In this document: in pieces, positions 1 to 64,000 of the stretch | Position numbering within the stretch: the first letter of the stretch is position 1 | How the letters are laid out: each line of letters begins with the position of its first letter | NCBI RefSeq assembly: GCF_019665785.1 | Contig: NZ_CP081149.1 | Location: forward strand, 992,001 to 1,056,000 | From: Deefgea piscis | GTDB taxonomy: Bacteria > Pseudomonadota > Gammaproteobacteria > Burkholderiales > Chitinibacteraceae | Length of the DNA stretch: 64,000 nucleotides | Direction: 5' to 3' | The notes under the pieces: generated by a model | Seen by the model: the letters and a program-made list of their open reading frames with translations, nothing else | Database searches by the model: none | What the model was told of the DNA's origin: nothing | Made by a program: the position numbers and the translations under genes

Positions 1-5
1 TTCAT
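1..5 (-). CDS. First codon and a half of a gene downstream of the ydcV-like permease
   Basis: On the minus strand an ATG lies at 5-3, and the complement of 8-16 reads AGGAGATAG, a good Shine-Dalgarno about eight bases before it. This suggests that the importer operon continues beyond the window. In E. coli the gene after ydcSTUV is patD (gamma-aminobutyraldehyde dehydrogenase). Nothing in these five bases can show whether that holds here, so no product is assigned. Confidence 0.4.
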
Positions 6-46
6 CGCGCTATCTCCTGTGGGGCGGGTCGTGGTTGCTGGTCGCA

Positions 47-880
47 TTATTTACTGGCACCGGCGGTGTCTTCAGTGCCTTGGGTTAATCGCCAAGCCAA
101 TAAAATCGGCAGGGTGGTGAGCAACATAATGCCCAGTGCCACAACATTGGTGACCGGCACATCGCGCGGGCGGCCTAGTTGATTGAGTAGCCAAATCGGT
201 AAGGTTTGTTGTTGGCCCGCGGTAAAGGTGGTGACGATAATTTCGTCAAAGCTCAAAGCAAAAGCCAGCACTGCACCTGCGAGTAAGGACGTTGCGAGTT
301 GCGGCAGTAAGACGTAGCGAAAGGTTTGCCAGCCATCGGCACCTAAATCCATCGACGCTTCAATTAAGCTATATGCGCTACGGCGTAGGCGAGCGACGAC
401 ATTGTTGTAAATCACCACCACGCAAAACGTAGCGTGGCCGATGGCGATAGTCCAAAAGCCGGTTTCGATATCGGCCAAACGAAAGGCCGAAAGCAGGGCA
501 ATCCCCGTCACAATGCCGGGCAGCGCAATCGGCAAAATCAGTACCAGCGTAATCGCTTCTTTACCAAAGAAATTACGGCGGTATAGCGCTGCAGCCGCCA
601 TCGTGCCTAGCACTAAGGCCGATACAGTCGCGATGAGTGCAATTTTGATGGATAGCCAAACGGCCTCGAGTAAATCGCTGCGCTCGCTAGCGGCAATAAA
701 CCAGCGAAAAGTAAATCCTTGCAAGGGAAAGCTAAACGCCGATTCTTCGGTATTAAACGCATACAGTGCGACCATGATGATCGGAAAATGCAAAAAGAAA
801 ATACCGCCGACAGCCAGTGTCGTTAACCACCACGGCGCACGAGGGGCATTGGCATCTTGTGGTTTGCAATTAAAGCGCAT
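47..880 (-). CDS. ydcV: ABC importer permease, YdcV/PotC type
   Basis: Inner-membrane permease subunit of a binding-protein-dependent importer of the polyamine/opine class. About six hydrophobic segments are visible. The cytoplasmic EAA loop that contacts the ATPase is clear ([20 protein letters not shown], about residues 175-195). The 277-residue length is normal for the PotC branch. An upstream in-frame TTG exists at 883, but ATG at 880 has AGGAG at a good distance and is preferred. It overlaps the end of the preceding permease by 11 bases, implying translational coupling. The subtype comes from the neighbouring binding protein, which closely resembles E. coli YdcS. The substrate cannot be read from the sequence. 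Confidence 0.85.
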
Positions 881-1811
881 CAAAAGCTCCTAAGCGGCGG
901 GCGATGGTGAGGTAGAGGGCAATAATCAGCACTGGAACGACGGTAAACGCGGCGGCGAGCGGCATATTGCCGATCGAGCCTTGCATCGTATACACCATGG
1001 TGCCGATGTATAAACCCGATGGGCCAATCAATTGTGGAATGATGTAATCGCCCAGCGTGAGGCTAAACGTGAAAATCGAACCGGCGACAACGCCGGGAAA
1101 CGCCAGCGGCAAAATCACCGTATAAAACGTTTGCCGTGGTGTCGCGCCTAAATCGGCGCTGGCTTGGATTAAATTGGCTGGAATGCGCTCGATGGATGCT
1201 TGAATCGGCAAAATCATAAAAGGCAGCCAGATATAGGTGAATACGGTGAAACGCCCTAAATTGGACGTCGACAAAGAGTTGCCACCGATGCTGGGCAGCG
1301 CCAATAGCGCATCGATGACACTGCTTAAACCCAGCTGGTTATAAAACCAGTACACCACGCCGCCCTTGGCCAAAATCACCGTCCATGCATAGGCTTTGAC
1401 GATATAGCTCGCCCACATCGGCAGCATCACCGCCACATACATCGCGCCTTTTTGCCAGCCCTTGGCGTAGCGCGCCATATAGTAGGCAATCGGAAACCCC
1501 AAAATGGCCGACGCTAAGGTCACCGCACACGCCATCACCAAAGTACGCAGTACCACGTCGTAATTGGCGGCATCAAACAGCGCTTGGTAGTTGGCCAAGG
1601 TCAATTGCTGCGTGACGGCCATCGTGAAGTCATCAAAGGTATAAAAACTTTGCCATAACAAGGCCAGCAAAGAGCCCAAATAGACAATGCCAAACCAAGC
1701 CAATGGCGGTAAAAGCAGCACCAGCAACAAGAGCTTGGGTTGACGCCAAAATAAATCAGACAGCCTGCGTAGTGGCATCCATTGGTTTGGGAAATGGTTT
1801 GGGCTGCTCAT
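870..1811 (-). CDS. ydcU: ABC importer permease, YdcU/PotB type
   Basis: First of two inner-membrane permeases of the importer, 313 residues, with about six transmembrane segments. The EAA loop runs [20 protein letters not shown] around residue 225. An N-terminal stretch rich in W, R and L precedes the first membrane helix, as in PotB/YdcU. The longer reading frame begins inside the ATPase gene. The ATG at 1811 is preferred because it makes an ATGA overlap with the ATPase stop. Together with the YdcV-type partner it would form the heterodimeric channel. Membrane topology is inferred from hydrophobic runs only. Confidence 0.85.
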
Positions 1812-2815
1812 GATGCGGCCTCGTTGAGTAAAACCATGCTGTGCTTGGGCCAATGCACGGTGAGCGCGCTGCCAATTTCTGGAATAACGGCGCTATCGTT
1901 CGCCAGCGTGACCCAAACGCGCTCGCCGCTACTGACTTGCAAGGCCAAACGGCTGCTAGCACCAAGGTAATGAATGTCCGCCACTTGGCCATTTAATTGC
2001 GGCTCGCAGGTGCTGGCGCCAAGGCGAATTTGCTCTGGGCGCACTGCAAATGCTTGCGTAGCCCCAGTGATTTGTTTGGCGAGTGCGCCACGAATCACAT
2101 TGGCTGTGCCGACAAAATCAGCGACAAACACTGTTTTGGGTTGGGAATACAGCATTTTTGGTGTATCAATTTGCTCGATTTTGCCTTGATTAAAAACTGC
2201 TACCCGATCGGACATCGACAAGGCTTCACCTTGATCGTGGGTGACATAAATAAACGTAATACCCAGTTGTTTTTGTAACGCTTTGAGTTCCGACTGCATT
2301 TGTTCGCGTAATTTTAAGTCGAGCGCGCCCAATGGCTCGTCGAGCAATAACACCCGGGGTTGATTGACTAAGGCGCGGGCGAGCGCCACACGCTGGCGTT
2401 GCCCGCCTGACATTTGACCGGGTTTTCTCGCGCCAAATCCGCCAAGCGCCACCATGTCTAAAGCCGCCTCGGCCTGTCGATAGCGCTCCGCTTGGCCAAT
2501 GCCTTTGACCTTGAGCCCGTAGGCGACGTTATCGAGGATATTCATATGCGGAAACAGCGCATAGTCTTGAAACACGGTGTTGACGTCACGCCGATAGGGC
2601 GGCAAACCTTGCGCGCTCACGCCGTGAATGAAGATGGCTCCGGCACTGGCTTGCTCAAAGCCGGCAATCAGTCTTAAACACGTGGTTTTGCCTGAGCCAG
2701 ATGGCCCGAGCATCGAGAAAAACTCGCCATCCATGATTTGTACGCTGACCTCATCGACCGCGCGCACGCCGCCAAAATGACGACTCACCTGCTGAAATTC
2801 GACGGCAATGTGCAT
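1808..2815 (-). CDS. ydcT: ABC importer ATP-binding protein, YdcT/PotA type
   Basis: ATPase subunit of 335 residues that powers the importer. Walker A is GPSGSGKTT at residues 37-45. The ABC signature MSGGQRQRVALARAL is followed directly by Walker B (LLLDEPLGALD) and the H-loop region (YVTHDQGEAL). A C-terminal TOBE-like domain (FAVRPEQIRLG region) is typical of PotA/MalK relatives. Several in-frame upstream residues are possible, but ATG at 2815 begins the conserved domain at the expected distance and has AAGGAC upstream. It lies 124 bases after the binding-protein gene and overlaps the next permease by four bases. Substrate is unknown. Confidence 0.88.
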   Translation of the reverse strand: MHIAVEFQQVSRHFGGVRAVDEVSVQIMDGEFFSMLGPSGSGKTTCLRLIAGFEQASAGAIFIHGVSAQGLPPYRRDVNTVFQDYALFPHMNILDNVAYGLKVKGIGQAERYRQAEAALDMVALGGFGARKPGQMSGGQRQRVALARALVNQPRVLLLDEPLGALDLKLREQMQSELKALQKQLGITFIYVTHDQGEALSMSDRVAVFNQGKIEQIDTPKMLYSQPKTVFVADFVGTANVIRGALAKQITGATQAFAVRPEQIRLGASTCEPQLNGQVADIHYLGASSRLALQVSSGERVWVTLANDSAVIPEIGSALTVHWPKHSMVLLNEAAS

Positions 2816-2939
2816 ATTTTGTCCTTGCGGATGGCGCAGCCCGATTCGCCGCCGCGTGTATCGGGCGGCGAATGGTTTCACCATCCATTGAAAAAACCTG
2901 CGAGGCACTCGGCTGGCTAACCAGCCAAGTCATAGCGCG

Positions 2940-4088
2940 CTAACGACCACCCATAATGGCGATGTAGTCTTTAGTCCAGCGGCTATAAGGGACGCATTGC
3001 GTTTGGCTGCGGCATTGCGCTTGGGGTGTTTTCCAAAAAGCGATTTGTCCAAAACGCTCAAAGCCATTGCTTTTACAAAAATCACTGCCGCCGGGGGCTT
3101 TTTCGGCACAGGCTTTGCTCACGACGGGATTAGAGCCAAACCATTCGGCCAAGCCCGATTGCAGTTTTGGATTGAGTGAATGCGCCATCCATTTGTAAGC
3201 ACAGCTGATGTTTTTCGCTTCGCTATGCAGCATGGTGGTATCGGCCCAGCCGGTGGCGCCTTCTTTGGGAATCACCGCCGCGATCGGGAATTTTTCGCCT
3301 TGCAGCGCATTGATTTGGTAGCCCCAAGCGCTACTGGCGGCAATGCCTTCGTTTTTAAAATCATTCATTTGCACGGTGACATCGTGCCAATAGCGATGGC
3401 TAAGCTGCTTTTGTGCGCGCAGTAATTTGAGCACTTCTTGGTATTGCTTTTCATTCAGTTCGTACGGATCTTTAATGCCTAAAGCTGGATTTTTTTTCAT
3501 TAAATACAGCGCCGCATCGGCAATATAGATGGCGCCGTCGTAGGCTTGAATTCGGCCTTTATTGCTTTTGCCATCGGGTAGTTTTTGTTCTTCAAACACC
3601 ACCGACCAGCTGTCTGGCGCTTTGCCTGCAAAAACTTTGCTGTTATAGGCCAAGAAATTCGCGCCCCATTGATAAGGCACCCCATAGTGTTTGCCATCAA
3701 CGGTATGCCAAGCGCCATTGCTTAAACGCGGATCGAGCGTATTCCAGTTGGGAATCAGCGCAGGATTGATTTCTTGGACTTTCTTCCCGTAAATCAGTCG
3801 CAAACTGGCGTCGCCTGAGGCAGTGACTAAATCGTAACCGCCTTGATTCATTAAGCTGACCATTTCATCGGAAGTCGCTGCGGTTTTAACGCTGACTTTA
3901 CAGCCGGTTTCTTTTTCAAACTGAGTCACCCAATCGTATTTTTTATCCGACTCGCCGCGCTCGATATAACCGGGCCAAGCAATGATATTGAGCTTGCCTT
4001 CGGGTTTACCCAAGCTGCTTGGCGGATTGGCAATGGTGAATGAGCTGGCGAGTAATAGGCTGACAGCAATCGGGCTAAACCGTTTCAT
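2940..4088 (-). CDS. ydcS: Periplasmic binding protein resembling YdcS
   Basis: Solute-binding protein of 382 residues for the importer encoded downstream. Residues 1-20 form a Sec signal peptide. The mature part contains segments I recognise as nearly identical to E. coli YdcS, such as LNIIAWPGYIERG, TAATSDEMVSLM, YDLVTASGDASLRLI and the C-terminal RWTKDYIAIMGGR. E. coli YdcS is a PotD/PotF relative that has also been reported to have polyhydroxybutyrate synthase activity; whether this protein does is not known. ATG at 4088 is chosen over a longer frame because it begins the signal peptide and has TTGGAG upstream. A separate 510-base promoter region precedes the gene. This assignment names the whole operon. 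Confidence 0.88.
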   Translation of the reverse strand: MKRFSPIAVSLLLASSFTIANPPSSLGKPEGKLNIIAWPGYIERGESDKKYDWVTQFEKETGCKVSVKTAATSDEMVSLMNQGGYDLVTASGDASLRLIYGKKVQEINPALIPNWNTLDPRLSNGAWHTVDGKHYGVPYQWGANFLAYNSKVFAGKAPDSWSVVFEEQKLPDGKSNKGRIQAYDGAIYIADAALYLMKKNPALGIKDPYELNEKQYQEVLKLLRAQKQLSHRYWHDVTVQMNDFKNEGIAASSAWGYQINALQGEKFPIAAVIPKEGATGWADTTMLHSEAKNISCAYKWMAHSLNPKLQSGLAEWFGSNPVVSKACAEKAPGGSDFCKSNGFERFGQIAFWKTPQAQCRSQTQCVPYSRWTKDYIAIMGGR

Positions 4089-4667
4089 GATGGCGCTCCA
4101 AGAGGTGGTGTATTGATTGTAGGCAATGGCTGGAGCACGACTAGTTGGCATTGCCAATCGACACTATCGAAAAAACCGATAGCGTGGCTGGCCATATTGG
4201 GGTTGCGGCGGCGGCAAATGAGTCAGCGCGGCTTGGCAGGGTATTTTTGCCGCGCTAATGCGGTGCTAGCTCAGTCTTTGTCTTGAGCCTAATGCATCAA
4301 TTGAAAGTGAATCGGGGCGTAGTGCTCGCAAGATCCAAGTAAAATAGTTTTTAAATTTATATTGGGTATATGCATGTAGTCATTAATTTATAAGGCTTAT
4401 ATTTATATACCTACAATATATTTGGGCTTGGCTTTATCTGAGGGATCGGTTGATCTTGCTGGAATGGGCAATACTTGGCTTTCAGTGCGCGGGGGTTTGG
4501 GGTTTTAAATCGGCGTATTGCGCTGCGTCATGGCCGTCGTAGCGGGTGGGCGTAGTTATGGCTGTGCCATCGATTTATCCGAACGCACAGCAGCAAAATT
4601 CTTTTTTTTGGATTGCAAAGTATTGGGTGTGATGGTGCAAACCAATGTGGAATCAATGCAACAGCGA
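4089..4667 (-). promoter_or_regulatory. AT-rich promoter region of the ydcS operon with an inverted repeat
   Basis: This 579-base gap has no plausible gene. Its middle part (about 4340-4425) is much richer in A and T than its surroundings. It contains an imperfect inverted repeat, ATATTGGGTATAT at 4359-4371 and ATATACCTACAATAT at 4405-4419, separated by 33 bases. A LysR-family gene ends just upstream in the same orientation. Such palindromes with ATATTG/CAATAT edges would suit a LysR-type dimer site, but the assignment is inference. No clear -35/-10 pair could be fixed. Confidence 0.4.
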
Positions 4668-5606
4668 TTAAGATTTGGCCGCTTCAATCCGCGCGGCGGG
4701 CAGTCCACGCGAGCGGGCGAACTCTCGGGCAATCAGTAAGAAATTTTGTGCCGCTTCAGAAAGTGGGCTGCCGCGTCGCCACGCCACACCGATTTCAAGC
4801 ACTGGCATGCTCTCTTGAATTGGCCGCACTTCTAGCCGATCACCATCTAATGACCATGGCCGATACAGCATTTCGGGCAAAATCGATAAACCGGCACCGG
4901 TGGCCACCAAGCTACGCACCGCTTCGACCGATTGCGTTCGCATGGCCACGCGTGGCTTTAATCCGGCTGCGCGCCAAAAAGCGGTGGTGTTGTCATCGAG
5001 CTCATCGAGCTTGAGCATAATCATCGCTTCATTGGCGATTTCTTTTAAATTAATACTGCCAAGCTCTAATAGCGGATGATTGCTAGGCAGCCAAATTCGC
5101 CATGGCGCAACTTGTAATACTTCCACTTCCAGTGCTAAGCGGTTTTCGATATTGGATGTGAGCACAATGGCTAAATCCAGCTCGCCATTAACCAGCAAAT
5201 GCTCAAGATAGCCGCGTTCGTCTTCAACAATGCGCACTTCGACCTTGGGTAGAGTTCGGCGAAAACGATCGAGTAAATACGATAAAAAATAGCCCGACAT
5301 TAAACCCGTTACGCCCAGATTAAGCTGGCCAGTCATCGCATCGGGCCGCGCATTGAGCGCTTGTTGTGCGTTACGCACCACCGCCAAAATTTCATGCGCA
5401 TGGCGCAAAAATTGATGCCCAGCATGGGTGAGCACCATGCCGCGCGCATGGCGCTGAAACAGTGGCACGCCCAGATCGGCCTCGAGTGATTTAATCGCTT
5501 CGGTAATCACCGATTGAGAAATATTCAGTGTTTGCGTTGCACGGGTGACCGACTCCGCTTCGGCCACTGCAATAAAATACCGAACATTGCGAAACGAAAA
5601 ACTCAT
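4668..5606 (-). CDS. LysR-family transcriptional regulator
   Basis: DNA-binding regulator of 312 residues. The N-terminal winged helix-turn-helix (about residues 3-62) shows the usual LysR pattern: FIAVAEAESVTRATQTLNIS, then QSVITEAIKSLEADLGVPLF. The rest is a periplasmic-binding-like effector domain. It lies directly upstream of the ydcSTUV-like operon in the same direction, separated by an AT-rich region with a palindrome. It may therefore control that importer, but no ligand can be inferred. The start ATG has GGGGAC close upstream. The 150 bases before it lead into the MITE at 5757. Confidence 0.85.
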   Translation of the reverse strand: MSFSFRNVRYFIAVAEAESVTRATQTLNISQSVITEAIKSLEADLGVPLFQRHARGMVLTHAGHQFLRHAHEILAVVRNAQQALNARPDAMTGQLNLGVTGLMSGYFLSYLLDRFRRTLPKVEVRIVEDERGYLEHLLVNGELDLAIVLTSNIENRLALEVEVLQVAPWRIWLPSNHPLLELGSINLKEIANEAMIMLKLDELDDNTTAFWRAAGLKPRVAMRTQSVEAVRSLVATGAGLSILPEMLYRPWSLDGDRLEVRPIQESMPVLEIGVAWRRGSPLSEAAQNFLLIAREFARSRGLPAARIEAAKS

Positions 5607-5756
5607 ATTGTCCCCAAGCAGCGTGAAGGGTTGGCGTGTTTCAGATTAGTGTCGTTTTGGTGCTGTGAGCATGATGCTATCACAAGCACTTTATGCCGCT
5701 GGCTTGGCTTGGCAAGTCATGTCAGTCGCGATAAATTTTGTCGTAAATTTGGCCTT

Positions 5757-6042
5757 TAGGGTCTGTTGACGTTTGGTTTTCGGTCGCGCTGGAGCGATTT
5801 TCGCGGCAGATCAAGGCATTTTATGCGACCAATAACCCGTTATTCGAGCATGAAATAACGCAGAGATGCCGCGAAAAGCGCCCAGCCCTTAGGGTTTGGC
5901 TGCGGCTTTTTTAAATCAAGTCAGCCTGACACTGCGTTGAAAAACGCTCTTGCATAGAATGACTATGCCACGCGTCTTTCTCCTTGTTTCAGGCCAAAAT
6001 CAGCGCAAACGCGATCCGAAAACCAAACGTCAACAGACCCTA
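5757..6042. mobile_element. 286-bp MITE-like element with perfect 27-bp terminal inverted repeats
   Basis: The left end (5757-5783, beginning TAGGGTCTGTTGACG) and the right end (6016-6042, ending CGTCAACAGACCCTA) are perfect reverse complements over 27 bases. If the outer TA pairs are the target duplication, the inner ends are GGGTCTGTTGACG, which suits mobilisation by an IS630/Tc1-type transposase that targets TA. No transposase is encoded inside, so it would be non-autonomous. Internal stems include GCATAG-AATGA-CTATGC at 5952-5968. Shorter or decayed relatives occur at 22953-23029 and 60303-60411, and possibly at 52702. Confidence 0.8.
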
Positions 6043-6055
6043 GTGGCGGCCATAA

Positions 6056-6081
6056 AAAAAGCCAGAAAAATCTGGCTTTTT
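6056..6081 (-). terminator. Intrinsic terminator of the hdeA-like gene
   Basis: AAAAAGCCAGA, loop AAAA, TCTGGCTTTTT: an 11-bp stem flanked by A and T runs, so it could work in both directions. It lies 43 bases past the stop of the hdeA-like gene on the minus strand and just outside the right end of the MITE. Confidence 0.85.
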
Positions 6082-6123
6082 GGGCAGTACGATTACGATG
6101 ACAATTGCGATGACATATCGCGA

Positions 6124-6456
6124 TTACATATCGGCTTTGACCTTGGCCCAGCTGGATTTCACTTTGCTCCAGAATGATGATTTAGGATCTTTCTTACATT
6201 CTTGAATCACCATGGGCACGATTTTTTCAATGCCATCCACATCCATCACTGAATCAACCGGTTTGTTTTTCTTATTAAAGCCTTCAGCAAAATACACCGC
6301 TTTAGGCTGATAGCTTTCATCGATAGCGAGAAAGTCTTCGCACATCCATTTAGATACGGGTTTTTTTGCGCTCGCCGTACTGCTGGCAGTGGCAGCAACA
6401 GCGCCTTGTGCGGCAATAGCGATTAATACAGCAGCAGTGAGGGTTAGTTTTTTCAT
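6124..6456 (-). CDS. HdeA/HdeB-like periplasmic acid-stress chaperone
   Basis: Small secreted protein of 110 residues. Residues 1-21 form a signal peptide (AAVLIAIAAQGAVA ending). The mature domain starts with the HdeA pattern: W-M-C-E-D-F at about 37-42, and a second cysteine at 87 in QECKKDP. Cys39 and Cys87 are placed to form the single disulfide that HdeA proteins carry. Family members bind unfolded proteins in the periplasm at low pH. A lysine-rich C-terminal tail (WSKVKSSWAKVKADM) is present. AAGGA sits eight bases before the ATG. It has no operon partner and its own terminator. Confidence 0.75.
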   Translation of the reverse strand: MKKLTLTAAVLIAIAAQGAVAATASSTASAKKPVSKWMCEDFLAIDESYQPKAVYFAEGFNKKNKPVDSVMDVDGIEKIVPMVIQECKKDPKSSFWSKVKSSWAKVKADM

Positions 6457-7039
6457 CGCAACATCCTTATTAAAAAAAAGAAATATTTAGCAACAAAGTT
6501 CATCGAAAAGGGCAGACCTTAAATCGGTACTGCCTGCCAACAGACTAGACGATAGGCGGCAATAGCGTAGTGAAAAGACGAATTTGGCCAGCTCAACTGC
6601 TGGTCGCCGGAAAAAAATGCCGAACGCAGTCAATATGAATCGAGAGTCCAGCGCTGCCGTGCTGAATCGATGGCGTGCAATCCGGCGCTAAATGATTGGG
6701 CGCTGTTCTTTCTTGCTGAGCGTGTTGATGTAAAAACCACGGTATGGATGTAAATACAGTTCACTTAACGACCCCCCCTGAAAACCTGACGCAGAGGCAC
6801 AGAGGCGCGGAGGAAATCTTATTTCAATTTATCCACCCAAACGCATTGAACGTCGCCACCGAGCTTACCAATTTAGCCACAGCCAAACTTGGATTGCAGC
6901 CCACTTTGATTTACGGGTTTAAACTCTACGACAGGCAGCAGTCGGCCAAAAGCGGAAGTAATGTTTCGCCTATTCGTGCAAAATTATTATCCGCAGCCTC
7001 AGGATGAAAAACTCCATATTATTCGTTAAGGTTCATTCA
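6457..7039. other. Intergenic stretch with left islet repeat; no convincing gene
   Basis: A reading frame at 6744-7007 crosses a repeat and has no recognisable domain or ribosome site, so it is not called. What can be seen is a GACGCAGAGG-type repeat at 6789-6817 and the sequence CAATTTATCCACCC at 6825-6838. Both have matching partners on the far side of the DUF4826/CbrC gene pair. Nothing else is evident. Confidence 0.5.
6800..6817. repeat. Left copy of an 18-bp direct repeat flanking a two-gene islet
   Basis: CAGAGGCGCGGAGGAAAT here is repeated at 8271-8288 with one mismatch (third base). The pair brackets the DUF4826 and CbrC genes at a distance of about 1.47 kb. The motif belongs to the wider GACGCAGAG repeat type, also seen at 57380-57524. 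Confidence 0.7.
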
Positions 7040-7477
7040 ATGATAGATTACGACGAACCAGAATTTGAAGCACAGTGGCTTGCCGAACGCCGCGATGAAG
7101 TCGCGAACTATTTAAATCTTGAAGGCATTGTACACGGCACAATTGGAGAGATGCCTGCTTGGCATATTGCACCATACGTTTCGATTTGGGCTATTGAAAG
7201 CCTAAAAACCCCTAACTCAGTCGGGTGGTGGGCTATTTCAGGAGACCTACCAAACGACTACGTCTCAGCAAACAATGCCAAAACCCCAAGAGAAGCAATG
7301 CATGCCATTGCTTCTCTATGGAAAGAAGCCTCTCAATACATGGCTCGTGGAGAAAGGCATCCAAGTTTTGTCATTGGGAGCGGTGAAAGTGATGAAGAGT
7401 TGGCTCCCATGCTAGCCTCAAGAGCGGAGATGCTACTCGACTGGTCTAGCAACCCAGAAATTTGGGAGGAAATATGA
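7040..7477 (+). CDS. DUF4826 family protein
   Basis: Acidic soluble protein of 145 residues. The segments WLAERRDEVANYL, PAWHIAPYVSIWAIESL, GWWAISGDLPNDYVS and the WKEASQYMARGE region match my recollection of the DUF4826 family. No function is established. The reading frame extends further upstream, but ATG at 7040 (MIDYDEPEF) fits the family start and has AAGG nine bases upstream. The CbrC-like gene follows 52 bases later on the same strand. Codon use looks more AT-rich than the flanking operons, and repeats bracket the pair, so horizontal arrival is plausible. Confidence 0.6.
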   Translation: MIDYDEPEFEAQWLAERRDEVANYLNLEGIVHGTIGEMPAWHIAPYVSIWAIESLKTPNSVGWWAISGDLPNDYVSANNAKTPREAMHAIASLWKEASQYMARGERHPSFVIGSGESDEELAPMLASRAEMLLDWSSNPEIWEEI

Positions 7478-7529
7478 ACTCTAACCAGAAGCAGACTTAT
7501 TTAACTAACGATAATTGCGCAGAAAAACA

Positions 7530-8072
7530 ATGAATCTACCTTTGTTTAAATACCATCCTGACCCAGTTTCTACTGGAAGCATCATCAAATCAGATGCCGT
7601 TTGTGAGTGCTGTGGCCAATCGCGCGGATACATTTATACCGGTCCAGTCTATGCAGAAGATGAGATTGACTATATTTGTCCTTGGTGTATTGCTGATGGT
7701 CGAGCGCATCAAGAACTTGAGGCAAGCTTCACTGATGAAGATGGAATCGGTGGTGGTGGTTCATGGTGCGCTGTAACTAGTGAAATTATTGAAGAAGTTG
7801 CATATCGAACACCAGGATTTTCTGGTTGGCAACAAGAGCAATGGTGGACTCACTGCGACGATGCGGCTCAATTCTTGGGACGCGCGGGGAAAGAAGAGTT
7901 GCTTGTGCTAGGAACAGATGCTGTTTTAGCAATTCAAGATTCAACAGGACTTCCAGATGGAACAGAGTGGGACCGGTTTTTAAATGCCCTAGACAAAGAT
8001 GGGTCGCCAACGGCCTATATATTTCGTTGTCAGAAGTGTGGAGCACTTGGTGGTTATCAAGACTGCGATTAA
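7530..8072 (+). CDS. CbrC family (UPF0167) protein
   Basis: Protein of 180 residues, with the start chosen at MNLPLFKYHPDP because UPF0167/CbrC proteins begin in this way (LPxFKYHPDP). Two cysteine pairs suggest metal binding: CECC at about residues 25-28 with CPWC near 52-55, and CQKC near the C terminus. In E. coli, CbrC is a CreBC-regulated protein linked to colicin E2 tolerance. The molecular activity is unknown. No strong ribosome site is visible before the ATG. It is the second gene of the small islet. Confidence 0.75.
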   Translation: MNLPLFKYHPDPVSTGSIIKSDAVCECCGQSRGYIYTGPVYAEDEIDYICPWCIADGRAHQELEASFTDEDGIGGGGSWCAVTSEIIEEVAYRTPGFSGWQQEQWWTHCDDAAQFLGRAGKEELLVLGTDAVLAIQDSTGLPDGTEWDRFLNALDKDGSPTAYIFRCQKCGALGGYQDCD

Positions 8073-8247
8073 CGTGATGCAATGAAGCTTAATTAGTTTT
8101 CTTGATTATTTTGTTGCTCGAAAGCCTAGGATTTCCTTGGTAAACAGATATGCAGCTACCCCACATAAGCGACTGCTATGGGTCGGGTGCTGCCGCTCAA
8201 CCCAGTGGATAAATGCGTAAGCATGGGTGGCGGCGTCAAATAAGAAC

Positions 8248-8288
8248 GGGTGGATAAATTGATGAGAATCCACAGGCGCGGAGGAAAT
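8248..8288. repeat. Right boundary repeats of the DUF4826/CbrC islet
   Basis: GGGTGGATAAATTG at 8248-8261 is the exact reverse complement of 6825-6838. CACAGGCGCGGAGGAAAT at 8271-8288 is a direct repeat of 6800-6817 with one mismatch. The outer region thus shares both an inverted and a direct repeat with the left boundary. Just beyond, CTCTGCGCCTTTGCGTCA (8311-8328) is a decayed inverted copy of the GACGCAGAG motif. Confidence 0.65.
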
Positions 8289-8353
8289 TCAGGGTTTTGC
8301 AATTGATTTTCTCTGCGCCTTTGCGTCACAAGCGACATCAGCAATGAAATCGA

Positions 8354-8393
8354 GGAAAAAAATGCCGCTCACTTGGTTTAAGTGAACGGCATT
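8354..8393 (-). terminator. Orphan intrinsic terminator reading leftwards
   Basis: AATGCCGCTCACTT, loop GGTTT, AAGTGAACGGCATT (8361-8393) forms a 14-bp stem with one mismatch. On the minus strand it is followed by seven T residues (complement of 8354-8360). No minus-strand gene ends here: both neighbours, cbrC-like and phnF, are on the plus strand. It may be left over from a lost gene. The rest of the gap 8073-8410 holds only the islet repeats. Confidence 0.6.
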
Positions 8394-8410
8394 AGGGTAT
8401 GGATGTGTCA

Positions 8411-8472
8411 TTTTTCTTTCGTCTAGACGTCATCTTCGCGCCGTATAATGGCGCAGACTATAGAGGATAACC
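8411..8472 (+). promoter_or_regulatory. phnF promoter with a probable PhnF operator
   Basis: The 10-bp palindrome CGTCTAGACG lies at 8420-8429, and TATAAT at 8444-8449 would be the -10 box. The palindrome falls where the -35 box should be, so binding would block RNA polymerase. AGAGGATAACC gives the ribosome site for phnF at 8473. Related TCTAGA-centred palindromes stand before phnW and phnS2. Autoregulation by PhnF is inferred. Confidence 0.65.
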
Positions 8473-9183
8473 ATGCCAAATACCCCGCCCAAATGGCAAC
8501 AAATTGCCACCTTGCTGGCTGAAGACATTGCCCAAAAAACCTTACGCGGCCAATTGCCGGTGGAGCCGATCTTGGCGCAGCGCTTTGCCGTCAATCGGCA
8601 TACGGTACGCCGTGCTGTGCAAGCTTTAGAAAGCCAAGGCTTGGTGCGAATCGAGCAAGGGCGTGGCACTTTTGTGCAAGAAGATTTAATTGATTACCAA
8701 ATGGGGCGGCGCGGGCGCTTTTCGCACAGCTTGGCAGCGCAAAGCTTGAGTGGCGAAAGCCAAATTTTACGCAGTGATGTGATCATTGCCAGCGACGAGG
8801 TGTGTCAGCAGCTTGAAATTGCCGCCGGTAGTGAAGTGTTAAAAATCGAAGCGCTGGATTTTGTTGCCGAACAAGTGGTTGGCATTTGCACTGAATACCT
8901 GCCTTTGCCACGCTTTGCGGGTTTTAATACGCTGTTGGCCGAGTACGGCGTGATGAGTGATGCGCTACGCGCCGCCGGTGTGGTGAGTATGAGCAGAAAA
9001 TCATCCAAAATTACTGCCCGAATTCCACGCCCTGAAGTCGCCGCACAATTAGCGCAACCCAAAAGCCAGCCAGTGCTGTATGTCGAAAGTGTTTATCAAG
9101 ACGATCACGGTCAAGTGATTGAATACGGCATCACCCGTTTTGCCGCCAATGCGATTCAATTAGTGATTACGCCCGAAATATAA
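8473..9183 (+). CDS. phnF: GntR/HutC-family regulator of phosphonate metabolism, PhnF type
   Basis: Transcription factor of 236 residues. The N-terminal GntR helix-turn-helix (about 8-75) contains LAQRFAVNRHTVRRAVQALE and RIEQGRGTFVQE. The C-terminal UTRA ligand domain follows, with LPLPRFAGFN and a closing VIEYGITRFAANAIQLVI. This layout is the PhnF type found with phosphonate genes. It is divergent from the AEP catabolic and transport genes, which all lie on the minus strand to the right. The palindrome in its own promoter recurs before phnW and phnS2, which makes it the likely local controller. The inducer is not visible from sequence; AEP or phosphonoacetaldehyde would be a guess. Confidence 0.85.
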   Translation: MPNTPPKWQQIATLLAEDIAQKTLRGQLPVEPILAQRFAVNRHTVRRAVQALESQGLVRIEQGRGTFVQEDLIDYQMGRRGRFSHSLAAQSLSGESQILRSDVIIASDEVCQQLEIAAGSEVLKIEALDFVAEQVVGICTEYLPLPRFAGFNTLLAEYGVMSDALRAAGVVSMSRKSSKITARIPRPEVAAQLAQPKSQPVLYVESVYQDDHGQVIEYGITRFAANAIQLVITPEI

Positions 9184-9186
9184 TTC

Positions 9187-9531
9187 CTAACGCGGGATTT
9201 TCATCGACCAATACGCCAAAGCCCAGACGCCATACATGGCAATAAAATAAGCGTTGATCAGCTTAATAATAAGCAGCAAATTGCCCGCCAAACCCTCGCT
9301 TGGCCAACTGGCGGTGACGGTATTTATCGCGATTAAAATCAGCACCGACAGCGCCAATTGCCATAAAAACAACCAGCGATAGGCCAAGCCCTTGGCGTTG
9401 CGATAAGCAAACGTGGCGGGATCAGCGCGCTGGATTTCGACATACGCCGGAATGATCAAATACCAAAACAGCTGGCGAATAATCGGTTGATCCCAGTGGG
9501 TAACAATGGTTTTGGCGGTAGCAAGATTCAT
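9187..9531 (-). CDS. Small inner-membrane protein of unknown function
   Basis: Protein of 114 residues with two long hydrophobic segments (about 50-70, LALSVLILIAIN, and 80-108, LLLIIKLINAYFIAMYGVWAL) and a weaker one near 20-33. I do not recognise a family. It ends three bases from the phnF stop in a convergent arrangement and lies downstream of the FAD oxidoreductase on the same strand, 205 bases away. It could be the last gene of the AEP unit or separately transcribed. The 205-base gap shows no clear terminator. Confidence 0.6.
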   Translation of the reverse strand: MNLATAKTIVTHWDQPIIRQLFWYLIIPAYVEIQRADPATFAYRNAKGLAYRWLFLWQLALSVLILIAINTVTASWPSEGLAGNLLLIIKLINAYFIAMYGVWALAYWSMKIPR

Positions 9532-9736
9532 GATCTGTCTGTGGATGCAAAGTCAGCTCGAGTGTGCCACAGCCCAAGCCGCAACGCTTGTTTTAGCGCA
9601 ATTTCCGCGCGGGCAAACTCTGTTTACCCCCTCTGCATGGGTATATTGCCATGAACATTGGATACAATGCGATGGTAGTAAATACCCAGCTAGGGTATGC
9701 AAAAGGATTTGTGCACGCGGTAGATTCGTTTGTGGC

Positions 9737-11140
9737 TTAGGCTTTATCGGCTTTGCCGGCGGCGTTGGCAAAACGGGCGAGGATTTTGTCAAAGAACATC
9801 GGGCGTTGATTGTTGTCTTCGCAGGCTTCTTTGCGGCGGATGGCGTTGCGTACCAACATACTGCCTAGCCAGCGTATTGGCTCGGGCGGGAAGTAACCCA
9901 GTGGTCCGCTGACCAAGGCGCACTGCGCCCAGCCGTCTTTTTCCCCCCGCACCATGCTGCTTAAAATCTGCCCGCCTAAATAGCAGGTGCTCACGCCGTT
10001 GCCAGAATAACCAAAGCCGTAGCAAATATTGGGCTGTTGATCCAGATACCCAAAAAACGGTAAACCGGTGACGGATCGATCGGAGGCACCATTCCACGAC
10101 GCGGCAATCGGCACCTCGGCCAAACGCGGGAAAAAGTCGTGCAGCGTTTGTTTTAGCTGGTTTTGGTAGCGGCTAGCTTGGTCAAATTCGGCGAGCATTT
10201 TGCCGCCAAAAGCAAAGGTGTTGCCGCCTTTGCCGAGCATTAAGCGGCCATCGCTGGTGCTGCGATAGTAATGAACAAAAATCCGCGAATCGCAAATGGA
10301 CGCACCATGCGTGAGGCCAAGCGCTTGAATTGCTTCAGGGCAGGGCTCGGTGATCACCATATCGGACGACACAATGGCAATGCTGCGCGCAAATTGGCGG
10401 AACTGGCTGGCCATCCACGCATTCATCGCCAACACCACGTGCTGGGCGACTACCTCACCATCGCTGGTGACCACGCGTGCTGGCTGACCATATTCAATGC
10501 GCTGCATGGCGGTATTTTCATAAATGAGCACGCCCAAGGATTCGGCAACGCGCGCCATGCCGCGCACCAAGAGCCCCGGATGCACGCTGCCCGCAATCGG
10601 TGAAAATTCCCCAGATAAATGCCGAGTTGAACCGGCGATTTTTTGCACTTCATCGCGATCTAAAGTCTGCCAGCTATTGATGTCATGCGCGTTGAGCGCC
10701 GCCATTACGCCGTCCATACTGCCGCTTTGTGCGCGATTAGTGGCGGTATAGAGCGCGCCGTCAATGCGTAGATCGGCTTGCAGCTGATACTGCGCACAAA
10801 AATCCCGAATCGCATAAACGGCGGCTTCTGAGGCTTTGACGATTTTGATGGCTTCAGCTGCACCAAATAGCCGCGTCAGCGTGCTTAATTTGGGGGCTAA
10901 AGTTAGCACGCAACCGCCATTGCGCCCCGATGCGCCACTGCCGCACAGACCTTTGTCGATGATGACAATCTGCAGCTCGGGCTGTTGTTGTTTGAGTAAA
11001 ATCGCCGTCCACAATCCGGTATAGCCACCGCCGACAATGCACACATCAGCGTGGCGCTTGCCATTCAGACTTGGGCGTGGCGGGCGGTTTTCTTGCGCGA
11101 GCGCGTCGGCAAACCACCAAGGTTGAAAAGTCTCACTCAT
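9737..11140 (-). CDS. FAD-dependent amine oxidoreductase (DAO family) of the AEP cluster
   Basis: Flavoprotein of 467 residues. The FAD-binding Rossmann motif is [17 protein letters not shown] near residues 33-49, followed by [10 protein letters not shown] near 67-76, typical of glycine/sarcosine-oxidase relatives such as PuuB. The C-terminal half includes [14 protein letters not shown] and [16 protein letters not shown], which complete the FAD site. It overlaps phnX by four bases, so it belongs to the phnW-phnX unit. FAD oxidoreductases in such loci (the PbfC/PbfD types) have been shown to release AEP from N-substituted derivatives. That role here is inferred from context and would feed PhnW. 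An electron acceptor other than oxygen is not excluded. Confidence 0.75.
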
Positions 11141-11967
11141 GGCCGCTGGCCTTGCGCTAAAGCATGTTCGATTTGCGTGATCACGTTGGGTAAATCAGCG
11201 ATGCTATCGATGACAAAATGCGCGCCGGCAGCGCTGAGTTTGGCCGTGGCTTGCTCGCGTAACGGCGCTTGCTCGCTCGGCGTGAGTGCCAGCCACTCGT
11301 TTTCAGTGAGGCCAACTTCATTACCGCTAATCGCTAAACCGACGGTCCACATGCCCGCATTTAAGCCCTCAGCAATGCCCGGCACGGTGTCGTCGACTTT
11401 AACGCAGGCGGCAACATGGCTGATGCCCAGTTCAATCACATTGGCCAGCGCCATCCAAGGTCCCGGGCGTGCGCCAGCTTTGAGATCATCGGCGGCAATA
11501 GTGCAATCGGGTGTAAAGCCGTATTGCGTGGCGATGGGTTGCAATGTGTTCATTACAGCGCGCGGGTAGCCGGTGCAACTGCCGATTTTAAGTCCGTGCC
11601 CACGCAATTGTTTAATGGTGTCGATGGCGCCGGTGATCGGTTGCGAAAATTCGCCCACATGTGCAATTTGCAGCGGCATAAACAGCGCGTAAATATGGTC
11701 CACATCGGTGTCATTCATCTCGCGAGCATATTGAGCGTGCCAGCGCGCTGCTACGCTTGGCGTTTGGCCAACGGCTTTGATGTGATCCCACTTGGCTAAG
11801 CCCATCGGCACGCGTGCTTCGGCCAAGGTGATTGCGATGCCGCATTGTGCAAAAGCTTCAACTAAGACTTGGGTGGGGGCAAATGAGCCAAAATCGAGCA
11901 CGGTGCCAGCCCAATCAAAGATAACGGCTTGTAATGGACCGGTGTAAGCGCGTGAAGTATTAAGCAT
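11137..11967 (-). CDS. phnX: Phosphonoacetaldehyde hydrolase (phosphonatase)
   Basis: HAD-superfamily enzyme of 276 residues that cleaves phosphonoacetaldehyde to acetaldehyde and phosphate. The nucleophile loop is FDWAGTVLD with Asp18. The cap-domain lysine that forms the Schiff base fits Lys59 in [10 protein letters not shown]. Motif II is in [12 protein letters not shown], and the acidic motif is [10 protein letters not shown]. Length and motifs match the family. The start ATG at 11967 overlaps the phnW stop by eight bases. The gene is intact although the upstream phnW is interrupted, so the enzyme could still work on phosphonoacetaldehyde from another source. Confidence 0.93.
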
Positions 11968-13084
11968 GATGTTTCTCCGCTGGGCTAAGCCAGTTCAATT
12001 GAGTGAGGACGTCGATAATGGCGTGCGCGGCTTGTTGCAGTTGCGCTGGGTCAATCGCGCCGATGCAGCCAACGCGAAAGGTCTCTACCGTGGTGAGTTT
12101 GCCCGGATAGAGTAAAAATCCGCGCTGGCTCATTGCCTGATAAAAAGCGCTAAATTGATAATCAGGATGGCGCGGCGCGTGGAAAGTCAAAATAATCGGC
12201 GCTTGCAATTCAGGCGCTAAAAATAAATCTAAACCGGCGTGGCTTAACGATTTGATTAATACGTTAGCATTGGCGGTATAGCGTGCTAAGCGAGTAGGGC
12301 GGCCGCCTTCGGCTTGATACTGGTCTATTGCGGCGCGTAATGCCGCCACTACATGCGTCGGTGGCGTAAAGCGCCATTGCCCCGTGCGCTGTAGATAATC
12401 GTATTGATCGGCCAAATCGAGCGCCAGCGACGGACTATTGCCGTGGGCCAGTGCGATGGCGCTGGTTTGGGCAATCACAAAACCCATGCCGGGAACGCCC
12501 TCTAAGCATTTGCCCGATGCGGCGATGAGCGCGCAAATCGGCATCCGCGCTAAATCAATGTCCAGCGCGCCAAAAGACGACATCGCATCAACAATCAGCT
12601 CGGCGCCATGCGCGGCAACGATGTTGGCGATGTCGCTCAGTGGGTTTAAGAGGCCGGTAGCGGTTTCGCAATGAATCAGGCCCACGTAGCCAATGCTGGG
12701 ATCGGCGCTCAGCGCCGCATCGAGCGCTGCCGGATCCACTGGCACGCCGTCAGGCCAGCTTAAAGTCGCGACATTCAAGCCGATTTTCTGCGCGATTTTG
12801 TGCATTCTTTGCCCATAAGCGCCGTTGTTGAGCACCAATATTTTGCTGCTCTTATTCACCAGCGTGCCAATGGCCGCTTCAACGGCAAAAGTGCCAGAGC
12901 CTTGCAATGGAATGCAGCAGTGCTGCGTTTAGCCGTTGGCAATCGCCAATAGATCAGCGCAAACCGACGCGGTTAAGGCATTAAAATCGCCATCCCATGA
13001 GCCCCAATCTTTAAGCATCGCCGTTCGCGTTGCCAAGCTGGTGCTCAGTGGCCCTGGAGTGAGTAAGATTTTTTCTTGGCGCAT
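11960..13084 (-). pseudogene. phnW: 2-aminoethylphosphonate:pyruvate transaminase interrupted by one stop codon
   Basis: The full frame from ATG 13084 to TAA 11960 encodes 374 codons, the normal PhnW size, with a single in-frame TAA at 12931-12929 (codon 52). Before the stop it reads [20 protein letters not shown], the expected PhnW N terminus. After the stop it continues in the same frame with PLQGSGTFAVEAAIG, which is the PLP phosphate-binding region. The PLP lysine lies in IAASGKCLEGVPG. PhnW converts AEP and pyruvate to phosphonoacetaldehyde and alanine. AAGGA precedes ATG 13084 by about five bases; an adjacent ATG at 13087 is possible. Only a point change separates this from an intact gene. 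A downstream TTG at 12907 would make a protein lacking the N-terminal segment. Confidence 0.88.
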
Positions 13085-13093
13085 CATAGTCCT

Positions 13094-13107
13094 TTCATCT
13101 AGATGAA
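13094..13107 (-). promoter_or_regulatory. Probable PhnF operator before phnW
   Basis: The perfect 14-bp palindrome TTCATCTAGATGAA sits just upstream of the phnW ribosome site. CATCTAGATGAATTTTT recurs at 17593-17609 before phnS2, and CGTCTAGACG lies before phnF. The position between promoter and start codon suits repression. The upstream 340 bases to phnU2 contain a 9-bp hairpin (13248-13270) and a 24-bp repeat, but no gene. Confidence 0.65.
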
Positions 13108-13247
13108 TTTTTATCCCCGAAAAATGCGCCTAAGGCGCGGGGGTATTGCTGTGTGATCAATATTTAATAAAGCTGGTAGTTAAATACCTACGGGTGCTGA
13201 TCAGGTGTTGATGAAGGCTAAAGCATCACTGCACACCCCCATCCCAG

Positions 13248-13270
13248 CCTTCCCCCATCAAGGGGGAAGG
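13248..13270. repeat. GC-rich hairpin in the phnU2-phnW gap
   Basis: CCTTCCCCC, loop ATCAA, GGGGGAAGG: a perfect 9-bp stem. There is no T run in either direction, so it is not a standard terminator. It resembles the short extragenic palindromes that are scattered in many proteobacterial genomes. It may mark the end of the phnS2-T2-U2 transcript. Confidence 0.5.
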
Positions 13271-13362
13271 AGCTACAGTCGCGCGACTCAAACGATTGTG
13301 ATTTAACGTATCAACATCAAATCTGAACAAAGCCCTAAGGGTTTGCGCGCTGATCAGGTACC

Positions 13363-13386
13363 GTGCCGCAGGCACTTAAAACCAAG
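13363..13386. repeat. 24-bp direct repeat with an internal GTGCC-GCA-GGCAC hairpin, copy 1
   Basis: An identical 24-base sequence occurs at 16442-16465. Both contain the small stem GTGCCGCAGGCAC followed by TTAAAACCA. The two copies lie on either side of the phnT2-phnU2 gene pair, just after phnU2 and just after phnS2 in transcription order. Confidence 0.7.
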
Positions 13387-13438
13387 AATACTTAAGCCAA
13401 ACCAACTCGTTGCTACGCTGAGATTTAGCCCTGCCTCC

Positions 13439-15133
13439 TCATTCTTGTCGCCGCCAGCGTTGGCTGCGTTGTTGTAAAAAATGACTGACGACGGCAAAAA
13501 CAGCGCAGGCAGCGGCTGAGCTGATGACGATTAAAGTCGCCATCGCTGCCGAAGCTGCGGTATCGCCAGCGTCGTCCATATTGAGCACCGATACCGAGGC
13601 CAGCATGGTGTCGGGGGTATAAATAAACACCACGGCCGACACCGTGGTCATGGTGGCGATAAAGAAATAGCGCGCAATTTCTAGGGCTGCTGGCAGGCAA
13701 ATCGGTAACGTGACTCGCCAAGCGGTGATCCAAAACGGCACTTTGAGTGAGGCGGCGACCAATTCAAATTCTGCGTCCAGTTGCTTGAGTGCGGTGACGG
13801 CAGTCAGGTGCGCGGTGGTGTAAAAATGCGCGATCGAGCACAGCACCAAGATCGACATCGTGCCGTAGAGCGCATTGAGCGGATTGCTTGGATGATTAAA
13901 AAAGAACACATAACCCAAGCCCAGCACCAATCCGGGCACCGCCATTGGCAGCATGGCTAATAAATGCAAAATGGGTCGCCAGCCACGGCAAGTGGCGACT
14001 TTTTCGGTGAGCCACGCGCCGCTAAACACCAAGATCGAGCCAAATAGCGCGGTATACGCCGACATTTTTAAGCTATTGCTAAACGCGCTCCAACCGCCGC
14101 CATCTACATCGTCAAAATTAAAATGCTGTAAAGACAGCTGCATTTGATACGGCCATTGCTTAATCAACGCCGCCGCGATGGCGGTGCCAAGCATCAGTAG
14201 CAAGGCGCCGCTGACGACGAGGCAAAACAGCAGTGCAGAGCGATCTAGCCACGGTGTCGCTTTGATGTGGAGCGTTTGCGCCCGTGCAGTGAGTAGCGCT
14301 TGTTGCTTTTTTTGCGAGTAATGATCGAGCACAAAAGACAATACCGCCGGCACCAAGAGCAGCAAACCAATGACCGCGCCGCGCGAGAAGTTTTGCTGAC
14401 CGATCACTTGCTTATACGCTTCAAGCGCCAACACGTTAAATGAGCCGCCGATGACTTTGGCGACGCCAAAATCAGTGATCACCAAGGTAAACACCACCAC
14501 TGCCGCCGACAACACGCCGTAGCGAACGCTAGGCAAAGTAACGGTGAACCATTGCCGGATGCGGCCTGCGCCGAGCGCGCTTGCCGCTTCGTATAAGCGG
14601 CCATCGGCAACGCGCAGAGCGGTGAGTAAAATCATCATCGCGTGCGGAAAAGTAAAAAACACTTGGCCGATCACAATGCCCCAAAAGCCATAAATACTGC
14701 CGTCGGGAAACCAAGATTTAAGTAAGCCTTGATTGCCAAATAAATACACCAGCGCAATCCCCGGTAGCAGCGACGGCGCTAATAGCGGAATCAAAGCCAG
14801 CATTCGCATGCTGCCTTTGGCCGGCATGGCCGAGCGGGTGAGGGCTGCGGCGTATAAATACGCCAGTGGAATCACAATCAGCGTGCTCATTAGCGCTAAT
14901 TTGACGCTATTGAATAAGCTTTGCAGCAAGCTGGGCGAATCGAGTACCGCTTCAATACTGCCTAAGCCCCATTGCTCGGTTTTAGGATCAAACAAAGCTT
15001 GGCTTAAAATCGCCAATAAGGGGGCAGCTAAAATCAACAGCAAAATCAGCACAATGCCGCCAGCAATCAGCGTGGCCCAGTATTCATTGCGCCAGCCTGC
15101 GTGCGGTGCTTCGAGGGTGAGTGTTGAGTTCAT
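13439..15133 (-). CDS. phnU2: AEP ABC importer, fused double permease (PhnU2 type)
   Basis: Membrane protein of 564 residues built from two permease modules in one chain, about 12 hydrophobic segments in all. Each half has an EAA-type loop: EAASALGAGRIRQWFTVTLP near 183-202 and LVAASLKVPFWITAWRVTLP near 462-481. This double-length layout is that of the putative AEP transporter permease PhnU2, rather than the separate PhnU and PhnV of Salmonella. ATG 15133 overlaps the ATPase stop by four bases. The fused chain would replace the usual permease dimer. The substrate is inferred from the adjacent phnW/phnX/phnF genes. Confidence 0.85.
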   Translation of the reverse strand: MNSTLTLEAPHAGWRNEYWATLIAGGIVLILLLILAAPLLAILSQALFDPKTEQWGLGSIEAVLDSPSLLQSLFNSVKLALMSTLIVIPLAYLYAAALTRSAMPAKGSMRMLALIPLLAPSLLPGIALVYLFGNQGLLKSWFPDGSIYGFWGIVIGQVFFTFPHAMMILLTALRVADGRLYEAASALGAGRIRQWFTVTLPSVRYGVLSAAVVVFTLVITDFGVAKVIGGSFNVLALEAYKQVIGQQNFSRGAVIGLLLLVPAVLSFVLDHYSQKKQQALLTARAQTLHIKATPWLDRSALLFCLVVSGALLLMLGTAIAAALIKQWPYQMQLSLQHFNFDDVDGGGWSAFSNSLKMSAYTALFGSILVFSGAWLTEKVATCRGWRPILHLLAMLPMAVPGLVLGLGYVFFFNHPSNPLNALYGTMSILVLCSIAHFYTTAHLTAVTALKQLDAEFELVAASLKVPFWITAWRVTLPICLPAALEIARYFFIATMTTVSAVVFIYTPDTMLASVSVLNMDDAGDTAASAAMATLIVISSAAACAVFAVVSHFLQQRSQRWRRQE

Positions 15134-16230
15134 GCGCTCACCTCGGGCAAAAAGCAGCGCAGCTTGTCGGCAGGTAAATAAATCGGAATCAGCTGCTGCT
15201 CGGCAAGGCGCAATTGCGCCATTTCGCGATGGCTAATAATGACTTCGAGCTCAATGCCATCCCATTCATTAACCAACAGCCGTAGGCGATAAATGCTGCC
15301 TAATAGCTCAAGCTGCAGTAACTTTCCTAAACCCACTTGTGGGTCATTACGCCATTGCGGCAATAGCTCAATGTCTTCTGGACGAATAAACACATCGTAT
15401 TGCTGGCCTTGCACCAAGGCATTGGCGCGATGCGTCGCGAGCGTATGCCGCCCCAATTGCACTTGATGGGGGCCGACCGCAAGGGTGTTGAGCCAATTGC
15501 AATGGCCAACAAAGTTGGCGACAAAACGGCTGGCTGGGTGCTGATAGATTTGTGCTGGCGTGCCAATTTGCTCAATCACACCGTGATTCATCACCACGAT
15601 TCGGTCGGCCATGGTGAGCGCTTCTTCTTGGTCGTGGGTCACCATAATGGTGGTGATGCCCAGCTGCTGTTGCAGCGCTTTAATTTCACCGCGTAAATGC
15701 GCGCGAACTTGCGCATCGAGCGCCGAGAGGGGTTCGTCTAGTAACAGTAAATTCGGTGAGGTGGCCAAAGCGCGCGCCAGCGCAACGCGTTGTTGTTGGC
15801 CGCCAGAAATTTGCGCTGGGTACTGCTCGGCCAAGGCCGAAAGACCGATTAAATCGAGTAATTCATTGACGCGGCGTTGCTGATCTTGTGCGCGACCCTT
15901 CAGGCCATAGGCGATATTGCGTGCAATCGTTAGATTGGGAAACAGCGCATACGACTGAAACACAATGCCGTAATCGCGTTGATTGGGGGCGGCATGCGTA
16001 ATGTCGCGGCCCGCTTGGGCAATCAGCCCGCGATCACACGACTCAAGCCCAGCAATAATGCGCAGCAAGGTGGTTTTGCCGCAGCCGGATGGCCCCAATA
16101 GGCAAACAAACTCGCCTTTACTCACGGTTAGTGAGATATCGCGCAAAGCGCTAAATGCGCCAAAGTTTTTATTCACGCCATGAATGGTTAATTCAGCGTG
16201 TTGGCTGGCGATGGCGGGTGCTCGGTTCAT
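15130..16230 (-). CDS. phnT2: AEP ABC importer, ATP-binding protein (PhnT2 type)
   Basis: ATPase of 366 residues. Walker A is GPSGCGKTT at 46-54, the signature ISGGQQQRVALARAL follows, and Walker B is LLLLDEPLSALD. The switch histidine is in IMVTHDQEEALTM. A TOBE-like C-terminal domain (YDVFIRPEDIELLP) closes the protein. AAGGAC precedes the ATG. Four-base overlap with phnU2 indicates one transcript. Among MalK-type ATPases the specific assignment rests on the partner double permease and the AEP genes. Confidence 0.85.
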   Translation of the reverse strand: MNRAPAIASQHAELTIHGVNKNFGAFSALRDISLTVSKGEFVCLLGPSGCGKTTLLRIIAGLESCDRGLIAQAGRDITHAAPNQRDYGIVFQSYALFPNLTIARNIAYGLKGRAQDQQRRVNELLDLIGLSALAEQYPAQISGGQQQRVALARALATSPNLLLLDEPLSALDAQVRAHLRGEIKALQQQLGITTIMVTHDQEEALTMADRIVVMNHGVIEQIGTPAQIYQHPASRFVANFVGHCNWLNTLAVGPHQVQLGRHTLATHRANALVQGQQYDVFIRPEDIELLPQWRNDPQVGLGKLLQLELLGSIYRLRLLVNEWDGIELEVIISHREMAQLRLAEQQLIPIYLPADKLRCFLPEVSA

Positions 16231-16441
16231 ACAAAGTCCTTACGGTTGCTGGCCTTTCATGCAGTAGACCCAAAACGATGCTGCCCTACTCTTGCTGGTA
16301 CAGGATGTTGCTGAGCTGGGTATTGTTGCGCGGTGGCGCGCGTTAAATTATTTAAAGGGGTATTGATACTAATCTCAGATTGCAAATGTGATATGTGGAG
16401 ATACCCATGCAATTTGATGGTGTTCATACTGAGTGTTGATG

Positions 16442-16465
16442 CCGTGCCGCAGGCACTTAAAACCA
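16442..16465. repeat. 24-bp direct repeat, copy 2
   Basis: Identical to 13363-13386. It lies in the 274-base gap between phnS2 and phnT2 (16231-16504), where the GTGCC-GCA-GGCAC stem could attenuate or stabilise the message between binding protein and ATPase. No gene is visible in that gap. Confidence 0.65.
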
Positions 16466-16504
16466 TCAACACCCAACCTGAACACCTGTCAAAAAGCGAC
16501 TAGC

Positions 16505-17524
16505 TTATTTCTTAGGCTCTGATTTGCTGTCGTAGCGTTTGGTCCACTCGGCGAGGGTTTTGTCGCGCATTGCAGCCGAGACGCGTAGATCTTGTTTGAT
16601 CAGACGTTGTTCGTAGTCCGCTGGAATATGCGCATTGGGCTTGGCAATGCCGGGCATGGCGACGATGGCGAAGTTCTTTTCATACAGCTCGTTGGCTGAT
16701 TTTGATGCTGACCAATCGGCGAGTTTTTTTGCCGCTTCGAGGTTTTTGCTGCCTTTCATAATGGCGGTGGCTTCTAGATCCCAGCCTAAGCCTTCTTTTG
16801 GAAACACCAAATCAATTGGCGCGCCGCTGTCTTTGATTTTGGCGGCACGGTATTCAAATGAAATGCCGATTGGGAATTCACCGGCAGCGGCTTGTTTGCA
16901 AGGTTTTGATCCGGAGTGGGTGTATTGCGCGATGTTATCGTGCAGTTTATCCATATACGCCCAGCCTTCTTTTTCGCCCATGATTTGCAACCATGCGCTC
17001 ACGTCAAAATAACCGGTGCCGCTTGAAGCTGGATTGGGCATCACGATTTTATTTTTGTATTCAGGCTTGGTCAGGTCTTTCCAGCTTTCGGGTTTTTTAA
17101 TGCCCTGTTTGGCCGCTTCAACCGTGTTAAAGCAAATCGCCGCGCCCCATACATCCATGCCCACCCACGCTGGTGGCGTGCGATCATCGACATAGGCTTT
17201 ACTGAGTAGCTCAACGCCTTTAGGCGCATAAGGTTGCAGCATGCCGTCTTTTTCAAAAATCAATAATGACGATGCAGCTAGGCCCATCACCACATCGGCT
17301 TGTGGATTGGCTTTTTCGGCGAGTAATTTCGCGGTAATAATGCCGGTAGAATCTCTCACCCATTTGATTTTAATGTCTGGATTTTCGGCTTCAAATTTGG
17401 CCTGATACGCTTTGAGCTGATCGGCTTCAAGCGCGGTATACACTGTGAGTGTGGTTTCGGCCAAAGCCAGTGGTGCCGTCAAAAGTAGCGACAGAGCAAG
17501 CGACAGCGAGGTGAGGGTTTTCAT
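16505..17524 (-). CDS. phnS2: Periplasmic AEP-binding protein (PhnS2 type)
   Basis: Solute-binding protein of 339 residues of the iron/thiamine/phosphonate binding class. Residues 1-22 form a signal peptide ending ALAE. The mature start TTLTVYTALEADQLKAYQAK, and later VVMGLAASSLLIFEKDGML and MPNPASSGTGYFDVSAWLQ, match the putative AEP-binding PhnS2 family. ATG at 17524 begins the signal peptide and has AAGG upstream; the longer frame is rejected. It is separated from phnT2 by 274 bases with a hairpin repeat, an arrangement that often lets the binding protein be made in excess. A TCTAGA palindrome lies 69 bases upstream. Confidence 0.85.
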   Translation of the reverse strand: MKTLTSLSLALSLLLTAPLALAETTLTVYTALEADQLKAYQAKFEAENPDIKIKWVRDSTGIITAKLLAEKANPQADVVMGLAASSLLIFEKDGMLQPYAPKGVELLSKAYVDDRTPPAWVGMDVWGAAICFNTVEAAKQGIKKPESWKDLTKPEYKNKIVMPNPASSGTGYFDVSAWLQIMGEKEGWAYMDKLHDNIAQYTHSGSKPCKQAAAGEFPIGISFEYRAAKIKDSGAPIDLVFPKEGLGWDLEATAIMKGSKNLEAAKKLADWSASKSANELYEKNFAIVAMPGIAKPNAHIPADYEQRLIKQDLRVSAAMRDKTLAEWTKRYDSKSEPKK

Positions 17525-17592
17525 TGCACAAGCCTTATTGCGAGAGTTTAAAGTGGCGCTATTATGCTCAGCGCAAAGTGACAAACCGATTA

Positions 17593-17602
17593 CATCTAGA
17601 TG
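17593..17602 (-). promoter_or_regulatory. Probable PhnF operator before phnS2
   Basis: The palindrome CATCTAGATG lies here, followed by AATTTTT on the plus strand. It shares 17 consecutive bases (17593-17609) with the operator before phnW (13097-13113). This is the third member of the TCTAGA-centred set in the AEP locus. Confidence 0.65.
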
Positions 17603-17753
17603 AATTTTTTGTGAGTGATGGGCTGCACTAGAGCTTTACTTGGCTGTATTGGCTAATTTCGGCGTTGAATGCGTTGGGTCGTTCAGTTTGCGTGGGCACG
17701 TTGCCGGCCGATTCTGTGTATTATGGATTCTCAATTTTGCCGAAGGGGGCGTA

Positions 17754-18212
17754 ATGCGTCTGAATGTATTTACCGATTATTGCTTACGCACATTGATTTA
17801 TGTGGCAGTCCAAGAAGGGGGGATTGTGACGCGCAGCGAGATCGCCCACGCTTACGGCATTTCGGATAATCATTTAATGAAAGTGGTTAATTTTTTATCT
17901 CGGCATGGCTTTTTAGAAACGTTGCGCGGCAAAGGCGGTGGTATGCGTTTGGCCGTACCCGCAGAGCAAATTATGATTGGGCGCTTGGTGCGTTTAAGTG
18001 AGGCCGATAGTCCGATGGTGGAATGTTTTGATCCAACGCATTCGATGTGCAGTATCGATGGCATTTGTCGTTTGCGCGGCGTGTTGAGTGAAGCCATGGT
18101 CGCTTTTTATTCGGTACTGGATCGCTATTGTTTGGCGCAGTTGGTGCTCAATCCGGTTGAGCTTAATGCGGTATTTCATGTGGCCTTGCCTGAGCGGCAT
18201 CGTCCAAGCTAA
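17754..18212 (+). CDS. nsrR: Rrf2-family nitric-oxide-sensing repressor, NsrR type
   Basis: Regulator of 152 residues. The winged helix has [14 protein letters not shown] and the [20 protein letters not shown] recognition region typical of NsrR. Three cysteines, Cys91, Cys99 and Cys105 ([18 protein letters not shown]), form the C-x7-C-x5-C cluster site seen in beta-proteobacterial NsrR. The iron-sulfur cluster reacts with NO and releases repression. Start ATG 17754 has GAAGGGGG upstream; the longer frame has no support. It is divergent from phnS2 and precedes the DUF1345 gene. No NO-detoxifying target gene lies nearby. Confidence 0.82.
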
Positions 18213-18229
18213 AAGGCGTAGCTAAATCC

Positions 18230-18922
18230 ATGGCGTGTGAAAACGATAAATTAAAGCCGCAGGGGCAATTTGCGGCGATACGGCATTTATTTGTCGCGCG
18301 ACCACGGCTGATGTTTTCAGTGGTTGCTGGTGTGGTGATGTTTTTTGCTTTGTCAGCTGATTTTTCAATGCTGATGCGCTTTTTACTCGCTTGGAATACT
18401 TGTTCGTGGCTGTATTTGATTAGCTTGTCGATTTTAATGTTTCGCGCGCCCGGCAAACATATTCGGGCGGTGGCCAAAGTGCAAGATGAGAATGCCAAGC
18501 AGGTGCTGGCCTTTGTTTGCTTGGCGGCTGTGGCCAGTTTGGTGGCGATTGTCTTGGGTTTAGCGATGGATAATCAGCTTAAAGCTTGGTTTAAATATGC
18601 GCCCTTGCTATTGGCTTTTATGACTGTGGCGGGCTCTTGGTTATTGGTGCCAACGTCATTTGCGATTCACTATGCTCATTTGTATTACCAGCACCAAGGA
18701 AAAACCCCTTTATTGCTGTTTGCCGAGCAGCCTGCTGAGCCGACTTATCCCGATTTTTTGTATTTTTCTTTTACCATCGCCGTGGCCTCGCAAACCGCCG
18801 ATGTCGGGGTTGGCAGTGGCGCAATGCGGCGCTTGGTTTTATTGCAATCTATCCTCTCTTTTGTTTTTAATATGGTGATCTTAGGTTTATCGGTCAATAT
18901 TGGCGCCAGTTTGCTGGTCTAA
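18230..18922 (+). CDS. DUF1345 membrane protein
   Basis: Inner-membrane protein of 230 residues with about five to six hydrophobic segments. The C-terminal part contains YPDFLYFSFTIAVASQTADV, the hallmark of DUF1345, followed by RRLVLLQSILSFVFNMVILG. Function is unknown. The pattern near SFTIAVASQTADV resembles pore regions of potassium channels, which is suggestive only. It starts 17 bases after nsrR and may share its transcript. No terminator is visible in the 184 bases to the HD-GYP gene. Confidence 0.8.
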   Translation: MACENDKLKPQGQFAAIRHLFVARPRLMFSVVAGVVMFFALSADFSMLMRFLLAWNTCSWLYLISLSILMFRAPGKHIRAVAKVQDENAKQVLAFVCLAAVASLVAIVLGLAMDNQLKAWFKYAPLLLAFMTVAGSWLLVPTSFAIHYAHLYYQHQGKTPLLLFAEQPAEPTYPDFLYFSFTIAVASQTADVGVGSGAMRRLVLLQSILSFVFNMVILGLSVNIGASLLV

Positions 18923-19106
18923 GCCAGCAAACGAGTATTACCCTAATTTTCATGCCTTGCTTACCTTGCTGGTAGTTAATTTAGTGTTGACGATATCAAG
19001 TTAAGGTAAAAAAACCATATGATTGTCAGCGTATCGCTTGGCGTGTTTTCGTGCGACTTGCATCAGTCTGTACTAGCATGAATCAACCTTAGCCAGTGCG
19101 ATTCCC

Positions 19107-20324
19107 ATGATAAAAAAAATCCCTGCTGAATACATCAAACCGGGTATGTATATCCATGATTTAAACGTTGATTGGATGAATCATCCCTTTGTGCGTAATC
19201 GTTTTGTGATTCAAACCGATGAAGAAATCGCCAAAATTACGGCTACTGGCGTGCGTGAAATTTATATTGATACCACCCGCGGCCTTGATTTGGCCGATGC
19301 GCCGACCATGGAAGAGGTAAATGCTGAATTAGATGCGGATTTATTACGCATTGCCGAAGCACCACCGATGATTGTTAAAGTCTCATTCGCTGAAGAATTA
19401 GGCCGTGCCAATAAAATTCATCAACAAGCGACTAATGCCGTTAAAACGGTAATGCGTGATGTGCGTATGGGGCAGGCCATTCAGATGGATGATGTGGCTA
19501 ATGTGGTCGGTGATATTACTGAATCAGTATTAAGAAATAGTGGCGCTTTAGTCGGTTTATTAGCGATTAAAAATAAAGATGAATACACTTTTTTGCATTC
19601 GGTCAGTGTTTGCACCTTAATGGTGACTTTTGCGCAATCGCTGGGAATGGATCGCAATTTAATTCGTTTAGCTGGAATCGGTGGTTTATTACATGACACC
19701 GGAAAAATGAAAGTGCCTAATGAAATTTTAAATAAACCTGGGCGATTAACTGAGGCTGAATTTGCCATAATGCGCACTCATCCTGAGGAAGGATGGAATA
19801 TTTTGCGGCAAATAGATGATATGGAAGCAATTCCGCTGGAGATTACTTTACATCATCATGAGCGGATGGATGGAACAGGTTATCCACATAAATTACCGGG
19901 CAATGAAATTAGCCAAATGGCACAAATGGCCGCCGTGGTGGATGTGTATGACGCAATTACGTCAGATCGTTGTTATCACGTGGGGATGCCAGCGACGGAA
20001 GGATTAAGAAAGCTATGGGAATGGAGTAAATTTCATTTTAACCCTGAATTAGTACAGGCATTTATGCGCACCATTGGGATTTACCCAGTGGGTTCTTTAG
20101 TGCGTTTAGAATCAGGTCGTTTGGGAATTGTGATTGAGCAAAATGAAGGCAGTTTATTGCAACCAAAATTAAAAGTAATTTTTAGTACTAAATCCAGTAC
20201 CTATATCACGCCCATTATTGTTGATTTAGCTAGGCCCATGGGTAAGGGAGGCGCGGATAAAATAATGGGCCATGAAGATCCCGCCAAATGGCAGATCAAC
20301 ATCGCCCGTTTTTTATTGCCTTAA
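19107..20324 (+). CDS. HD-GYP domain phosphodiesterase with N-terminal DUF3391
   Basis: Predicted cyclic-di-GMP phosphodiesterase of 405 residues. The N-terminal DUF3391 domain (about 1-140) starts KIPAEYIKPGMYIHDLNVDW. The HD-GYP domain (about 150-330) shows LLHDTGKMKVP for the HD pair, then HHHERMDGTGYP with the GYP motif, and DVYDAITSDRCYH. All metal ligands I expect are present, so activity is likely. Such proteins lower c-di-GMP and favour motility over biofilm. It is monocistronic, with the ATG preceded by weak ribosome signals. The C-terminal 70 residues are beyond the usual HD-GYP core. Confidence 0.88.
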   Translation: MIKKIPAEYIKPGMYIHDLNVDWMNHPFVRNRFVIQTDEEIAKITATGVREIYIDTTRGLDLADAPTMEEVNAELDADLLRIAEAPPMIVKVSFAEELGRANKIHQQATNAVKTVMRDVRMGQAIQMDDVANVVGDITESVLRNSGALVGLLAIKNKDEYTFLHSVSVCTLMVTFAQSLGMDRNLIRLAGIGGLLHDTGKMKVPNEILNKPGRLTEAEFAIMRTHPEEGWNILRQIDDMEAIPLEITLHHHERMDGTGYPHKLPGNEISQMAQMAAVVDVYDAITSDRCYHVGMPATEGLRKLWEWSKFHFNPELVQAFMRTIGIYPVGSLVRLESGRLGIVIEQNEGSLLQPKLKVIFSTKSSTYITPIIVDLARPMGKGGADKIMGHEDPAKWQINIARFLLP

Positions 20325-20386
20325 ACCCGCCATCTATCGATGAGTTGAATAAGGCAATGCTTGCATTGTGCTTGGCTTAAATTTTC

Positions 20387-20860
20387 TTATTTATCCATTG
20401 CCGTTTGCGTTTTTTCTTTGGCTGAGAAGATTCGGTAGCGTAATTCGATGCCTTCCGGAACATAAACCACGACTGGCAATTTCGCATTATAGCGATAGAG
20501 TTTTTCTGAATAGACTGCAACAAAAGCTGATTTTTTAGCTTCTTTTGGGTTGCAAGCCATCATCGTGCTGATACCGCCTTTTACTTCTGGCAATACCCAA
20601 TAATTATAGCCCCAGCCTTGTACGGTTTCTTCTTTTAGCTCGCCGGCTAAACGAGTTTGATTGCAATCGACTTCCATCATTTTACCTGCCAATAATTGCA
20701 CACGATACAGTTCAGGATTTTTAACTTTAGGTAATTGAATCACTTTACGTACAAAGCCCGCTTCTGCTGCAGGGTAAGCTTGCAGTGGATCTGGGCTAGA
20801 AGCAAATGCAGTCGCGCAAGTAATGGCACTTAAAGCAATGATGGTGTTGTGAAGTTTCAT
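20387..20860 (-). CDS. eco: Ecotin, periplasmic serine-protease inhibitor
   Basis: Secreted inhibitor of 157 residues with a signal peptide (1-20). The mature protein carries the ecotin landmarks: YPAAEAGFVRKVIQL, EVDCN, GWGYNYWVLPEV and the reactive loop STMMAC. By comparison with the E. coli protein the P1 residue is Met100, and Cys66-Cys103 would form the conserved disulfide. RYNAKLPVVVYVPEG is also conserved. A P1 methionine gives broad inhibition of trypsin-, chymotrypsin- and elastase-like enzymes. It is monocistronic, convergent with the HD-GYP gene. An inverted repeat TTGCACG/CGTGCAA lies in its promoter (about 20879-20911). Confidence 0.93.
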   Translation of the reverse strand: MKLHNTIIALSAITCATAFASSPDPLQAYPAAEAGFVRKVIQLPKVKNPELYRVQLLAGKMMEVDCNQTRLAGELKEETVQGWGYNYWVLPEVKGGISTMMACNPKEAKKSAFVAVYSEKLYRYNAKLPVVVYVPEGIELRYRIFSAKEKTQTAMDK

Positions 20861-21046
20861 TTTTTGGTCCTATCTGGGCTTGCACGATGGATCGATATCG
20901 ACGTGCAAAAAACCTTGATTGATAAAGGATTCATCCATACAGAAGTCAATGCAGCGAGCTACAACTGACACAATTTGAAGCATCATAAGGAATCTATTTG
21001 CTGAAAAGTAGCAACTATTCACAGTGAGCCAATGAAGTGCGTCACT

Positions 21047-21955
21047 TTATTTTGAGTATTTATTAATTGCGGCTTGGATTTCGGCGATGGCTTTTTCGAT
21101 ATCATCTTCGCTAATTTCTGGCGCGGTCATAAAGCTTTGATCGTCAATATGGGTACTAATGGTATTGATATCTAAATTTTGAGTCGAAACAAATGCTTCG
21201 GTATCGCCAAATTCATAATTGTCATGCCAGTTAATTGCCAGCGCAGTGAGGTTGTCACTGTTTGCGCCACCGCGTAACTCGGCGCGATCCATCAATTGTG
21301 GTACCGAGAATAAAACTGGGAATGAAGATAGAAAATGATTGATTTCTTCCGCATTTAAACAGCCCCAAAAGCCATCAGTGCATAATAAAATCGCATCACT
21401 ATCATTGAGGCTGACTTTACCGCCAATTTCTATTTCAGGTAATAAACTACCGCCTAAACAATTGTAGATTTTGTTTTTTTCTGCATGATGTAGGGCTTCT
21501 TCTTCGGTAATTAAGCCAGCATCGACTAATTTTCTGACTTTAGAATGATCTCTGGTCTGTGCAATGGTTTGGCCATTACGAATCAAATAAAAACGCGAAT
21601 CGCCAACATGCGCCCAATACACGATGCCATCTTGAATAATACAGGCCACAATCGTTGTGCGCGGTACTTCAATCAGGTGGTGAGCTATTGCGTAGTTATA
21701 AATGGCATCATGGCAGCGCAATAAAGCATCATGCAAAAATTCATTGGGATTATGAATAATTGGCGTGGCTTTTTTTTGGAATTGGTCGCTGAGTAATTCA
21801 ACGGTGATTTGCGCTGCGACTTCACCGTGTAAATGGCCGCCCATGCCGTCGGCCACGACCAAGAGCAATGCATCACGGCTATATGAATAGCCATAACGAT
21901 CTTGATTATATTGCCTGCCACCTTTGCGGCTTTCTTGGAAAACGGTAAATTTCAT
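21047..21955 (-). CDS. PP2C-family serine/threonine phosphatase
   Basis: Protein phosphatase of 302 residues. The metal-binding motifs are intact: RQYNQDRYGY at 14-23, VADGMGGHLHGEVAA near 34-48, WAHVGDSRFYLI near 115, LLCTDGFWG near 193, and SDNLTALAINW near 232. After the catalytic domain (about 240) there is an acidic tail of some 60 residues. The gene overlaps the preceding kinase gene by four bases, so the two form an opposing pair. In other bacteria such pairs (for example Stp/PppA with PpkA) control secretion or stress responses. No such target is encoded nearby. Confidence 0.88.
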   Translation of the reverse strand: MKFTVFQESRKGGRQYNQDRYGYSYSRDALLLVVADGMGGHLHGEVAAQITVELLSDQFQKKATPIIHNPNEFLHDALLRCHDAIYNYAIAHHLIEVPRTTIVACIIQDGIVYWAHVGDSRFYLIRNGQTIAQTRDHSKVRKLVDAGLITEEEALHHAEKNKIYNCLGGSLLPEIEIGGKVSLNDSDAILLCTDGFWGCLNAEEINHFLSSFPVLFSVPQLMDRAELRGGANSDNLTALAINWHDNYEFGDTEAFVSTQNLDINTISTHIDDQSFMTAPEISEDDIEKAIAEIQAAINKYSK

Positions 21956-22920
21956 GATTGATCTCCGCGTTTAGGACGAATCAATTCGGACCATTTTCGC
22001 TTGATCATATGAATCAGACTGCCTTTTTTACGCGGTACAGAGCCCGGTTCTAGCAGTAGTTTTTGGATTTGCAATACGCTTTGTGGGCGTTTTTCATGAT
22101 CAATTTCAAGGCACTGATGAATAAGGGCTAATAATTCTGGTGAATATCGATCGCCATAGGCTTGCTCTAGTCGTTGTACTTTGTCGTCTTTTTCTCGGGC
22201 ATCAGCCGGTTGAGGCGCAGTGCCCGCAATACATGCAAACATTGATGCGCCAACGCCATAAATATCGGTCCAAGGGCCTAATTGTTCTTTTTTGCGATAC
22301 TGTTCGGGCGCAGCAAAGCCTGGGGTATACATTGGCGTCAGCCGTGATTGCTCAGCAGTTAACGATTGGCGAGCGGAGCCAAAATCGAGCAAAACCGACG
22401 AACCGTCTTTACGAATATAAATATTGGCCGGTTTAATATCTAAGTGCAGTAATTTATTGAGGTGAACTTCACGTAAACCATTGAGTAAATTAAAAAACAC
22501 ACTGCGAATGAGTTTTTCATCAACGCCTTCGCGTTCATGATTAATTTGAATTTCTTTTTGTAAAGTACGGCCGCGTTCATATTCCATCACCATATACACG
22601 GTGTCGTTCGCTCGGAAAAAATTCAGCACTCGGACAATATTTGGGTGCTGAATTCTGGCGAGTGTTTTGCCCTCTTCAAAAAAACATTTCAAACCATGCC
22701 GAAACAGCGCGATGTGTTCTTCGCTTACGGCTTGTACCGCGACGCCTTCTTTGCGCAGCGCTAAAGAATTGGGTAAATATTCTTTGATTGCGACCGGGTA
22801 GTCGTGTTCATCATGGGCTAAATACACAATACTAAAGCCGCCAGCGGATAAAAGCTTGGCGATGGTGTAGTTCTGTAATTGGTATCCGCGTGCGAGCGGT
22901 TGATTGCTTGGGGTGGCCAT
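21952..22920 (-). CDS. Bacterial serine/threonine protein kinase
   Basis: Kinase of 322 residues. It has a glycine-rich loop (LLSAGGFSIVYLA), the ATP lysine in VAIKEYLPNSLA, the catalytic loop LHLDIKPANIYI and the metal motif LLDFGSARQ. An activation segment with APEQY follows. The catalytic domain fills about residues 14-290. The C-terminal tail is basic (PRKKGSLIHMIKRKWSELIR) and no membrane helix or sensor domain is visible, so it is probably cytosolic. The HLD in place of HRD is common in bacterial kinases of this group. It is translated just before the PP2C phosphatase with an ATGA overlap. Confidence 0.88.
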   Translation of the reverse strand: MATPSNQPLARGYQLQNYTIAKLLSAGGFSIVYLAHDEHDYPVAIKEYLPNSLALRKEGVAVQAVSEEHIALFRHGLKCFFEEGKTLARIQHPNIVRVLNFFRANDTVYMVMEYERGRTLQKEIQINHEREGVDEKLIRSVFFNLLNGLREVHLNKLLHLDIKPANIYIRKDGSSVLLDFGSARQSLTAEQSRLTPMYTPGFAAPEQYRKKEQLGPWTDIYGVGASMFACIAGTAPQPADAREKDDKVQRLEQAYGDRYSPELLALIHQCLEIDHEKRPQSVLQIQKLLLEPGSVPRKKGSLIHMIKRKWSELIRPKRGDQS

Positions 22921-22952
22921 GCTTAGTTTTGGTTATACTCTGAGTAAATAGT

Positions 22953-23029
22953 CTAGGGCCTGTTGATGTTTGGCATTCTGCTGCAGCTTACGCAGTTTTC
23001 GCGGTGAATGCAGCGTCAATAGACCATTA
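22953..23029. repeat. Short decayed relative of the MITE
   Basis: The left end TAGGGCCTGTTGATGTTTGG and the right end GCGTCAATAGACCATTA resemble the two ends of the element at 5757-6042, with several mismatches. The interior is only about 40 bases and retains TTTTCGCGG. It lies between the divergent kinase and yicC genes, close to the yicC promoter. Confidence 0.55.
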
Positions 23030-23084
23030 GTGTCAGCCCTACCGTCGTAAGTGTAAAGCGGCGCGTATTAAAGAAGGAAGTTAT

Positions 23085-23951
23085 ATGATTTATAGCATGA
23101 CAGGATACGCAAGTGCCCAAAGAGAATTGTCCCATGGGGTGTTATCGGTAGAGTTGCGCGCCGTCAATCATCGCTTTTTAGATCTAAGCCTAAGATTGCC
23201 TGAGGAATTCCGTGCTTTAGAGGGCGCAATTCGTGAGAAGCTCAGCGGGCGTCTCAATCGTGGCAAATTAGAATGCCGTTTGAATTTTAATGTGCGTGAA
23301 GCGGCCAACACGCAGTTGCGCTTAAACAACGCTTTAGTCGCAGAGTTGCTGCGTTTGGCCGATCAAGTCAAAGAGCATCAAGCGAGTGCGGGCGATTTAC
23401 GCATGGCCGATATTTTACGCTGGCCTGGTGTGATTGAATCGGATGCATTGCCAACCGAGCTATTGCAAACCACTGCGCTTGAAGTATTAGATGTGGCTTT
23501 GCTTGACTTCTTAGCGAGTCGCGCTCGAGAGGGCGCTAAATTGGCGGCGATTTTATTAGAACGCGTTGAGGCGATGGATGCCTTGATTGCCGGCGTAAAA
23601 CCATTATTGCCACAAATTATCTCTGATTATGAAGCCAAGCTGACTTTACGCTTTGTTGAGGCCATAGGCTGTGGCGACGATGACCGAGTTCGCCAAGAGA
23701 TGGTGATCTTTGCGCAAAAAGTGGACATTCTGGAAGAAATCGATCGCCTGCAAACGCATATCGCCGAATTGCGCCGAATTTTGCAAAAAGGCGGCAATGC
23801 CGGTAAGCGTTTAGATTTCTTGATGCAAGAGCTTAACCGTGAAGCCAATACCTTGGGATCGAAATCGGTTTCAGTAGAAACGACCAAAGTGGCGATGGAG
23901 TTGAAAGTCTTGATCGAACAAATGCGCGAGCAAGTGCAGAACATTGAGTAG
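23085..23951 (+). CDS. yicC: YicC family endoribonuclease
   Basis: Protein of 288 residues with the YicC N terminus MIYSMTGYASAQRE, then VELRAVNHRFLDLSLRLPEE and the C-terminal DUF1732 half (RLDFLMQELNREANTLGSKS). YicC proteins are RNA endonucleases implicated in sRNA turnover. AAGGAAG precedes the ATG. In Neisseriales yicC usually lies directly before gmk; here the integrative element separates them. A strong terminator follows at 23994, which may be an original chromosomal feature. Confidence 0.9.
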   Translation: MIYSMTGYASAQRELSHGVLSVELRAVNHRFLDLSLRLPEEFRALEGAIREKLSGRLNRGKLECRLNFNVREAANTQLRLNNALVAELLRLADQVKEHQASAGDLRMADILRWPGVIESDALPTELLQTTALEVLDVALLDFLASRAREGAKLAAILLERVEAMDALIAGVKPLLPQIISDYEAKLTLRFVEAIGCGDDDRVRQEMVIFAQKVDILEEIDRLQTHIAELRRILQKGGNAGKRLDFLMQELNREANTLGSKSVSVETTKVAMELKVLIEQMREQVQNIE

Positions 23952-23993
23952 TGTTTTTTGACGTGTCATGACAGAGCATTTTTCCCCTCTAAG

Positions 23994-24015
23994 CCCAGCA
24001 AATGCTGGGTTTTTT
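23994..24015 (+). terminator. Intrinsic terminator of yicC
   Basis: CCCAGCA, loop AA, TGCTGGG followed by six T residues. It is flanked on both sides by copies of TTGACGTGTCA (23958-23968 and 24021-24031), of unknown meaning, and lies just outside the integrative element. Confidence 0.85.
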
Positions 24016-24059
24016 GTTTCTTGACGTGTCACGCCATGCGGCGTAATCTCACGTTTAGC

Positions 24060-24080
24060 TTGTACCCAAGCATGTACCCA
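24060..24080. repeat. Candidate left attachment/arm repeat of the element
   Basis: TTGTACCCAAGC followed by A and TGTACCCA; the right copy at 33539-33559 differs only in that A being T. A related copy in reverse orientation lies at 24091-24112, right next to it. The clustering before the integrase could mean integrase arm sites rather than the crossover core itself. Upstream GTGTCACGCCATG (24027-24039) resembles GTGTCGCGCCGTG at 33524-33536. Confidence 0.55.
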
Positions 24081-24144
24081 AAGCCAATTTTGGGTACAAG
24101 CTTTGGGTACAAGGTGTTTTCATACAGGGGTGGGGTATAGGGTT

Positions 24145-25419
24145 ATGACTAAGTTTACGGATGTTGGGATTAAGGCGCTGATTACGGGCGATATTCGCTT
24201 TGAAGGACGTGCTGACTCGATTGTTGCCGGCTTAGTTTTGAGTTTTAGAAAGAATGACAAAGTGCCGCGTTGGTTGTTTCGATATTCTTTTGCTGGGACA
24301 CCGCGAAAAATGGTCATCGGTAACTATGGGAATATGAGTTTGTCGGAAGCTAGAGCTCGGGCGCGTGAGCTGGCCGCGCGCGTGCAGCTTGGCTATGACG
24401 TACAAGGTGAAAAAGCCGCACGTATTGTCGAGGCTGTAGCGGCCATTGAGGCCGAACGCGCTTCGATTACGGTCAATGAGCTGGCCGAGGAATATTTAAA
24501 CCGTGAAATTATCGGGCGCGTTAAACATCCAAATATCCCGATCAATCAATATGAAAAAAATATCCGGCCACTTATCGGCGCATTAAAAATCGAGGCGGTC
24601 ACGTCTTTGCATGTGGATGACATTCTTGAAGCTGTACGCAAGCGTGGAGCGCCCAGTATTGCGAATAAAGCATTACGGATGCTGCAAAACATGTTCGACT
24701 ACGCCATACGCCGCCGCATGATCGCGGTAAATCCAGCCGCCGCATTTCGCACTAAAGACGCTGGCGGTGAATTAACTGCTAGAGATAGGGCGCTGTCGCG
24801 TACCGAGCTGGCCTTGTTATTTGCCGCGATGAAGCAGGCCAAAGGCTTTAGTGTGCAAAACGAATTAACCATTAAGCTGCTGCTGGTGCTGTGCTGTCGC
24901 AAGATGGAATTATGCGCGGCGCAATGGGATGAATTTGATTTGGATGCGGCAATCTGGCACATGCGCGACGATGTGAAGACTGGGAAGGGCTTAGATGTGC
25001 CTTTGCCGCCGTGTGCTGTGGAATGGTTGCGCGAGTTGAAGCGCCTATCTGGCGCTAGTCCGTATATTTTGCCGGCAAGAAAAATGCAGCACCGTGGATT
25101 ACCGCATATTTGCGAAGGAACAATCGGCACAGCCATGGGCAAGCTCAAACCACACATGCCTGATGTGGAGGCATTTACCGTGCATGATCTACGCCGCACT
25201 GCGCGTACTCAATTGGCTGCGCTGGGCGTGGACGTAATCACTGCTGAGCGATGCTTGAATCACAAAATCAAAGGCGTACACGGCACGTATGATCGGCATG
25301 ATTACTTTGACGAACGCAAAGACGCGCTAATTAAGTGGGCGGACTTAATGCGAGAGCTGGAGCAGGGCGGGAATGACAAAGTGGTGAATCTAAAAGACAA
25401 AAAGCGTAAAGCCGCTTAA
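24145..25419 (+). CDS. P4-type tyrosine integrase
   Basis: Site-specific recombinase of 424 residues that would insert and excise the element. The N-terminal DUF4102 arm-binding domain is followed by a SAM-like core domain and the catalytic domain. Catalytic residues are Arg242 (CCRKMELCA), a lysine at 268 or 271, His337 and Arg340 (FTVHDLRRTA), His363 and the nucleophile Tyr372 (GTYDRHDY). CCRKMEL departs from the usual TGxRxGEL but keeps the arginine. ATG at 24145 starts the conserved MTKFTDVGIKAL; the longer frame overlaps the repeats. It looks complete and potentially active. Confidence 0.92.
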   Translation: MTKFTDVGIKALITGDIRFEGRADSIVAGLVLSFRKNDKVPRWLFRYSFAGTPRKMVIGNYGNMSLSEARARARELAARVQLGYDVQGEKAARIVEAVAAIEAERASITVNELAEEYLNREIIGRVKHPNIPINQYEKNIRPLIGALKIEAVTSLHVDDILEAVRKRGAPSIANKALRMLQNMFDYAIRRRMIAVNPAAAFRTKDAGGELTARDRALSRTELALLFAAMKQAKGFSVQNELTIKLLLVLCCRKMELCAAQWDEFDLDAAIWHMRDDVKTGKGLDVPLPPCAVEWLRELKRLSGASPYILPARKMQHRGLPHICEGTIGTAMGKLKPHMPDVEAFTVHDLRRTARTQLAALGVDVITAERCLNHKIKGVHGTYDRHDYFDERKDALIKWADLMRELEQGGNDKVVNLKDKKRKAA

Positions 25420-25425
25420 TCGAGT

Positions 25426-25484
25426 TTGCCGCGCCTATCTCGACGGAGAGAAAACGGGTAGCCCCTGACCCGCTGGCGCGGCAA
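25426..25484. other. Nested stem-loop after the integrase gene
   Basis: TTGCCGCGCC (25426-25435) pairs perfectly with GGCGCGGCAA (25475-25484). Inside, CGGGT (25455-25459) pairs with ACCCG (25468-25472) around AGCCCCTG. The 59-base structure lies between the integrase stop and the next gene and has no T run, so it is not a simple terminator. In P4 itself a small structured CI RNA controls immunity. Whether this is an equivalent is only a suggestion. Confidence 0.5.
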
Positions 25485-25521
25485 TCAATTACAGGGATTG
25501 CGCCGAAGGGGGGCGCGTAAT

Positions 25522-26316
25522 ATGAGCATGAATGATTATTCATGGCTAAATAACGTAATGTACGACTCGATTACAGAAAAGTTCACATTACATGACTGGT
25601 CAAGAGCATTAGCATTTAGAGCTGAATTATTAAGCGACTCCAGCAGAGCTGAAGATGAGCTAATCAGATTCGGGCTAAGGCATTTATTTGAACGCCCAAC
25701 TCATTTAAACACCTTAGCTGACTTGATTGCTTCAGGGGAATATATCGACCTTACTCACCTGAAAATATTCGACGCGTATTGTCCAAATCCAGCAATTTCC
25801 AATCTTACGACTGGCCTTGCGTTGGCCGCAGCTAGGGATATTCTTGAGCGCCCTGAGATGGGCGAAGTTGATGATGCACCACTCTCGGTGTATGACTTTC
25901 ATGCGCCAGAAAATTTTCTATCAATGCCTTTGCACTTTATTGATGCTGAAGCAATATCCTACATCGGGGTTAATTTAGAGTTGCCCGACGCTTTGCTATT
26001 TGAGAGGTTTAAAGATTGGCTAGCAGCTACGCGGCATGAGTTGGAGATAAGCAAGCCGCGACGGGTGTTTACTAAGGTGGATACTCAGAAATGGCGCGAT
26101 ATGAAAATATTGCAGTATTTAGATCTTAGTATTTATTTGCAAAGTACCGGAGTGGAATTAGGCCAGCAGCTAATAGGAGTTTTGTTGTTTCCTAATACTT
26201 ACGATATTTCACCAAGCGAAAGAATAAGGAAAGTCGTAGCGCCTTTGGCTGAAAAATTAATCTCTTATCAAGTGCTCAGTGCCCTGCGAACCCAAAACCA
26301 ACAAATCTGCGACTAA
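25522..26316 (+). CDS. Unrecognised element-encoded protein, possibly DUF6387-like
   Basis: Soluble protein of 264 residues without signal peptide or membrane helix. I think segments such as WSRALAFRAELL, LRHLFERPTHLNTLADLI and the PRRVFTKVDTQKWRDMKILQ region place it near the phage/island family DUF6387, but this is recollection. ATG 25522 (MSMNDYSW) is chosen because AAGGGG lies upstream. Its codon use is more AT-rich than the replication genes that follow. A terminator follows the gene, so it forms its own unit between integrase and alpA. Accessory genes in this position of satellites are often variable cargo. Confidence 0.55.
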   Translation: MSMNDYSWLNNVMYDSITEKFTLHDWSRALAFRAELLSDSSRAEDELIRFGLRHLFERPTHLNTLADLIASGEYIDLTHLKIFDAYCPNPAISNLTTGLALAAARDILERPEMGEVDDAPLSVYDFHAPENFLSMPLHFIDAEAISYIGVNLELPDALLFERFKDWLAATRHELEISKPRRVFTKVDTQKWRDMKILQYLDLSIYLQSTGVELGQQLIGVLLFPNTYDISPSERIRKVVAPLAEKLISYQVLSALRTQNQQICD

Positions 26317-26333
26317 TTCGGAGTATTTTTTTT

Positions 26334-26359
26334 AAAAAAACATTCCGGAGTGTTTTTTT
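26334..26359 (+). terminator. Terminator after the cargo-like gene
   Basis: AAAAAAACATTCC paired with GGAGTGTTTTTTT, a stem with one G-T pair, ending in a T run. TTCGGAGTATTTTTTTT just upstream is a partial direct copy. It separates the 25522 gene from the alpA-led operon. Confidence 0.75.
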
Positions 26360-26430
26360 GTAATTTCCGAGCCTTCAAATCCACGCTGTGACAAATTAAA
26401 TTGGCTGCACTTTTCAACAAGGTGCAAGCC

Positions 26431-26718
26431 ATGCCACAACGTACACAGCAACCAACCACCCAAACCAAAGCACCCGCCAAGGTTATCCCGATTAGCCAGC
26501 CGCAAGCGCCGCTACTGGCAACGTATGGCGCTTTGCCTGCAACGGGCTTTATCCGTCAGCGTGAATTACTCGAAATCATCCCGTTTTCAGCATCAACACT
26601 GTGGCGGCGCGTTCGTATGGCTACGTTCCCTGCGCCGACCAAGCTATCCGAGCGCGTGACCGCGTGGCAGTGTGAGGCCGTGCGCCAGTGGCTTGATGAG
26701 CAAGGGGGGGCGCAGTAA
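26431..26718 (+). CDS. AlpA-family regulator
   Basis: Small DNA-binding protein of 95 residues. The helix-turn-helix is in FIRQRELLEIIPFSASTLWR, followed by RVRMATFPAPTKLSERVTAW and VRQWLDEQ, the standard AlpA/excisionase pattern. The first 35 residues are a proline- and glutamine-rich leader. ATG 26431 with AAGG upstream is preferred over an earlier TTG. In satellites, AlpA-type proteins switch on integrase or excision. It is the first gene of a tightly overlapped operon running to 31630; its TAA shares one base with the next ATG. Confidence 0.85.
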   Translation: MPQRTQQPTTQTKAPAKVIPISQPQAPLLATYGALPATGFIRQRELLEIIPFSASTLWRRVRMATFPAPTKLSERVTAWQCEAVRQWLDEQGGAQ

Positions 26719-27539
26719 TGAAAAAAGCCGCCTCACTGAATCAACAGCAAGACGGCCTTGGGGCTCGGGCAAGAGCTGGTGCAGATATTAAGCCTGCGCC
26801 AAAACCAAAGCAACAACGTCAGAAAAGCACCATTACGCAAAGTCACCTTATCCCGTTCGCACTGGGCGGCATTGAGGCGTTTTCTTGCGGTGACGAATTG
26901 CGGGTTTCAGTTCGCCATTTGTGTGAAGCGTTTGGGATTGATTCAAGAACCCAGCGTCGTAAGATGGCGAACAATCCACGTTGGACGTGGGGTCATATGA
27001 CCTCACACGATACAGCAGGCCGACCACAAGAGATGGTAACTTTGCCACTTGAACAAGTGCCCGCCTTCCTCAATTCAATCAACAGCAACAAAGTGAAGCC
27101 AGAAGTACGGCAAGCCTTGCTGACGTACCAAGACGAATGCACCAAAGCGCTGTTTTCGTACTGGACAACAGGCAAGGCCGAGCAACAAACCGCCGCGGCA
27201 CAGATGGCGTTTCAAGTTGCTGACACGCTGGCGGTATTTAAAGCTGAATACGCCAACATGTATGGCAAGGTCGCTGGTGCTGACCCCGACCCCGACCCGC
27301 GCATGTATGGACAGATTCAAGCAGTACTGAACAAGGCGGTGTTTGGTGTTTCCAAGCTGCCCGACTTGCCGCGCAAGGATTTACCTAAAACAGCATTAGA
27401 GCGCCTCAAGGCCGCAGCGCACATTCTGCGGAAAACGTTTTACCGTGGGGAATCCCTCAAGGTTGCCGCCGCGCAAGTCAGAGCTGCTTTCCCTGAGCCA
27501 GTGCTGGTGATTGAAATCAATGTGGAACTTGCCGCATGA
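26718..27539 (+). CDS. Antirepressor-like protein with P22 AR N-terminal domain
   Basis: Protein of 273 residues. Residues about 45-150 show the phage antirepressor N-terminal domain (P22_AR_N): IPFALGGIEAFSCGDELRVS, VRHLCEAFGIDSRTQRRKM and MVTLPLEQVPAFLNSINSNK, then QALLTYQDECTKALFSYWT. The rest (FQVADTLAVFKAEYANMYGK and a leucine-rich C terminus) is unassigned. The first 40 residues are low-complexity. In satellites such proteins often counter a repressor, possibly that of a helper phage; this is inference. ATG overlaps the alpA stop by one base. Confidence 0.8.
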   Translation: MKKAASLNQQQDGLGARARAGADIKPAPKPKQQRQKSTITQSHLIPFALGGIEAFSCGDELRVSVRHLCEAFGIDSRTQRRKMANNPRWTWGHMTSHDTAGRPQEMVTLPLEQVPAFLNSINSNKVKPEVRQALLTYQDECTKALFSYWTTGKAEQQTAAAQMAFQVADTLAVFKAEYANMYGKVAGADPDPDPRMYGQIQAVLNKAVFGVSKLPDLPRKDLPKTALERLKAAAHILRKTFYRGESLKVAAAQVRAAFPEPVLVIEINVELAA

Positions 27540-27988
27540 ACCCGATTGCACAGAAAAAAGCACTTGCCAGCCAGCACGCAGGTCTTGATAATGGCGGCGC
27601 TGTCTCACTTGAGGCAGACGAGATTGGCGTCTCGAATACGATAGCGGGTAAGCCGCTGCAAAGCGGTATTTTTATGCCCGTTTGCACCACAGTTGCACCT
27701 TCAATGGTGGGGCGTGGTGGGGGCTACTTCGGTAGCGTCGGTTTCTATCGTGCCGATACGCCAACCCTGCTGCGTTCCTACCTCCTTCGATTGGCGTCGA
27801 AAGGTGGGGATTTGACCCCAACGATAGGTGCATATCTTATGCCAAAATTCGCCCGTACTTTTCTTACGTATTCCCTTGTATGTATTATCACGCTTGCCGT
27901 AGAGCGTAATACCCCTATTGCCGTAATCGCCTTGTCCATTGCTGCGCTGGTTCTGCTGCAAGTGATTGGAGGGCGTGACCATGCGTAA
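27536..27988 (+). CDS. Ash-like satellite protein with a C-terminal membrane helix
   Basis: Protein of 150 residues. The middle part, APSMVGRGGGYFGSVGFYR then TPTLLRSYLLRLASKGGDLT, resembles the Ash / Icd-like region found before replication genes in P4-type elements. After it comes a hydrophobic segment (SLVCIITLAVE and AVIALSIAALVLLQVI, about 118-146). The N-terminal 45 residues are unlike anything I recognise. ATG overlaps the antirepressor stop by four bases. Its last eight bases contain the start of the next gene. Whether the Ash-like part is protein-coding or a constrained nucleotide region is uncertain. Confidence 0.5.
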   Translation: MNPIAQKKALASQHAGLDNGGAVSLEADEIGVSNTIAGKPLQSGIFMPVCTTVAPSMVGRGGGYFGSVGFYRADTPTLLRSYLLRLASKGGDLTPTIGAYLMPKFARTFLTYSLVCIITLAVERNTPIAVIALSIAALVLLQVIGGRDHA

Positions 27989-28223
27989 GCCCATCGACTT
28001 AGAGCAATTCATTCCCGTCACAGATACCGCCGCCGCTGCGCTGCTTGGCGAAACCGCCACGACCTCAGAATGCACGCTGGAAGTGTGTCTACGCTGCGCC
28101 CTACATTTACTCGAACTCAATCAGCAAGACCCCGAATCCCGTTATAACGGCCTGATGGCGCTAGATTATCTGGGTGCAGTGGTTGAGGCCGTCAACGGTA
28201 AGAGGGTGAATCACCATGCGTAA
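27981..28223 (+). CDS. Small element protein, paralogue of the 28370 gene
   Basis: Protein of 80 residues starting MRKPIDLEQFIPVTD, mainly helical by composition, with a leucine-rich middle (CLRCALHLLELNQQD) and YLGAVVEAVNG near the end. The 28370 product has the same plan (PFDLATLVPVS, LLSLVLELLNEG, YLSLVVQASK), so the two look like a duplicated pair. GGAGG precedes the ATG. It overlaps both neighbours by eight bases, each time within ATGCGTAA. No function is known; small acidic helical proteins of this sort are common in satellite operons. Confidence 0.65.
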   Translation: MRKPIDLEQFIPVTDTAAAALLGETATTSECTLEVCLRCALHLLELNQQDPESRYNGLMALDYLGAVVEAVNGKRVNHHA

Positions 28224-28350
28224 ACCGAGCCGAAACTCAGGGATTCAACAGACCGCGTTCGCCAGTCGTCGCGCCGCGTCTTTGCTGCTGATGCGGAGCT
28301 ATACCCGCGACACGCGCCCCAAGCCCCCCAAGCCCAAAAAAAACCGCTAA
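28216..28350 (+). CDS. Very small basic protein, 44 residues
   Basis: Reading frame MRKPSRNSGIQQTAFASRRA continuing to a proline/lysine tail ending KKNR. It begins inside the stop region of the previous gene through the same ATGCGTAA junction found at 27981 and 28668, with GAGGG upstream. About a quarter of the residues are Arg or Lys, so nucleic-acid binding is possible. It is too short for family recognition. It could alternatively be untranslated spacer. Confidence 0.45.
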   Translation: MRKPSRNSGIQQTAFASRRAASLLLMRSYTRDTRPKPPKPKKNR

Positions 28351-28369
28351 GCCATAGGAAATCCATCAA

Positions 28370-28675
28370 ATGACTACGACCAATATTCTGGGCGGCGGCG
28401 CTGCTCAAACTCAAAACCACGCAGCACTGATTGAGAACCTAATGAAACAGCCATTTGACCTTGCTACGCTAGTGCCGGTGAGTGCCGACCTAGAAGCTGC
28501 AACCGTTCGTGTTATGTCGTGCGGTGAATTGTTAAGCTTGGTACTTGAGCTGCTGAATGAAGGCATTGCCAAGCAGCAACTTGAAACCCATTGCCAGCTT
28601 GCGACGCATTACCTATCACTGGTCGTACAGGCCAGTAAGGCCGTGGCGGCTACTGGGGAGCGCAACCATGCGTAA
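28370..28675 (+). CDS. Small element protein, paralogue of the 27981 gene
   Basis: Protein of 101 residues. From residue 25 (MKQPFDLATLVPVSADLEA) it parallels the 80-residue product of the gene at 27981, including the leucine-rich helix LLSLVLELLNEG, ATHYLSLVVQASKAV and the ending NHA. The first 24 residues are extra. AGGA lies about ten bases before the ATG. Its last eight bases hold the start codon of the primase gene. Function unknown. Co-translation with the primase suggests a role in element replication or its control. Confidence 0.65.
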   Translation: MTTTNILGGGAAQTQNHAALIENLMKQPFDLATLVPVSADLEAATVRVMSCGELLSLVLELLNEGIAKQQLETHCQLATHYLSLVVQASKAVAATGERNHA

Positions 28676-29762
28676 ATCATTCAGCGAGCAAGTTAAAGCG
28701 GCTGCTGCGGGGCGTTGGCCGGAGACTTTGCAAAGCATGGCTATCCCTGCCAAGTCCCTAGACGGTAAAAATCATCCTTGCCCAGCGTGCGGCGGCGATG
28801 ATCGCTTTCAATTTACCGCGCGCGGTGCTGATGCTGACTATGGCCGCTTTGCTTGCCGTGGCATGGATTCGGGCGGTGGTGATGGTTTCGCCTTGGTGAT
28901 GCACGTTTTCAACCTGAGTTTCCCTGAGGCGGTGATAGCCGTTGGGCGAGTGCTGGGTATGGATCAGCAGCATAACGCGTGTACCACTTTTACTTTGCCG
29001 GAATTACCCAAACATAAGCCAACAGAAACCCAACTTAAAACCCAATTCAAAACCCAAGACCGCACGGCGCAACGACAAGCGTTGTTTGATTCGGGTGTGG
29101 CGCTCAGCTCAAGCAATATGGCGGGGCTTTATTTGTTGAATCGTGGCCTAGCTGGGCGCTATTTACCGACTCAGGCCGATAGCCCATTACGACACATTGC
29201 TGCGCTGGACTATTGGCATGAATCAAACGGTAGCAGCAAAAGATTAAAAACCACACCGGCATTGATTGCCAAAATCCAAAAGCCAAACGGCGCGTTAGCA
29301 GGGCTGCACCGCATTTACCTTGAACCCAAAGGGCATAAGTTGGTGCTGCACGATGAAACGGGCAAGGCATTAGCCAGCAAAAAGCTACAGCTTGCCCATG
29401 ATGGCGCTCTCAGTGGCGCGGCGTGTCGCTTGCACCCGATTGGCGATGATGGCCGCTTGGCGCTGACTGAGGGCATAGAAACCGCCTTGGCGGTGCATCA
29501 GCTCACAGGGCTGGCGGTGTGGTCGTGCATTAATGTGGCAATGCTTAAAACCGTGGTGCTGCCGGATAGCGTGCGCGAGGTAGTGATTTACGGCGACAAC
29601 GATTTACCCGACCACAAGGGCAAGAATGCAGGCAAAGAAGCCGCGTACATCTTGGCGGCACGGCTGGTGGGCGAAGGCCGTACGGTGAAAGTCATGCTAC
29701 CGCCAGAAGCGGGTAGGGATTGGCTGGATGTGCTGAATGATGACAATGCGGCGGTGGCGTGA
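28668..29762 (+). CDS. P4-type primase with zinc ribbon and Toprim domain
   Basis: Replication protein of 364 residues. Near the N terminus CPACGGDDRFQF (Cys38, Cys41) begins a primase zinc ribbon. The second half reads FACRGMDSGGGDGF, with only one of the two expected cysteines, so the ribbon may be altered. The Toprim_3-type catalytic region follows: LALTEGIETALAVHQLTGLA and VVIYGDNDLPDHKGKNAG. It would make primers for element replication. ATG 28668 overlaps the upstream gene by eight bases; the longer frame is out of register with that operon logic. Its stop overlaps the DUF927 start (TGATG). Confidence 0.85.
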   Translation: MRKSFSEQVKAAAAGRWPETLQSMAIPAKSLDGKNHPCPACGGDDRFQFTARGADADYGRFACRGMDSGGGDGFALVMHVFNLSFPEAVIAVGRVLGMDQQHNACTTFTLPELPKHKPTETQLKTQFKTQDRTAQRQALFDSGVALSSSNMAGLYLLNRGLAGRYLPTQADSPLRHIAALDYWHESNGSSKRLKTTPALIAKIQKPNGALAGLHRIYLEPKGHKLVLHDETGKALASKKLQLAHDGALSGAACRLHPIGDDGRLALTEGIETALAVHQLTGLAVWSCINVAMLKTVVLPDSVREVVIYGDNDLPDHKGKNAGKEAAYILAARLVGEGRTVKVMLPPEAGRDWLDVLNDDNAAVA

Positions 29763-31630
29763 TGAAAAACGAAATTGAAGCCATTCAAGCCAGCGAGTCG
29801 CCACAAACCCAAACTAAAACCCAACAGAAACCCAGCGCGGCGGAGTTAGCGAGCCCTGATAGCGTTGTGCAATTTGTGTTGCCCAGCAAAGCTGAATTAG
29901 TTGGTGAAGTCAGGCCATTCTATGATTTTCAGCGCGGTGAGCTGGTGCATGTTGGGGTCAAACACGATAAAGATGGCACAGCGCATACCGCAGCTGTACG
30001 CCTTTGCCGTGAGTTCGACATCATTGGGCAAGGCGTTGATACCTACGGCGACCATTACCGCCTGTTGAGTTGGGAAGATTGCATTACCGGAGCCGAGCAG
30101 GCTATCGCCCTACCTAGTAGCCAAATTGGCGAGCGTGAGGGCTGGCAATTGCTCAATAGCAAAGGCTTGGCAGTAACCAGTAAACGCGCCGATAAAGACT
30201 TGTTAGCTGATTATTTGCATAACCACGGTAGCAAAGAGCGCTACACAATAGCGAATCAAAGTGGCTGGCAACAAGGCGCGTTTGTACTACCGACAGGCGA
30301 AGTGATTGGTGAGCCCGATAGCCGCTTATTTTATCCTGCGGCGGCAACGTATCGGCCGGCATTTACACCCAAAGTTACCAGTCAAGCATGGCGCGACACC
30401 GTGGGCGCATTAGTTAAAGATAACCCACTGCCCATGACGGCGGTAGCGTGCGCGCTGGCTGGTGCTGTGTTGGAGTTGATCGGGGCGCGTGATGGGATTG
30501 GCCTGCATTTACATACCGAAACATCAAGCGGTAAATCTACTTGTGGCGATGTGGCGGCGAGCATTTGGGGTAATCCGGCCAAGCTGGTGCAATCGTGGGA
30601 TGGTACGGGGGTTGGTTTAACGAATTCTGCTGAATTTGCCAATAGCATGATGCTGTACTTGGATGAAATCGGCGCGGGGGATGCCCGCAAGATGGGTAGT
30701 ACCATTTACACCATGCTCAACGGCGTATCTCGTACCCAAGGCCGCAAAGAAGGCGGCAACCGCGCCAAGCGAACTTGGCTCATGACCTTGGTTTCAACGG
30801 GTGAAATTCCGATGAGCCAATTTCTGAATGAAGGCGGTCATGCTGTGCGCGGCGGGCAAGAAATACGGATGCTGGATATTCCGGCTGATACTGGGCAATT
30901 CAAAGCATTTGACTGCATTCATGGCCGCAAAGATGGTGGTGAATTTGCCATTGAATTAACCGAAGCGGCGCGAATGCATTACGGCACGCTTGGCCGTGAA
31001 TTTGTGGCGTGGCTGATTGCTAATAAGGGCGCAGTAAACCTGCGGATTAAATCGGCGGAAACTCGCATGTTGGCCGTCTTGCCGCCTCAAGCCGCGCCTA
31101 CTGTGCGCCGTGCGACTCGCAAGTTTGCCATACTGGCTGCGGCGCTAGAAATGGCCGCTGATGCCGGACTAACCGGATGGACGTGCGAGGAGTCATTTAA
31201 AGCTGTGGGTGTGACGTGGCAGCGCTGGCTTGCAGTGTTTGGTCTGGCGAGCCGTGATGATGAAAGGCTGATCGAGCAGGCGAACGGAATATTGGCCGCA
31301 AATCAGTTTGCACGGTTTGTATCGCTACCAATGACCGACAAAGAGCCAAATACAATAAACATGATGGGCTACAAGCGGATTCATGCTGGAGAAGATATTT
31401 TTTATGTTTTACCCCACGCATTTAAGGATGAAATCATTAAAGGCTATGAGCTAAAGAAAGCCATAAAGGTCTTGCATGAGGCGGGAATGCTGGAAAGACC
31501 CACAGGCCGCGATGCTTGGACAACGACTATCGGTAAAAGCATGGGTAATGGCTACAAAATGAGGTTACGGCCTTGCGAAGATAACGTAAACGAGGTCAGC
31601 AGTGATGTGGCTATACACGCGATAAAATAA
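29762..31630 (+). CDS. DUF927 helicase-like replication ATPase
   Basis: Protein of 622 residues with a DUF927 core. The P-loop is HTETSSGKST (about 241-250) and the Walker B acidic pair is MLYLDEIGAGDA (about 287-297). The region AKRTWLMTLVSTGEIPMSQF lies further on. DUF927 proteins occur beside primases in satellites and islands and probably unwind DNA at the origin. The N-terminal 120 residues may be a separate module. Start ATG 29762 overlaps the primase stop by one base; a GTG one codon earlier is less likely. It is the last gene of the operon, and the two iteron arrays follow. Confidence 0.85.
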   Translation: MKNEIEAIQASESPQTQTKTQQKPSAAELASPDSVVQFVLPSKAELVGEVRPFYDFQRGELVHVGVKHDKDGTAHTAAVRLCREFDIIGQGVDTYGDHYRLLSWEDCITGAEQAIALPSSQIGEREGWQLLNSKGLAVTSKRADKDLLADYLHNHGSKERYTIANQSGWQQGAFVLPTGEVIGEPDSRLFYPAAATYRPAFTPKVTSQAWRDTVGALVKDNPLPMTAVACALAGAVLELIGARDGIGLHLHTETSSGKSTCGDVAASIWGNPAKLVQSWDGTGVGLTNSAEFANSMMLYLDEIGAGDARKMGSTIYTMLNGVSRTQGRKEGGNRAKRTWLMTLVSTGEIPMSQFLNEGGHAVRGGQEIRMLDIPADTGQFKAFDCIHGRKDGGEFAIELTEAARMHYGTLGREFVAWLIANKGAVNLRIKSAETRMLAVLPPQAAPTVRRATRKFAILAAALEMAADAGLTGWTCEESFKAVGVTWQRWLAVFGLASRDDERLIEQANGILAANQFARFVSLPMTDKEPNTINMMGYKRIHAGEDIFYVLPHAFKDEIIKGYELKKAIKVLHEAGMLERPTGRDAWTTTIGKSMGNGYKMRLRPCEDNVNEVSSDVAIHAIK

Positions 31631-31873
31631 CCGAAAACTCCGAAACCCCGAAAATATAACTCTTTAAACCTTATTATTGATTGGGTTTACTTGTTTTCGG
31701 TGAGTTTTCGTTTTGATCTAAGTTTTCGTTTTATCGATGAGCGAAGTTTTGGATAACCAAAGGCCACCGAAAGTTTATGCTATTTCCGAAAATAACCGAA
31801 AACTTAAGATGCTAGTATTTATGCTGGGTAGCTGGCGGCATTTTCGGGATTTCGGTGTTTTCGGGGCTTTCGC
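31631..31873. repeat. Iteron array 1: CCGAAAA/TTTTCGG repeats, candidate replication origin
   Basis: At least twelve copies of CCGAAA or its complement occur in 243 bases. Examples are at 31631, 31640, 31648, 31694, 31705, 31723, 31767, 31786, 31796, 31841, 31851 and 31858, in both orientations. The stretch directly follows the DUF927 gene. P4 also has its origin elements next to the replication gene, made of short iterated sites in both directions. Function as origin is inferred from position and pattern. Confidence 0.65.
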
Positions 31874-32075
31874 ATTATTATAAAGAGATCAGAAATTGTA
31901 ATGCTGTATGGATGTATATTTGTTTAATTGGGAACGAATGAGGATTGTTCTGCTTTAGTGAAAATGAACATCCAGTTGGTGAGTTGCTGGTGCTGAAGAG
32001 TAGATATTCTTTGGAGTGATCGAAGCAATTACAAAAAAGCGTAGTTATTGCTAAGCTTACTTTGATTATTTGGTG

Positions 32076-32220
32076 TGTAACAAATACTTGTAACAGTGAC
32101 TGTAATGAGCATTGTTACAGCTACAAGCCGCATTCCTTAAGGGATTTGTACTGTAACAGAGGCATTGACTGTAACAGATAATACGGATTTTCTCTGTCTT
32201 TCAAACTACCTTTTGTTACA
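32076..32220. repeat. Iteron array 2: TGTAACAG repeats
   Basis: Six copies of TGTAACA(G) or its complement lie in 145 bases: 32076-32082, 32089-32096, 32113-32120 (inverted), 32152-32159, 32170-32177 and 32214-32220 (inverted). A half copy is at 32101. Array 1 and array 2 share no sequence, so different proteins probably bind them. The 200 bases between the arrays and the 150 bases after them are AT-rich and without a gene. Confidence 0.65.
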
Positions 32221-32374
32221 AGTAAGCAATAAAAAATCATCATCCCAGTAAATTGCTTTTTGCTGTGGGTTACTTCATACCAGATGTGGTCTGATGAATT
32301 ATGCATTTTAAGAAAAACTCGACATTCGATTAAAATAGCTTGAATTTGAGAGCAAAAATTATAGGGGTGACTCA

Positions 32375-32509
32375 ATGATGAACAAGGAACAAATCCGCAA
32401 GAAACTTAACGCGCAAACGCCAGAAATGAAAAAAAAGCTACTTGAAATGATCGTACAAGAACTTCTCCTTCGCCAAACTAAGCGAGCAAAAACAGCTATT
32501 TCACGTTAA
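32375..32509 (+). CDS. Very small lysine-rich helical protein, 44 residues
   Basis: Frame MMNKEQIRKKLNAQTPEMKK continuing to TAISR. AGGGGTGA gives a good ribosome site for ATG 32375 or for the adjacent ATG at 32378. The composition (many K, L, E, Q, no Gly or Pro-rich loop) suggests one or two amphipathic helices. No family is recognised. It directly follows iteron array 2, so a role as a small DNA-binding regulator is conceivable but unproven. Confidence 0.5.
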   Translation: MMNKEQIRKKLNAQTPEMKKKLLEMIVQELLLRQTKRAKTAISR

Positions 32510-32567
32510 ACAGCAAAAACTTGTTACGCAGCGCTACTGACCACATTTATTTGCCAATCATGAGAGG

Positions 32568-33224
32568 ATGAAATGGCGCACAATTCAATCTCTTATTGCA
32601 TGGGCATACCACCGTCAAGGCATTACCGCCTATTCGCGCTGGATGAGTCATAATCCGACAGGCCAAGGAAGAAATCCTGATGAAGTGGCGGCGCATGTTA
32701 TCGACACTATTAACGTTCTACCCCCTCACCAAGCAGCCCTTATTCGTGCAGCCTTTACAGGGAGGCCGATACACATTGATAAGCTAGCTGAAACAATCCC
32801 AGAGCTAATGCCTTGCAAGCATGATGGTTGTATTGCGCTGCCATTTGAATATCGACAGAATTGCGTGCTGCAATGGACTGGTGCAATTCAACAAATCAAC
32901 TTTAGAGCCGCAGGCAAAACCTATTGGCCGAATCATAGTCACATGAAAGCTGCGCGATTGTACTGGCGATTACGTGATAATTTGCTAGACCCTTGGTTGA
33001 GCGAAGCATTGGCAACACTAGCGGTAAATCATCAATCCTTGATCGAAATGCAGCCAGCCCAGCCCAGCAAGCCAAAATATAAAAGTGCCTCAAATCAATT
33101 ATCGAGAGCGCAAATAAAGCTAATCTCAGTTCTGGCAGCTAAAGAAATCAGCAATGAAGTAATTGCTAAAATAATTGCTTTAATTCCAGATTTGGTGAGT
33201 AACGAAAAATCGGGTAAACAGTAA
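32568..33224 (+). CDS. Unknown element protein, 218 residues
   Basis: Soluble protein without recognised domain. Features are an aromatic-rich start (IQSLIAWAYHRQGITAYSRW), VLPPHQAALIRAAFTGRP, a possible zinc-related CKHDGC near residue 83, and a helical C terminus (RAQIKLISVLAAKEIS). AGAGG abuts the ATG with no spacing, an unusual arrangement that may mean weak translation. Position near the right end of the element, after the origin-like region, is where satellites often carry accessory cargo. It is followed 18 bases later by a 70-residue gene. A phage late-gene regulator or a defence factor cannot be told apart from sequence alone. Confidence 0.6.
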   Translation: MKWRTIQSLIAWAYHRQGITAYSRWMSHNPTGQGRNPDEVAAHVIDTINVLPPHQAALIRAAFTGRPIHIDKLAETIPELMPCKHDGCIALPFEYRQNCVLQWTGAIQQINFRAAGKTYWPNHSHMKAARLYWRLRDNLLDPWLSEALATLAVNHQSLIEMQPAQPSKPKYKSASNQLSRAQIKLISVLAAKEISNEVIAKIIALIPDLVSNEKSGKQ

Positions 33225-33241
33225 AACGAAGGAATTGCATA

Positions 33242-33454
33242 ATGGTTGGCAGCTCAAAATTAGATGAGTTATTAACGCAGCAAGAACTTGAGTCGCTGAA
33301 TGGCGTATATTTTGCTGAGCTAGATGAACGTCCCTATCTCACATTTGAAGGGGTACGCGAAGCAAGCCGCGAACGAATGAGAAAGCGAAGGCGAGAGGCT
33401 ATTGAAAAGTATGAAAGTGAAAAGCTACAAGATTTGCCAACAAGCACAGAATAA
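33242..33454 (+). CDS. Unknown element protein, 70 residues
   Basis: Acidic N-terminal half (DELLTQQELESLNGVYFAEL), then a strongly charged helix (EASRERMRKRRREAIEKYES). AAGGA lies upstream of the ATG. It is 18 bases after the 218-residue gene and is the last gene before the right repeat of the element. The two may form one unit. The charged second half could be a coiled coil. No family recognised. Confidence 0.6.
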   Translation: MVGSSKLDELLTQQELESLNGVYFAELDERPYLTFEGVREASRERMRKRRREAIEKYESEKLQDLPTSTE

Positions 33455-33538
33455 TCGCCCATGGTGGTTTTTTTGTTGGCGCGAGATATTTGCAATTAAG
33501 CTAAAATTAACCTCGAATACTGGGTGTCGCGCCGTGGG

Positions 33539-33559
33539 TTGTACCCAAGCTTGTACCCA
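33539..33559. repeat. Candidate right attachment repeat of the element
   Basis: TTGTACCCAAGC, T, TGTACCCA: the same as 24060-24080 except for one base, in the same orientation. It lies 85 bases after the last element gene and about 120 bases before gmk. The related GTGTCGCGCCGTG stands at 33524-33536. Confidence 0.55.
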
Positions 33560-33680
33560 GTGATAAATATGCATTTACAGAGCCTAGCTAGAATGCGGGT
33601 TTGAGTGTGATACTTAGCAATCAAGTGCAAATATTGAGTAAACTATTGCGACTTGTTTGCTGGTTGTAGAGGATTTAAAT

Positions 33681-34295
33681 ATGGTCAAAGGTAATTTGCT
33701 GGTGGTGACTGCACCATCAGGCGCAGGAAAAACGACTTTGGTGGCAGCTTTGCTCGCTGCCGATAGTCAAGTTCAACTCTCGATTTCATTTACCACTCGC
33801 CCGCCACGTGAAGGCGAAGTGAATGGTAAGGATTACCACTTTGTCGATCGCGCCGAATTTGAGCGAATGATTGCGGCGGGTGAATTGTTGGAATTTGCCG
33901 AGGTGTATGGCAATTATTACGGCACTTCACAGTTGTGGATTAATGAAGTCATGGCCAATGGCCGAGATATTTTATTGGAAATCGATTGCCAAGGTGCCGA
34001 GCAAGTGCGTCGTTTATTCCCTGAAGCCATTGGCATCTTTATCTTGCCACCTTGCTTAGCCACTTTGGAAAGTCGGTTGCGTGGTCGTGGCAAAGACAGC
34101 GATGAAGTGATCGCGCGCCGTTTGGCAGTCGCCAAAGAAGAGATCAATCATGTCGATGAGTTTGATTTTGTGATCGTGAATGAGCATATCGATGATGCAG
34201 TTCGTGACATGATTGCAGTCGTGCGCACACAGCGACTGACCTTAGCGCGTCAATCTGAGCGCCATACCGCCTTGATTTCAAGCTTAAAAGGCTAA
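33681..34295 (+). CDS. gmk: Guanylate kinase
   Basis: Enzyme of 204 residues that phosphorylates GMP to GDP in nucleotide synthesis. The P-loop is APSGAGKTTL at 11-20. The GMP-binding part includes SFTTRPPREGEVNGKDYHFV, and YGNYYGTS follows. ILLEIDCQGAEQVR holds the Walker B acidic residue. Length and motifs are those of an intact enzyme. ATG 33681 begins the domain and has AGAGGA upstream. rpoZ and spoT follow, the standard betaproteobacterial order. The element inserted upstream has probably removed read-through from yicC, so gmk must have its own promoter in 33560-33680. Confidence 0.95.
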   Translation: MVKGNLLVVTAPSGAGKTTLVAALLAADSQVQLSISFTTRPPREGEVNGKDYHFVDRAEFERMIAAGELLEFAEVYGNYYGTSQLWINEVMANGRDILLEIDCQGAEQVRRLFPEAIGIFILPPCLATLESRLRGRGKDSDEVIARRLAVAKEEINHVDEFDFVIVNEHIDDAVRDMIAVVRTQRLTLARQSERHTALISSLKG

Positions 34296-34311
34296 TTTTC
34301 GCAGTAAGTGA

Positions 34312-34317
34312 TATAAT
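34312..34317 (+). promoter_or_regulatory. Candidate -10 box of rpoZ
   Basis: TATAAT stands 49 bases before the rpoZ start, in the 70-base gap after gmk. No good -35 element is found at the right distance, so the promoter call is tentative. Confidence 0.4.
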
Positions 34318-34365
34318 ACGCGGTTTCGCCCATCCACGGGCTAGCCGCACTCGGAGATAAACCCT

Positions 34366-34575
34366 ATGGCACGTGTAACTATTGAAGATTGCCTTGATCG
34401 CATTCCTAATCGTTTTGACCTGACTTTGGCGGCTGCATTTCGTGCGCGCCAAATCGAAAACGGTTCAACCCCACAAGTAGAAAACAACGGCCGTGAAAAA
34501 CCAACCGTGTTGGCATTGCGCGAAATGTCGGCAGGTTTGGTCGGTGTTGATATTCTGACTCGTACTCGTTCTTAA
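34366..34575 (+). CDS. rpoZ: RNA polymerase omega subunit
   Basis: Protein of 69 residues with the omega signature [19 protein letters not shown] and [11 protein letters not shown], ending [12 protein letters not shown]. It helps assemble RNA polymerase through the beta-prime subunit and forms part of one ppGpp site. GGAGATAAACCC precedes the ATG. It lies between gmk and the spoT-type gene, nine bases from the latter, as in many beta- and gammaproteobacteria. Confidence 0.95.
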
Positions 34576-34584
34576 TTGTAAACG

Positions 34585-36774
34585 ATGCAGAGTCTCTCTA
34601 TCACTTCAGCGGATGTACCGGCGTTAATTGATGCGCCGGAAGTGATTGAGGAGGCAAGCCTTTTTTTAAATGAAAAAACGGCTTACCTCAAAAATGAAGA
34701 CCGAGAGATGTTGTTCTCGGCTTTTTTGTTTGCCGAGGCGGCGCATCGTGGTCAGATGCGTCAGTCTGGTGAACCTTATATTTCGCATCCCTTAGCTGTA
34801 GCGGGCATTCTTACGCTATGGAAACTGGACGCACAAGCTTTAGCTGCTGCTTTATTACACGATGTGATGGAAGACAGCGGTGTGACTAAGCTCGAATTGA
34901 CTGAGCGCTACGGCAAAGCCGTTGCCGAGCTGGTTGATGGCATGAGCAAGATCGACAAGCTGGAGTTTCAAAGTAAAGAAGAAGCTCAAGCTGAGAATTT
35001 CCGTAAAATGCTCTTGGCCATGGCGCGTGATTTACGCGTGATGCTGATTAAGCTGGCGGATCGTTTGCATAATATGCGCACGATGGACTCAATGCGGGCG
35101 GATAAGCAAAAACGCATTGCCCGCGAAACCATGGAAATTTACGCGCCGATTGCCAATCGCATTGGCCTAAATGGTGTTTATCAAGAGCTCGATGATTTAG
35201 CGTTTAAATACATTCATCCGCGGCGATATTATGTTTTATCCAAAGCATTAAAAGCAGCGCGCGGCAATCGCCGAGAAGTGCTGCAAAAAATCCTCGATTC
35301 AATTCAAGCCAAATTACAGACTCAGCACATTGAGGCGGTGGTGACTGGTCGAGAAAAAAACTTATTTTCGATTTATCGCAAAATGCAAGAAAAGCATCTG
35401 AGCTTTTCTGAAGTCTTGGATATTTATGCGTTTCGGGTCATCGTTAAAGACGTTGCTCATTGCTATCTGACTTTGGGGGCTTTGCACGCGCTGTATAAGC
35501 CGATTCCGGGTAAGTTTAAAGATTACATTGCCATTGCTAAAACCAATGGTTATCAAAGTTTGCACACGACCTTATTTGGCCCTTACGGTACGCCGATTGA
35601 GGTGCAAATCCGCACCAGTGAAATGCATCGTATTGCCGATGCAGGTGTTGCCAGTCACTGGATGTATAAAAGCGGTGATGAAGGCTTTTCTGAAGTTCAG
35701 CAAAAAACCCATCAATGGCTGCAGTCTTTGCTTGAGCTGCAATCTGAAAGTGGCGATGCGGTTGAGTTTCTTGAGCACATCAAAGTCGATTTATTCCCGG
35801 ATCAAGTGTATGTGTTTACGCCCAAAGGCACGATTTTAAGTCTGCCCAATGGCTCGACCTGCGTTGATTTTGCCTACGCCGTGCATACCGATATTGGCAA
35901 CCGCTGTATTGCTGCCAAGGTCAATCACGAGCTGGTGCCACTGCGCAATAAACTTAAAAATGGCGATCACGTCGAGATCGTCATGGCCGCGCATGCCAAG
36001 CCTAATCCAAGCTGGCTGGCCTTTGTCACCACCGGTAAAGCGCGCTCACAAATTCGGCATTTCTTACGCACCATGCGCTTTGATGAATCGGTGCATTTGG
36101 GCGAGCGCTTGCTCAATCAAGCTTTTTCCGCCTTGCATCAGCCTTTGCAAGTCAGTGATGAAGTGTGGGAAAAATATTTGCGCGAAAGTGGCGAAAAATC
36201 GCGTGATTCGGTACTCGCCGATGTCGGCTTAGGGCAAAAACTAGGCGTGGTAGTGGCTAAGCGCTTATTGCAACTAGCCGGCACTTGGTCGGAAGACGGA
36301 CGCCAAGGTAAAAAACCGATGTCGGTGTCGATTCGTGGTACCGAAGGCATGGCGATTCAATTTGCGCGCTGTTGCAATCCAATTCCTGGCGATCCGATTT
36401 TAGGTTTTGTAAAAAAAGACCAAGGCTTGGTCGTGCATACGCATGATTGCCCACAAGTATCTAAAGGTCGCATCGACGCTGAAAAATTGATCGATGTCGA
36501 TTGGGATCCTGAAGTTGCTCGAATGTTTGATGTGCCGGTGAAAGTATTAGCAGAGAATGAGCGCGGTACTTTGGCGGCATTAGCGGCTGCCATTGCCGAT
36601 GCCGATGCAGATATTTCGGCGGTAACGATGGGCGATATGGTCGATTCACATGAGCGTTATTTGAGCGTGCAATTTACGCTGCAAGTGAGTAATCGCTTAC
36701 ATTTAGCGCGGGTGTTAAAGAGTTTACGCAGTTTGCCGACGGTGTATCGTTTGCAGCGGGTGCGCGCGCTGTAG
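34585..36774 (+). CDS. spoT: Bifunctional (p)ppGpp synthetase/hydrolase
   Basis: Rel/Spo homologue of 729 residues. The HD hydrolase domain has LLHDVMEDSG with His92-Asp93 and LADRLHNMRTM. The synthetase domain contains VLDIYAFRVIV, GKFKDYIAIAKTNGYQSLHT and EVQIRTSEMHRIAD, with its catalytic residues present. The TGS domain (VFTPKGTILSLPNGSTCVDF), the zinc-finger/helical part (FARCCNPIPGDPILGFV) and a C-terminal ACT domain follow. Both active sites look intact, so it should make and degrade (p)ppGpp. The gene lies nine bases from rpoZ and ends at a strong terminator. Confidence 0.93.
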   Translation: MQSLSITSADVPALIDAPEVIEEASLFLNEKTAYLKNEDREMLFSAFLFAEAAHRGQMRQSGEPYISHPLAVAGILTLWKLDAQALAAALLHDVMEDSGVTKLELTERYGKAVAELVDGMSKIDKLEFQSKEEAQAENFRKMLLAMARDLRVMLIKLADRLHNMRTMDSMRADKQKRIARETMEIYAPIANRIGLNGVYQELDDLAFKYIHPRRYYVLSKALKAARGNRREVLQKILDSIQAKLQTQHIEAVVTGREKNLFSIYRKMQEKHLSFSEVLDIYAFRVIVKDVAHCYLTLGALHALYKPIPGKFKDYIAIAKTNGYQSLHTTLFGPYGTPIEVQIRTSEMHRIADAGVASHWMYKSGDEGFSEVQQKTHQWLQSLLELQSESGDAVEFLEHIKVDLFPDQVYVFTPKGTILSLPNGSTCVDFAYAVHTDIGNRCIAAKVNHELVPLRNKLKNGDHVEIVMAAHAKPNPSWLAFVTTGKARSQIRHFLRTMRFDESVHLGERLLNQAFSALHQPLQVSDEVWEKYLRESGEKSRDSVLADVGLGQKLGVVVAKRLLQLAGTWSEDGRQGKKPMSVSIRGTEGMAIQFARCCNPIPGDPILGFVKKDQGLVVHTHDCPQVSKGRIDAEKLIDVDWDPEVARMFDVPVKVLAENERGTLAALAAAIADADADISAVTMGDMVDSHERYLSVQFTLQVSNRLHLARVLKSLRSLPTVYRLQRVRAL

Positions 36775-36798
36775 CAAAAACAGCGCAAGCTAAATCAA

Positions 36799-36832
36799 GC
36801 ATTCCCCTCGATCGAGGCGAATGCTTTTTTTT
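36799..36832 (+). terminator. Intrinsic terminator of spoT
   Basis: GCATTC and GAATGC enclose CCCTCGATCGAGGC, giving a long imperfect stem followed by eight T residues. It slightly overlaps the stop of the convergent DUF4870 gene. Confidence 0.85.
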
Positions 36833-37175
36833 ATTTTAGTAAGCGTAAATTGAATGGCAGGCGATAAGGCTGCGCTTTGCTGGCGTTAACGACCCCTAAA
36901 ATGCAAAAAATCAAATGGCAAATTGCGACCACCGGCAAGATTAAAAAACCGATCAAAACAAACATCAGTACCCAGCCTACGGCGTAGCCTAGCATGGTGG
37001 TGATCGACCAATTAAGTGCTTCTTTGGCTTGATCAGTTACTGCGGCATCGTCTTGCTTGACTAAATAAATAATCAAAGACGGGATAAAACCAAAAAATAA
37101 AGTGCCAAGCCAGATCAGCAAAATAATATTTTGGCTTTCGCGACTCGGTGTTGGGTTGATTTCGATTTCATTCAT
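36831..37175 (-). CDS. DUF4870 small membrane protein
   Basis: Membrane protein of 114 residues. Three hydrophobic segments (about 18-40, NIILLIWLGTLFFGFIPSLI; 58-80, MLGYAVGWVLMFVLIGFLI; and 82-98) and the connecting motif KEALNWSITTML fit the DUF4870 (Tic20-like) pattern. Function is unknown. ATG 37175 with AAGGAG upstream is chosen over a longer frame. Convergent with spoT, monocistronic. Confidence 0.8.
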   Translation of the reverse strand: MNEIEINPTPSRESQNIILLIWLGTLFFGFIPSLIIYLVKQDDAAVTDQAKEALNWSITTMLGYAVGWVLMFVLIGFLILPVVAICHLIFCILGVVNASKAQPYRLPFNLRLLK

Positions 37176-37407
37176 AACAACTCCTTGTTCGTGCTTTGGG
37201 CGACGCATTCAATTGACAAGCATACTACAAACTTACTAATCCTTGGTGCGTTAGTCAAAATTCACCATCCAGAGTCGTTCTACGGCCAAGCGCGCGCAAA
37301 TTTTACCCAGATCGACAGCCGCAATGGGGGTTAGAGCTGCGCGGCGTCAAAAAAACACCCAGTTAGCATGATAAACTGACGATCTCTTTGCCTCGGGGGC
37401 TGATTTC

Positions 37408-37611
37408 ATGATTCAAATTTCAATCAATGGAGAAGCGAAAACTTTTCCTGCTGCGCTCAATGTCACTGAGTTAGTGGTGGCTTTAGATTTGCTCGGTAAG
37501 CGGATTGCGATTGAGCGCAATGGTGAAATCATTGCAAAAAGTCAATATGCAGCGACCATGCTAGCCGATGGGGATGTGCTGGAAATGGTGGTTGCTGTGG
37601 GTGGTGGTTGA
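37408..37611 (+). CDS. thiS: Sulfur carrier protein ThiS
   Basis: Ubiquitin-like protein of 67 residues ending in the required Gly-Gly (VVAVGGG), the site of thiocarboxylate formation for thiazole synthesis. MIQISINGEAKTF and LLGKRIAIERNGEII are typical of ThiS. It is followed by thiG after a 125-base gap. I looked for a TPP riboswitch in the 230 bases upstream and saw none of its conserved CUGAGA...ACCUGA elements. Confidence 0.92.
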   Translation: MIQISINGEAKTFPAALNVTELVVALDLLGKRIAIERNGEIIAKSQYAATMLADGDVLEMVVAVGGG

Positions 37612-37736
37612 GGTATAAGCCTGTAGATGTTACTCAGTATTGGTTTCAGGAATATACCTTTAAAGATATCCATTCCGCCTATAGGCCGCTTTGGTGTTGA
37701 GCGCAAAATAATTCATTGCTACGCAGGGAGTTTACT

Positions 37737-38528
37737 ATGTCAGATGTGTTTCAAATTGCCGGTAAAACGTATCAGTCACGCTTGATTGTTGGCACAGGTA
37801 AATATAAAGATTTCCAAGAAACGCGTGCCGCCGTGGATGAGTCGGGCGCTGAGATTGTCACTGTGGCGATTCGCCGCGTCAATATTGGCCAAGATGCCAG
37901 TCAGCCGTCGTTATTAGAGGCTTTGCCGCCATCGCAATACACTTACTTACCTAATACTGCCGGTTGCTACAATAGTGAAGACGCAGTGCGTACTTTGCGT
38001 TTGGCGCGTGAATTGCTCGATGGCCACAAATTAGTCAAGCTAGAAGTCTTGGGTGACCCCAATACCTTGTATCCCAATGTGCGTGAAACGTTAAAAGCGG
38101 CCGAAATCCTCGTTGCGGATGGCTTTGATGTGATGGTGTATACGTCGGATGATCCGATTATTGCCAAAGAACTCGAGCAAATCGGTTGCTGCGCGATCAT
38201 GCCTTTAGCGTCTTTGATTGGCTCGGGCATGGGGATTATTAATCCTTGGAATCTACGCCTGATTATTGATTCGGCCAAAGTGCCGGTGTTGATCGACGCC
38301 GGTGTTGGTACTGCATCGGACGCGGCGATTGCGATGGAGCTCGGTTGCGATGGTATTTTGATGAATACCGCGATTGCCGGCGCGCGCGACCCAATTCGGA
38401 TGGCCAGAGCGATGAAATTGGCGGTCCAAGCTGGTCGCGATGCCTTTTTGGCGGGCCGTGTTCCGCGCAAACTGTATAGCGCTGATCCATCAAGCCCAGT
38501 GACCGGGATGATTGCTGCGGCGAAATAA
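37737..38528 (+). CDS. thiG: Thiazole synthase ThiG
   Basis: Enzyme of 263 residues that forms the thiazole phosphate of thiamine from DXP, dehydroglycine and ThiS thiocarboxylate. Motifs are [11 protein letters not shown] near the N terminus and [17 protein letters not shown], which carries the Schiff-base lysine. The phosphate-binding [20 protein letters not shown] and [11 protein letters not shown] follow. ATG 37737 has GGGAG upstream. It shares a unit with thiS and ends at the terminator at 38568. The other thi genes are not in this window. Confidence 0.95.
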
Positions 38529-38567
38529 AAATTAGAGAACAAGCTGTTCTGAAATTTTGAGTAATCA

Positions 38568-38622
38568 GGGTATTGCCTTGCTGCTATCGCTAAACGTATG
38601 CTGCAAGCCAATACCCTTTTTT
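38568..38622 (+). terminator. Long intrinsic terminator of thiG
   Basis: GGGTATTGCCTTGCTGC pairs with GCTGCAAGCCAATACCC over 17 positions with two mismatches, followed by TTTTTT. The next start codon lies only 13 bases beyond. Confidence 0.85.
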
Positions 38623-38635
38623 ATTTGAGATGCAT

Positions 38636-39082
38636 ATGAGCTTAATTCGCTACGCTAATTTAGATGATCTGGATGCTCTGGCTGCCGTTTTTGACGCTTA
38701 CCGAGTGTTTTATCAAATGCCCAGTGATTTGGCTCTTGCGCGGCAATTTTTAGGTGAGCGCTTGGCTTTGGGTGAGTCGGTGATTTTACTCGCCGAAGGT
38801 GATTCTGGTGCGGTGCAGGGTTTTATCCAACTGTACCCCTTATTTAGTTCATCGCTATGCCAGCGCATTTTATTACTCAATGATTTATACGTGATTGAAT
38901 CGGCGCGCGGGCAGGGCGTTGCGCGTCAGTTAATGCAAAAAGCCGCAGCACATGCCAAAGCCGTTGGTGCAGCACGACTTGAACTCTCTACTGCGCACAG
39001 CAATACCCGGGCGCAAGCTTTGTATGAATCGTTGGCGTATCAACTCGATCGCGAGTTTCGTTATTATTCCTTGGCCGTTTGA
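38636..39082 (+). CDS. GNAT-family N-acetyltransferase
   Basis: Acetyltransferase of 148 residues. The acetyl-CoA site is LYVIESARGQGVARQLMQKA near 88-107, followed by GAARLELSTAHSNTRAQALY and the closing QLDREFRYYSL. The substrate is unknown. Two start codons are six bases apart; 38636 has GAG at a workable distance, whereas 38630 abuts it. It lies between two terminators, so it is a single-gene unit. Confidence 0.85.
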   Translation: MSLIRYANLDDLDALAAVFDAYRVFYQMPSDLALARQFLGERLALGESVILLAEGDSGAVQGFIQLYPLFSSSLCQRILLLNDLYVIESARGQGVARQLMQKAAAHAKAVGAARLELSTAHSNTRAQALYESLAYQLDREFRYYSLAV

Positions 39083-39148
39083 GCCTTGGAACGTGGGTAA
39101 AGCTTGGTGAAATCGGCCAGTCGTTTTACCATACGCGTATTCAATAAA

Positions 39149-39183
39149 AATGCCGCTGCTAAACCGATGCCGCGGCATTTTTT
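39149..39183 (+). terminator. Intrinsic terminator of the GNAT gene
   Basis: AATGCCGC and GCGGCATT form an 8-bp stem around a 15-base loop, followed by TTTTTT. It stands 26 bases before trmB. Confidence 0.8.
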
Positions 39184-39208
39184 ATCCAGTAAAGCATAAG
39201 GAAATACC

Positions 39209-39931
39209 ATGGAAAACGAACAAAATCCCATCGTTGACAGCGAAGACAATGCATTAAAACAACGCCGTATTCGTAGCTTTGTTTTACGCCAAGGCCATTT
39301 GTCGAGCGGTCAAGCGCGGGCTTTAGAAGAATTTGGTCCGCAGTTTTGCATTGATTACAGCCCGAATGCGCTGGATTTAGAGCAAGCATTTGGTCGCAAT
39401 GCGCCGCGCGTTTTAGAAATCGGTTTTGGCATGGGCACGGCCACAGCAGAGATTGCGGCGCAGCGGCCAGAGACCGACTTTTTAGGCGTTGAAGTGCATA
39501 CGCCAGGCGTGGGTAGCTTATTAAAATTGATTGGTGAGCAGTCATTAAGCAATTTGCGCATCGTGCAACATGATGCGGTTGAAGTGTTAGAAAACATGCT
39601 GCCGGTAGATAGTTTGGCTGGCGCGCATATTTTCTTTCCAGATCCATGGCATAAATCGCGCCACAATAAGCGCCGCTTAATTAAGCCTGAATTTGTTGCG
39701 CAATTGGTATCGCGGATTCAATCGGGTGGTTATTTACATTTGGCAACCGATTGGGAAGATTATGCGATGCAAATGTTGGCGGTGTTAAGCGCTGAGCCAA
39801 CGCTAGAAAATACTGCGACCAGTCCAACAGGCTTTGCTGAGCGTCCAGAATACCGTCCGCTGACTAAGTTTGAAAACCGCGGCATTAAATTAGGCCATGG
39901 TGTTTGGGATTTAGTGTTTAAGAAAAAATAA
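39209..39931 (+). CDS. trmB: tRNA (guanine-N7)-methyltransferase
   Basis: Class I SAM-dependent methyltransferase of 240 residues that makes m7G46 in tRNAs. The N terminus has [16 protein letters not shown]. The SAM motif is [16 protein letters not shown], and [18 protein letters not shown] is the TrmB signature with the catalytic Asp. It ends with [19 protein letters not shown], also conserved. AGGAAA precedes the ATG. Complete and typical. Confidence 0.95.
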
Positions 39932-39967
39932 GCTTGAGGCTATTACGCTTTAGAAAAGTCATTTTCC

Positions 39968-39975
39968 GCCGATAT
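39968..39975 (+). promoter_or_regulatory. Possible sigma-28 -10 element before the flagellar genes
   Basis: GCCGATAT matches seven of eight bases of the flagellar sigma-28 -10 consensus GCCGATAA. It stands 66 bases before the FlgP-like gene. The expected -35 (TAAAGTTT) is poor here (TTTAGAAA), so confidence is low. Confidence 0.3.
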
Positions 39976-40040
39976 AAAAGAACTAGCGCCTGTCGCTAGG
40001 CTTGCTAGAGTTAATCTTATTGTATGGGCGGGAGCGTAAT

Positions 40041-40592
40041 ATGCACCAACTAAAACTTATTCTTGTCTTGCTGATGACCGTGTTAGGTTTAACAGCTTGC
40101 GCTAGCTCGGGAAAAATAGCCGGTGATGCCATGCCGCCCGCGGTTTTACCCACCAAAGTAACTGCTGTGGGTCATGGCGCAATGCCACTTGGTGAAGGTT
40201 TAAGCCAAGCCCAGCGACACTTATTGGCGATGCGAGCCGCCAAGCTCGATGCGTATCGATCTTTGGCGGAAACCGTTGCTGGCATTAAAATCGTCGGTAG
40301 TAGTACTGTTTCTGCAATGGCGCTGACTAGCGATAGTTATAAAGCCTATGTTGAGGCTTATTTACGTGGCGCTAAAATCGTCAGTATTACGCCATTACCC
40401 GATGGCGCTTTTGAAACCATTTTAGAATTGACGCTCGGTGGTGATTTTTACCGTGCAGCGCCGCCAGTGAAAGAGGCGGTTGCCGCACCGCCAGCAGCGC
40501 ATACATCCGCTGCGCCAACGCCAATGCCGGTGGTGCCGCAGCCATTAGCAGCGCAAATTTCACCTACTCAAAATTACTACCTCTCCTTGTGA
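40041..40592 (+). CDS. LPP20-family lipoprotein, FlgP-like
   Basis: Lipoprotein of 183 residues. The signal peptide ends in a lipobox (LGLTACASS, Cys near residue 20). The mature domain contains LLAMRAAKLDAYRSLAETVA and VGSSTVSAMALTSDSYKAYV, the LPP20 pattern shared by the flagellar outer-membrane protein FlgP. An alanine/proline tail follows. The next gene encodes FlgT and overlaps by four bases, which strengthens the FlgP call. FlgP and FlgT build the H-ring/basal disk of polar flagella in Vibrio. ATG 40041 has GGGAGCG upstream. Confidence 0.75.
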   Translation: MHQLKLILVLLMTVLGLTACASSGKIAGDAMPPAVLPTKVTAVGHGAMPLGEGLSQAQRHLLAMRAAKLDAYRSLAETVAGIKIVGSSTVSAMALTSDSYKAYVEAYLRGAKIVSITPLPDGAFETILELTLGGDFYRAAPPVKEAVAAPPAAHTSAAPTPMPVVPQPLAAQISPTQNYYLSL

Positions 40593-41866
40593 AAAAATTT
40601 ATTGTTTTTTGCCTGTTATGCCAAATGGCATGGGCCGCTGAATTTGAAGGAATTGCGCCAGTCGGTTTAGATGGGCTGGCGGCGGCGCGAACATTGGCGG
40701 TGCAAGACGCGCTAGAAAATGCCGCGCTGTTTAATGGCGCGCAAGTGACGAGTTTAAGCGTCAAAAAACAAGGGCAATGGGGCGAATCGACCCAAGTGAG
40801 CGGTACGCCGCAAGGTGATTATCAGCTGCTGCGAGAGTGGCAAAGCAATGGCTTTATCCACGTTGTCGTCAATATTGCGCCACCGGCTGCGCCGGTGAGC
40901 AAAGCCAGTGCGCCCACTCAGCGTCCACGTCCAGCCAACACCGCACGTTGTGATTTGGATGATTTACGCCGCAAGGTGTTGATTTCGTATTTTTGGATTG
41001 AGCATCCGGCACAAACGCAAGATTTAGATCGGTTTCCCGAAGGGATTCAAATCGAGCTGGTTCGCCAGTTGTACGACAGCCAACAGTTTTTACCGCAGCG
41101 CGCACCGGGCGTCGCAGTGTTTGATGTATTGCCGCAATTTGTCGATCCTTTATTGCAACCGGAACGTGTACGCGCCTTGGCGCAGCAATATTCAGTGCAA
41201 TTTATCGTTGGCGGCATTGTGCGTGATACCTCAACGCTCGGCGAGCGCTACACCCTTGCTTACGGCTCTGATCTGCGTCCTTATGAAAAAAAATCAGTGG
41301 CGAGTTTACCGATTCTTAATTTTGCCCAAGTTGGCGTCAAAGCGGTTCCTGCCGCACGCCGCTTTGATTTAGATTTATTTGTCTTTGATGGTGTATCGGG
41401 GGCATTGGTGAATCGGCACCGAATTGCAGGCAAAGCCAATGGCGAAGTGGTGCAAGATTTGGGCAGTGCTTTGGGTACCGCAGGCTTTGCTGCGACTGAT
41501 TATGGCCGCTTAGTGACGGATAAACTCAAAGAAGCCAGCACCTTAGTGGCACAAGATTTAAGCTGTATTCCGTTTTCGGCCAAAATTACTCGGGTTGAAA
41601 AAAACTCGGTGTATGTCGATGCAGGCTATACATCTAATCTACGGCCTGGCGATACCCTGCAGGTATATCGCATTTCGCCGACGGTAATGCCGGTTGATTC
41701 GGCCAATTTCGCGCCGACAATGCGTTTAGGTATGCCAGAACAAAAAGGCGGCACATTCACGGTGCAACAAGTGCAGCCCTTATTTGCAATGGGAAGGATC
41801 GACGGCTTGAAAGTGGAGCCGGGTGATTATGTTCGTTTTGTTGGATCGGAGCGAAATAATGATTAA
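40589..41866 (+). CDS. flgT: Flagellar assembly protein FlgT
   Basis: Secreted protein of 425 residues with a signal peptide (1-16). The N-terminal domain has LDGLAAARTLAVQDALENAA, the FlgT_N signature, and the middle domain has VRALAQQYSVQFIVGGIVRD. The C-terminal domain ends with VYVDAGYTSNLRPGDTLQVY and GRIDGLKVEPGDYVRF. It starts with GTG overlapping the previous stop (GTGA), with no strong ribosome site, so translation is probably coupled. FlgT forms the H-ring of the polar flagellar motor. No other flagellar gene is in the window. Confidence 0.82.
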   Translation: MKKFIVFCLLCQMAWAAEFEGIAPVGLDGLAAARTLAVQDALENAALFNGAQVTSLSVKKQGQWGESTQVSGTPQGDYQLLREWQSNGFIHVVVNIAPPAAPVSKASAPTQRPRPANTARCDLDDLRRKVLISYFWIEHPAQTQDLDRFPEGIQIELVRQLYDSQQFLPQRAPGVAVFDVLPQFVDPLLQPERVRALAQQYSVQFIVGGIVRDTSTLGERYTLAYGSDLRPYEKKSVASLPILNFAQVGVKAVPAARRFDLDLFVFDGVSGALVNRHRIAGKANGEVVQDLGSALGTAGFAATDYGRLVTDKLKEASTLVAQDLSCIPFSAKITRVEKNSVYVDAGYTSNLRPGDTLQVYRISPTVMPVDSANFAPTMRLGMPEQKGGTFTVQQVQPLFAMGRIDGLKVEPGDYVRFVGSERNND

Positions 41867-42491
41867 GAAAACACTGCTAATATTTTTGATGCCCACCGTG
41901 CTGTGGGCCAATGAGCCAGCGCATAAAGCTGAAACCAAACCGATTAAGGCCGCTGAATCGCATGCGCCGGCGGGCGCAGAAAAACCGGCGGAAAAATCGC
42001 GTCATGCCGCACCTCAGCAAATGAGTACGCCGATTAAAATCGCCCAGCCCGAAGGCGGGCACTCAGCCGAGCCTGCTGCCGCCGCTGCTGAAGTGATTCC
42101 AGTCAAACCGCCACCGGTGGTGCGTTATGTTGCGCCGCAGTATGGCTCGGCATCGGTGCATCGCCCCGTGGTTCGCTCCAAAGCGCCGGGGGTGCATGGT
42201 GTGGCAAAGTCCAAAACCCAAGCCAAATCGAGCGCTCATGCTAAATCGTATAGGGCAACACCGGGTTTTGTGCGGGTGTTACCGGCGTCGCAAATCCCAA
42301 GTTATGCCATTTTGCCGCCAGCTAAAGGCATGAATTCTGCGACAAAAAATCGACCAGCTTGGGGACAAGAAGTGGAGGCGACTAAAGCGCCAGAGCCCGA
42401 AATGCCGGTGGCTGGGCGCAGATTAGCGTCGCCGCAATTTTATACTGAGAAAAACTCCGAACTGCGCTGGCAATACTATAGTTACCCTTAA
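41859..42491 (+). CDS. Proline/alanine-rich exported protein of unknown function
   Basis: Protein of 210 residues with a signal peptide (MIKKTLLIFLMPTVLWA). The mature part is low-complexity (Ala, Pro, Lys, Glu) up to about residue 140. It then has a more ordered end (RVLPASQIPSYAILPP and SPQFYTEKNSELRWQYYSYP). No family is recognised. It overlaps flgT by eight bases with GGAG before the ATG, and a terminator follows, so it is the third gene of the flagellar-like unit. It may be a periplasmic spacer or ring component. Confidence 0.65.
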   Translation: MIKKTLLIFLMPTVLWANEPAHKAETKPIKAAESHAPAGAEKPAEKSRHAAPQQMSTPIKIAQPEGGHSAEPAAAAAEVIPVKPPPVVRYVAPQYGSASVHRPVVRSKAPGVHGVAKSKTQAKSSAHAKSYRATPGFVRVLPASQIPSYAILPPAKGMNSATKNRPAWGQEVEATKAPEPEMPVAGRRLASPQFYTEKNSELRWQYYSYP

Positions 42492-42511
42492 TTTTAGCCA
42501 TAATGGATTAC

Positions 42512-42544
42512 AAAAAAAAACAGCGTTTTGACGCTGTTTTTTTT
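42512..42544 (+). terminator. Terminator of the flgP-flgT unit
   Basis: A run of A residues, CAGCGT, loop TTTG, ACGCTG and a run of T residues: the A/T runs extend the stem to about 14 bp. It ends the three-gene unit. Confidence 0.88.
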
Positions 42545-42664
42545 GTTGTTGTATTTTTAGCTTGATTAATTCAGATTGAATTTCGATTGATGCAGTCGCT
42601 GTTGCGGTGTATTAAACTCGACGATGAATTCGTCGCAGCGCCGGTATTTAATTGAGGGTATTCA

Positions 42665-43495
42665 ATGTTACGCAATCGACTGCAGCATTTTAAACTATTT
42701 ACAAAAATTAGCTCACTGGTTGCACCAATTGATCAGCGTATTGATTTTGATTGGCAAGCATTATCTTTATTAGAATCACATTTTGCGAGTGATCAAGATG
42801 AATATCTAACCCAATTTAGAATTAAATATGCATTAGATGAATTAATTGAGTCAGCGTCAACCGATACCGCGCGTTTGCAGCGAGTGATGCATTGGGTACA
42901 TCATCTTTGGCAGCACAATGGCCAAAACACCCCCAGCCAAAATGATGCGATGACCATTGTTGAAGAGGCGGCGCAAGGGCAGCAATTTCGCTGCGTTGAA
43001 TATGCCATCGTTTTGGCAACGGCCTTGGCAGCCTTGGGTTTCCCGGCAAGAACACTGAGTTTGATGACGCAGGATGTTGAGCATAAACGCTCATGTGGCG
43101 GTCATGTGGTCACGGAAGTGTATTTACATGATTTGGCCAAATGGGTGATGGCTGACGCGCAATGGAATATTATGCCAATGCTCAATCAGCAAGCGGCGAA
43201 TGCGCTGGAACTCACTCAATCGATTTATCAAGGCGATGATCGTTTGAGTTTGCAGTCAACGACTGCAATTAAACCTAAATACTATTTAAAATGGATTAAG
43301 CCGTATTTGTATTACTTTACTACGCGTTTAGAGCATCGCTATGATTTTAATGCGGACGCAACGCAAATTCGCTTAATGCCAATTGGCGCTCAATCGCCTA
43401 AAGTATTTCAAAGAAAATATCCAATTTCTGCGGCAAAGATGACGCATATTTTGGCTGATTTTTATCCAGATAAAGATAGAATTAAAATAATTTAG
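42665..43495 (+). CDS. Transglutaminase-like domain protein
   Basis: Protein of 276 residues with the transglutaminase-like cysteine-protease fold. The triad is visible: Cys110 (QFRCVEYAIVLATALAALG), His147 (GGHVVTEVYL) and Asp164 (VMADAQWN). HWVHHLWQHNG before the cysteine also fits the family. No signal peptide is evident. It is a single gene between two terminators. The substrate is unknown; relatives act as proteases or amidases. Confidence 0.78.
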   Translation: MLRNRLQHFKLFTKISSLVAPIDQRIDFDWQALSLLESHFASDQDEYLTQFRIKYALDELIESASTDTARLQRVMHWVHHLWQHNGQNTPSQNDAMTIVEEAAQGQQFRCVEYAIVLATALAALGFPARTLSLMTQDVEHKRSCGGHVVTEVYLHDLAKWVMADAQWNIMPMLNQQAANALELTQSIYQGDDRLSLQSTTAIKPKYYLKWIKPYLYYFTTRLEHRYDFNADATQIRLMPIGAQSPKVFQRKYPISAAKMTHILADFYPDKDRIKII

Positions 43496-43542
43496 GTTTT
43501 TAGTCGGAAAGATCAAAATTGAATTGTTTTTACGCTATTTAT

Positions 43543-43576
43543 AACAAGGCATAAATCGAAAGATTTATGCCTTGTT
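43543..43576. terminator. Bidirectional terminator with GAAA tetraloop
   Basis: AACAAGGCATAAATC, GAAA, GATTTATGCCTTGTT: a perfect 15-bp stem. It separates the convergent transglutaminase-like and SPOR-domain genes. The flanking T/A content is modest. Confidence 0.75.
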
Positions 43577-43584
43577 GTTTATCT

Positions 43585-44331
43585 TTATTTACATTTGCTT
43601 TCGCGTAATACTGAGCCACTAAATTGCGCGCTGAGTTTAGCCAATTTATCGCTTTGCTGCGAGTTGAGGTTTTTAAAACTAAAGCTCGCTTGTTTTAAGG
43701 TATCGTCTTTTTCTCGCACGACTGCTGATTTGACGCCAAGCGCTTTGAGCTCAGCCAAATGGCGCTCGCCCGCTTCACGATTGCTAAATACGCCAAGTGA
43801 AATTGAATTTTGCCAACGGCCACCATTGTTGACGACAAAATAATCAGTGATGCCCATTTCGGCCAATTGCGCGGCTTTTTGTTTGGCGATTTCTAATGTG
43901 GCCAGCGGTGGCATATACACCCACACCTTGCTGGATTCACCACTGGCGGTTTCGCTGGCGATTAAGCTTAAGTTTTGAATTTTAGTGCGCGCATTGTCGA
44001 TTTGATCGCCAGTAATGCCAGCCCAGCGCCAGCAACGACCAATTTCGGCAAGCGGCGTTGCCGTTGGTTTGCTGGTCGGGGTTGGCTTCGCCGTCGCCGT
44101 TGCAGTTGCAGTTGCAGTTGCAGTTGCAGTCGCCAGCGGTGCGCTCGCTATTACAGGTTCACTGGCCACGTTGACTGCCGTGGCTTGGCCTAATTGTCCA
44201 GTGACGACTTTCACCGCACTGGCGTTTTTTTCGCGCTGACTGAGTTCAATAGAAGACGCTGGCGTTTCGAGTTGAGAAAAACCATAGACCGCTAAATTGG
44301 CAATAACGAGTGTAATAAACAGCCATTTCAT
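43585..44331 (-). CDS. SPOR-domain membrane protein with a tandem Ala-Thr tract
   Basis: Protein of 248 residues. One N-terminal membrane helix (WLFITLVIANLAVYGF) is followed by a periplasmic linker that contains an (Ala-Thr) run at about 68-81, encoded by hexanucleotide repeats. The C-terminal half carries a SPOR-like domain (SKVWVYMPPLATLEIAKQKA, ISLGVFSNREAGERHLAELK). SPOR domains bind denuded glycan strands at the division septum. It starts within the coaX stop (ATGA overlap), giving the order birA-coaX-SPOR on the minus strand. The repeat may vary in number, changing linker length by two residues per unit. Confidence 0.8.
   Translation of the reverse strand: MKWLFITLVIANLAVYGFSQLETPASSIELSQREKNASAVKVVTGQLGQATAVNVASEPVIASAPLATATATATATATATAKPTPTSKPTATPLAEIGRCWRWAGITGDQIDNARTKIQNLSLIASETASGESSKVWVYMPPLATLEIAKQKAAQLAEMGITDYFVVNNGGRWQNSISLGVFSNREAGERHLAELKALGVKSAVVREKDDTLKQASFSFKNLNSQQSDKLAKLSAQFSGSVLRESKCK
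44099..44128 (-). repeat. Hexanucleotide tandem repeat in the SPOR-protein gene
   Basis: GTTGCA repeated five times without a mismatch, with degenerate units (GTCGCC) on both sides. On the coding strand each unit encodes Thr-Ala. Units of six bases keep the frame, so slippage would alter linker length and not switch the gene off. Confidence 0.85.
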
Positions 44332-45077
44332 GGGTTTAATGTTCCTGCGTCTGCAGTGAGTAAAGCGGCTAAACCGTCGAGTACCAGATTATCCACCGCA
44401 ATCGCCTTGGCGTTAAGTAAAGGTTGTAAATAGGCGGCATCGCCACCGAATACCAGCACTTGCTCGATGGGATGACCATGGGCAATGGCGGCGCTCAGTG
44501 CTTGCTCGATTGAGCCGATGATGGCCCGCACACAGCCGGTTTCGATGGCGTCGAGTGTTGATTGAGGAAACGCTTGCAGCGTGCCGCTGGCGTGCGGCAA
44601 GCGGGCTGTGGCTTGATGCAGCGCCGATTTCATCAGCCCAAGGCCCGGGGCGATGCTGCCGCCTAAATAATCGCCATTGGCCAGTAGGGTATCGATGACA
44701 ATGGCGGTGCCCGCCGAAACAACCAAGAGGTTTTGCTGTGGAAAGTGCTGGCGAGCGCCTAAAATTGCCGCCCAGCGATCAGGGCCTTGCTCGTGAAGCT
44801 GTGGATAGTGATTTACAATCCCTAGCGCATGGCGAGTGACTTGCAGCCATTGCGGCCGCACTTGCCAGTGCTGGCTAAAGAGTTGATCGATTTGCTGTTG
44901 TAAATCAGCAGCACCCACCGCGCAACCTAAAATTTGCGCGCCAGCGGGTAAATTGGCGCATTGTTGCCACAGCTCGCTGCTGGTATGGGCAACGCCGCTG
45001 CAGCCCGATGGGCTATGTCGCCATTTGATGCGGCTATTGCCTAAATCAAGTAATAAATAAGCGGCTTGGCGCATCAT
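44328..45077 (-). CDS. coaX: Type III pantothenate kinase
   Basis: Enzyme of 249 residues that phosphorylates pantothenate in the first step of CoA synthesis. It belongs to the ASKHA fold: LLLDLGNSRIKW (Asp11) at the N terminus, GPDRWAAILGAR in the middle, then LLVVSAGTAIVIDTL and a glycine-rich ALSGGSIAPGL-like segment (YLGGSIAPGL). VLVFGGDAAYL completes the nucleotide site. Start ATG 45077 overlaps the birA stop by four bases. The birA-coaX pair is usual in Neisseriales and related betaproteobacteria. Confidence 0.9.
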   Translation of the reverse strand: MMRQAAYLLLDLGNSRIKWRHSPSGCSGVAHTSSELWQQCANLPAGAQILGCAVGAADLQQQIDQLFSQHWQVRPQWLQVTRHALGIVNHYPQLHEQGPDRWAAILGARQHFPQQNLLVVSAGTAIVIDTLLANGDYLGGSIAPGLGLMKSALHQATARLPHASGTLQAFPQSTLDAIETGCVRAIIGSIEQALSAAIAHGHPIEQVLVFGGDAAYLQPLLNAKAIAVDNLVLDGLAALLTADAGTLNP

Positions 45078-46045
45078 ATCGCCCGCCTTAAGCTCACATC
45101 GCCGGTATGAATCAAGCATTCACCATCGGGGGTATTAAGCCGCAGAGAACCATCAACGCTTAGTCCAGCAAAATACCCCGTTTTTATTTGCCCATTAGGG
45201 GCAATGGCATTGAGTAATTCAGTGGGCCAAGCATGCAGTGCTTCCCATTGCGGACGTATCGACGAAAAACCGCTTTGGGCAAATTGGCTGAGTGTGGTTT
45301 CTAATTGATTCATTAATCTAGCCAGTAATTCATTACGCCCGCAATTTAAGCCTGCCGGCACTAAGCTAGCGGCCACTTGATCGAGTTGGTTTTGCGCTTG
45401 AGCGGGAAGGGCAATATTGAGCCCGATCCCGATCACCACGTGCGAAGGGCCAAGGGCATCGCCTTGCATTTCAATTAAAATCCCGCCCACTTTGGCCCAC
45501 TGTTGGCCGTCCAGTTGCAGTAATAAGTCATTCGGCCATTTCAGCCCGATTGCCGCCACGCCCGCTTGGCGCAGCACGCTGGCCACCGCAACGCCAACGG
45601 CCAGCGGTAAGCCCGCCAATTGCGCTGAGCCGCCATCAAAGCGCCACGCTAAAGAAAATAACAAACTGCCACCGAGCACCCCCATCCACGGACGACCTAA
45701 ACGCCCTCGGCCACCGTCTTGCCATTCGGTAACGAGTAATTTGCCATGCTGTGGATCAAGCAATAATTGTCGATTGGTTGAGCCTAGCGTATTGCTCACA
45801 ACAATATTGGCGATACTACTGGGCTGTAAATACCCTTGGATTAGGGCTTGCTCTAGCCAATCAATCGGCTGCTCAAGGCGGTAGCCAACCCCGTGGCGAC
45901 GCACGAGGTGAACGCCGTAGGCTTCGGCTTTAGCGAGCCCCAGTGAGACACTCGCGCGGGAAATGGCGAGGCGTTGGGCAATCTCGGCACCCGAGGTGAA
46001 GTCGTGCGCATTAAGCTCGCGCAGAAGGCTGATGGTATCGTGCAT
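45074..46045 (-). CDS. birA: Biotin--protein ligase / biotin operon repressor
   Basis: Protein of 323 residues. A winged helix-turn-helix at about 1-60 (GAEIAQRLAISRASVSLGL) suggests it can also repress biotin genes. The ligase domain holds the biotinyl-AMP loop GGRGRLGRPW, LKWPNDLLL with the conserved lysine, and VGGILIEMQG. A C-terminal SH3-like part follows. It attaches biotin to acetyl-CoA carboxylase. No bio gene is in this window. It is followed by coaX with a four-base overlap. Confidence 0.92.
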   Translation of the reverse strand: MHDTISLLRELNAHDFTSGAEIAQRLAISRASVSLGLAKAEAYGVHLVRRHGVGYRLEQPIDWLEQALIQGYLQPSSIANIVVSNTLGSTNRQLLLDPQHGKLLVTEWQDGGRGRLGRPWMGVLGGSLLFSLAWRFDGGSAQLAGLPLAVGVAVASVLRQAGVAAIGLKWPNDLLLQLDGQQWAKVGGILIEMQGDALGPSHVVIGIGLNIALPAQAQNQLDQVAASLVPAGLNCGRNELLARLMNQLETTLSQFAQSGFSSIRPQWEALHAWPTELLNAIAPNGQIKTGYFAGLSVDGSLRLNTPDGECLIHTGDVSLRRAI

Positions 46046-46140
46046 GGGGCGATTTTACTGCAGATTAGCGTTAGCGTGCGCGCAGATCAGCGCGGTAGGC
46101 GCGCAAGTTGCGCGATGGAGTGCAACATTACGGCGATGGT

Positions 46141-46170
46141 GTTGGATTTGCCAGCATCGGCAAACCCAAC
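46141..46170. other. Hairpin between hslV and birA
   Basis: GTTGGATTTGCC, loop AGCATC, GGCAAACCCAAC: a 12-bp stem with one mismatch, 12 bases past the hslV stop. No T run follows on the minus strand, but its position suits transcript-end formation or a processing barrier. Confidence 0.5.
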
Positions 46171-46181
46171 GTGAGTCAAGC

Positions 46182-46754
46182 TTAGTTGCTTGGTGCCGCA
46201 ATCTTCGCCGGTTCACTACCACCCATGGTTTCAATGGTGTGGTTTTGATTGGTATAGATACAGATATTACCGGCAATCTCGAGCGCTTTTTTCACCACCA
46301 CTTCCGGTGATAAATCGGTGTTTTGTAATAATGCAGTCGCCGCAGCTTGCGCAAATGCGCCGCCTGAGCCTATGGCAGCAATGCCTTCTTCGGGCTCAAG
46401 CACATCGCCATTACCGGTAATGACCAAGGTTGCCGTTGGGTCAGCCACAATCAGCATGGCTTCGAGCCGACGCAGCATGCGGTCGGTACGCCAGTCTTTG
46501 GCCAATTCAACCGCAGCACGAGTTAAATGGCCTTGGTGTTTTTCTAATTTGGCTTCAAAGCGTTCAAACAAAGTAAAGGCATCGGCCGTACCACCAGCAA
46601 AACCGACAATCACTTGGTCGTGATACAGCTTGCGCACCTTTCTGGCCGTGCCCTTGATGACGACATTGCCCAAAGTGACTTGCCCATCGCCGCCAACCGC
46701 CACGTGTTTGCCACGACGTACTGAGACGATTGTTGTGCCGTCAAATTGTTCCAT
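46182..46754 (-). CDS. hslV: ATP-dependent protease subunit HslV
   Basis: Proteasome-like peptidase of 190 residues. Thr7 in [12 protein letters not shown] is the N-terminal nucleophile after processing, and [14 protein letters not shown] and [17 protein letters not shown] are classic HslV segments. HslV needs the ATPase HslU to be active. Downstream here is birA, not hslU, and upstream is a STAS protein, so hslU is not adjacent. A six-residue propeptide is slightly longer than in E. coli. AGGAG precedes the ATG. Confidence 0.93.
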
Positions 46755-46827
46755 GCTGAACTCCTGTTTTTAAATAAATTTGGGTTCTAGATGGCATCAG
46801 TTGCTTGAAAAGCAAGCCAGCTTGGGA

Positions 46828-48054
46828 TTATTTGCGTCTTTCCATTTGCAACATGTCAGCAATGCCCATCACCCGCAGTAAACCCAGTACCAATTCATTA
46901 ATATTGATAATGCGAATTTGCTTTCCTTGCTGTAGCCATGTCATGGCCAAATTGAGGATTTGTCCGGCAGATTCAAAATCAATCCGATCAATCCGCGAAA
47001 AATCCAGCGTCGTTACTTCTTGATCACTGACTAGATCGGCCATTTTTTGGATCAACTGCGGTTGTTCGGCGGTAATAATGCCGATGAGTTGGGCTTCTTG
47101 ATCGGCTTCATTGGCCAGTTCAGCGCGCGCTTTGGCTTCATCTAAGGCAATTTGTTGGCTATCTTTCGGCGCTTGAGCAATATCCCAAGAAGGCGGAGAC
47201 ACCTCATAAGTAATTGCATAATCAACCGCTAAATTTTCAAACGCTTCTTGCTGGCCTAAAATCTGATGTATTTCGATCAACAGCAGCCAAAATGGGGCTT
47301 CGGCAGGAATACGTCGACCTACTTCAATTTTATTACTAATCAGCGTGATTAAATTTTGTGCACCAATTAACTGCAATTGACCTTGCTCTTTATTGCGCCG
47401 TGGTAAAACCGCCACTAATTCAGCCGCACCCAATGCGTCGATTTTTTGCACCTTACTAAAATCGACTCGAATATTTGGGTTTTTTTTACGTAATGCCAAA
47501 AATTGTTTGGCTTCTTTCTCTATCGTCTCGATGCCTAATTTGGCAGGGAAAGCATAATAGGCCGAAGTACTTGCTGGCTGAGCTTGATGCTGACTATGCT
47601 GACGCCAAATTGGCGGGGTTTTTTCAAAAGTCATCACAAATTCAAGTGCTAGAGCGTCAAAGGCTTCGCGATTGTCTTGTTGTTGGTACAACTCAAATAG
47701 CATTAACCAAGGCTCAAGCCGGCGTTGGCCGATAAATTCAGGCCGATCTGCCTCTAAAATACTGATTGCTGCTGAAAGTTGACTGTTAGCGTGTAGCATG
47801 GCAGCCTGTTCTTCGGCTGCCGATAAACTATCGTGATTTGTTTGAACTTCTATTTTTAATAGCGATAAATCGTATTGCTGAGACTCATTTTGTTGCGGTT
47901 CAGTAGGCTCTGTAGCGAGGGGAATGATGGTTTCCGGACCAAATGGGCGAGATTGTGTTGCAATGCCTTCTCGGCTTGCCGCTACCGTGATGGGGGCAGT
48001 CTGCGTTAAAACTTCATTACCGTATTGATCTTTTTTACGAAAAAACGAAAACAC
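46828..48054 (-). CDS. STAS-domain protein of unknown function
   Basis: Cytosolic protein of about 408 residues. Two alpha/beta stretches resemble STAS domains: RVDFSKVQKIDALGAAELVA near 205-225, and TTLDFSRIDRIDFESAGQIL near 340-360. Between and before them are repeated helical segments with the same pattern (LFELYQQQDNREAFDALALE and LIEIHQILGQQEAFENLAVD). So the protein may be an internal duplication. The frame opens with TTG at 48084, but GTG 48054 (FSFFRKKDQYG) has AGGA eight bases upstream and is chosen. Divergent from the DUF748 gene. Confidence 0.7.
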   Translation of the reverse strand: MFSFFRKKDQYGNEVLTQTAPITVAASREGIATQSRPFGPETIIPLATEPTEPQQNESQQYDLSLLKIEVQTNHDSLSAAEEQAAMLHANSQLSAAISILEADRPEFIGQRRLEPWLMLFELYQQQDNREAFDALALEFVMTFEKTPPIWRQHSQHQAQPASTSAYYAFPAKLGIETIEKEAKQFLALRKKNPNIRVDFSKVQKIDALGAAELVAVLPRRNKEQGQLQLIGAQNLITLISNKIEVGRRIPAEAPFWLLLIEIHQILGQQEAFENLAVDYAITYEVSPPSWDIAQAPKDSQQIALDEAKARAELANEADQEAQLIGIITAEQPQLIQKMADLVSDQEVTTLDFSRIDRIDFESAGQILNLAMTWLQQGKQIRIININELVLGLLRVMGIADMLQMERRK

Positions 48055-48207
48055 TGCTGATATCCTGTTGGTGAAATCACTCAAAGCGCTTAGATTTTAC
48101 TGCTAATATTGATTAAGTATAGGTGAACGAATGATGCGCAGCCTAGGGTCTTATTTACAAGCAAAATATTCGCTAATTCTTTGTGACTATCTCATTTAAA
48201 TCTATAT

Positions 48208-51200
48208 ATGCTTAAATCATTTTTTCAGCGCCAGCGCTGGTTTCGTGTTGCAATTTATGTGCTGACCAGTATTTTATTGCTGAGCGCATTGGTGCATTGG
48301 GCATTGCCTCCACTGCTGCGACCGTGGCTAGAAAACCACGCCAGCCAAATATTACACCGGCAAGTTAAAATTGGTGAATTGGCGATTAATCCTTATTCAC
48401 TGCAATTTGATTTAAGTGATGTCGCCGTGCGTGATCAATACGGCCCATTTGTGAGCTTTAAATCCTTGCAAGTGAATGCCGAATGGCGCTCAATCTGGCG
48501 AATGGCACCCGTGGTGCGCAGTATTACTTTGGATACGCCTAAGGTAACACTGATTCGTCTGGCTGCTGATCGTTATAATTTTTCTGATTTAATCCCCAAA
48601 AAATCCCAAACGACTAAAGCCGATGAACCGCTGCCGCGATTCTCGCTGAATAATATTCGTATTATTGGTGGCGATATTCATTTAGATGATCGTGTGGTTG
48701 GCGCCAACCAAACACTCGATCAGCTCAATTTTTCATTACCATTTTTATCGACCTTACCACAAAGAATTAACGAATATATTCAGCCGCAACTTTCTGCTCG
48801 ATTTAATGGTCGACCCTTTGAATTAAAAGGAGAAAGTAAGCCGTTTGAAGACAGTTTAGATACCTTACTAAAATTTAAAATCAATCAGCAAGACCTCACG
48901 CCATTTTTGGCTTACGCGCCATTTCCTCAAGGGATTGCAGTGCCATCGGCGGTATTAAGTGCCGATGTCGAGATGGTATTTCGCCAGCAAAAAGATCGCG
49001 CCGATTTATTATTTAATGGTCATTTACAACTTAATCAAACCGCGATCACCCAAAATTCCCAGTCTTTTATTGGGCTCGACCAGCTCAAAGTCGAACTGAA
49101 AAATGTTAAACCCTTGCTCGCCGAATATCGTTTTGGTTTGATTGATGTCCGTGGTTTGGATGTGCAATTGTCGCGCAATCAGGCTGCTGTTTTTAATTGG
49201 CAAAATTTAGTTCCTCAAACGAGCGCCAATGCAAAAGCAACGGCACAGCCAGCTGAAAAAAAATCAACTTTATTGGCGTTTAATGAGTTGAAAGTGACAG
49301 ATAGTCAGCTCCATTGGCTTGATCAAGCGGTCAACCCCAAAGTAGAGACGGCATTGCAAGCGATTGATTTAAATATTAAAAATTATTCAAATCAAAACCA
49401 GGCCCCATTCCCTGTGCAATTGAGCGCGAAAACGCAGCAAGCGGCGAGTTTAGCTGCAGAATTGCAAGTGACTGCCTCGCCGCTTAAATTATCCGGAAAA
49501 ATAAACGCTTCACAGATTCATATTGCTGATTATGCCGGCTATTACCAAGCCCAATTGCCAAGCCAATTAGCGGCTACGGTTGGCTTTGCCACCGAGCTCG
49601 AACTACAAGCAGAACCGATGCAATATGCATTAAAAAATCTGCAGCTGGATATTGATCGCTTGACTTTAACCGGCGCGAAAGCCAAAAAACCCGCTTTAGC
49701 CATTGCGCAATTGCAGTTGACTGAAGCGAGTATCGATTCCGCCAGTAAAGCCATTAAAGTGGGCAATCTACTCAGCAAAAATGGCTCTTTAAACGTATTG
49801 CAGCAAAAAGATGGTGAACTTAACCTTTTGCAATTGCTGCCAGAGTCCAAAGGTAAAAAACCAGCAGCATCCAAATCAAACCTTGAATGGTCTGTTTTAT
49901 TGCAATCGGCTCAATGGCAGGGTTGGCAAGTTGAATATATTGACCAGCGCATTGCCAATAGCAAACCGCTGATTTGGAAAAATATCGCGTTGAATTTAAA
50001 CAATGTAGATAGCCGCCCCAATTCACGCGCCACCATGAGTTTGCAGGGCCAAGGTGGGCGTAGCGCCAAAATCAAAGTGGCAGGTTCATGGGTGCCACAA
50101 CCTTTTTCTGCGAATTTAGATTTAGATTTAGCCAATTTTGATGCAGCTTATGGCCAGCCGTATTTTAATCAATACGTTAATATTTCTTTAGCGCGCGGTT
50201 TTTTAAATGCTAAAGGCAATTTGCGTTTGGCTTTAGAGCCAAAGCTATCGGCGTCTTATACCGGTAATTTAAGTGCAAATAATGTCTACGCCTTGGATAA
50301 AATCACTGGCAATGACTTTTTAAAATGGAAAAGCTTTTATATTGGCGGCATCAAAGCGCAATTGGCCCCGATCAATATTGATATCAACGAAATCGCTTTG
50401 AGTGATTTTTATTCCCGCTTGATTTTATCTGCCGATGGTCGCTTAAATTTACAAGACGTGATGGTGAAAGATGCTGGCCAAGTCTCTGTGACCACCGAGC
50501 GCACCGCTGAGCGCAGCTCCGCGACCGCCAGTGCACCCATCGAGGCCGAAAAAACCTTAGCCCAAAGTAGCGGCTTGGATGTGCCGATTAAGATTAATAA
50601 AGTCACGCTTAAAAACGGACAAATTCAATATACCGATTTATTTATTAAACCGAATTTTTCTGCCAATTTAACCGAAATGGGCGGCGTTATTGGTGGTTTA
50701 TCGAGTAATGAAAACGATAGAGCCACATTAAATTTACGCGGTAGTATGGATTATGTCGCACCGGTTGAGATACAAGGTAGTTTAAATCCGCTGTCTAAAA
50801 ACTTATTTATTGATTTAAAAGGTGGCGTTAAAGGTTATGAATTAACCAATGCATCGGCTTTTGCCATTAAATACGCCGGCTATGGCATCGAAAAAGGCAA
50901 GATGTCGATGGATGTATCGTATTTGATTGAAAACCAAAAATTAACCGCTAGTAATAAAATATTTTTAGATCAATTGACGCTAGGACCCGCCGTTGAAAGC
51001 GCGACGGCGACTAAATTGCCGGTTAAATTCGTTTTGTCTTTGCTGACCAATCGTAAAGGGCAAATTAATTTGAACCTGCCGATTCAAGGTTCACTCAATG
51101 ATCCGCAGTTTAGTTTGGGTGGCATTATCTGGGAGGCGCTGGTAAATGTGCTGGAAAAAGTAGTGACCTCGCCTTTTGATGCGCTATCTGATGCATTTAG

Positions 51201-51780
51201 TGATGGTCCGCGTTTATCGCATATTGATTTTGCTTCGGGCAGCGCGCAATTAAATGATCAGGCGCAGGTGGTGATTCGTAATTTGTCACAAGCCTTAATC
51301 GATAGGCCGAATTTGAATTTAGACATTGTGGGTTGGGCGAGCCTAGAGAGTGATACTGCCGGTTTGCGGATGCAAGATTTAAATAAAAAAATGCTGAAGA
51401 TCAAAGCCGCTCAATTGGGTGAAAAATCCGAATCGATCGATTCAGATACCGATTTAGTGATTAGCTCCACTGAGCGCGATGCGTTGTTAACGCAAGTGTA
51501 TAAAAATGAAAAATTCGATAAACCGACCAATGTGCTTGGTTTAAATAAATCACTGCCTGCCGCTGAAATGGAAAAACTCATTTTGGCCCATACGCTGATT
51601 AGCAATGAGCAATTGCAAGCTTTAGCCATGCGCCGTGCGCAGCAGGTTAAAACGGCATTACAAGCGGCAGGGGTGGATAATGCGCGATTGTTTATTGCTC
51701 AGGCTAAAATCAATGTCACGCAAAGCGATTTGGCGGCCGATCAGGGCTCATTATCTCGAGTGCAATTTAAACTTAAATAA
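48208..51780 (+). CDS. DUF748 protein with OmpA-like C terminus
   Basis: Large envelope protein of 1190 residues. One N-terminal membrane anchor (YVLTSILLLSALVHWALPPL) is followed by AsmA/DUF748-type repeats (for example LHRQVKIGELAINPYSLQFD and LSDVAVRDQYGPFVSFKSLQ). A late segment, HIDFASGSAQLNDQAQVVIR, with AMRRAQQVKTALQAAGVDNA, resembles an OmpA-like peptidoglycan-binding domain. AsmA-like proteins span the periplasm and are linked to lipid transport between membranes. It is a single gene ended by a long terminator. No strong ribosome site precedes the ATG. Confidence 0.82.
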   Translation: MLKSFFQRQRWFRVAIYVLTSILLLSALVHWALPPLLRPWLENHASQILHRQVKIGELAINPYSLQFDLSDVAVRDQYGPFVSFKSLQVNAEWRSIWRMAPVVRSITLDTPKVTLIRLAADRYNFSDLIPKKSQTTKADEPLPRFSLNNIRIIGGDIHLDDRVVGANQTLDQLNFSLPFLSTLPQRINEYIQPQLSARFNGRPFELKGESKPFEDSLDTLLKFKINQQDLTPFLAYAPFPQGIAVPSAVLSADVEMVFRQQKDRADLLFNGHLQLNQTAITQNSQSFIGLDQLKVELKNVKPLLAEYRFGLIDVRGLDVQLSRNQAAVFNWQNLVPQTSANAKATAQPAEKKSTLLAFNELKVTDSQLHWLDQAVNPKVETALQAIDLNIKNYSNQNQAPFPVQLSAKTQQAASLAAELQVTASPLKLSGKINASQIHIADYAGYYQAQLPSQLAATVGFATELELQAEPMQYALKNLQLDIDRLTLTGAKAKKPALAIAQLQLTEASIDSASKAIKVGNLLSKNGSLNVLQQKDGELNLLQLLPESKGKKPAASKSNLEWSVLLQSAQWQGWQVEYIDQRIANSKPLIWKNIALNLNNVDSRPNSRATMSLQGQGGRSAKIKVAGSWVPQPFSANLDLDLANFDAAYGQPYFNQYVNISLARGFLNAKGNLRLALEPKLSASYTGNLSANNVYALDKITGNDFLKWKSFYIGGIKAQLAPINIDINEIALSDFYSRLILSADGRLNLQDVMVKDAGQVSVTTERTAERSSATASAPIEAEKTLAQSSGLDVPIKINKVTLKNGQIQYTDLFIKPNFSANLTEMGGVIGGLSSNENDRATLNLRGSMDYVAPVEIQGSLNPLSKNLFIDLKGGVKGYELTNASAFAIKYAGYGIEKGKMSMDVSYLIENQKLTASNKIFLDQLTLGPAVESATATKLPVKFVLSLLTNRKGQINLNLPIQGSLNDPQFSLGGIIWEALVNVLEKVVTSPFDALSDAFSDGPRLSHIDFASGSAQLNDQAQVVIRNLSQALIDRPNLNLDIVGWASLESDTAGLRMQDLNKKMLKIKAAQLGEKSESIDSDTDLVISSTERDALLTQVYKNEKFDKPTNVLGLNKSLPAAEMEKLILAHTLISNEQLQALAMRRAQQVKTALQAAGVDNARLFIAQAKINVTQSDLAADQGSLSRVQFKLK

Positions 51781-51799
51781 ATATTAATTACTGGTGTTG

Positions 51800-51845
51800 A
51801 AGCGGATTTGCCAGCAACTCAGCTGCTGGCAAATCCGCTTTTTGC
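51800..51845 (+). terminator. Terminator of the DUF748 gene
   Basis: A perfect 17-bp stem (AAGCGGATTTGCCAGCA with its complement at 51824-51840), loop ACTCAGC, followed by TTTTT. It is among the most stable hairpins in the window. Confidence 0.9.
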
Positions 51846-52016
51846 TTGATGAATCAATGGATTTCTTACGTTAATCTTGTTGGCCAAGGCGTTGTCGTTG
51901 TATGAAAGAGCCAATCCAAGGACGCGTGAGCTTGGTGCCGATTTTGTGTCGTCGATTGCGCTTTTATATCCGTTTTGCTTGATGGCAGGGCTCTATTTAA
52001 GTTTGGGATTTAAGCT

Positions 52017-52694
52017 GTGTTAAGTTCATATTTTCAATTTCAGTCTATTGATCCAGAGGCTGATTTTTCCAGCACTATTGATCAATTGAATGCGCTGCAA
52101 TTGGCGCGTTTATCGCAAATTCAAAATCAGGCTCGCCGTGGTCAGTTTTTGGCCGCACGGGCTTTGGCCCAGCAATTATTGCAAAAAAATCACCGCCAAT
52201 TGGCGCTAAGCCAAGACGATAAAGGCCGCCCTGTGGCGGTAGATTGGCCATTTTCGGGCGGATTGTCTTGGAGTCATGGGCAAAATTTTTGCGCGGCGGC
52301 CTTAGGGCAGGGGCGGGTTGGCGTTGATTTAGAAACGATACGCGCCCGTCGGCAATGCTTGGCGATTGCCGAGCAATATTTTGACCCACGCGAGACCGCG
52401 TGGCTGGGCGCGTTGAAGGGTGCGGCGCAGTTGCGCGCTTTTTATACCCTTTGGGTGGCCAAAGAAGCCTTGCTCAAAGCCTTGGGGCTGGGCCTTGTTG
52501 GCGGTTTAGCGCGCTTTGTCTTGTTGCTCGAGCAAGGCCAATGGACTTGCCATAGCCCGGATGCGCATCCGTGGTTGTTGCAGGTTTGGGAGGTGAAACC
52601 CAATGTTTTATTGGCCTTAGCCAGCGATACGCCGCAAGTTTGGCAGCAGTTAAATCCAACGGATGACTGGCAGTTATTGCTTGAGATTGCTTGA
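52017..52694 (+). CDS. 4'-phosphopantetheinyl transferase superfamily protein
   Basis: Enzyme of 225 residues that transfers phosphopantetheine from CoA to a carrier protein. The metal-binding motif is VGVDLETIR (Asp104, Glu106), and the second motif is WVAKEALLKALG (Lys149, Glu150, Lys154). SGGLSWSHG near residue 80 is the CoA-side histidine region. It is of the Sfp/AcpT type and not the short AcpS. It begins with GTG and has only a weak ribosome site (GGGAT). No polyketide or peptide synthase gene is near, so its carrier protein is not known. Confidence 0.82.
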   Translation: MLSSYFQFQSIDPEADFSSTIDQLNALQLARLSQIQNQARRGQFLAARALAQQLLQKNHRQLALSQDDKGRPVAVDWPFSGGLSWSHGQNFCAAALGQGRVGVDLETIRARRQCLAIAEQYFDPRETAWLGALKGAAQLRAFYTLWVAKEALLKALGLGLVGGLARFVLLLEQGQWTCHSPDAHPWLLQVWEVKPNVLLALASDTPQVWQQLNPTDDWQLLLEIA

Positions 52695-52701
52695 GATTGC
52701 T

Positions 52702-53052
52702 TAGGGGCTGTTGACGTTGGGTTTGATAACCGAGTTTGTTACCCGAGTCTGCCAATTGCGTTTGCCTTAGGCATAGCGAGTTGGTGCAAAATCTGACTCG
52801 ATTGATCCACTCAAACTGATCGACTGTCGCTAGTACGCTGACCAATTTCACCACCAGCAAACTAGGGCTAATGCTCGGTTGGAACGACTGGGGAATAAGC
52901 CGCTGTAGGCTCAGGGTAGAAGGTTTTTGTAGGTTGGTGCTGAGCTTGCGCAGCCCAACAATCGCGGTAAATGTTGGCCGTCAGCCATAACTGCAACACC
53001 CCAACATACGAGATGCGCAGGCGCAGCGCCATACAAATTCAATTTACCGTGT
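52702..53052. other. Intergenic repeats, including a possible MITE end
   Basis: TAGGGGCTGTTGACGTTGGG at 52702-52721 resembles the left end of the MITE at 5757, without a recognisable right end. A second inverted repeat, GTTGG...CCAAC around GCTGAGCTTGCGCAGC (52933-52959), is of a common extragenic type. The last bases of the transferase gene also form a small tandem repeat (GCTTGAGATT). No gene is seen. Confidence 0.4.
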
Positions 53053-53616
53053 TTATTTACAAGTAGGCATTTCAGCAGCAAGCTCATTCAGGTTTTTTTG
53101 AACCGCTAGACTATATGCCGTAAGACCACTCTTAGTTTGTATGCATGGGGATGCCCCGTGCCGTAATAAGATGGAAGATGCTGCTGTATTTTGATTTTTT
53201 ACAGTAAAAAACAAAGGATAATAGCCATACTCTGAATCTGCAAAATTAGGGTTTGCTCCATTATTCAAAAGCAATGAAACCATATTTGTATCTTGTTGGT
53301 ATGCCGCGATATATAGTGGTGTCTCATTATGCGAATTTGTTGCGTCAACCACAGCCCCTAATTTCAGCAATAGTTTTAATGTTTCAAAGTCATGTTGTTC
53401 TACTGCTGCGTGCAAAAATGTACGCTTATCCCCGCCCAATTTAGCATTCATATCAATATCACCACTAAGAAGCATCTTTTTTGCTGCGATTTTATTTTTT
53501 GATTGAATTGCGATTAATAACTCATATTCTTTGCTTGGTTTAATTGCAAGCCAAGCACCGAATACAATTGTCAACGTCACCGCAAAAAAAGCCCACCATT
53601 TCATTTTTGATTGCAT
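53053..53616 (-). CDS. Membrane-anchored ankyrin-repeat protein
   Basis: Protein of 187 residues. An N-terminal helix (WWAFFAVTLTIVFGAWLAI) anchors it in the inner membrane, with the rest probably periplasmic. Three to four ankyrin repeats follow: RTFLHAAVEQHDFETLKLLL, ETPLYIAAYQQDTNMVSLLL and GYYPLFFTVKNQNTAASSIL, with the last ending in TAYSLAVQKN. Partner unknown. AAGGAG lies 12 bases before the ATG. Its base composition is more AT-rich than the metE region beside it. Single gene, possibly acquired. Confidence 0.8.
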   Translation of the reverse strand: MQSKMKWWAFFAVTLTIVFGAWLAIKPSKEYELLIAIQSKNKIAAKKMLLSGDIDMNAKLGGDKRTFLHAAVEQHDFETLKLLLKLGAVVDATNSHNETPLYIAAYQQDTNMVSLLLNNGANPNFADSEYGYYPLFFTVKNQNTAASSILLRHGASPCIQTKSGLTAYSLAVQKNLNELAAEMPTCK

Positions 53617-53699
53617 TTATCGCAAGACTCCTTCTGAGCGTTTTTATATGGATCGCCACCTTTTATTGCAACCGCTGAATAATATGCAGCATTGTAGCT

Positions 53700-53760
53700 C
53701 CGATTAGCGCAGCGTAATCGGAGGAATGGCATGCGTACGATTACGCTACGCTAATCGTAC
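53700..53760. repeat. Pair of near-palindromic GATTAGCGCAGCGTAATC repeats
   Basis: CCGATTAGCGCAGCGTAATCGG (in two parts, 53700-53710 and 53711-53721) is nearly self-complementary, and a related copy with extended GTAC ends lies at 53735-53760. They could form two adjacent hairpins or one long one. The remainder of the 312-base gap up to metR shows no gene. Confidence 0.6.
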
Positions 53761-53928
53761 CTACCCATTATCATTGTGCATTTGCTTTGGTTCGGCTGCC
53801 GCCTCTCAACCCACTGAATCAATTCGTGAGTTGTGATGTTTATTTACGGCTAATTAGGCGCAATCCGCTGCGCTCATTGTCGCTCGACTGCAGATTTAAC
53901 TCGGTGTACTTCCGCAGCTTGTCGCACC

Positions 53929-54849
53929 TTAAAGCAGACTCACGCCGGGCAAGGTTTGCACACTCACGCTGCGCATAATCTCAACAAAATCAGCTAAATA
54001 CACGCTATGACTGCGCTCGATGGGCATGGCGGCGTAGAGTTCTGACGTCAAGCCTTGCTGGGTAATCGGTTTGGCGACGACATAACCGCGCTCTAAATAA
54101 TGCTGCACGCTCCAGCGTGGTAAGGCTGCAATCCCTCGGCGGCTAGCGACTAATTGCAGCATTGCCACGGTGAGCTCAGTTGGGCGGCGTTTGGGGTTGA
54201 TGCCGGCTGGTTTGAGTACCTTGCGCAATAAATCGAGCATTTCATCAGGTACGGGATAAGTAATCAGCGTTTCATTGGCAAAATCTTCGGCGTCTAAATA
54301 CGGCTTATTCGCCAGCGCATGATCGCTCGCTAGTAGCGCAACCATATCGTAGCTAAAGAGCGGTAAATGGCTTAAACCGGCGTGGGGCTCAACTTCAGAC
54401 ACAATCGCCAAATCGGCGCGATCTTCAAATAACAGCTGCACCGGATCGGCATGAAAGCCCGATACGATATCGAGCTCGACCTCGGGCCAATGTTGGCGAA
54501 ATTGATCCATCGCTGGCATTAACCAATCAAAACACGTGTGGCATTCGACCGCGATGCGTAATTGCCCGGCTTGGCCTTCGCGTAAACGCGCAATGTCGCG
54601 CTCGGTGCTGGCAATCGTTGGCAATACCGTTTGCGCTAATAAAGCCAGCTTTTCACCGGCGGCGGTGAGTTTGAGTGGCGTTGATTTACGCGCAAACAGC
54701 GGCAGGCCGTAATGGTCTTCGAGCAAACGCACTTGGTGCGATAAAGCCGATTGGGTTAAATGCAGCCGCTCAGCAGCGCGCGTTAAGCTGCCGCTGTCTT
54801 GAATTGCAAGAATGGTTTTTAGGTGACGCAATTCGAGGAGTGACTGCAT
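53929..54849 (-). CDS. metR: LysR-family regulator MetR
   Basis: Regulator of 306 residues. The helix-turn-helix (LRHLKTILAIQDSGSLTRAA, RLHLTQSALSHQVRLLEDHY) is followed by VLPTIASTERDIARLREGQA and VECHTCFDWLMPAMDQFRQH, which I recognise as MetR. MetR activates metE and metH with homocysteine as coeffector. It is divergent from metE, with 96 bases between, the classical arrangement. A TGAAAATAATGAA sequence in that gap is only a partial match to a MetR site. Confidence 0.9.
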   Translation of the reverse strand: MQSLLELRHLKTILAIQDSGSLTRAAERLHLTQSALSHQVRLLEDHYGLPLFARKSTPLKLTAAGEKLALLAQTVLPTIASTERDIARLREGQAGQLRIAVECHTCFDWLMPAMDQFRQHWPEVELDIVSGFHADPVQLLFEDRADLAIVSEVEPHAGLSHLPLFSYDMVALLASDHALANKPYLDAEDFANETLITYPVPDEMLDLLRKVLKPAGINPKRRPTELTVAMLQLVASRRGIAALPRWSVQHYLERGYVVAKPITQQGLTSELYAAMPIERSHSVYLADFVEIMRSVSVQTLPGVSLL

Positions 54850-54945
54850 TAGTAATTCTCATGGCTGGTGTGAAAATAATGAACTGTAATCATAATCAAC
54901 AGCGCCGTATGATGCAAATACTATTCATAGAAAGAGGTGTTTGTG
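54850..54945. promoter_or_regulatory. metR-metE divergent promoter region
   Basis: This 96-base gap between the divergent genes should carry both promoters and the MetR sites (consensus TGAAN5TTCA). TGAAAATAATGAA (54870-54882) and CAAATACTATTCA (54916-54928) are imperfect candidates. No clean match was found, so exact sites are not claimed. Confidence 0.4.
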
Positions 54946-57324
54946 ATGACTACGACTCATACTGCTAAGGCGCATATTTTAGGTTTTCCCCGCATTGGCG
55001 CGCAGCGCGAATTGAAATTTGCCTTAGAAAAATTTTGGCGTGACGAAATCTCTGAGGCCGAATTAGTCAACGTCGGCCAGACCTTGCGCCGTCGCCACTG
55101 GGCTTGGCAAAGCGAAGCCGATCTCGATTGGGTCAGCGTGGGCGATTTTGCTTGGTACGATCAGATTTTAAATACCGCCGCTTTATTGGGCTGCTTGCCA
55201 GAGCGCTTTGGTTTTGATCCTAAACGCCTGAGTTTAAGCCAGTATTTTGCCTTGGCTCGCGGCAATGCCGAGCAACCAGCGCTGGAAATGACCAAATATT
55301 TTGATACCAATTACCATTATTTGGTGCCTGAGCTGTCAAGCGAGAGCACGTTTGATGGCGGTGTTGAATGGTTTTTTCATGAAATTGAAGACGCGCAAAC
55401 CCAAGGCCACGCAGTGAAAGCGGTGTTGCCCGGCCCATTGACTTTTTTGTGGTTAGCCAAAGCTAAAGACGGGTATAACAAGCTAGACCTTTTGCCTAAA
55501 GTGCTAGCGCGCTATACCGCCATTATTGAAAAGCTATCGGCCAAAGGCGTGCGCTTATTACAACTCGATGAGCCGATTTTAGCTTTAGAGCTGCCGCAGC
55601 AATGGCTGGCGGCATTTGCGCCAACGTATCAAGCGCTGGCTGGCAAAGGCACGCAAATTTTATTGGCGACGTATTTCGATTCGGTTGAGTCGCACGCACA
55701 ATTATTGGCGGATTTGCCGGTGGCTGGGGTGCATTTGGATTTGGTGCGCGCACCGGCGCAATTGGCGGCGTTTACGGCGATTTGGCCAAAAAATAAAGTG
55801 CTCTCTTTGGGCGTGATTGATGGCCGCAATATTTGGGCTAGCGATTTAAATAAGGTATTGGCCGCTATTGCTGAGCCAGCAAAGGCGCTAGGTGGATACC
55901 TTTGGTTGGCGCCATCATGCTCCTTGCTGCATTGCCCAGTCGATTTAGAACAAGAAACCCAGCTCGACACTGAATTAAAGTCTTGGTTGGCGTTTGCTAA
56001 GCAAAAGTTGGCTGAACTGAGCGTGCTTAAAAAAGCCATTACTGGCAGCGATGTTGGCGATATTTTGGCGCTCAATGCGTATTCACAAGCCGCGCGCCGC
56101 GCCTCGACGCGAATTCATAATCCAGCCGTTGCTGGGCGTTTGGCCAATTTACCGCCGCAATTTGATCAACGCCACGCGCCATTTGCTGAGCGCCAAACCG
56201 CGCAGCAACAGCGTTTTCATTTACCACCGCTACCCACGACCACTATTGGTTCTTTCCCACAAACTAGCCAGATTCGTGCTGCCCGCGCTGCGTTTAAACA
56301 AGGTAAGTTAAGCGCAGCCGATTATGAATTGGCGATGCAGGCCGAAATTGCTTTGGCAGTGCAAAAGCAAGACGCGCTGGGCATTGATGTTTTGGTGCAT
56401 GGCGAGGCCGAGCGCAATGATATGGTCGAATATTTTGGTGAACAATTGGCCGGTTTTGCCTTTACGCAATTGGCGTGGGTGCAAAGCTACGGTAGCCGCT
56501 GCGTGAAGCCGCCGATTTTGTTTGGCGACGTGAGCCGCCCGCAAGCAATGACCGTGGCTTGGTCGACTTACGCGCAAAGCCTGACTACGAAACCGATTAA
56601 GGGTATGTTGACCGGGCCGGTGACGATTTTGCAATGGTCGTTTGTGCGCGATGATCAGCCGCGTGCCTTAACTTGCCAACAAATTGCCTTGGCGATTCGC
56701 GATGAGGTGCAAGACCTTGAAGCGGCTGGCATTGGGATGATCCAAATTGACGAGCCAGCGTTTCGCGAAGGCTTGCCGCTAAAAAAATCCCAATGGGCGA
56801 ATTATTTGGCTTGGGCTGGACAGGCGTTTCGCGTTTCGGCGTCGGGCGTTGGCAATGCCACGCAAATTCACACTCATATGTGCTATTCGGAATTTAACGA
56901 TATTTTGCCCGAGATTGCCGCGATGGATGCCGATGTGATTACCATCGAAACCAGCCGCTCCGATATGAAGCTACTCGAGGCGTTTGGCAGCTTTCAGTAT
57001 CCGAATGAAATTGGCCCGGGCGTTTACGATATTCACAGCCCACGCGTGGCGTCCGTTAATGAAATGCTGCGTTTAATCGCCAAAGCGCTAGAAGTGGTGC
57101 CGGCGGAGCGTTTATGGATTAACCCCGATTGCGGTCTAAAAACGCGCGGCTGGCCAGAGACTGAGGCGGCATTACAGCATATGCTGCTGGCGACGCAGCA
57201 AGCGCGAGCGGCGATTGCTGCGGGTAAAACCTTGGTGTTTGATTCGTCACCAATCAGTACCAGCGCGCAGGGCGCTTGCGCTTGTCATGGCGCGGCAGAG
57301 ATTGATCCAGTCTCATTGGCCTGA
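54946..57324 (+). CDS. metE: Cobalamin-independent methionine synthase
   Basis: Enzyme of 792 residues that methylates homocysteine using methyltetrahydrofolate polyglutamate and zinc. The N-terminal barrel starts [20 protein letters not shown]. The catalytic barrel begins [18 protein letters not shown], and the zinc ligands are in [15 protein letters not shown] and [32 protein letters not shown] is also conserved. ATG 54946 with AAAGAGG upstream is chosen over a TTG three codons earlier. It is regulated by the divergent metR. Full length. Confidence 0.96.
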
Positions 57325-57379
57325 TGCTGAGGTTGCGAGCAAAAAATCTATCGTTTGGGCGGTCTTAGAAAATCTTTTT

Positions 57380-57524
57380 GACGCAGAGACGCAGAGACGC
57401 AGAGGCGCAGAGAAAGGCTAATTCAGAATTTAAATCGGCCGAAAATACGGCGATTAAAACTGCGATTTTCTTTTCTTTTCTTTTCTTTTCTTTGGTTTGC
57501 TCTGCGTCTCTGCGTCTCTGCGTC
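57380..57524. repeat. 25-bp inverted repeat of GACGCAGA units enclosing a TTTTC tract
   Basis: 57380-57404 (GACGCAGA units) is the exact reverse complement of 57500-57524. Inside lies an imperfect extra unit and five TTTTC repeats (57466-57490). The motif belongs to the repeat type also found at 6789-6817 and, decayed, near 8311-8328. It separates the convergent metE and ubiH genes and could work as a terminator for both. Confidence 0.8.
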
Positions 57525-57561
57525 GGCTTGTTTCAGTACCGTTTGCGCGGTGGATTTTTGC

Positions 57562-58731
57562 TTAGCGCGCGCCGTATACCATGCGTTCGGCAAATCCTCG
57601 GCGCAGCCAAGCGCATTGGTCCATGGCCAATAAGCCCAAGCTGCGCGCATGTTTGAGCGGCAACGATGAAGAATCAAACAGCGTAATCAATTGATCGGTC
57701 ACGACGGTTACCAGACCTGCATCGCGCGAGCGCAATTTGGCGTAGCGCGCCAAACTCGCCGCTTCGCCCAGTTCACGCGCTGGCGTGGCGGCCAATACAT
57801 CGGCAAGCGTGCTGGCATCGCGTAAGCCTAAATTTAAGCCTTGCCCAGCAACAGGATGCAGTGTTTGCGCGGCATTACCAATCAGTACCACGCGCTGGCC
57901 GACCACAGAATTGACGGTTTTTAACGCCAGCGGCCAGCTAGCACGGCCAGTCACCGCAGCAAATCCAGCGACACGATCGGCAAAGCGTTGTTCGACTTCG
58001 GCAATAAAATCGGTATCAGATAGCGTTAAACGCGCTGCCGCTTGTTCCGGTGTTTGCGTCCACACCAAGGTGTAGTCATTACCGGTAGGGAGTAATGCCA
58101 GCGGGCCATCATCGGCAAAGCGCTCAAAGGCAATACCCTTGTGTGGCTGCTTAGGTGTCAGCGTGGCAAGCACCGCGTGCTGTTCGTAAGATTTAATCGT
58201 TTGGCGAATTTCTGGCAGTTGATTGAGTAACTGCCCACCATCGGCCAAGATCACCAAGCGGCAGGATATTTTTTGCTCACCGCTAGGTGTGGCTAAAGTC
58301 AGTTGCGCAAAGCGCGCCAAGCGCTGGATGCGGGTGACTTTACTGGCGAGCGCCAAACGTGCGGGGCCAGAGCTGAGTTGATCGAGCGCGTATTGCGCCA
58401 GATTTTGGTATTTCACCACGCTGCCGAGCATGGGTAAGTTCAGCTCATCGGCATTGAGCACAGTGCGCCCTAAAGTCCCCGCTTGCGAAACGTGCACTTG
58501 GGTAATCGGCGTTGCTGCGAGTGAATCGGCCCACAGCTGGCTGGCGGCCAGGCTTTGTTGGCTGGCATACGCAATCGCTAAGGCGCGCGGATCATTGCCG
58601 ATCGATGATTTGGCTTCGACCAATAGCGCATCGTGCCCGCTGGCGTAAAGGCGCTGAGCGAGTAAGGCGCCAACTGGGCCGCCGCCAACGATCACAATGT
58701 CAACATGCGGTGGAAGTTTGCTGATCAGCAT
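57562..58731 (-). CDS. ubiH: UbiH/VisC-family FAD monooxygenase
   Basis: Flavin hydroxylase of 389 residues in ubiquinone synthesis. The FAD-binding motif VDIVIVGGGPVGALLAQRL is at the N terminus and the second motif is VVLIGNAAQTLHPVAGQGLN. DPRALAIAY near residue 47 is typical of the UbiH/UbiI group. Which ring position it hydroxylates cannot be decided with certainty. The adjacent upstream pepP points to UbiH, since pepP-ubiH neighbours are common in proteobacteria. A 142-base gap with a 17-bp tandem repeat (58791-58827) separates them. Confidence 0.85.
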   Translation of the reverse strand: MLISKLPPHVDIVIVGGGPVGALLAQRLYASGHDALLVEAKSSIGNDPRALAIAYASQQSLAASQLWADSLAATPITQVHVSQAGTLGRTVLNADELNLPMLGSVVKYQNLAQYALDQLSSGPARLALASKVTRIQRLARFAQLTLATPSGEQKISCRLVILADGGQLLNQLPEIRQTIKSYEQHAVLATLTPKQPHKGIAFERFADDGPLALLPTGNDYTLVWTQTPEQAAARLTLSDTDFIAEVEQRFADRVAGFAAVTGRASWPLALKTVNSVVGQRVVLIGNAAQTLHPVAGQGLNLGLRDASTLADVLAATPARELGEAASLARYAKLRSRDAGLVTVVTDQLITLFDSSSLPLKHARSLGLLAMDQCAWLRRGFAERMVYGAR

Positions 58732-58790
58732 GAGATTCCTAAAGCGGTTTGGTCTGGTGTTTTAAAGTACCAACAGAAAACAATAAATAA

Positions 58791-58827
58791 TAAGCAGTGC
58801 ATGGATGATATAAGCAGTGCATTGATG
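58791..58827. repeat. Two tandem 17-bp copies in the pepP-ubiH gap
   Basis: TAAGCAGTGCATGGATG (58791-58807) is repeated at 58811-58827 with one mismatch, period 20. It lies before ubiH and after the pepP stop; a regulatory function is possible but unsupported. Confidence 0.6.
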
Positions 58828-58873
58828 CTTGCCCAAGCGCGCCGCACAAGGCGGCGGTCTTGGGTTGGCTGGC

Positions 58874-60181
58874 TTATTTTGCCATGATCGCTTCAATGTC
58901 GGCGATGGTTTTTGGGCAGGCTGCGGTGAGATTTTCATAACCGTCAGCAGTCACCAGTACATCGTCTTCGATACGAATGCCGATGTTTTCGAACTCTTTG
59001 GGTACATTGGCGGCGGGGCGAATATAAAAGCCCGGTTCAACCGTCATCACCATACCGGCTGCTAGTTTGCGCCATTCACCATCGATTTTATACGCGCCGC
59101 AATCGTGCACGTCCAAGCCCATCCAGTGGCCGGTGCGGTGCATATAAAACTGCTTATAGCTTTCTTTTTCGATGACTTCATCGAGCGTGCCCTTGAGCAA
59201 TTTCAAGTCGATCATGCCTTGCGCCAGCACGCGAGTGGCGGCGTCATGCGGGGCATTCCAAGTGCTGCCAGCATAAATGCTCGCCAAGGCAGCTTCTTGC
59301 GCGGCAAGGGTGATTTCGTACACGGCGCGTTGTGCTGGGCTGAATTTTCCGTTAACTGGGAAAGTGCGGGTGATGTCGCTGGCGTAGCCAGCCACTTCGC
59401 AACCGGCGTCGATCAGCAATAAATCACCGTCATTCATGCGGGCATTGTTTTCGCCGTAATGCAGCACGCAGCTATTGGCGCCGCTGGCGACGATGCTGTT
59501 ATAAGCCGGAGAGCGGCTGCCTTGGCGATAATAGTCGTGCAAGATTTCGGCTTCGACTTGATATTCCATTTGCCCAGCTTTGGCAAATTGCATAGCACGT
59601 ATATGCGCCTGAGTGTTTATTTGCGCTGCTTGGCGCAAGATACCCACTTCGTAGGCGTCTTTAATCAGGCGCATTTCATCGAGCGTAGCGCGTACGTCAA
59701 GGATTGTTGTCGGTGCACTCACACCAGTGCGCGCAAGGCCACGCACATCGCTCAACCAGCGATTGATACGGCGATCCCAGCGCATTTCTTTGGCCAGTGG
59801 GTAATAGATACGCGGCTGATTTTGGATGAGTTTTGCCATCCGCATATCGAGCTCTTCAATGGGGTAGGCGGCATCAAAACCGAACTGTTCGGCTGCTGCG
59901 GCCGGGCCAAAGCGGTAACCATCCCAGATTTCGCGCTCAATATCTTTGGCGCGGCAGAACAGAATATTTTGCACTTGATCTTTACTGATGACTTGCACCA
60001 AAACGGCATCGGGCTCAGTAAAGCCAGTTAAATAGTAAAAGCCAGAATCAAAGCGAAATGGGTAATGACTGTCGGCATTGCGAAGAATCTCTTGGCTGCT
60101 CGGTACGATGACAATGCCGGGCTCTAAACGAGCGGCGAGGTTGGCGCGGCGGGTAGTGCAAGCGTTAATCAATGCAGACAT
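58874..60181 (-). CDS. pepP: Xaa-Pro aminopeptidase
   Basis: Metallopeptidase of 435 residues that releases N-terminal residues before proline. The pita-bread domain shows the metal ligands: LLIDAGCEVAGYASDITRTF (two Asp), HRTGHWMGLDVHD (His), TVEPGFYI (Glu) and IGIRIEDDVLVT (Glu). SIVASGANSCVLHYGEN is typical. The N-terminal domain (FRFDSGFYYLTGFTEPDAVL) matches AMP_N. ATG 60181 with GGAG upstream is preferred over a longer frame. A 7-bp hairpin (60222-60247) lies in the leader. Confidence 0.92.
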   Translation of the reverse strand: MSALINACTTRRANLAARLEPGIVIVPSSQEILRNADSHYPFRFDSGFYYLTGFTEPDAVLVQVISKDQVQNILFCRAKDIEREIWDGYRFGPAAAAEQFGFDAAYPIEELDMRMAKLIQNQPRIYYPLAKEMRWDRRINRWLSDVRGLARTGVSAPTTILDVRATLDEMRLIKDAYEVGILRQAAQINTQAHIRAMQFAKAGQMEYQVEAEILHDYYRQGSRSPAYNSIVASGANSCVLHYGENNARMNDGDLLLIDAGCEVAGYASDITRTFPVNGKFSPAQRAVYEITLAAQEAALASIYAGSTWNAPHDAATRVLAQGMIDLKLLKGTLDEVIEKESYKQFYMHRTGHWMGLDVHDCGAYKIDGEWRKLAAGMVMTVEPGFYIRPAANVPKEFENIGIRIEDDVLVTADGYENLTAACPKTIADIEAIMAK

Positions 60182-60302
60182 ACAAACTCCGAGTGAAGCC
60201 CTCAAGGCAGAGGGTAATTATACGGCCGCGCCACGGGGCACGGCCGTCAATTTTTACCAAGTAAAGACAGATGCTGGAAAGCAAGCGGCTTTTGGCCTGA
60301 TG

Positions 60303-60411
60303 CTGCGTTACAAAGCGCTGACTTAGAATGACTAAGTTGTGCGCTTCGTGCCTTGCCTCAGGCCAAAATCCGTACAAACGCGGCTGGCAAACCAAACGTC
60401 AACAGACCCTT
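60303..60411. repeat. Right-half copy of the MITE
   Basis: This stretch parallels 5933-6041 of the complete element, ending CAAACGTCAACAGACCCT. The central stem differs in its arms (ACTTAG-AATGA-CTAAGT instead of GCATAG-AATGA-CTATGC) but keeps pairing and loop. No left end is seen within 250 bases. It lies between pepP and the M48 protease gene. Confidence 0.65.
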
Positions 60412-60416
60412 GAAAC

Positions 60417-61289
60417 TTAGCGAGCAATTTTGCTAAATCGAGCGGTGTTATCAACACCATTGGCGTAGGCTTCGAGTTGATCACCAATTTTACTGTCGAT
60501 CTGATCGATTCGATCTTGCGGACTAGGATGGGTGCTAAAAAACAGCGCTACCGCACTATCGCTCGGGCTGACATTGCCTAAGGTTTGCAGCATGCTCACC
60601 ATGGCATAAGGGTTGTAGCCGGCGCGTGCCGCCAGCAGCATGCCGTTGAGATCAGCCGCATATTCGGTGTCTTTAGACAGCCCTTTGATATACAGACCCT
60701 CGGTGGCGGCTTTGGTGGCTTTTTTAGCCAGATCCAGCCGCTCGCCTTGGACTTTGTAATTGAGTACGGCAGTGATGAGCTCTTCGGTAATCGCACCGCG
60801 ATTGCTGCTTTTCATCGCTTCGATTTGGTCTTTATTGATCACATGACTGATTTCATGCGCCAAAATCGCCGCCAGCTCAGCTTCGCTACGCAATTGATTT
60901 AATAAACCCCGGGTAATCAACACATAACCGCCGGGCGCAGCAAAGGCATTGATATTGGGGCTATCAATCACGCCAAAATGCCAATTGAGCTGCGGTTGCG
61001 CCGACTGCGAAGCAATCCAAGTACCCACTTGATTGACGTAGCGTTGCAGCGCGGCATCTTTGACTAAAGGCGCAGCGCCAAGCAAGGTGGCCATTACATT
61101 TTGGCCCATGATGACTTCTTGGCGCGGACCGACCACTTGGTTGGCTTGAACCGTGTTATTAATGATTTTGGTCGCCGATTCGATGTTTTCTGGCGTGAGG
61201 TATTTACTCAGCTCGTTTAAATCAAAAGCGTGTGCTGGGGCGCTGAGCGCACCAGCGGCGACGAGGCTAAGACATAGGCGGCGGATCAT
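60417..61289 (-). CDS. M48-family periplasmic metalloprotease
   Basis: Protease of 290 residues with a signal peptide (1-21). The zinc site HEISH is at 145-149 (LAAILAHEISHVINKDQ). TEYAADLNGMLLAARAGYNP supplies the third ligand, and FFSTHPSPQDRIDQI is also conserved. This is the BepA/LoiP-like type that acts in envelope quality control, but without the TPR domain of BepA. It overlaps the upstream SH3 protein gene by four bases. Confidence 0.88.
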   Translation of the reverse strand: MIRRLCLSLVAAGALSAPAHAFDLNELSKYLTPENIESATKIINNTVQANQVVGPRQEVIMGQNVMATLLGAAPLVKDAALQRYVNQVGTWIASQSAQPQLNWHFGVIDSPNINAFAAPGGYVLITRGLLNQLRSEAELAAILAHEISHVINKDQIEAMKSSNRGAITEELITAVLNYKVQGERLDLAKKATKAATEGLYIKGLSKDTEYAADLNGMLLAARAGYNPYAMVSMLQTLGNVSPSDSAVALFFSTHPSPQDRIDQIDSKIGDQLEAYANGVDNTARFSKIAR

Positions 61290-61801
61290 GGACGTCTCCC
61301 GGTATTTGGCGTATTGACGCTGGTGTTGCTATTGCTGAGCGGTGCTACTTTTTTCGGGCTGAGCTGGGCTTGTCTGGCGAGTCGGCTGGCTTCTGCATTC
61401 GAGCTTGAATAGCTTTCCATTTTATTGACTTCAGCCATATTCGGCTCGGCGGTTTGGATTTGTTCGGCAGACAGGCCTTTCACGCCGGTGGTCACGGTTT
61501 GTCCTGACGAGCCGGTTTTGATTACATTGCCAAGTGTGGAGAGGCCATTATTGCGCGTACCTGATTGGGTGCGAACGTTAAGCAGTTTAATCCAGCCCAC
61601 TTGCCCTTGAGGGGTTTTAACTTGCATCCACGCGCCTTGATTTTTTTGGATCTCAATTTTGCTATTGCTGCTTAAAGTGGCAATGCTGCGTGAGTCGGAA
61701 AAAGGTTTTTCGCGTAAATCACTATTGCGAATGACGGTACCGCTATCGGCGAGGGCAGACTGAGCGATCAGTAAGAGCAGGGCGCAAACGATAGGCTTCA
61801 A
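61286..61801 (-). CDS. Secreted protein with bacterial SH3 domain
   Basis: Protein of 171 residues with a signal peptide (1-18). An SH3b domain spans about 22-80 (TVIRNSDLREKPFSDSRSIA, GAWMQVKTPQGQVGWIKLLN). The remaining 90 residues are rich in Ser, Asn and Thr. The start is TTG at 61801, overlapping the cyclase stop (TTGA), and AAGGAG lies eight bases upstream, which supports it. SH3b domains bind peptidoglycan or proteins. It is the middle gene of a cyclase-SH3-protease operon. Confidence 0.8.
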   Translation of the reverse strand: MKPIVCALLLLIAQSALADSGTVIRNSDLREKPFSDSRSIATLSSNSKIEIQKNQGAWMQVKTPQGQVGWIKLLNVRTQSGTRNNGLSTLGNVIKTGSSGQTVTTGVKGLSAEQIQTAEPNMAEVNKMESYSSSNAEASRLARQAQLSPKKVAPLSNSNTSVNTPNTGRRP

Positions 61802-63618
61802 AGTGCTTTCTCCTTGGGTTCAAATAATAAAACGTTTTGCTCACGGCCTTTGACCGGATGCTGGCCGTGGGCAATAAATTCAAAGGGTGCAAAGCTCGCT
61901 TCGCACGCGGCGCGGGTGGCGTCTGAGACTAAAATTCGCGCACAGCCTTTGGTGAGCCCTTCGATTCTGGATGCTAGATTCACTGTATCGCCAATCGCCG
62001 TGTAATCCAAGCGTGATGCCGAGCCAATCAGGCCAACCACGGCGGGGCCGGTGTGTAGGCCAATGCCAATCTCAAAATGTTCAATATCGCTTAATTGCTG
62101 TTTAAACGCGTCCAGCGCCGCCGACATTTCCAGCGCTGCGGCAACGGCATGCTGTGCATGCTCGGTATCGTTGGCCGGCGCGCCCCAAAAGGCCATGATG
62201 GCGTCACCAATAAATTTATCTAGCGTGCCGCCATGCTTAAAAATAATGTCCACTTGCAAGGTAAAGTATTGATTGAGTAGTTGCACTATCGCCGCTGGAT
62301 CGTGTTTTTCTGATAGCGAAGTAAAGCCGCGAATATCGGAAAATAACACGGTGATTTCTTTTGATTGAGCTACTTGGCCTAAATCAATATCGCCACTGGC
62401 AATCAGTTGCTTAACGACGCGCGCGTCCAAAAATCGAGAAAACAGCGCTACTGCATGTTCACGCGAGTTTTTTTCGGCCCAATACGCGATCAGCGCCGCC
62501 AGCCAAAAATAAGCCCAAGCCCACAATAAAGATGAGAACAGCGGTAAATAGTAATTGTGGGTCAATCCCAACCACATCAAGCCGAGCGTTAAACCGCTAG
62601 TCAAGATCAAGCCGAGCGCTAAGCGCATGGTGTTGATGCCGCGAGCAAAACCCCACGCGAGTAAGCTGCAAAGTAAGAGTGCGAGTAAGCCATACGGCGC
62701 GCGCGGCGATTCGATCAGCCAATCTTGGTATTTCAGGTTGTCGATGGCCGTTGCCAAAATATCCACCCCAGGATAGAGCGGCCCCATCGTGGTTGGGCGT
62801 AAATCTTGTAGGCCTGGCGCTGCGGTGCCGATGATCACGATTTTGTCAGTAAATTCATTCATCGAGCGGCCGGAATGCTCGCGATTGGCGGCCTGATAAA
62901 GATCGGAATACGAGATATGCTGACGCTGCGTTTGCCAATGAATTCGCATGCGCTCAGCTTGGGGCATTGGCCAATTAAAATCTCGCGCTAAGCGCGCAGG
63001 GAGTGATGGGATGTGCCAGCCGGCAATGTTTTGATACATCGAATAGTGACGGCCAATGCCATCGCTATCGGCATTAAAATTAATGGTGCCACCTTGCCAT
63101 TGCTCGGGATTAAGTACCCATGGCAGTAGTAGTATTGCTTTAGCGTCTTTATCAAATATGGGTTGCGGTAATATACCCAGTTTTTTTGGTAGATCTTTGA
63201 TGGGTGAGGCTTGGCCATCACTTAAAGTGAGGTAGGGAAAATAGACTTTGTTTTCTGCTTGGGCGGCTGCGCGTAATGCTTGGTCATGTTCCGGACGAAA
63301 TACATCGCGCTCATTAAACAATAAATCGAAAACGATGGCTTGCGGTTTTTGGGCTGCGATGTAATGAATCAGTTCAGCATGAATCGAGCGTGGCCAAGGC
63401 CAGCGGCCGGCATCGGCGGCGAGATCTTCGAGACTTTTTTGATCGATATTGACCACGACAATATCGGAATGCGCAGGGCGCGCGTTGGCTAATTGGCGTT
63501 GTAACACATCGCCAAAACGTTGATCGGCGATTTGGCCAAATTGCACGCCAACAAAATCGAGCACAATGAGACTGGCCAACAAGGCCCAGAGTGCGAAATA
63601 CGGATGTTTACGCAGCAT
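61798..63618 (-). CDS. CHASE2-domain class III adenylate/guanylate cyclase
   Basis: Membrane signal protein of 606 residues. After one N-terminal helix comes a periplasmic CHASE2 sensor (about 30-300, VVVNIDQKSLEDLAADAGRW, KIVIIGTAAPGLQDLRPTTM). About three membrane helices (310-390) and the catalytic domain (about 425-595) follow. Metal-binding Asp residues are in EITVLFSDIRGFTSL and KFIGDAIMAFWGAP. ARVEGLTK-type region LDYTAIGDTVNLASRIEGL is the purine-recognition end. It probably makes cAMP; the specificity residues were not resolved. First gene of the operon with the SH3 and M48 proteins. Confidence 0.88.
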   Translation of the reverse strand: MLRKHPYFALWALLASLIVLDFVGVQFGQIADQRFGDVLQRQLANARPAHSDIVVVNIDQKSLEDLAADAGRWPWPRSIHAELIHYIAAQKPQAIVFDLLFNERDVFRPEHDQALRAAAQAENKVYFPYLTLSDGQASPIKDLPKKLGILPQPIFDKDAKAILLLPWVLNPEQWQGGTINFNADSDGIGRHYSMYQNIAGWHIPSLPARLARDFNWPMPQAERMRIHWQTQRQHISYSDLYQAANREHSGRSMNEFTDKIVIIGTAAPGLQDLRPTTMGPLYPGVDILATAIDNLKYQDWLIESPRAPYGLLALLLCSLLAWGFARGINTMRLALGLILTSGLTLGLMWLGLTHNYYLPLFSSLLWAWAYFWLAALIAYWAEKNSREHAVALFSRFLDARVVKQLIASGDIDLGQVAQSKEITVLFSDIRGFTSLSEKHDPAAIVQLLNQYFTLQVDIIFKHGGTLDKFIGDAIMAFWGAPANDTEHAQHAVAAALEMSAALDAFKQQLSDIEHFEIGIGLHTGPAVVGLIGSASRLDYTAIGDTVNLASRIEGLTKGCARILVSDATRAACEASFAPFEFIAHGQHPVKGREQNVLLFEPKEKAL

Positions 63619-63661
63619 AAGGTTGCGATATCACAGTAAGCCTTGGGTTTAAATAATGGAA

Positions 63662-63690
63662 AAAGAGGTAAAGCGTGGCTTTACCTCTTT
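63662..63690 (-). terminator. Terminator of the MetQ-like gene
   Basis: AAAGAGGTAAAGC, GTG, GCTTTACCTCTTT: a perfect 13-bp stem with a T run on the minus strand. It lies 65 bases past the MetQ-like stop. Confidence 0.88.
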
Positions 63691-63754
63691 GTGGTTTATT
63701 TTAAACAATACCGCCATTGATATCTAGGCACTTTGCCCGATGGCTTAGGGCCAA

Positions 63755-64000
63755 TTAAAACGCTGGAATCACGGCGCCTTGGTATTTTTCTAAAATGAAT
63801 TTCTTGGTTTCTGGGCTATGCAAAGCTGCACCGAGTTTTTTCATTGCCGCACTGTCTTTATTGTCTGGACGCGCCACCAAGATATTGACATACGGTGAGT
63901 CGTTACCTTCGATAATCAAAGCGTCTTTGAGTGGGTTCAATTTTGCTTCAAGTGCGTAGTTGGTGTTGATCAAAGCAACATCAACTTGGCCCAAAATACG
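63755..64000 (-). CDS. metQ: C-terminal part of a MetQ/NlpA-family methionine-binding lipoprotein
   Basis: The last 81 codons of a binding lipoprotein for D- and L-methionine import, continuing past the window edge. VDVALINTNYALEAKLNPLK, SPYVNILVARPDNKDSAAMK and TKKFILEKYQGAVIPAF match the end of MetQ. No start codon is present in the window. The permease and ATPase (MetI, MetN) would be expected nearby, outside the window. It fits the methionine theme with metE and metR, though 6 kb separates them. Confidence 0.85.
   Translation of the reverse strand, partial: RILGQVDVALINTNYALEAKLNPLKDALIIEGNDSPYVNILVARPDNKDSAAMKKLGAALHSPETKKFILEKYQGAVIPAF

Follow-up and report, generated by a model that had tools for sequence, protein, structure and literature searches.

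Two arrays of different repeats lie close together in an integrated satellite element of this genome, and the explanation that we rate as rather probable is that array 1 is a replication origin and array 2 a separate cis-regulatory cluster. As judged from sequence, array 1 is very probably the origin read by the Rep protein of a PICI/SaPI-type satellite, because it follows the DUF927 gene directly, in the layout of SaPIs and PICIs, and because its iteron word co-varies with the C-terminus of Rep. An earlier note on this DNA had taken the two different repeats to mean either two initiator proteins or an origin plus some other site; the latter holds, in that array 1 has the marks of an origin and array 2 is without them.

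The satellite element and its genes

The analysed window is a stretch of 64,000 nucleotides (G000:C1:992001-1056000) in a genome of 3.58 Mb. The features of the element, which lies between genes that we take, from their ORF translations, to be yicC and gmk, are listed in Table 1. Its genes run in one direction in the order integrase, DUF6387, AlpA-type regulator, P22_AR antirepressor-like protein, small ORFs, Toprim primase and DUF927 helicase (Rep), followed in the same direction by array 1, array 2 and the ORFs of 44, 218 and 70 aa. Neither capsid or terminase genes nor a second initiator gene were recognised among the scanned element ORFs, and profile searches with the 44-aa protein found no family match above the cut-off.

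Table 1. Positions of the satellite element and its features within the window.
Feature	Position	Strand	Basis
Integrated satellite element, about 9.5 kb	24057..33560		Gene order and terminal TGTACCCA-type repeats
Tyrosine integrase	24103..25419	+	PF00589, PF22022, PF13356
AlpA-type (PF05930) regulator/excisionase	26401..26718	+	E 2e-7
Antirepressor-like protein (P22_AR_N)	26718..27539	+	
Toprim primase, start codon uncertain	28557..29762	+	PF13362
Rep, DUF927 initiator helicase	29759..31630	+	
Putative left half-origin of array 1, six iterons	31630..31730		
AT-rich spacer within the left half of array 1, 31/40 A/T	31653..31692		
Putative right half-origin of array 1, six iterons	31766..31865		
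Array 2, six TGTWACA near-palindromes	32076..32220		
Basic 44-aa protein, AGGGGTGA just before it	32375..32509	+	
218-aa protein, predicted Q/AlpA-type antiterminator fold	32568..33224	+	
70-aa ORF	33242..33454	+	Sequence, profile searches

The terminal repeats point both ways at the left end (24057-24118) but are direct copies at the right end (33539-33560), and are possibly integrase arm sites or att repeats. Two related loci, L031 and L033, show ATACCCCCA and CTACCCCC clusters at places like those of the TGTACCCA repeats in the window.

The nearest copy of the element (L030) is found in G021, a genome of the same genus, and its Rep is 99% identical. Towards its right side (28000-33500), the element shows 45 differences from this copy, about 0.8%, as against mostly 6-10% for the host DNA that flanks the element (21867-37626 compared), and this low divergence suggests a recent transfer of the element into the same site in the two genomes. 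The stretches 24500-25000 and 27500-28000 are about 8% different, and 25511-26484, including the DUF6387 gene, gives no alignment between the two copies.

Architecture of array 1

The claim of at least twelve CCGAAA sites in 243 bases needs some adjustment: ten exact copies, in both orientations, occupy 234 bp (31631-31864), and counting the variant ACGAAAA, present at 31705 and at 31723, brings the total to twelve. With the 9-mer ACCGAAAAC at up to two mismatches, 13 sites are found in 251 bp, compared with 0.9 expected from the window density. The array begins at the Rep stop codon and consists of two halves of six iterons, each oriented +++---, of which the right mirrors the left. Sites of the left half start at 31630, 31639, 31647, 31693, 31704 and 31722 (spacings 9, 8, 46, 11, 18) and those of the right half at 31766, 31785, 31795, 31840, 31848 and 31857 (spacings 19, 10, 45, 8, 9), with a weak thirteenth site at 31746 between them. 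The AT-richest 40 bp lie inside the left half, with iterons on both sides, and not between the mirror halves. The inverted arrangement of the iterons explains the fold score of the array as DNA (z = -5.31). No second ACCGAAAAC cluster (three or more sites at up to one mismatch) exists in the surrounding 18 kb.

Both arrays are real: when the local sequence was shuffled with its dinucleotides preserved, none of 2000 trials contained ten copies of any 6-mer within 250 bp, as in array 1 (largest 5), and none of 2000 contained six copies of any 7-mer within 150 bp, as in array 2 (largest 4). Over the whole window, neither word is enriched (CCGAAA, 47 against 45.4 expected; TGTWACA, 7 against 5.5). 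Clustering, not window-wide abundance, sets both words apart. One equally dense 7-mer cluster does occur in the window, with seven copies of CGCAGAG in 150 bp at 57382, and the stretch 57380-57470 is dense in CGCAGAG and GAGACGCA repeats.

Probable origin arrays across DUF927 relatives

A search with Rep matched 20 of 43 family genomes at 26 places, 25 of which (the window element, L003 and L030-L052) were examined with longer flanks; several are mutually close, which makes the independent cases fewer than 25. At 18 of the 25 loci, a repeat cluster lies no more than 300 bp beyond the Rep stop, and at six it appears to be displaced by 0.76-3.4 kb (L032 +1773, L038 +782, L040 +758, L048 +967, L049 +1015, L050 +3095), while the remaining locus, L046, has none near Rep. 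The 26th place, L022, is a fragment whose short flanks hold no convincing array. Among 399 genomes of the order, three besides the window genome match Rep at E <= 1e-100, in four places, all of which carry clusters, with only four copies in L068. Of three phage records, L200 and L202 have a cluster and L201 does not.

The iteron words differ between elements: ACCGAAAAC in the window, ACCGCATAC in L003, ACTGCATAC in L032, ACCTGATAC in both L031 and L033, ACAACAAAC in L034, ACCACCAAC in L035, and GGTG-type words in L068-L071. L003 is a second element of the window genome, with a Rep 71% identical, a different word and a spacing that is mostly kept. The spacing 9-8-46-11-18 / 44 / 19-10-45-8-9 of the window (the weak 31746 site omitted) recurs as 9-8-45-11-18 / 34 / 20-21-45-8-9 in L032 and as 9-8-47-11-19 / 30 / 21-11-45-8-9 in L070; in L034 and L035, 55 stands in for 45, a change of about one helical turn. 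A left clamp (9, then 8 or 9, then 45-47 or 55) is present in nine of 11 elements, the exceptions being L031 and L068, and a right clamp (45, 46 or 55, then 8-9) in eight, the exceptions being L003, L031 and L034. At up to two mismatches, the number of sites is 13 in the window element, 15 in L003, 12 in L032, 11 in L031, 15 in L033, 9 in L034, 12 in L035, 6 in L068, 11 in L069, 12 in L070 and 13 in L071; the words and the two-mismatch limit were chosen by hand, and machine choice gave mostly identical or one-base-shifted words. Six plus six is not universal: the counts of L003, L031, L033, L034, L068 and L069 depart from it, the right half of L034 is degenerate, and L033 has extra copies.

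Other sequences were observed beside these arrays. In L003 (G000:C1:1710000-1729900), the stretch 3603-14739 comprises this second DUF927 element and, after it, ORFs that we take to encode a metallopeptidase and an HsdR-like protein of type I restriction, and the place to the right of its origin looks like a cargo spot. In L032, an ApeA-type HEPN protein (PF18862, PF18739) is encoded at 10285-11784, between rep and the displaced array. A non-iteron stretch, ATGC(G/T)G, adjoins the right clamp in five aligned elements.

Co-variation of the iteron word with the C-terminus of Rep

Rep can be matched to SaPIbov1 Rep and SCCmec Cch along almost its entire length, and at its C-terminus two predicted helices (551-558, 564-573) are followed by a predicted beta hairpin (strands 588-591, 595-601), in the order typical of winged helices. 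In Mantel tests over all 5040 permutations of seven close elements, which are few and related and whose iteron words are short, the distance between words correlated at 0.85 (p = 0.0004) with that between the C-terminal ~60 aa of Rep and at 0.50 (p = 0.025) with that of the rest of the protein. The partial correlation was 0.795 (p = 0.0004) for the C-terminus given the rest, and 0.075 (p = 0.36) for the rest given the C-terminus. When words were chosen by machine and when the set was enlarged to 12 elements, the partial correlation of the C-terminus remained significant (0.41 to 0.82, p <= 0.0013) and that of the rest given the C-terminus was not significant; in the 12 elements the rest of Rep taken alone also correlates (0.72 with hand-chosen and 0.54 with machine-chosen words). 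The iteron word changes along with the C-terminal ~60 residues of Rep, and the rest of Rep adds nothing further.

In the mechanism that we propose, Rep would read the iterons through its C-terminal helix-turn-helix and wing domain, and each half-origin would presumably dock one Rep hexamer; that six iterons correspond to one hexamer has, from the sequence, about an even chance. Two facing helicases would then melt the AT-rich spacer DNA, and replication, presumably bidirectional, would start with the Toprim primase of the element. The origin, ordinary in kind, is easier to read than most: its spacing scaffold is conserved while the words can be exchanged, which offers a directly testable code relating the iterons to the C-terminal domain of Rep, and the two co-resident elements with different words offer a natural test of compatibility.

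Split arrays in distant relatives

At five of eight distant DUF927 loci, a second cluster of the same word lies kilobases away. It mirrors the first to within 1 bp in four of them, namely L036 (9-9-42-12-10 and 10-12-42-9-9), the closely related L037 and L039 (9-9-53-24-10 and 10-24-53-9-9) and L051 (9-9-31-23-9 and 9-23-32-9-9), and does not do so in L047; L041, L042 and L045 have a single cluster. The label P4-like, which had been used for these distant loci, was dropped, as the helicase of P4 belongs to another family. The mirror-image arrays suggest how compact origins could become bipartite. In L031, an extra cluster of its own iteron was observed near the left end, from -7447 to -7374 relative to the Rep stop; its spacings of 17, 45 and 11 agree with the left-clamp pattern and would fit a half-origin.

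The predicted antiterminator

The 218-aa protein is predicted to be a Q/AlpA-type antiterminator. Its model, built from the six relatives (query included) that a large protein search returned, has an N-terminal ring-forming part and a C-terminal helix-turn-helix, as in Q/AlpA; the resemblance was found with VIA-align only, and Foldseek against the PDB gave nothing better than E 1.1. Two of the relatives, P0002 and P0003, are 79% and 72% identical to the 218-aa protein. Pfam, PHROGs, PADLOC and NCBIfam held only weak sub-threshold rows for this protein, and no relative was confirmed by tblastn of phage records with the 218-aa and 158-aa proteins or by IMG/VR searches with these two and Rep. A former assignment as small terminase was abandoned after the fold match, and the suggestion that the product of the gene at 32568 binds DNA has gained support, given the predicted fold. 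The 6 promoter-like matches in 31500-33500 do not exceed the chance expectation of 4.9. If confirmed, an antiterminator of this type encoded by the satellite would be a way for it to govern late transcription.

Array 2: sites, distribution and possible roles

Array 2 starts 445 bp past Rep, 211 bp from array 1 (about 200 bases in the earlier note), and 155 bp separate its end from the 44-aa gene downstream. The six sites reported in 145 bases are all exact matches to TGTWACA (TGTAACA or TGTTACA; 32076, 32089, 32113, 32152, 32170 and 32214; spacings 13, 24, 39, 18, 44), although only the three at 32089, 32152 and 32170 correspond to TGTAACAG. The word is a near-palindrome whose orientation rests on the centre base alone, so that the statement that both orientations occur in each array is true of array 1 and of array 2 only by way of that base.

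A DNA search of 200 genomes matched array 2 in two, the window genome and G021, and the 753 bp that include it (32031-32783) show no differences between these copies, compared with 14 differences in array 1 and the spacer (31604-32030). The near-identical G021 copy aside, array 2 was not found at 23 other family DUF927 loci. A three-site pattern matched six of 399 genomes of the order, including the window genome: in G103, TGTWACA arrays of five to six sites each (L074, L077) occur at a DUF927 gene whose product is 30% identical to Rep, so that words of this type can possibly serve as iterons elsewhere; L072, on a short contig of G237 where Rep finds no match, shows nine sites spaced like iterons; and the other matches are in G077, G056 and G211 (L073, L075, L076). 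An IMG/VR pattern scan gave matches ranked by cluster size, seven of which were inspected. Among the matches listed, L164, L090, L106 and L159 have 7-8 TGTWACA sites within 160 bp, just ahead of ORFs that we take to encode the large subunit of terminase, and many others have spacings in multiples of three, as in coding repeats.

Two candidate roles were rejected. For a structured RNA, one sub-threshold Rfam snoRNA match and a fold z of -1.86 (13 of 200 shuffles as good) were obtained; as for an autoregulatory site of the AlpA-type regulator, the element has no TGTWACA outside array 2. LexA-type sites were looked for by eye, and none were noticed.

Our leading interpretation, whose probability we put a little short of even, is that array 2 is a regulatory cluster of the downstream operon (the 44-aa protein, the predicted antiterminator and the 70-aa protein). 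The array would be a set of near-palindromic operators or the loading region of this antiterminator itself, and would couple late or accessory expression to induction. Array 2 is not needed for the 218-aa gene, as a Chitinibacter element has a 64% identical protein and lacks the array. An operator or loading region is more likely than a second origin, whether a crr-like part or the origin of a second initiator, which we regard as highly improbable. The split arrays of distant relatives, the half-origin-like cluster of L031 and the occurrence elsewhere of iterons with this word (L069, GGTGTAAC, contains TGTAAC, and L074 and L077 were described above) speak for such an origin; however, the second arrays of distant loci share the word of the first, and that of array 2 differs from that of array 1, its near-palindromes lack the 9-8/9-9 clamp spacing, and no second initiator gene was recognised among the scanned ORFs of the element. 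Array 2 is also absent from the 23 family loci and from the Chitinibacter element, and the idea of two initiator proteins is not supported.

That array 2 is instead a target of a helper-phage protein (a packaging site, late-promoter element or origin decoy) exploited by the satellite seems unlikely. PICIs can carry helper pac/cos sequences (PMC6092414), and the IMG/VR clusters before putative terminase genes point the same way, but the four contigs were found through the motif itself, seem to form a single lineage and, in contrast to array 2, have their sites in pairs 9-10 bp apart, and the genome has no further pair of TGTWACA sites at a gap of 0-30 bp. A relic or neutral repeat cluster is decidedly unlikely: its restriction to the window element and the G021 copy would agree with this, but all six 7-mers are exact, and the 753 identical bp contrast with the 14 differences in array 1 and the spacer. 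It is very unlikely that array 2 serves partition, incompatibility or copy control by binding a small element protein, for instance the 44-aa one: short near-palindromic repeats beside an origin and a small basic protein encoded nearby would suit this, but that protein has no family match above the cut-off, the element is integrated and sister elements lack the site.

Taking array 2 as a regulatory cluster, we tentatively advance a joint reading, which is rather doubtful as a whole. A six-iteron unit, one per Rep hexamer protomer, would be shared by DUF927-Rep satellites, with two facing units in the compact origin and, elsewhere, mirror units kilobases apart (compare ori and crr of P4). Words would be rewritten together with the C-terminal wing of Rep, which would make co-resident satellites compatible, and in the present element an unrelated operator cluster by the origin would couple replication to the satellite's Q-type antiterminator.

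Comparison with known systems

The earlier note's comparison with P4, in which ori and crr were said to have the same repeat type, was incomplete: the P4 record has three 'ori type 2 repeats' (9176-9205) near the type 1 repeats, so that an ori with two types of repeat close by is nothing new, and the alpha protein is a different helicase. P4 ori has six type 1 repeats (spacings 10, 11, 22, 43, 10), and crr has five annotated per repeat, or six or seven at up to two mismatches, one crr repeat showing spacings of 9, 43, 11, 7 and 14 at that limit. The systems are alike in their clusters of about six short repeats in both orientations, with 43 in place of 45, and in a second repeat type near ori. 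They differ in that alpha is a fused primase-helicase of the D5/DUF5906 type, not DUF927, that ori and crr are kilobases apart, and that the P4 repeat words and type 2 repeats match neither array; the element has neither an alpha-type protein nor the same iteron in a separate ori and crr. The likeness may be convergence, because the helicase families differ.

The antiterminators AlpA of P. aeruginosa and phage Q21 resemble the 218-aa protein in predicted fold, unlike in sequence, where no family match is found. The DNA element of AlpA consists of one GGGACG that lies between -10 and -35 (PMC9371919), and so differs from array 2 both in word and in having one site instead of six. Array 2 matches none of the known kinds tested.

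The Pseudomonas phage-like element phiAH14b carries int, AlpA, a Rha-like protein, a Toprim-type primase and, by match, a DUF927 helicase, followed by a GGGGAAC array of 10 sites (+52..+280); its iteron word is different, and the same scan found no TGTWACA cluster. SCCmec Cch and Cch2 are also initiator helicases with a C-terminal dsDNA-binding domain, and Cch2 has iterons just downstream of its gene (PMC7581432). Cch is a structural match to Rep, whereas Cch2 is of another helicase family and has only three direct repeats.

The closest likeness is to SaPIs and Gram-negative PICIs, which share the int-AlpA-primase-rep order on a single strand, the origin directly 3' of rep, two sets of short iterons together with AT-rich DNA, and a DUF927-type initiator helicase. 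They differ from the present element in that it has a separate Toprim primase and that its host, a Deefgea relative, is a betaproteobacterium. Searches of the open-access literature found no description of the mirror spacing pattern or of the Rep/word co-variation, and the six-plus-six mirror scaffold and this co-variation may be new in detail. SaPI Rep reportedly reads a downstream iteron origin through its C-terminal domain, apparently as two hexamers (PMC7581432), and origins of Gram-negative PICIs have an AT-rich region between two iteron sets right after rep (PMC6092414). Array 1 and Rep, by their sequence features, fit this known kind: integrase, AlpA-type regulator, primase and rep run in a single direction, the putative origin lies directly 3' of rep with two iteron sets around AT-rich DNA, and homology, predicted structure and co-variation point to a Rep of the SaPI/Cch kind with a C-terminal DNA-binding domain.
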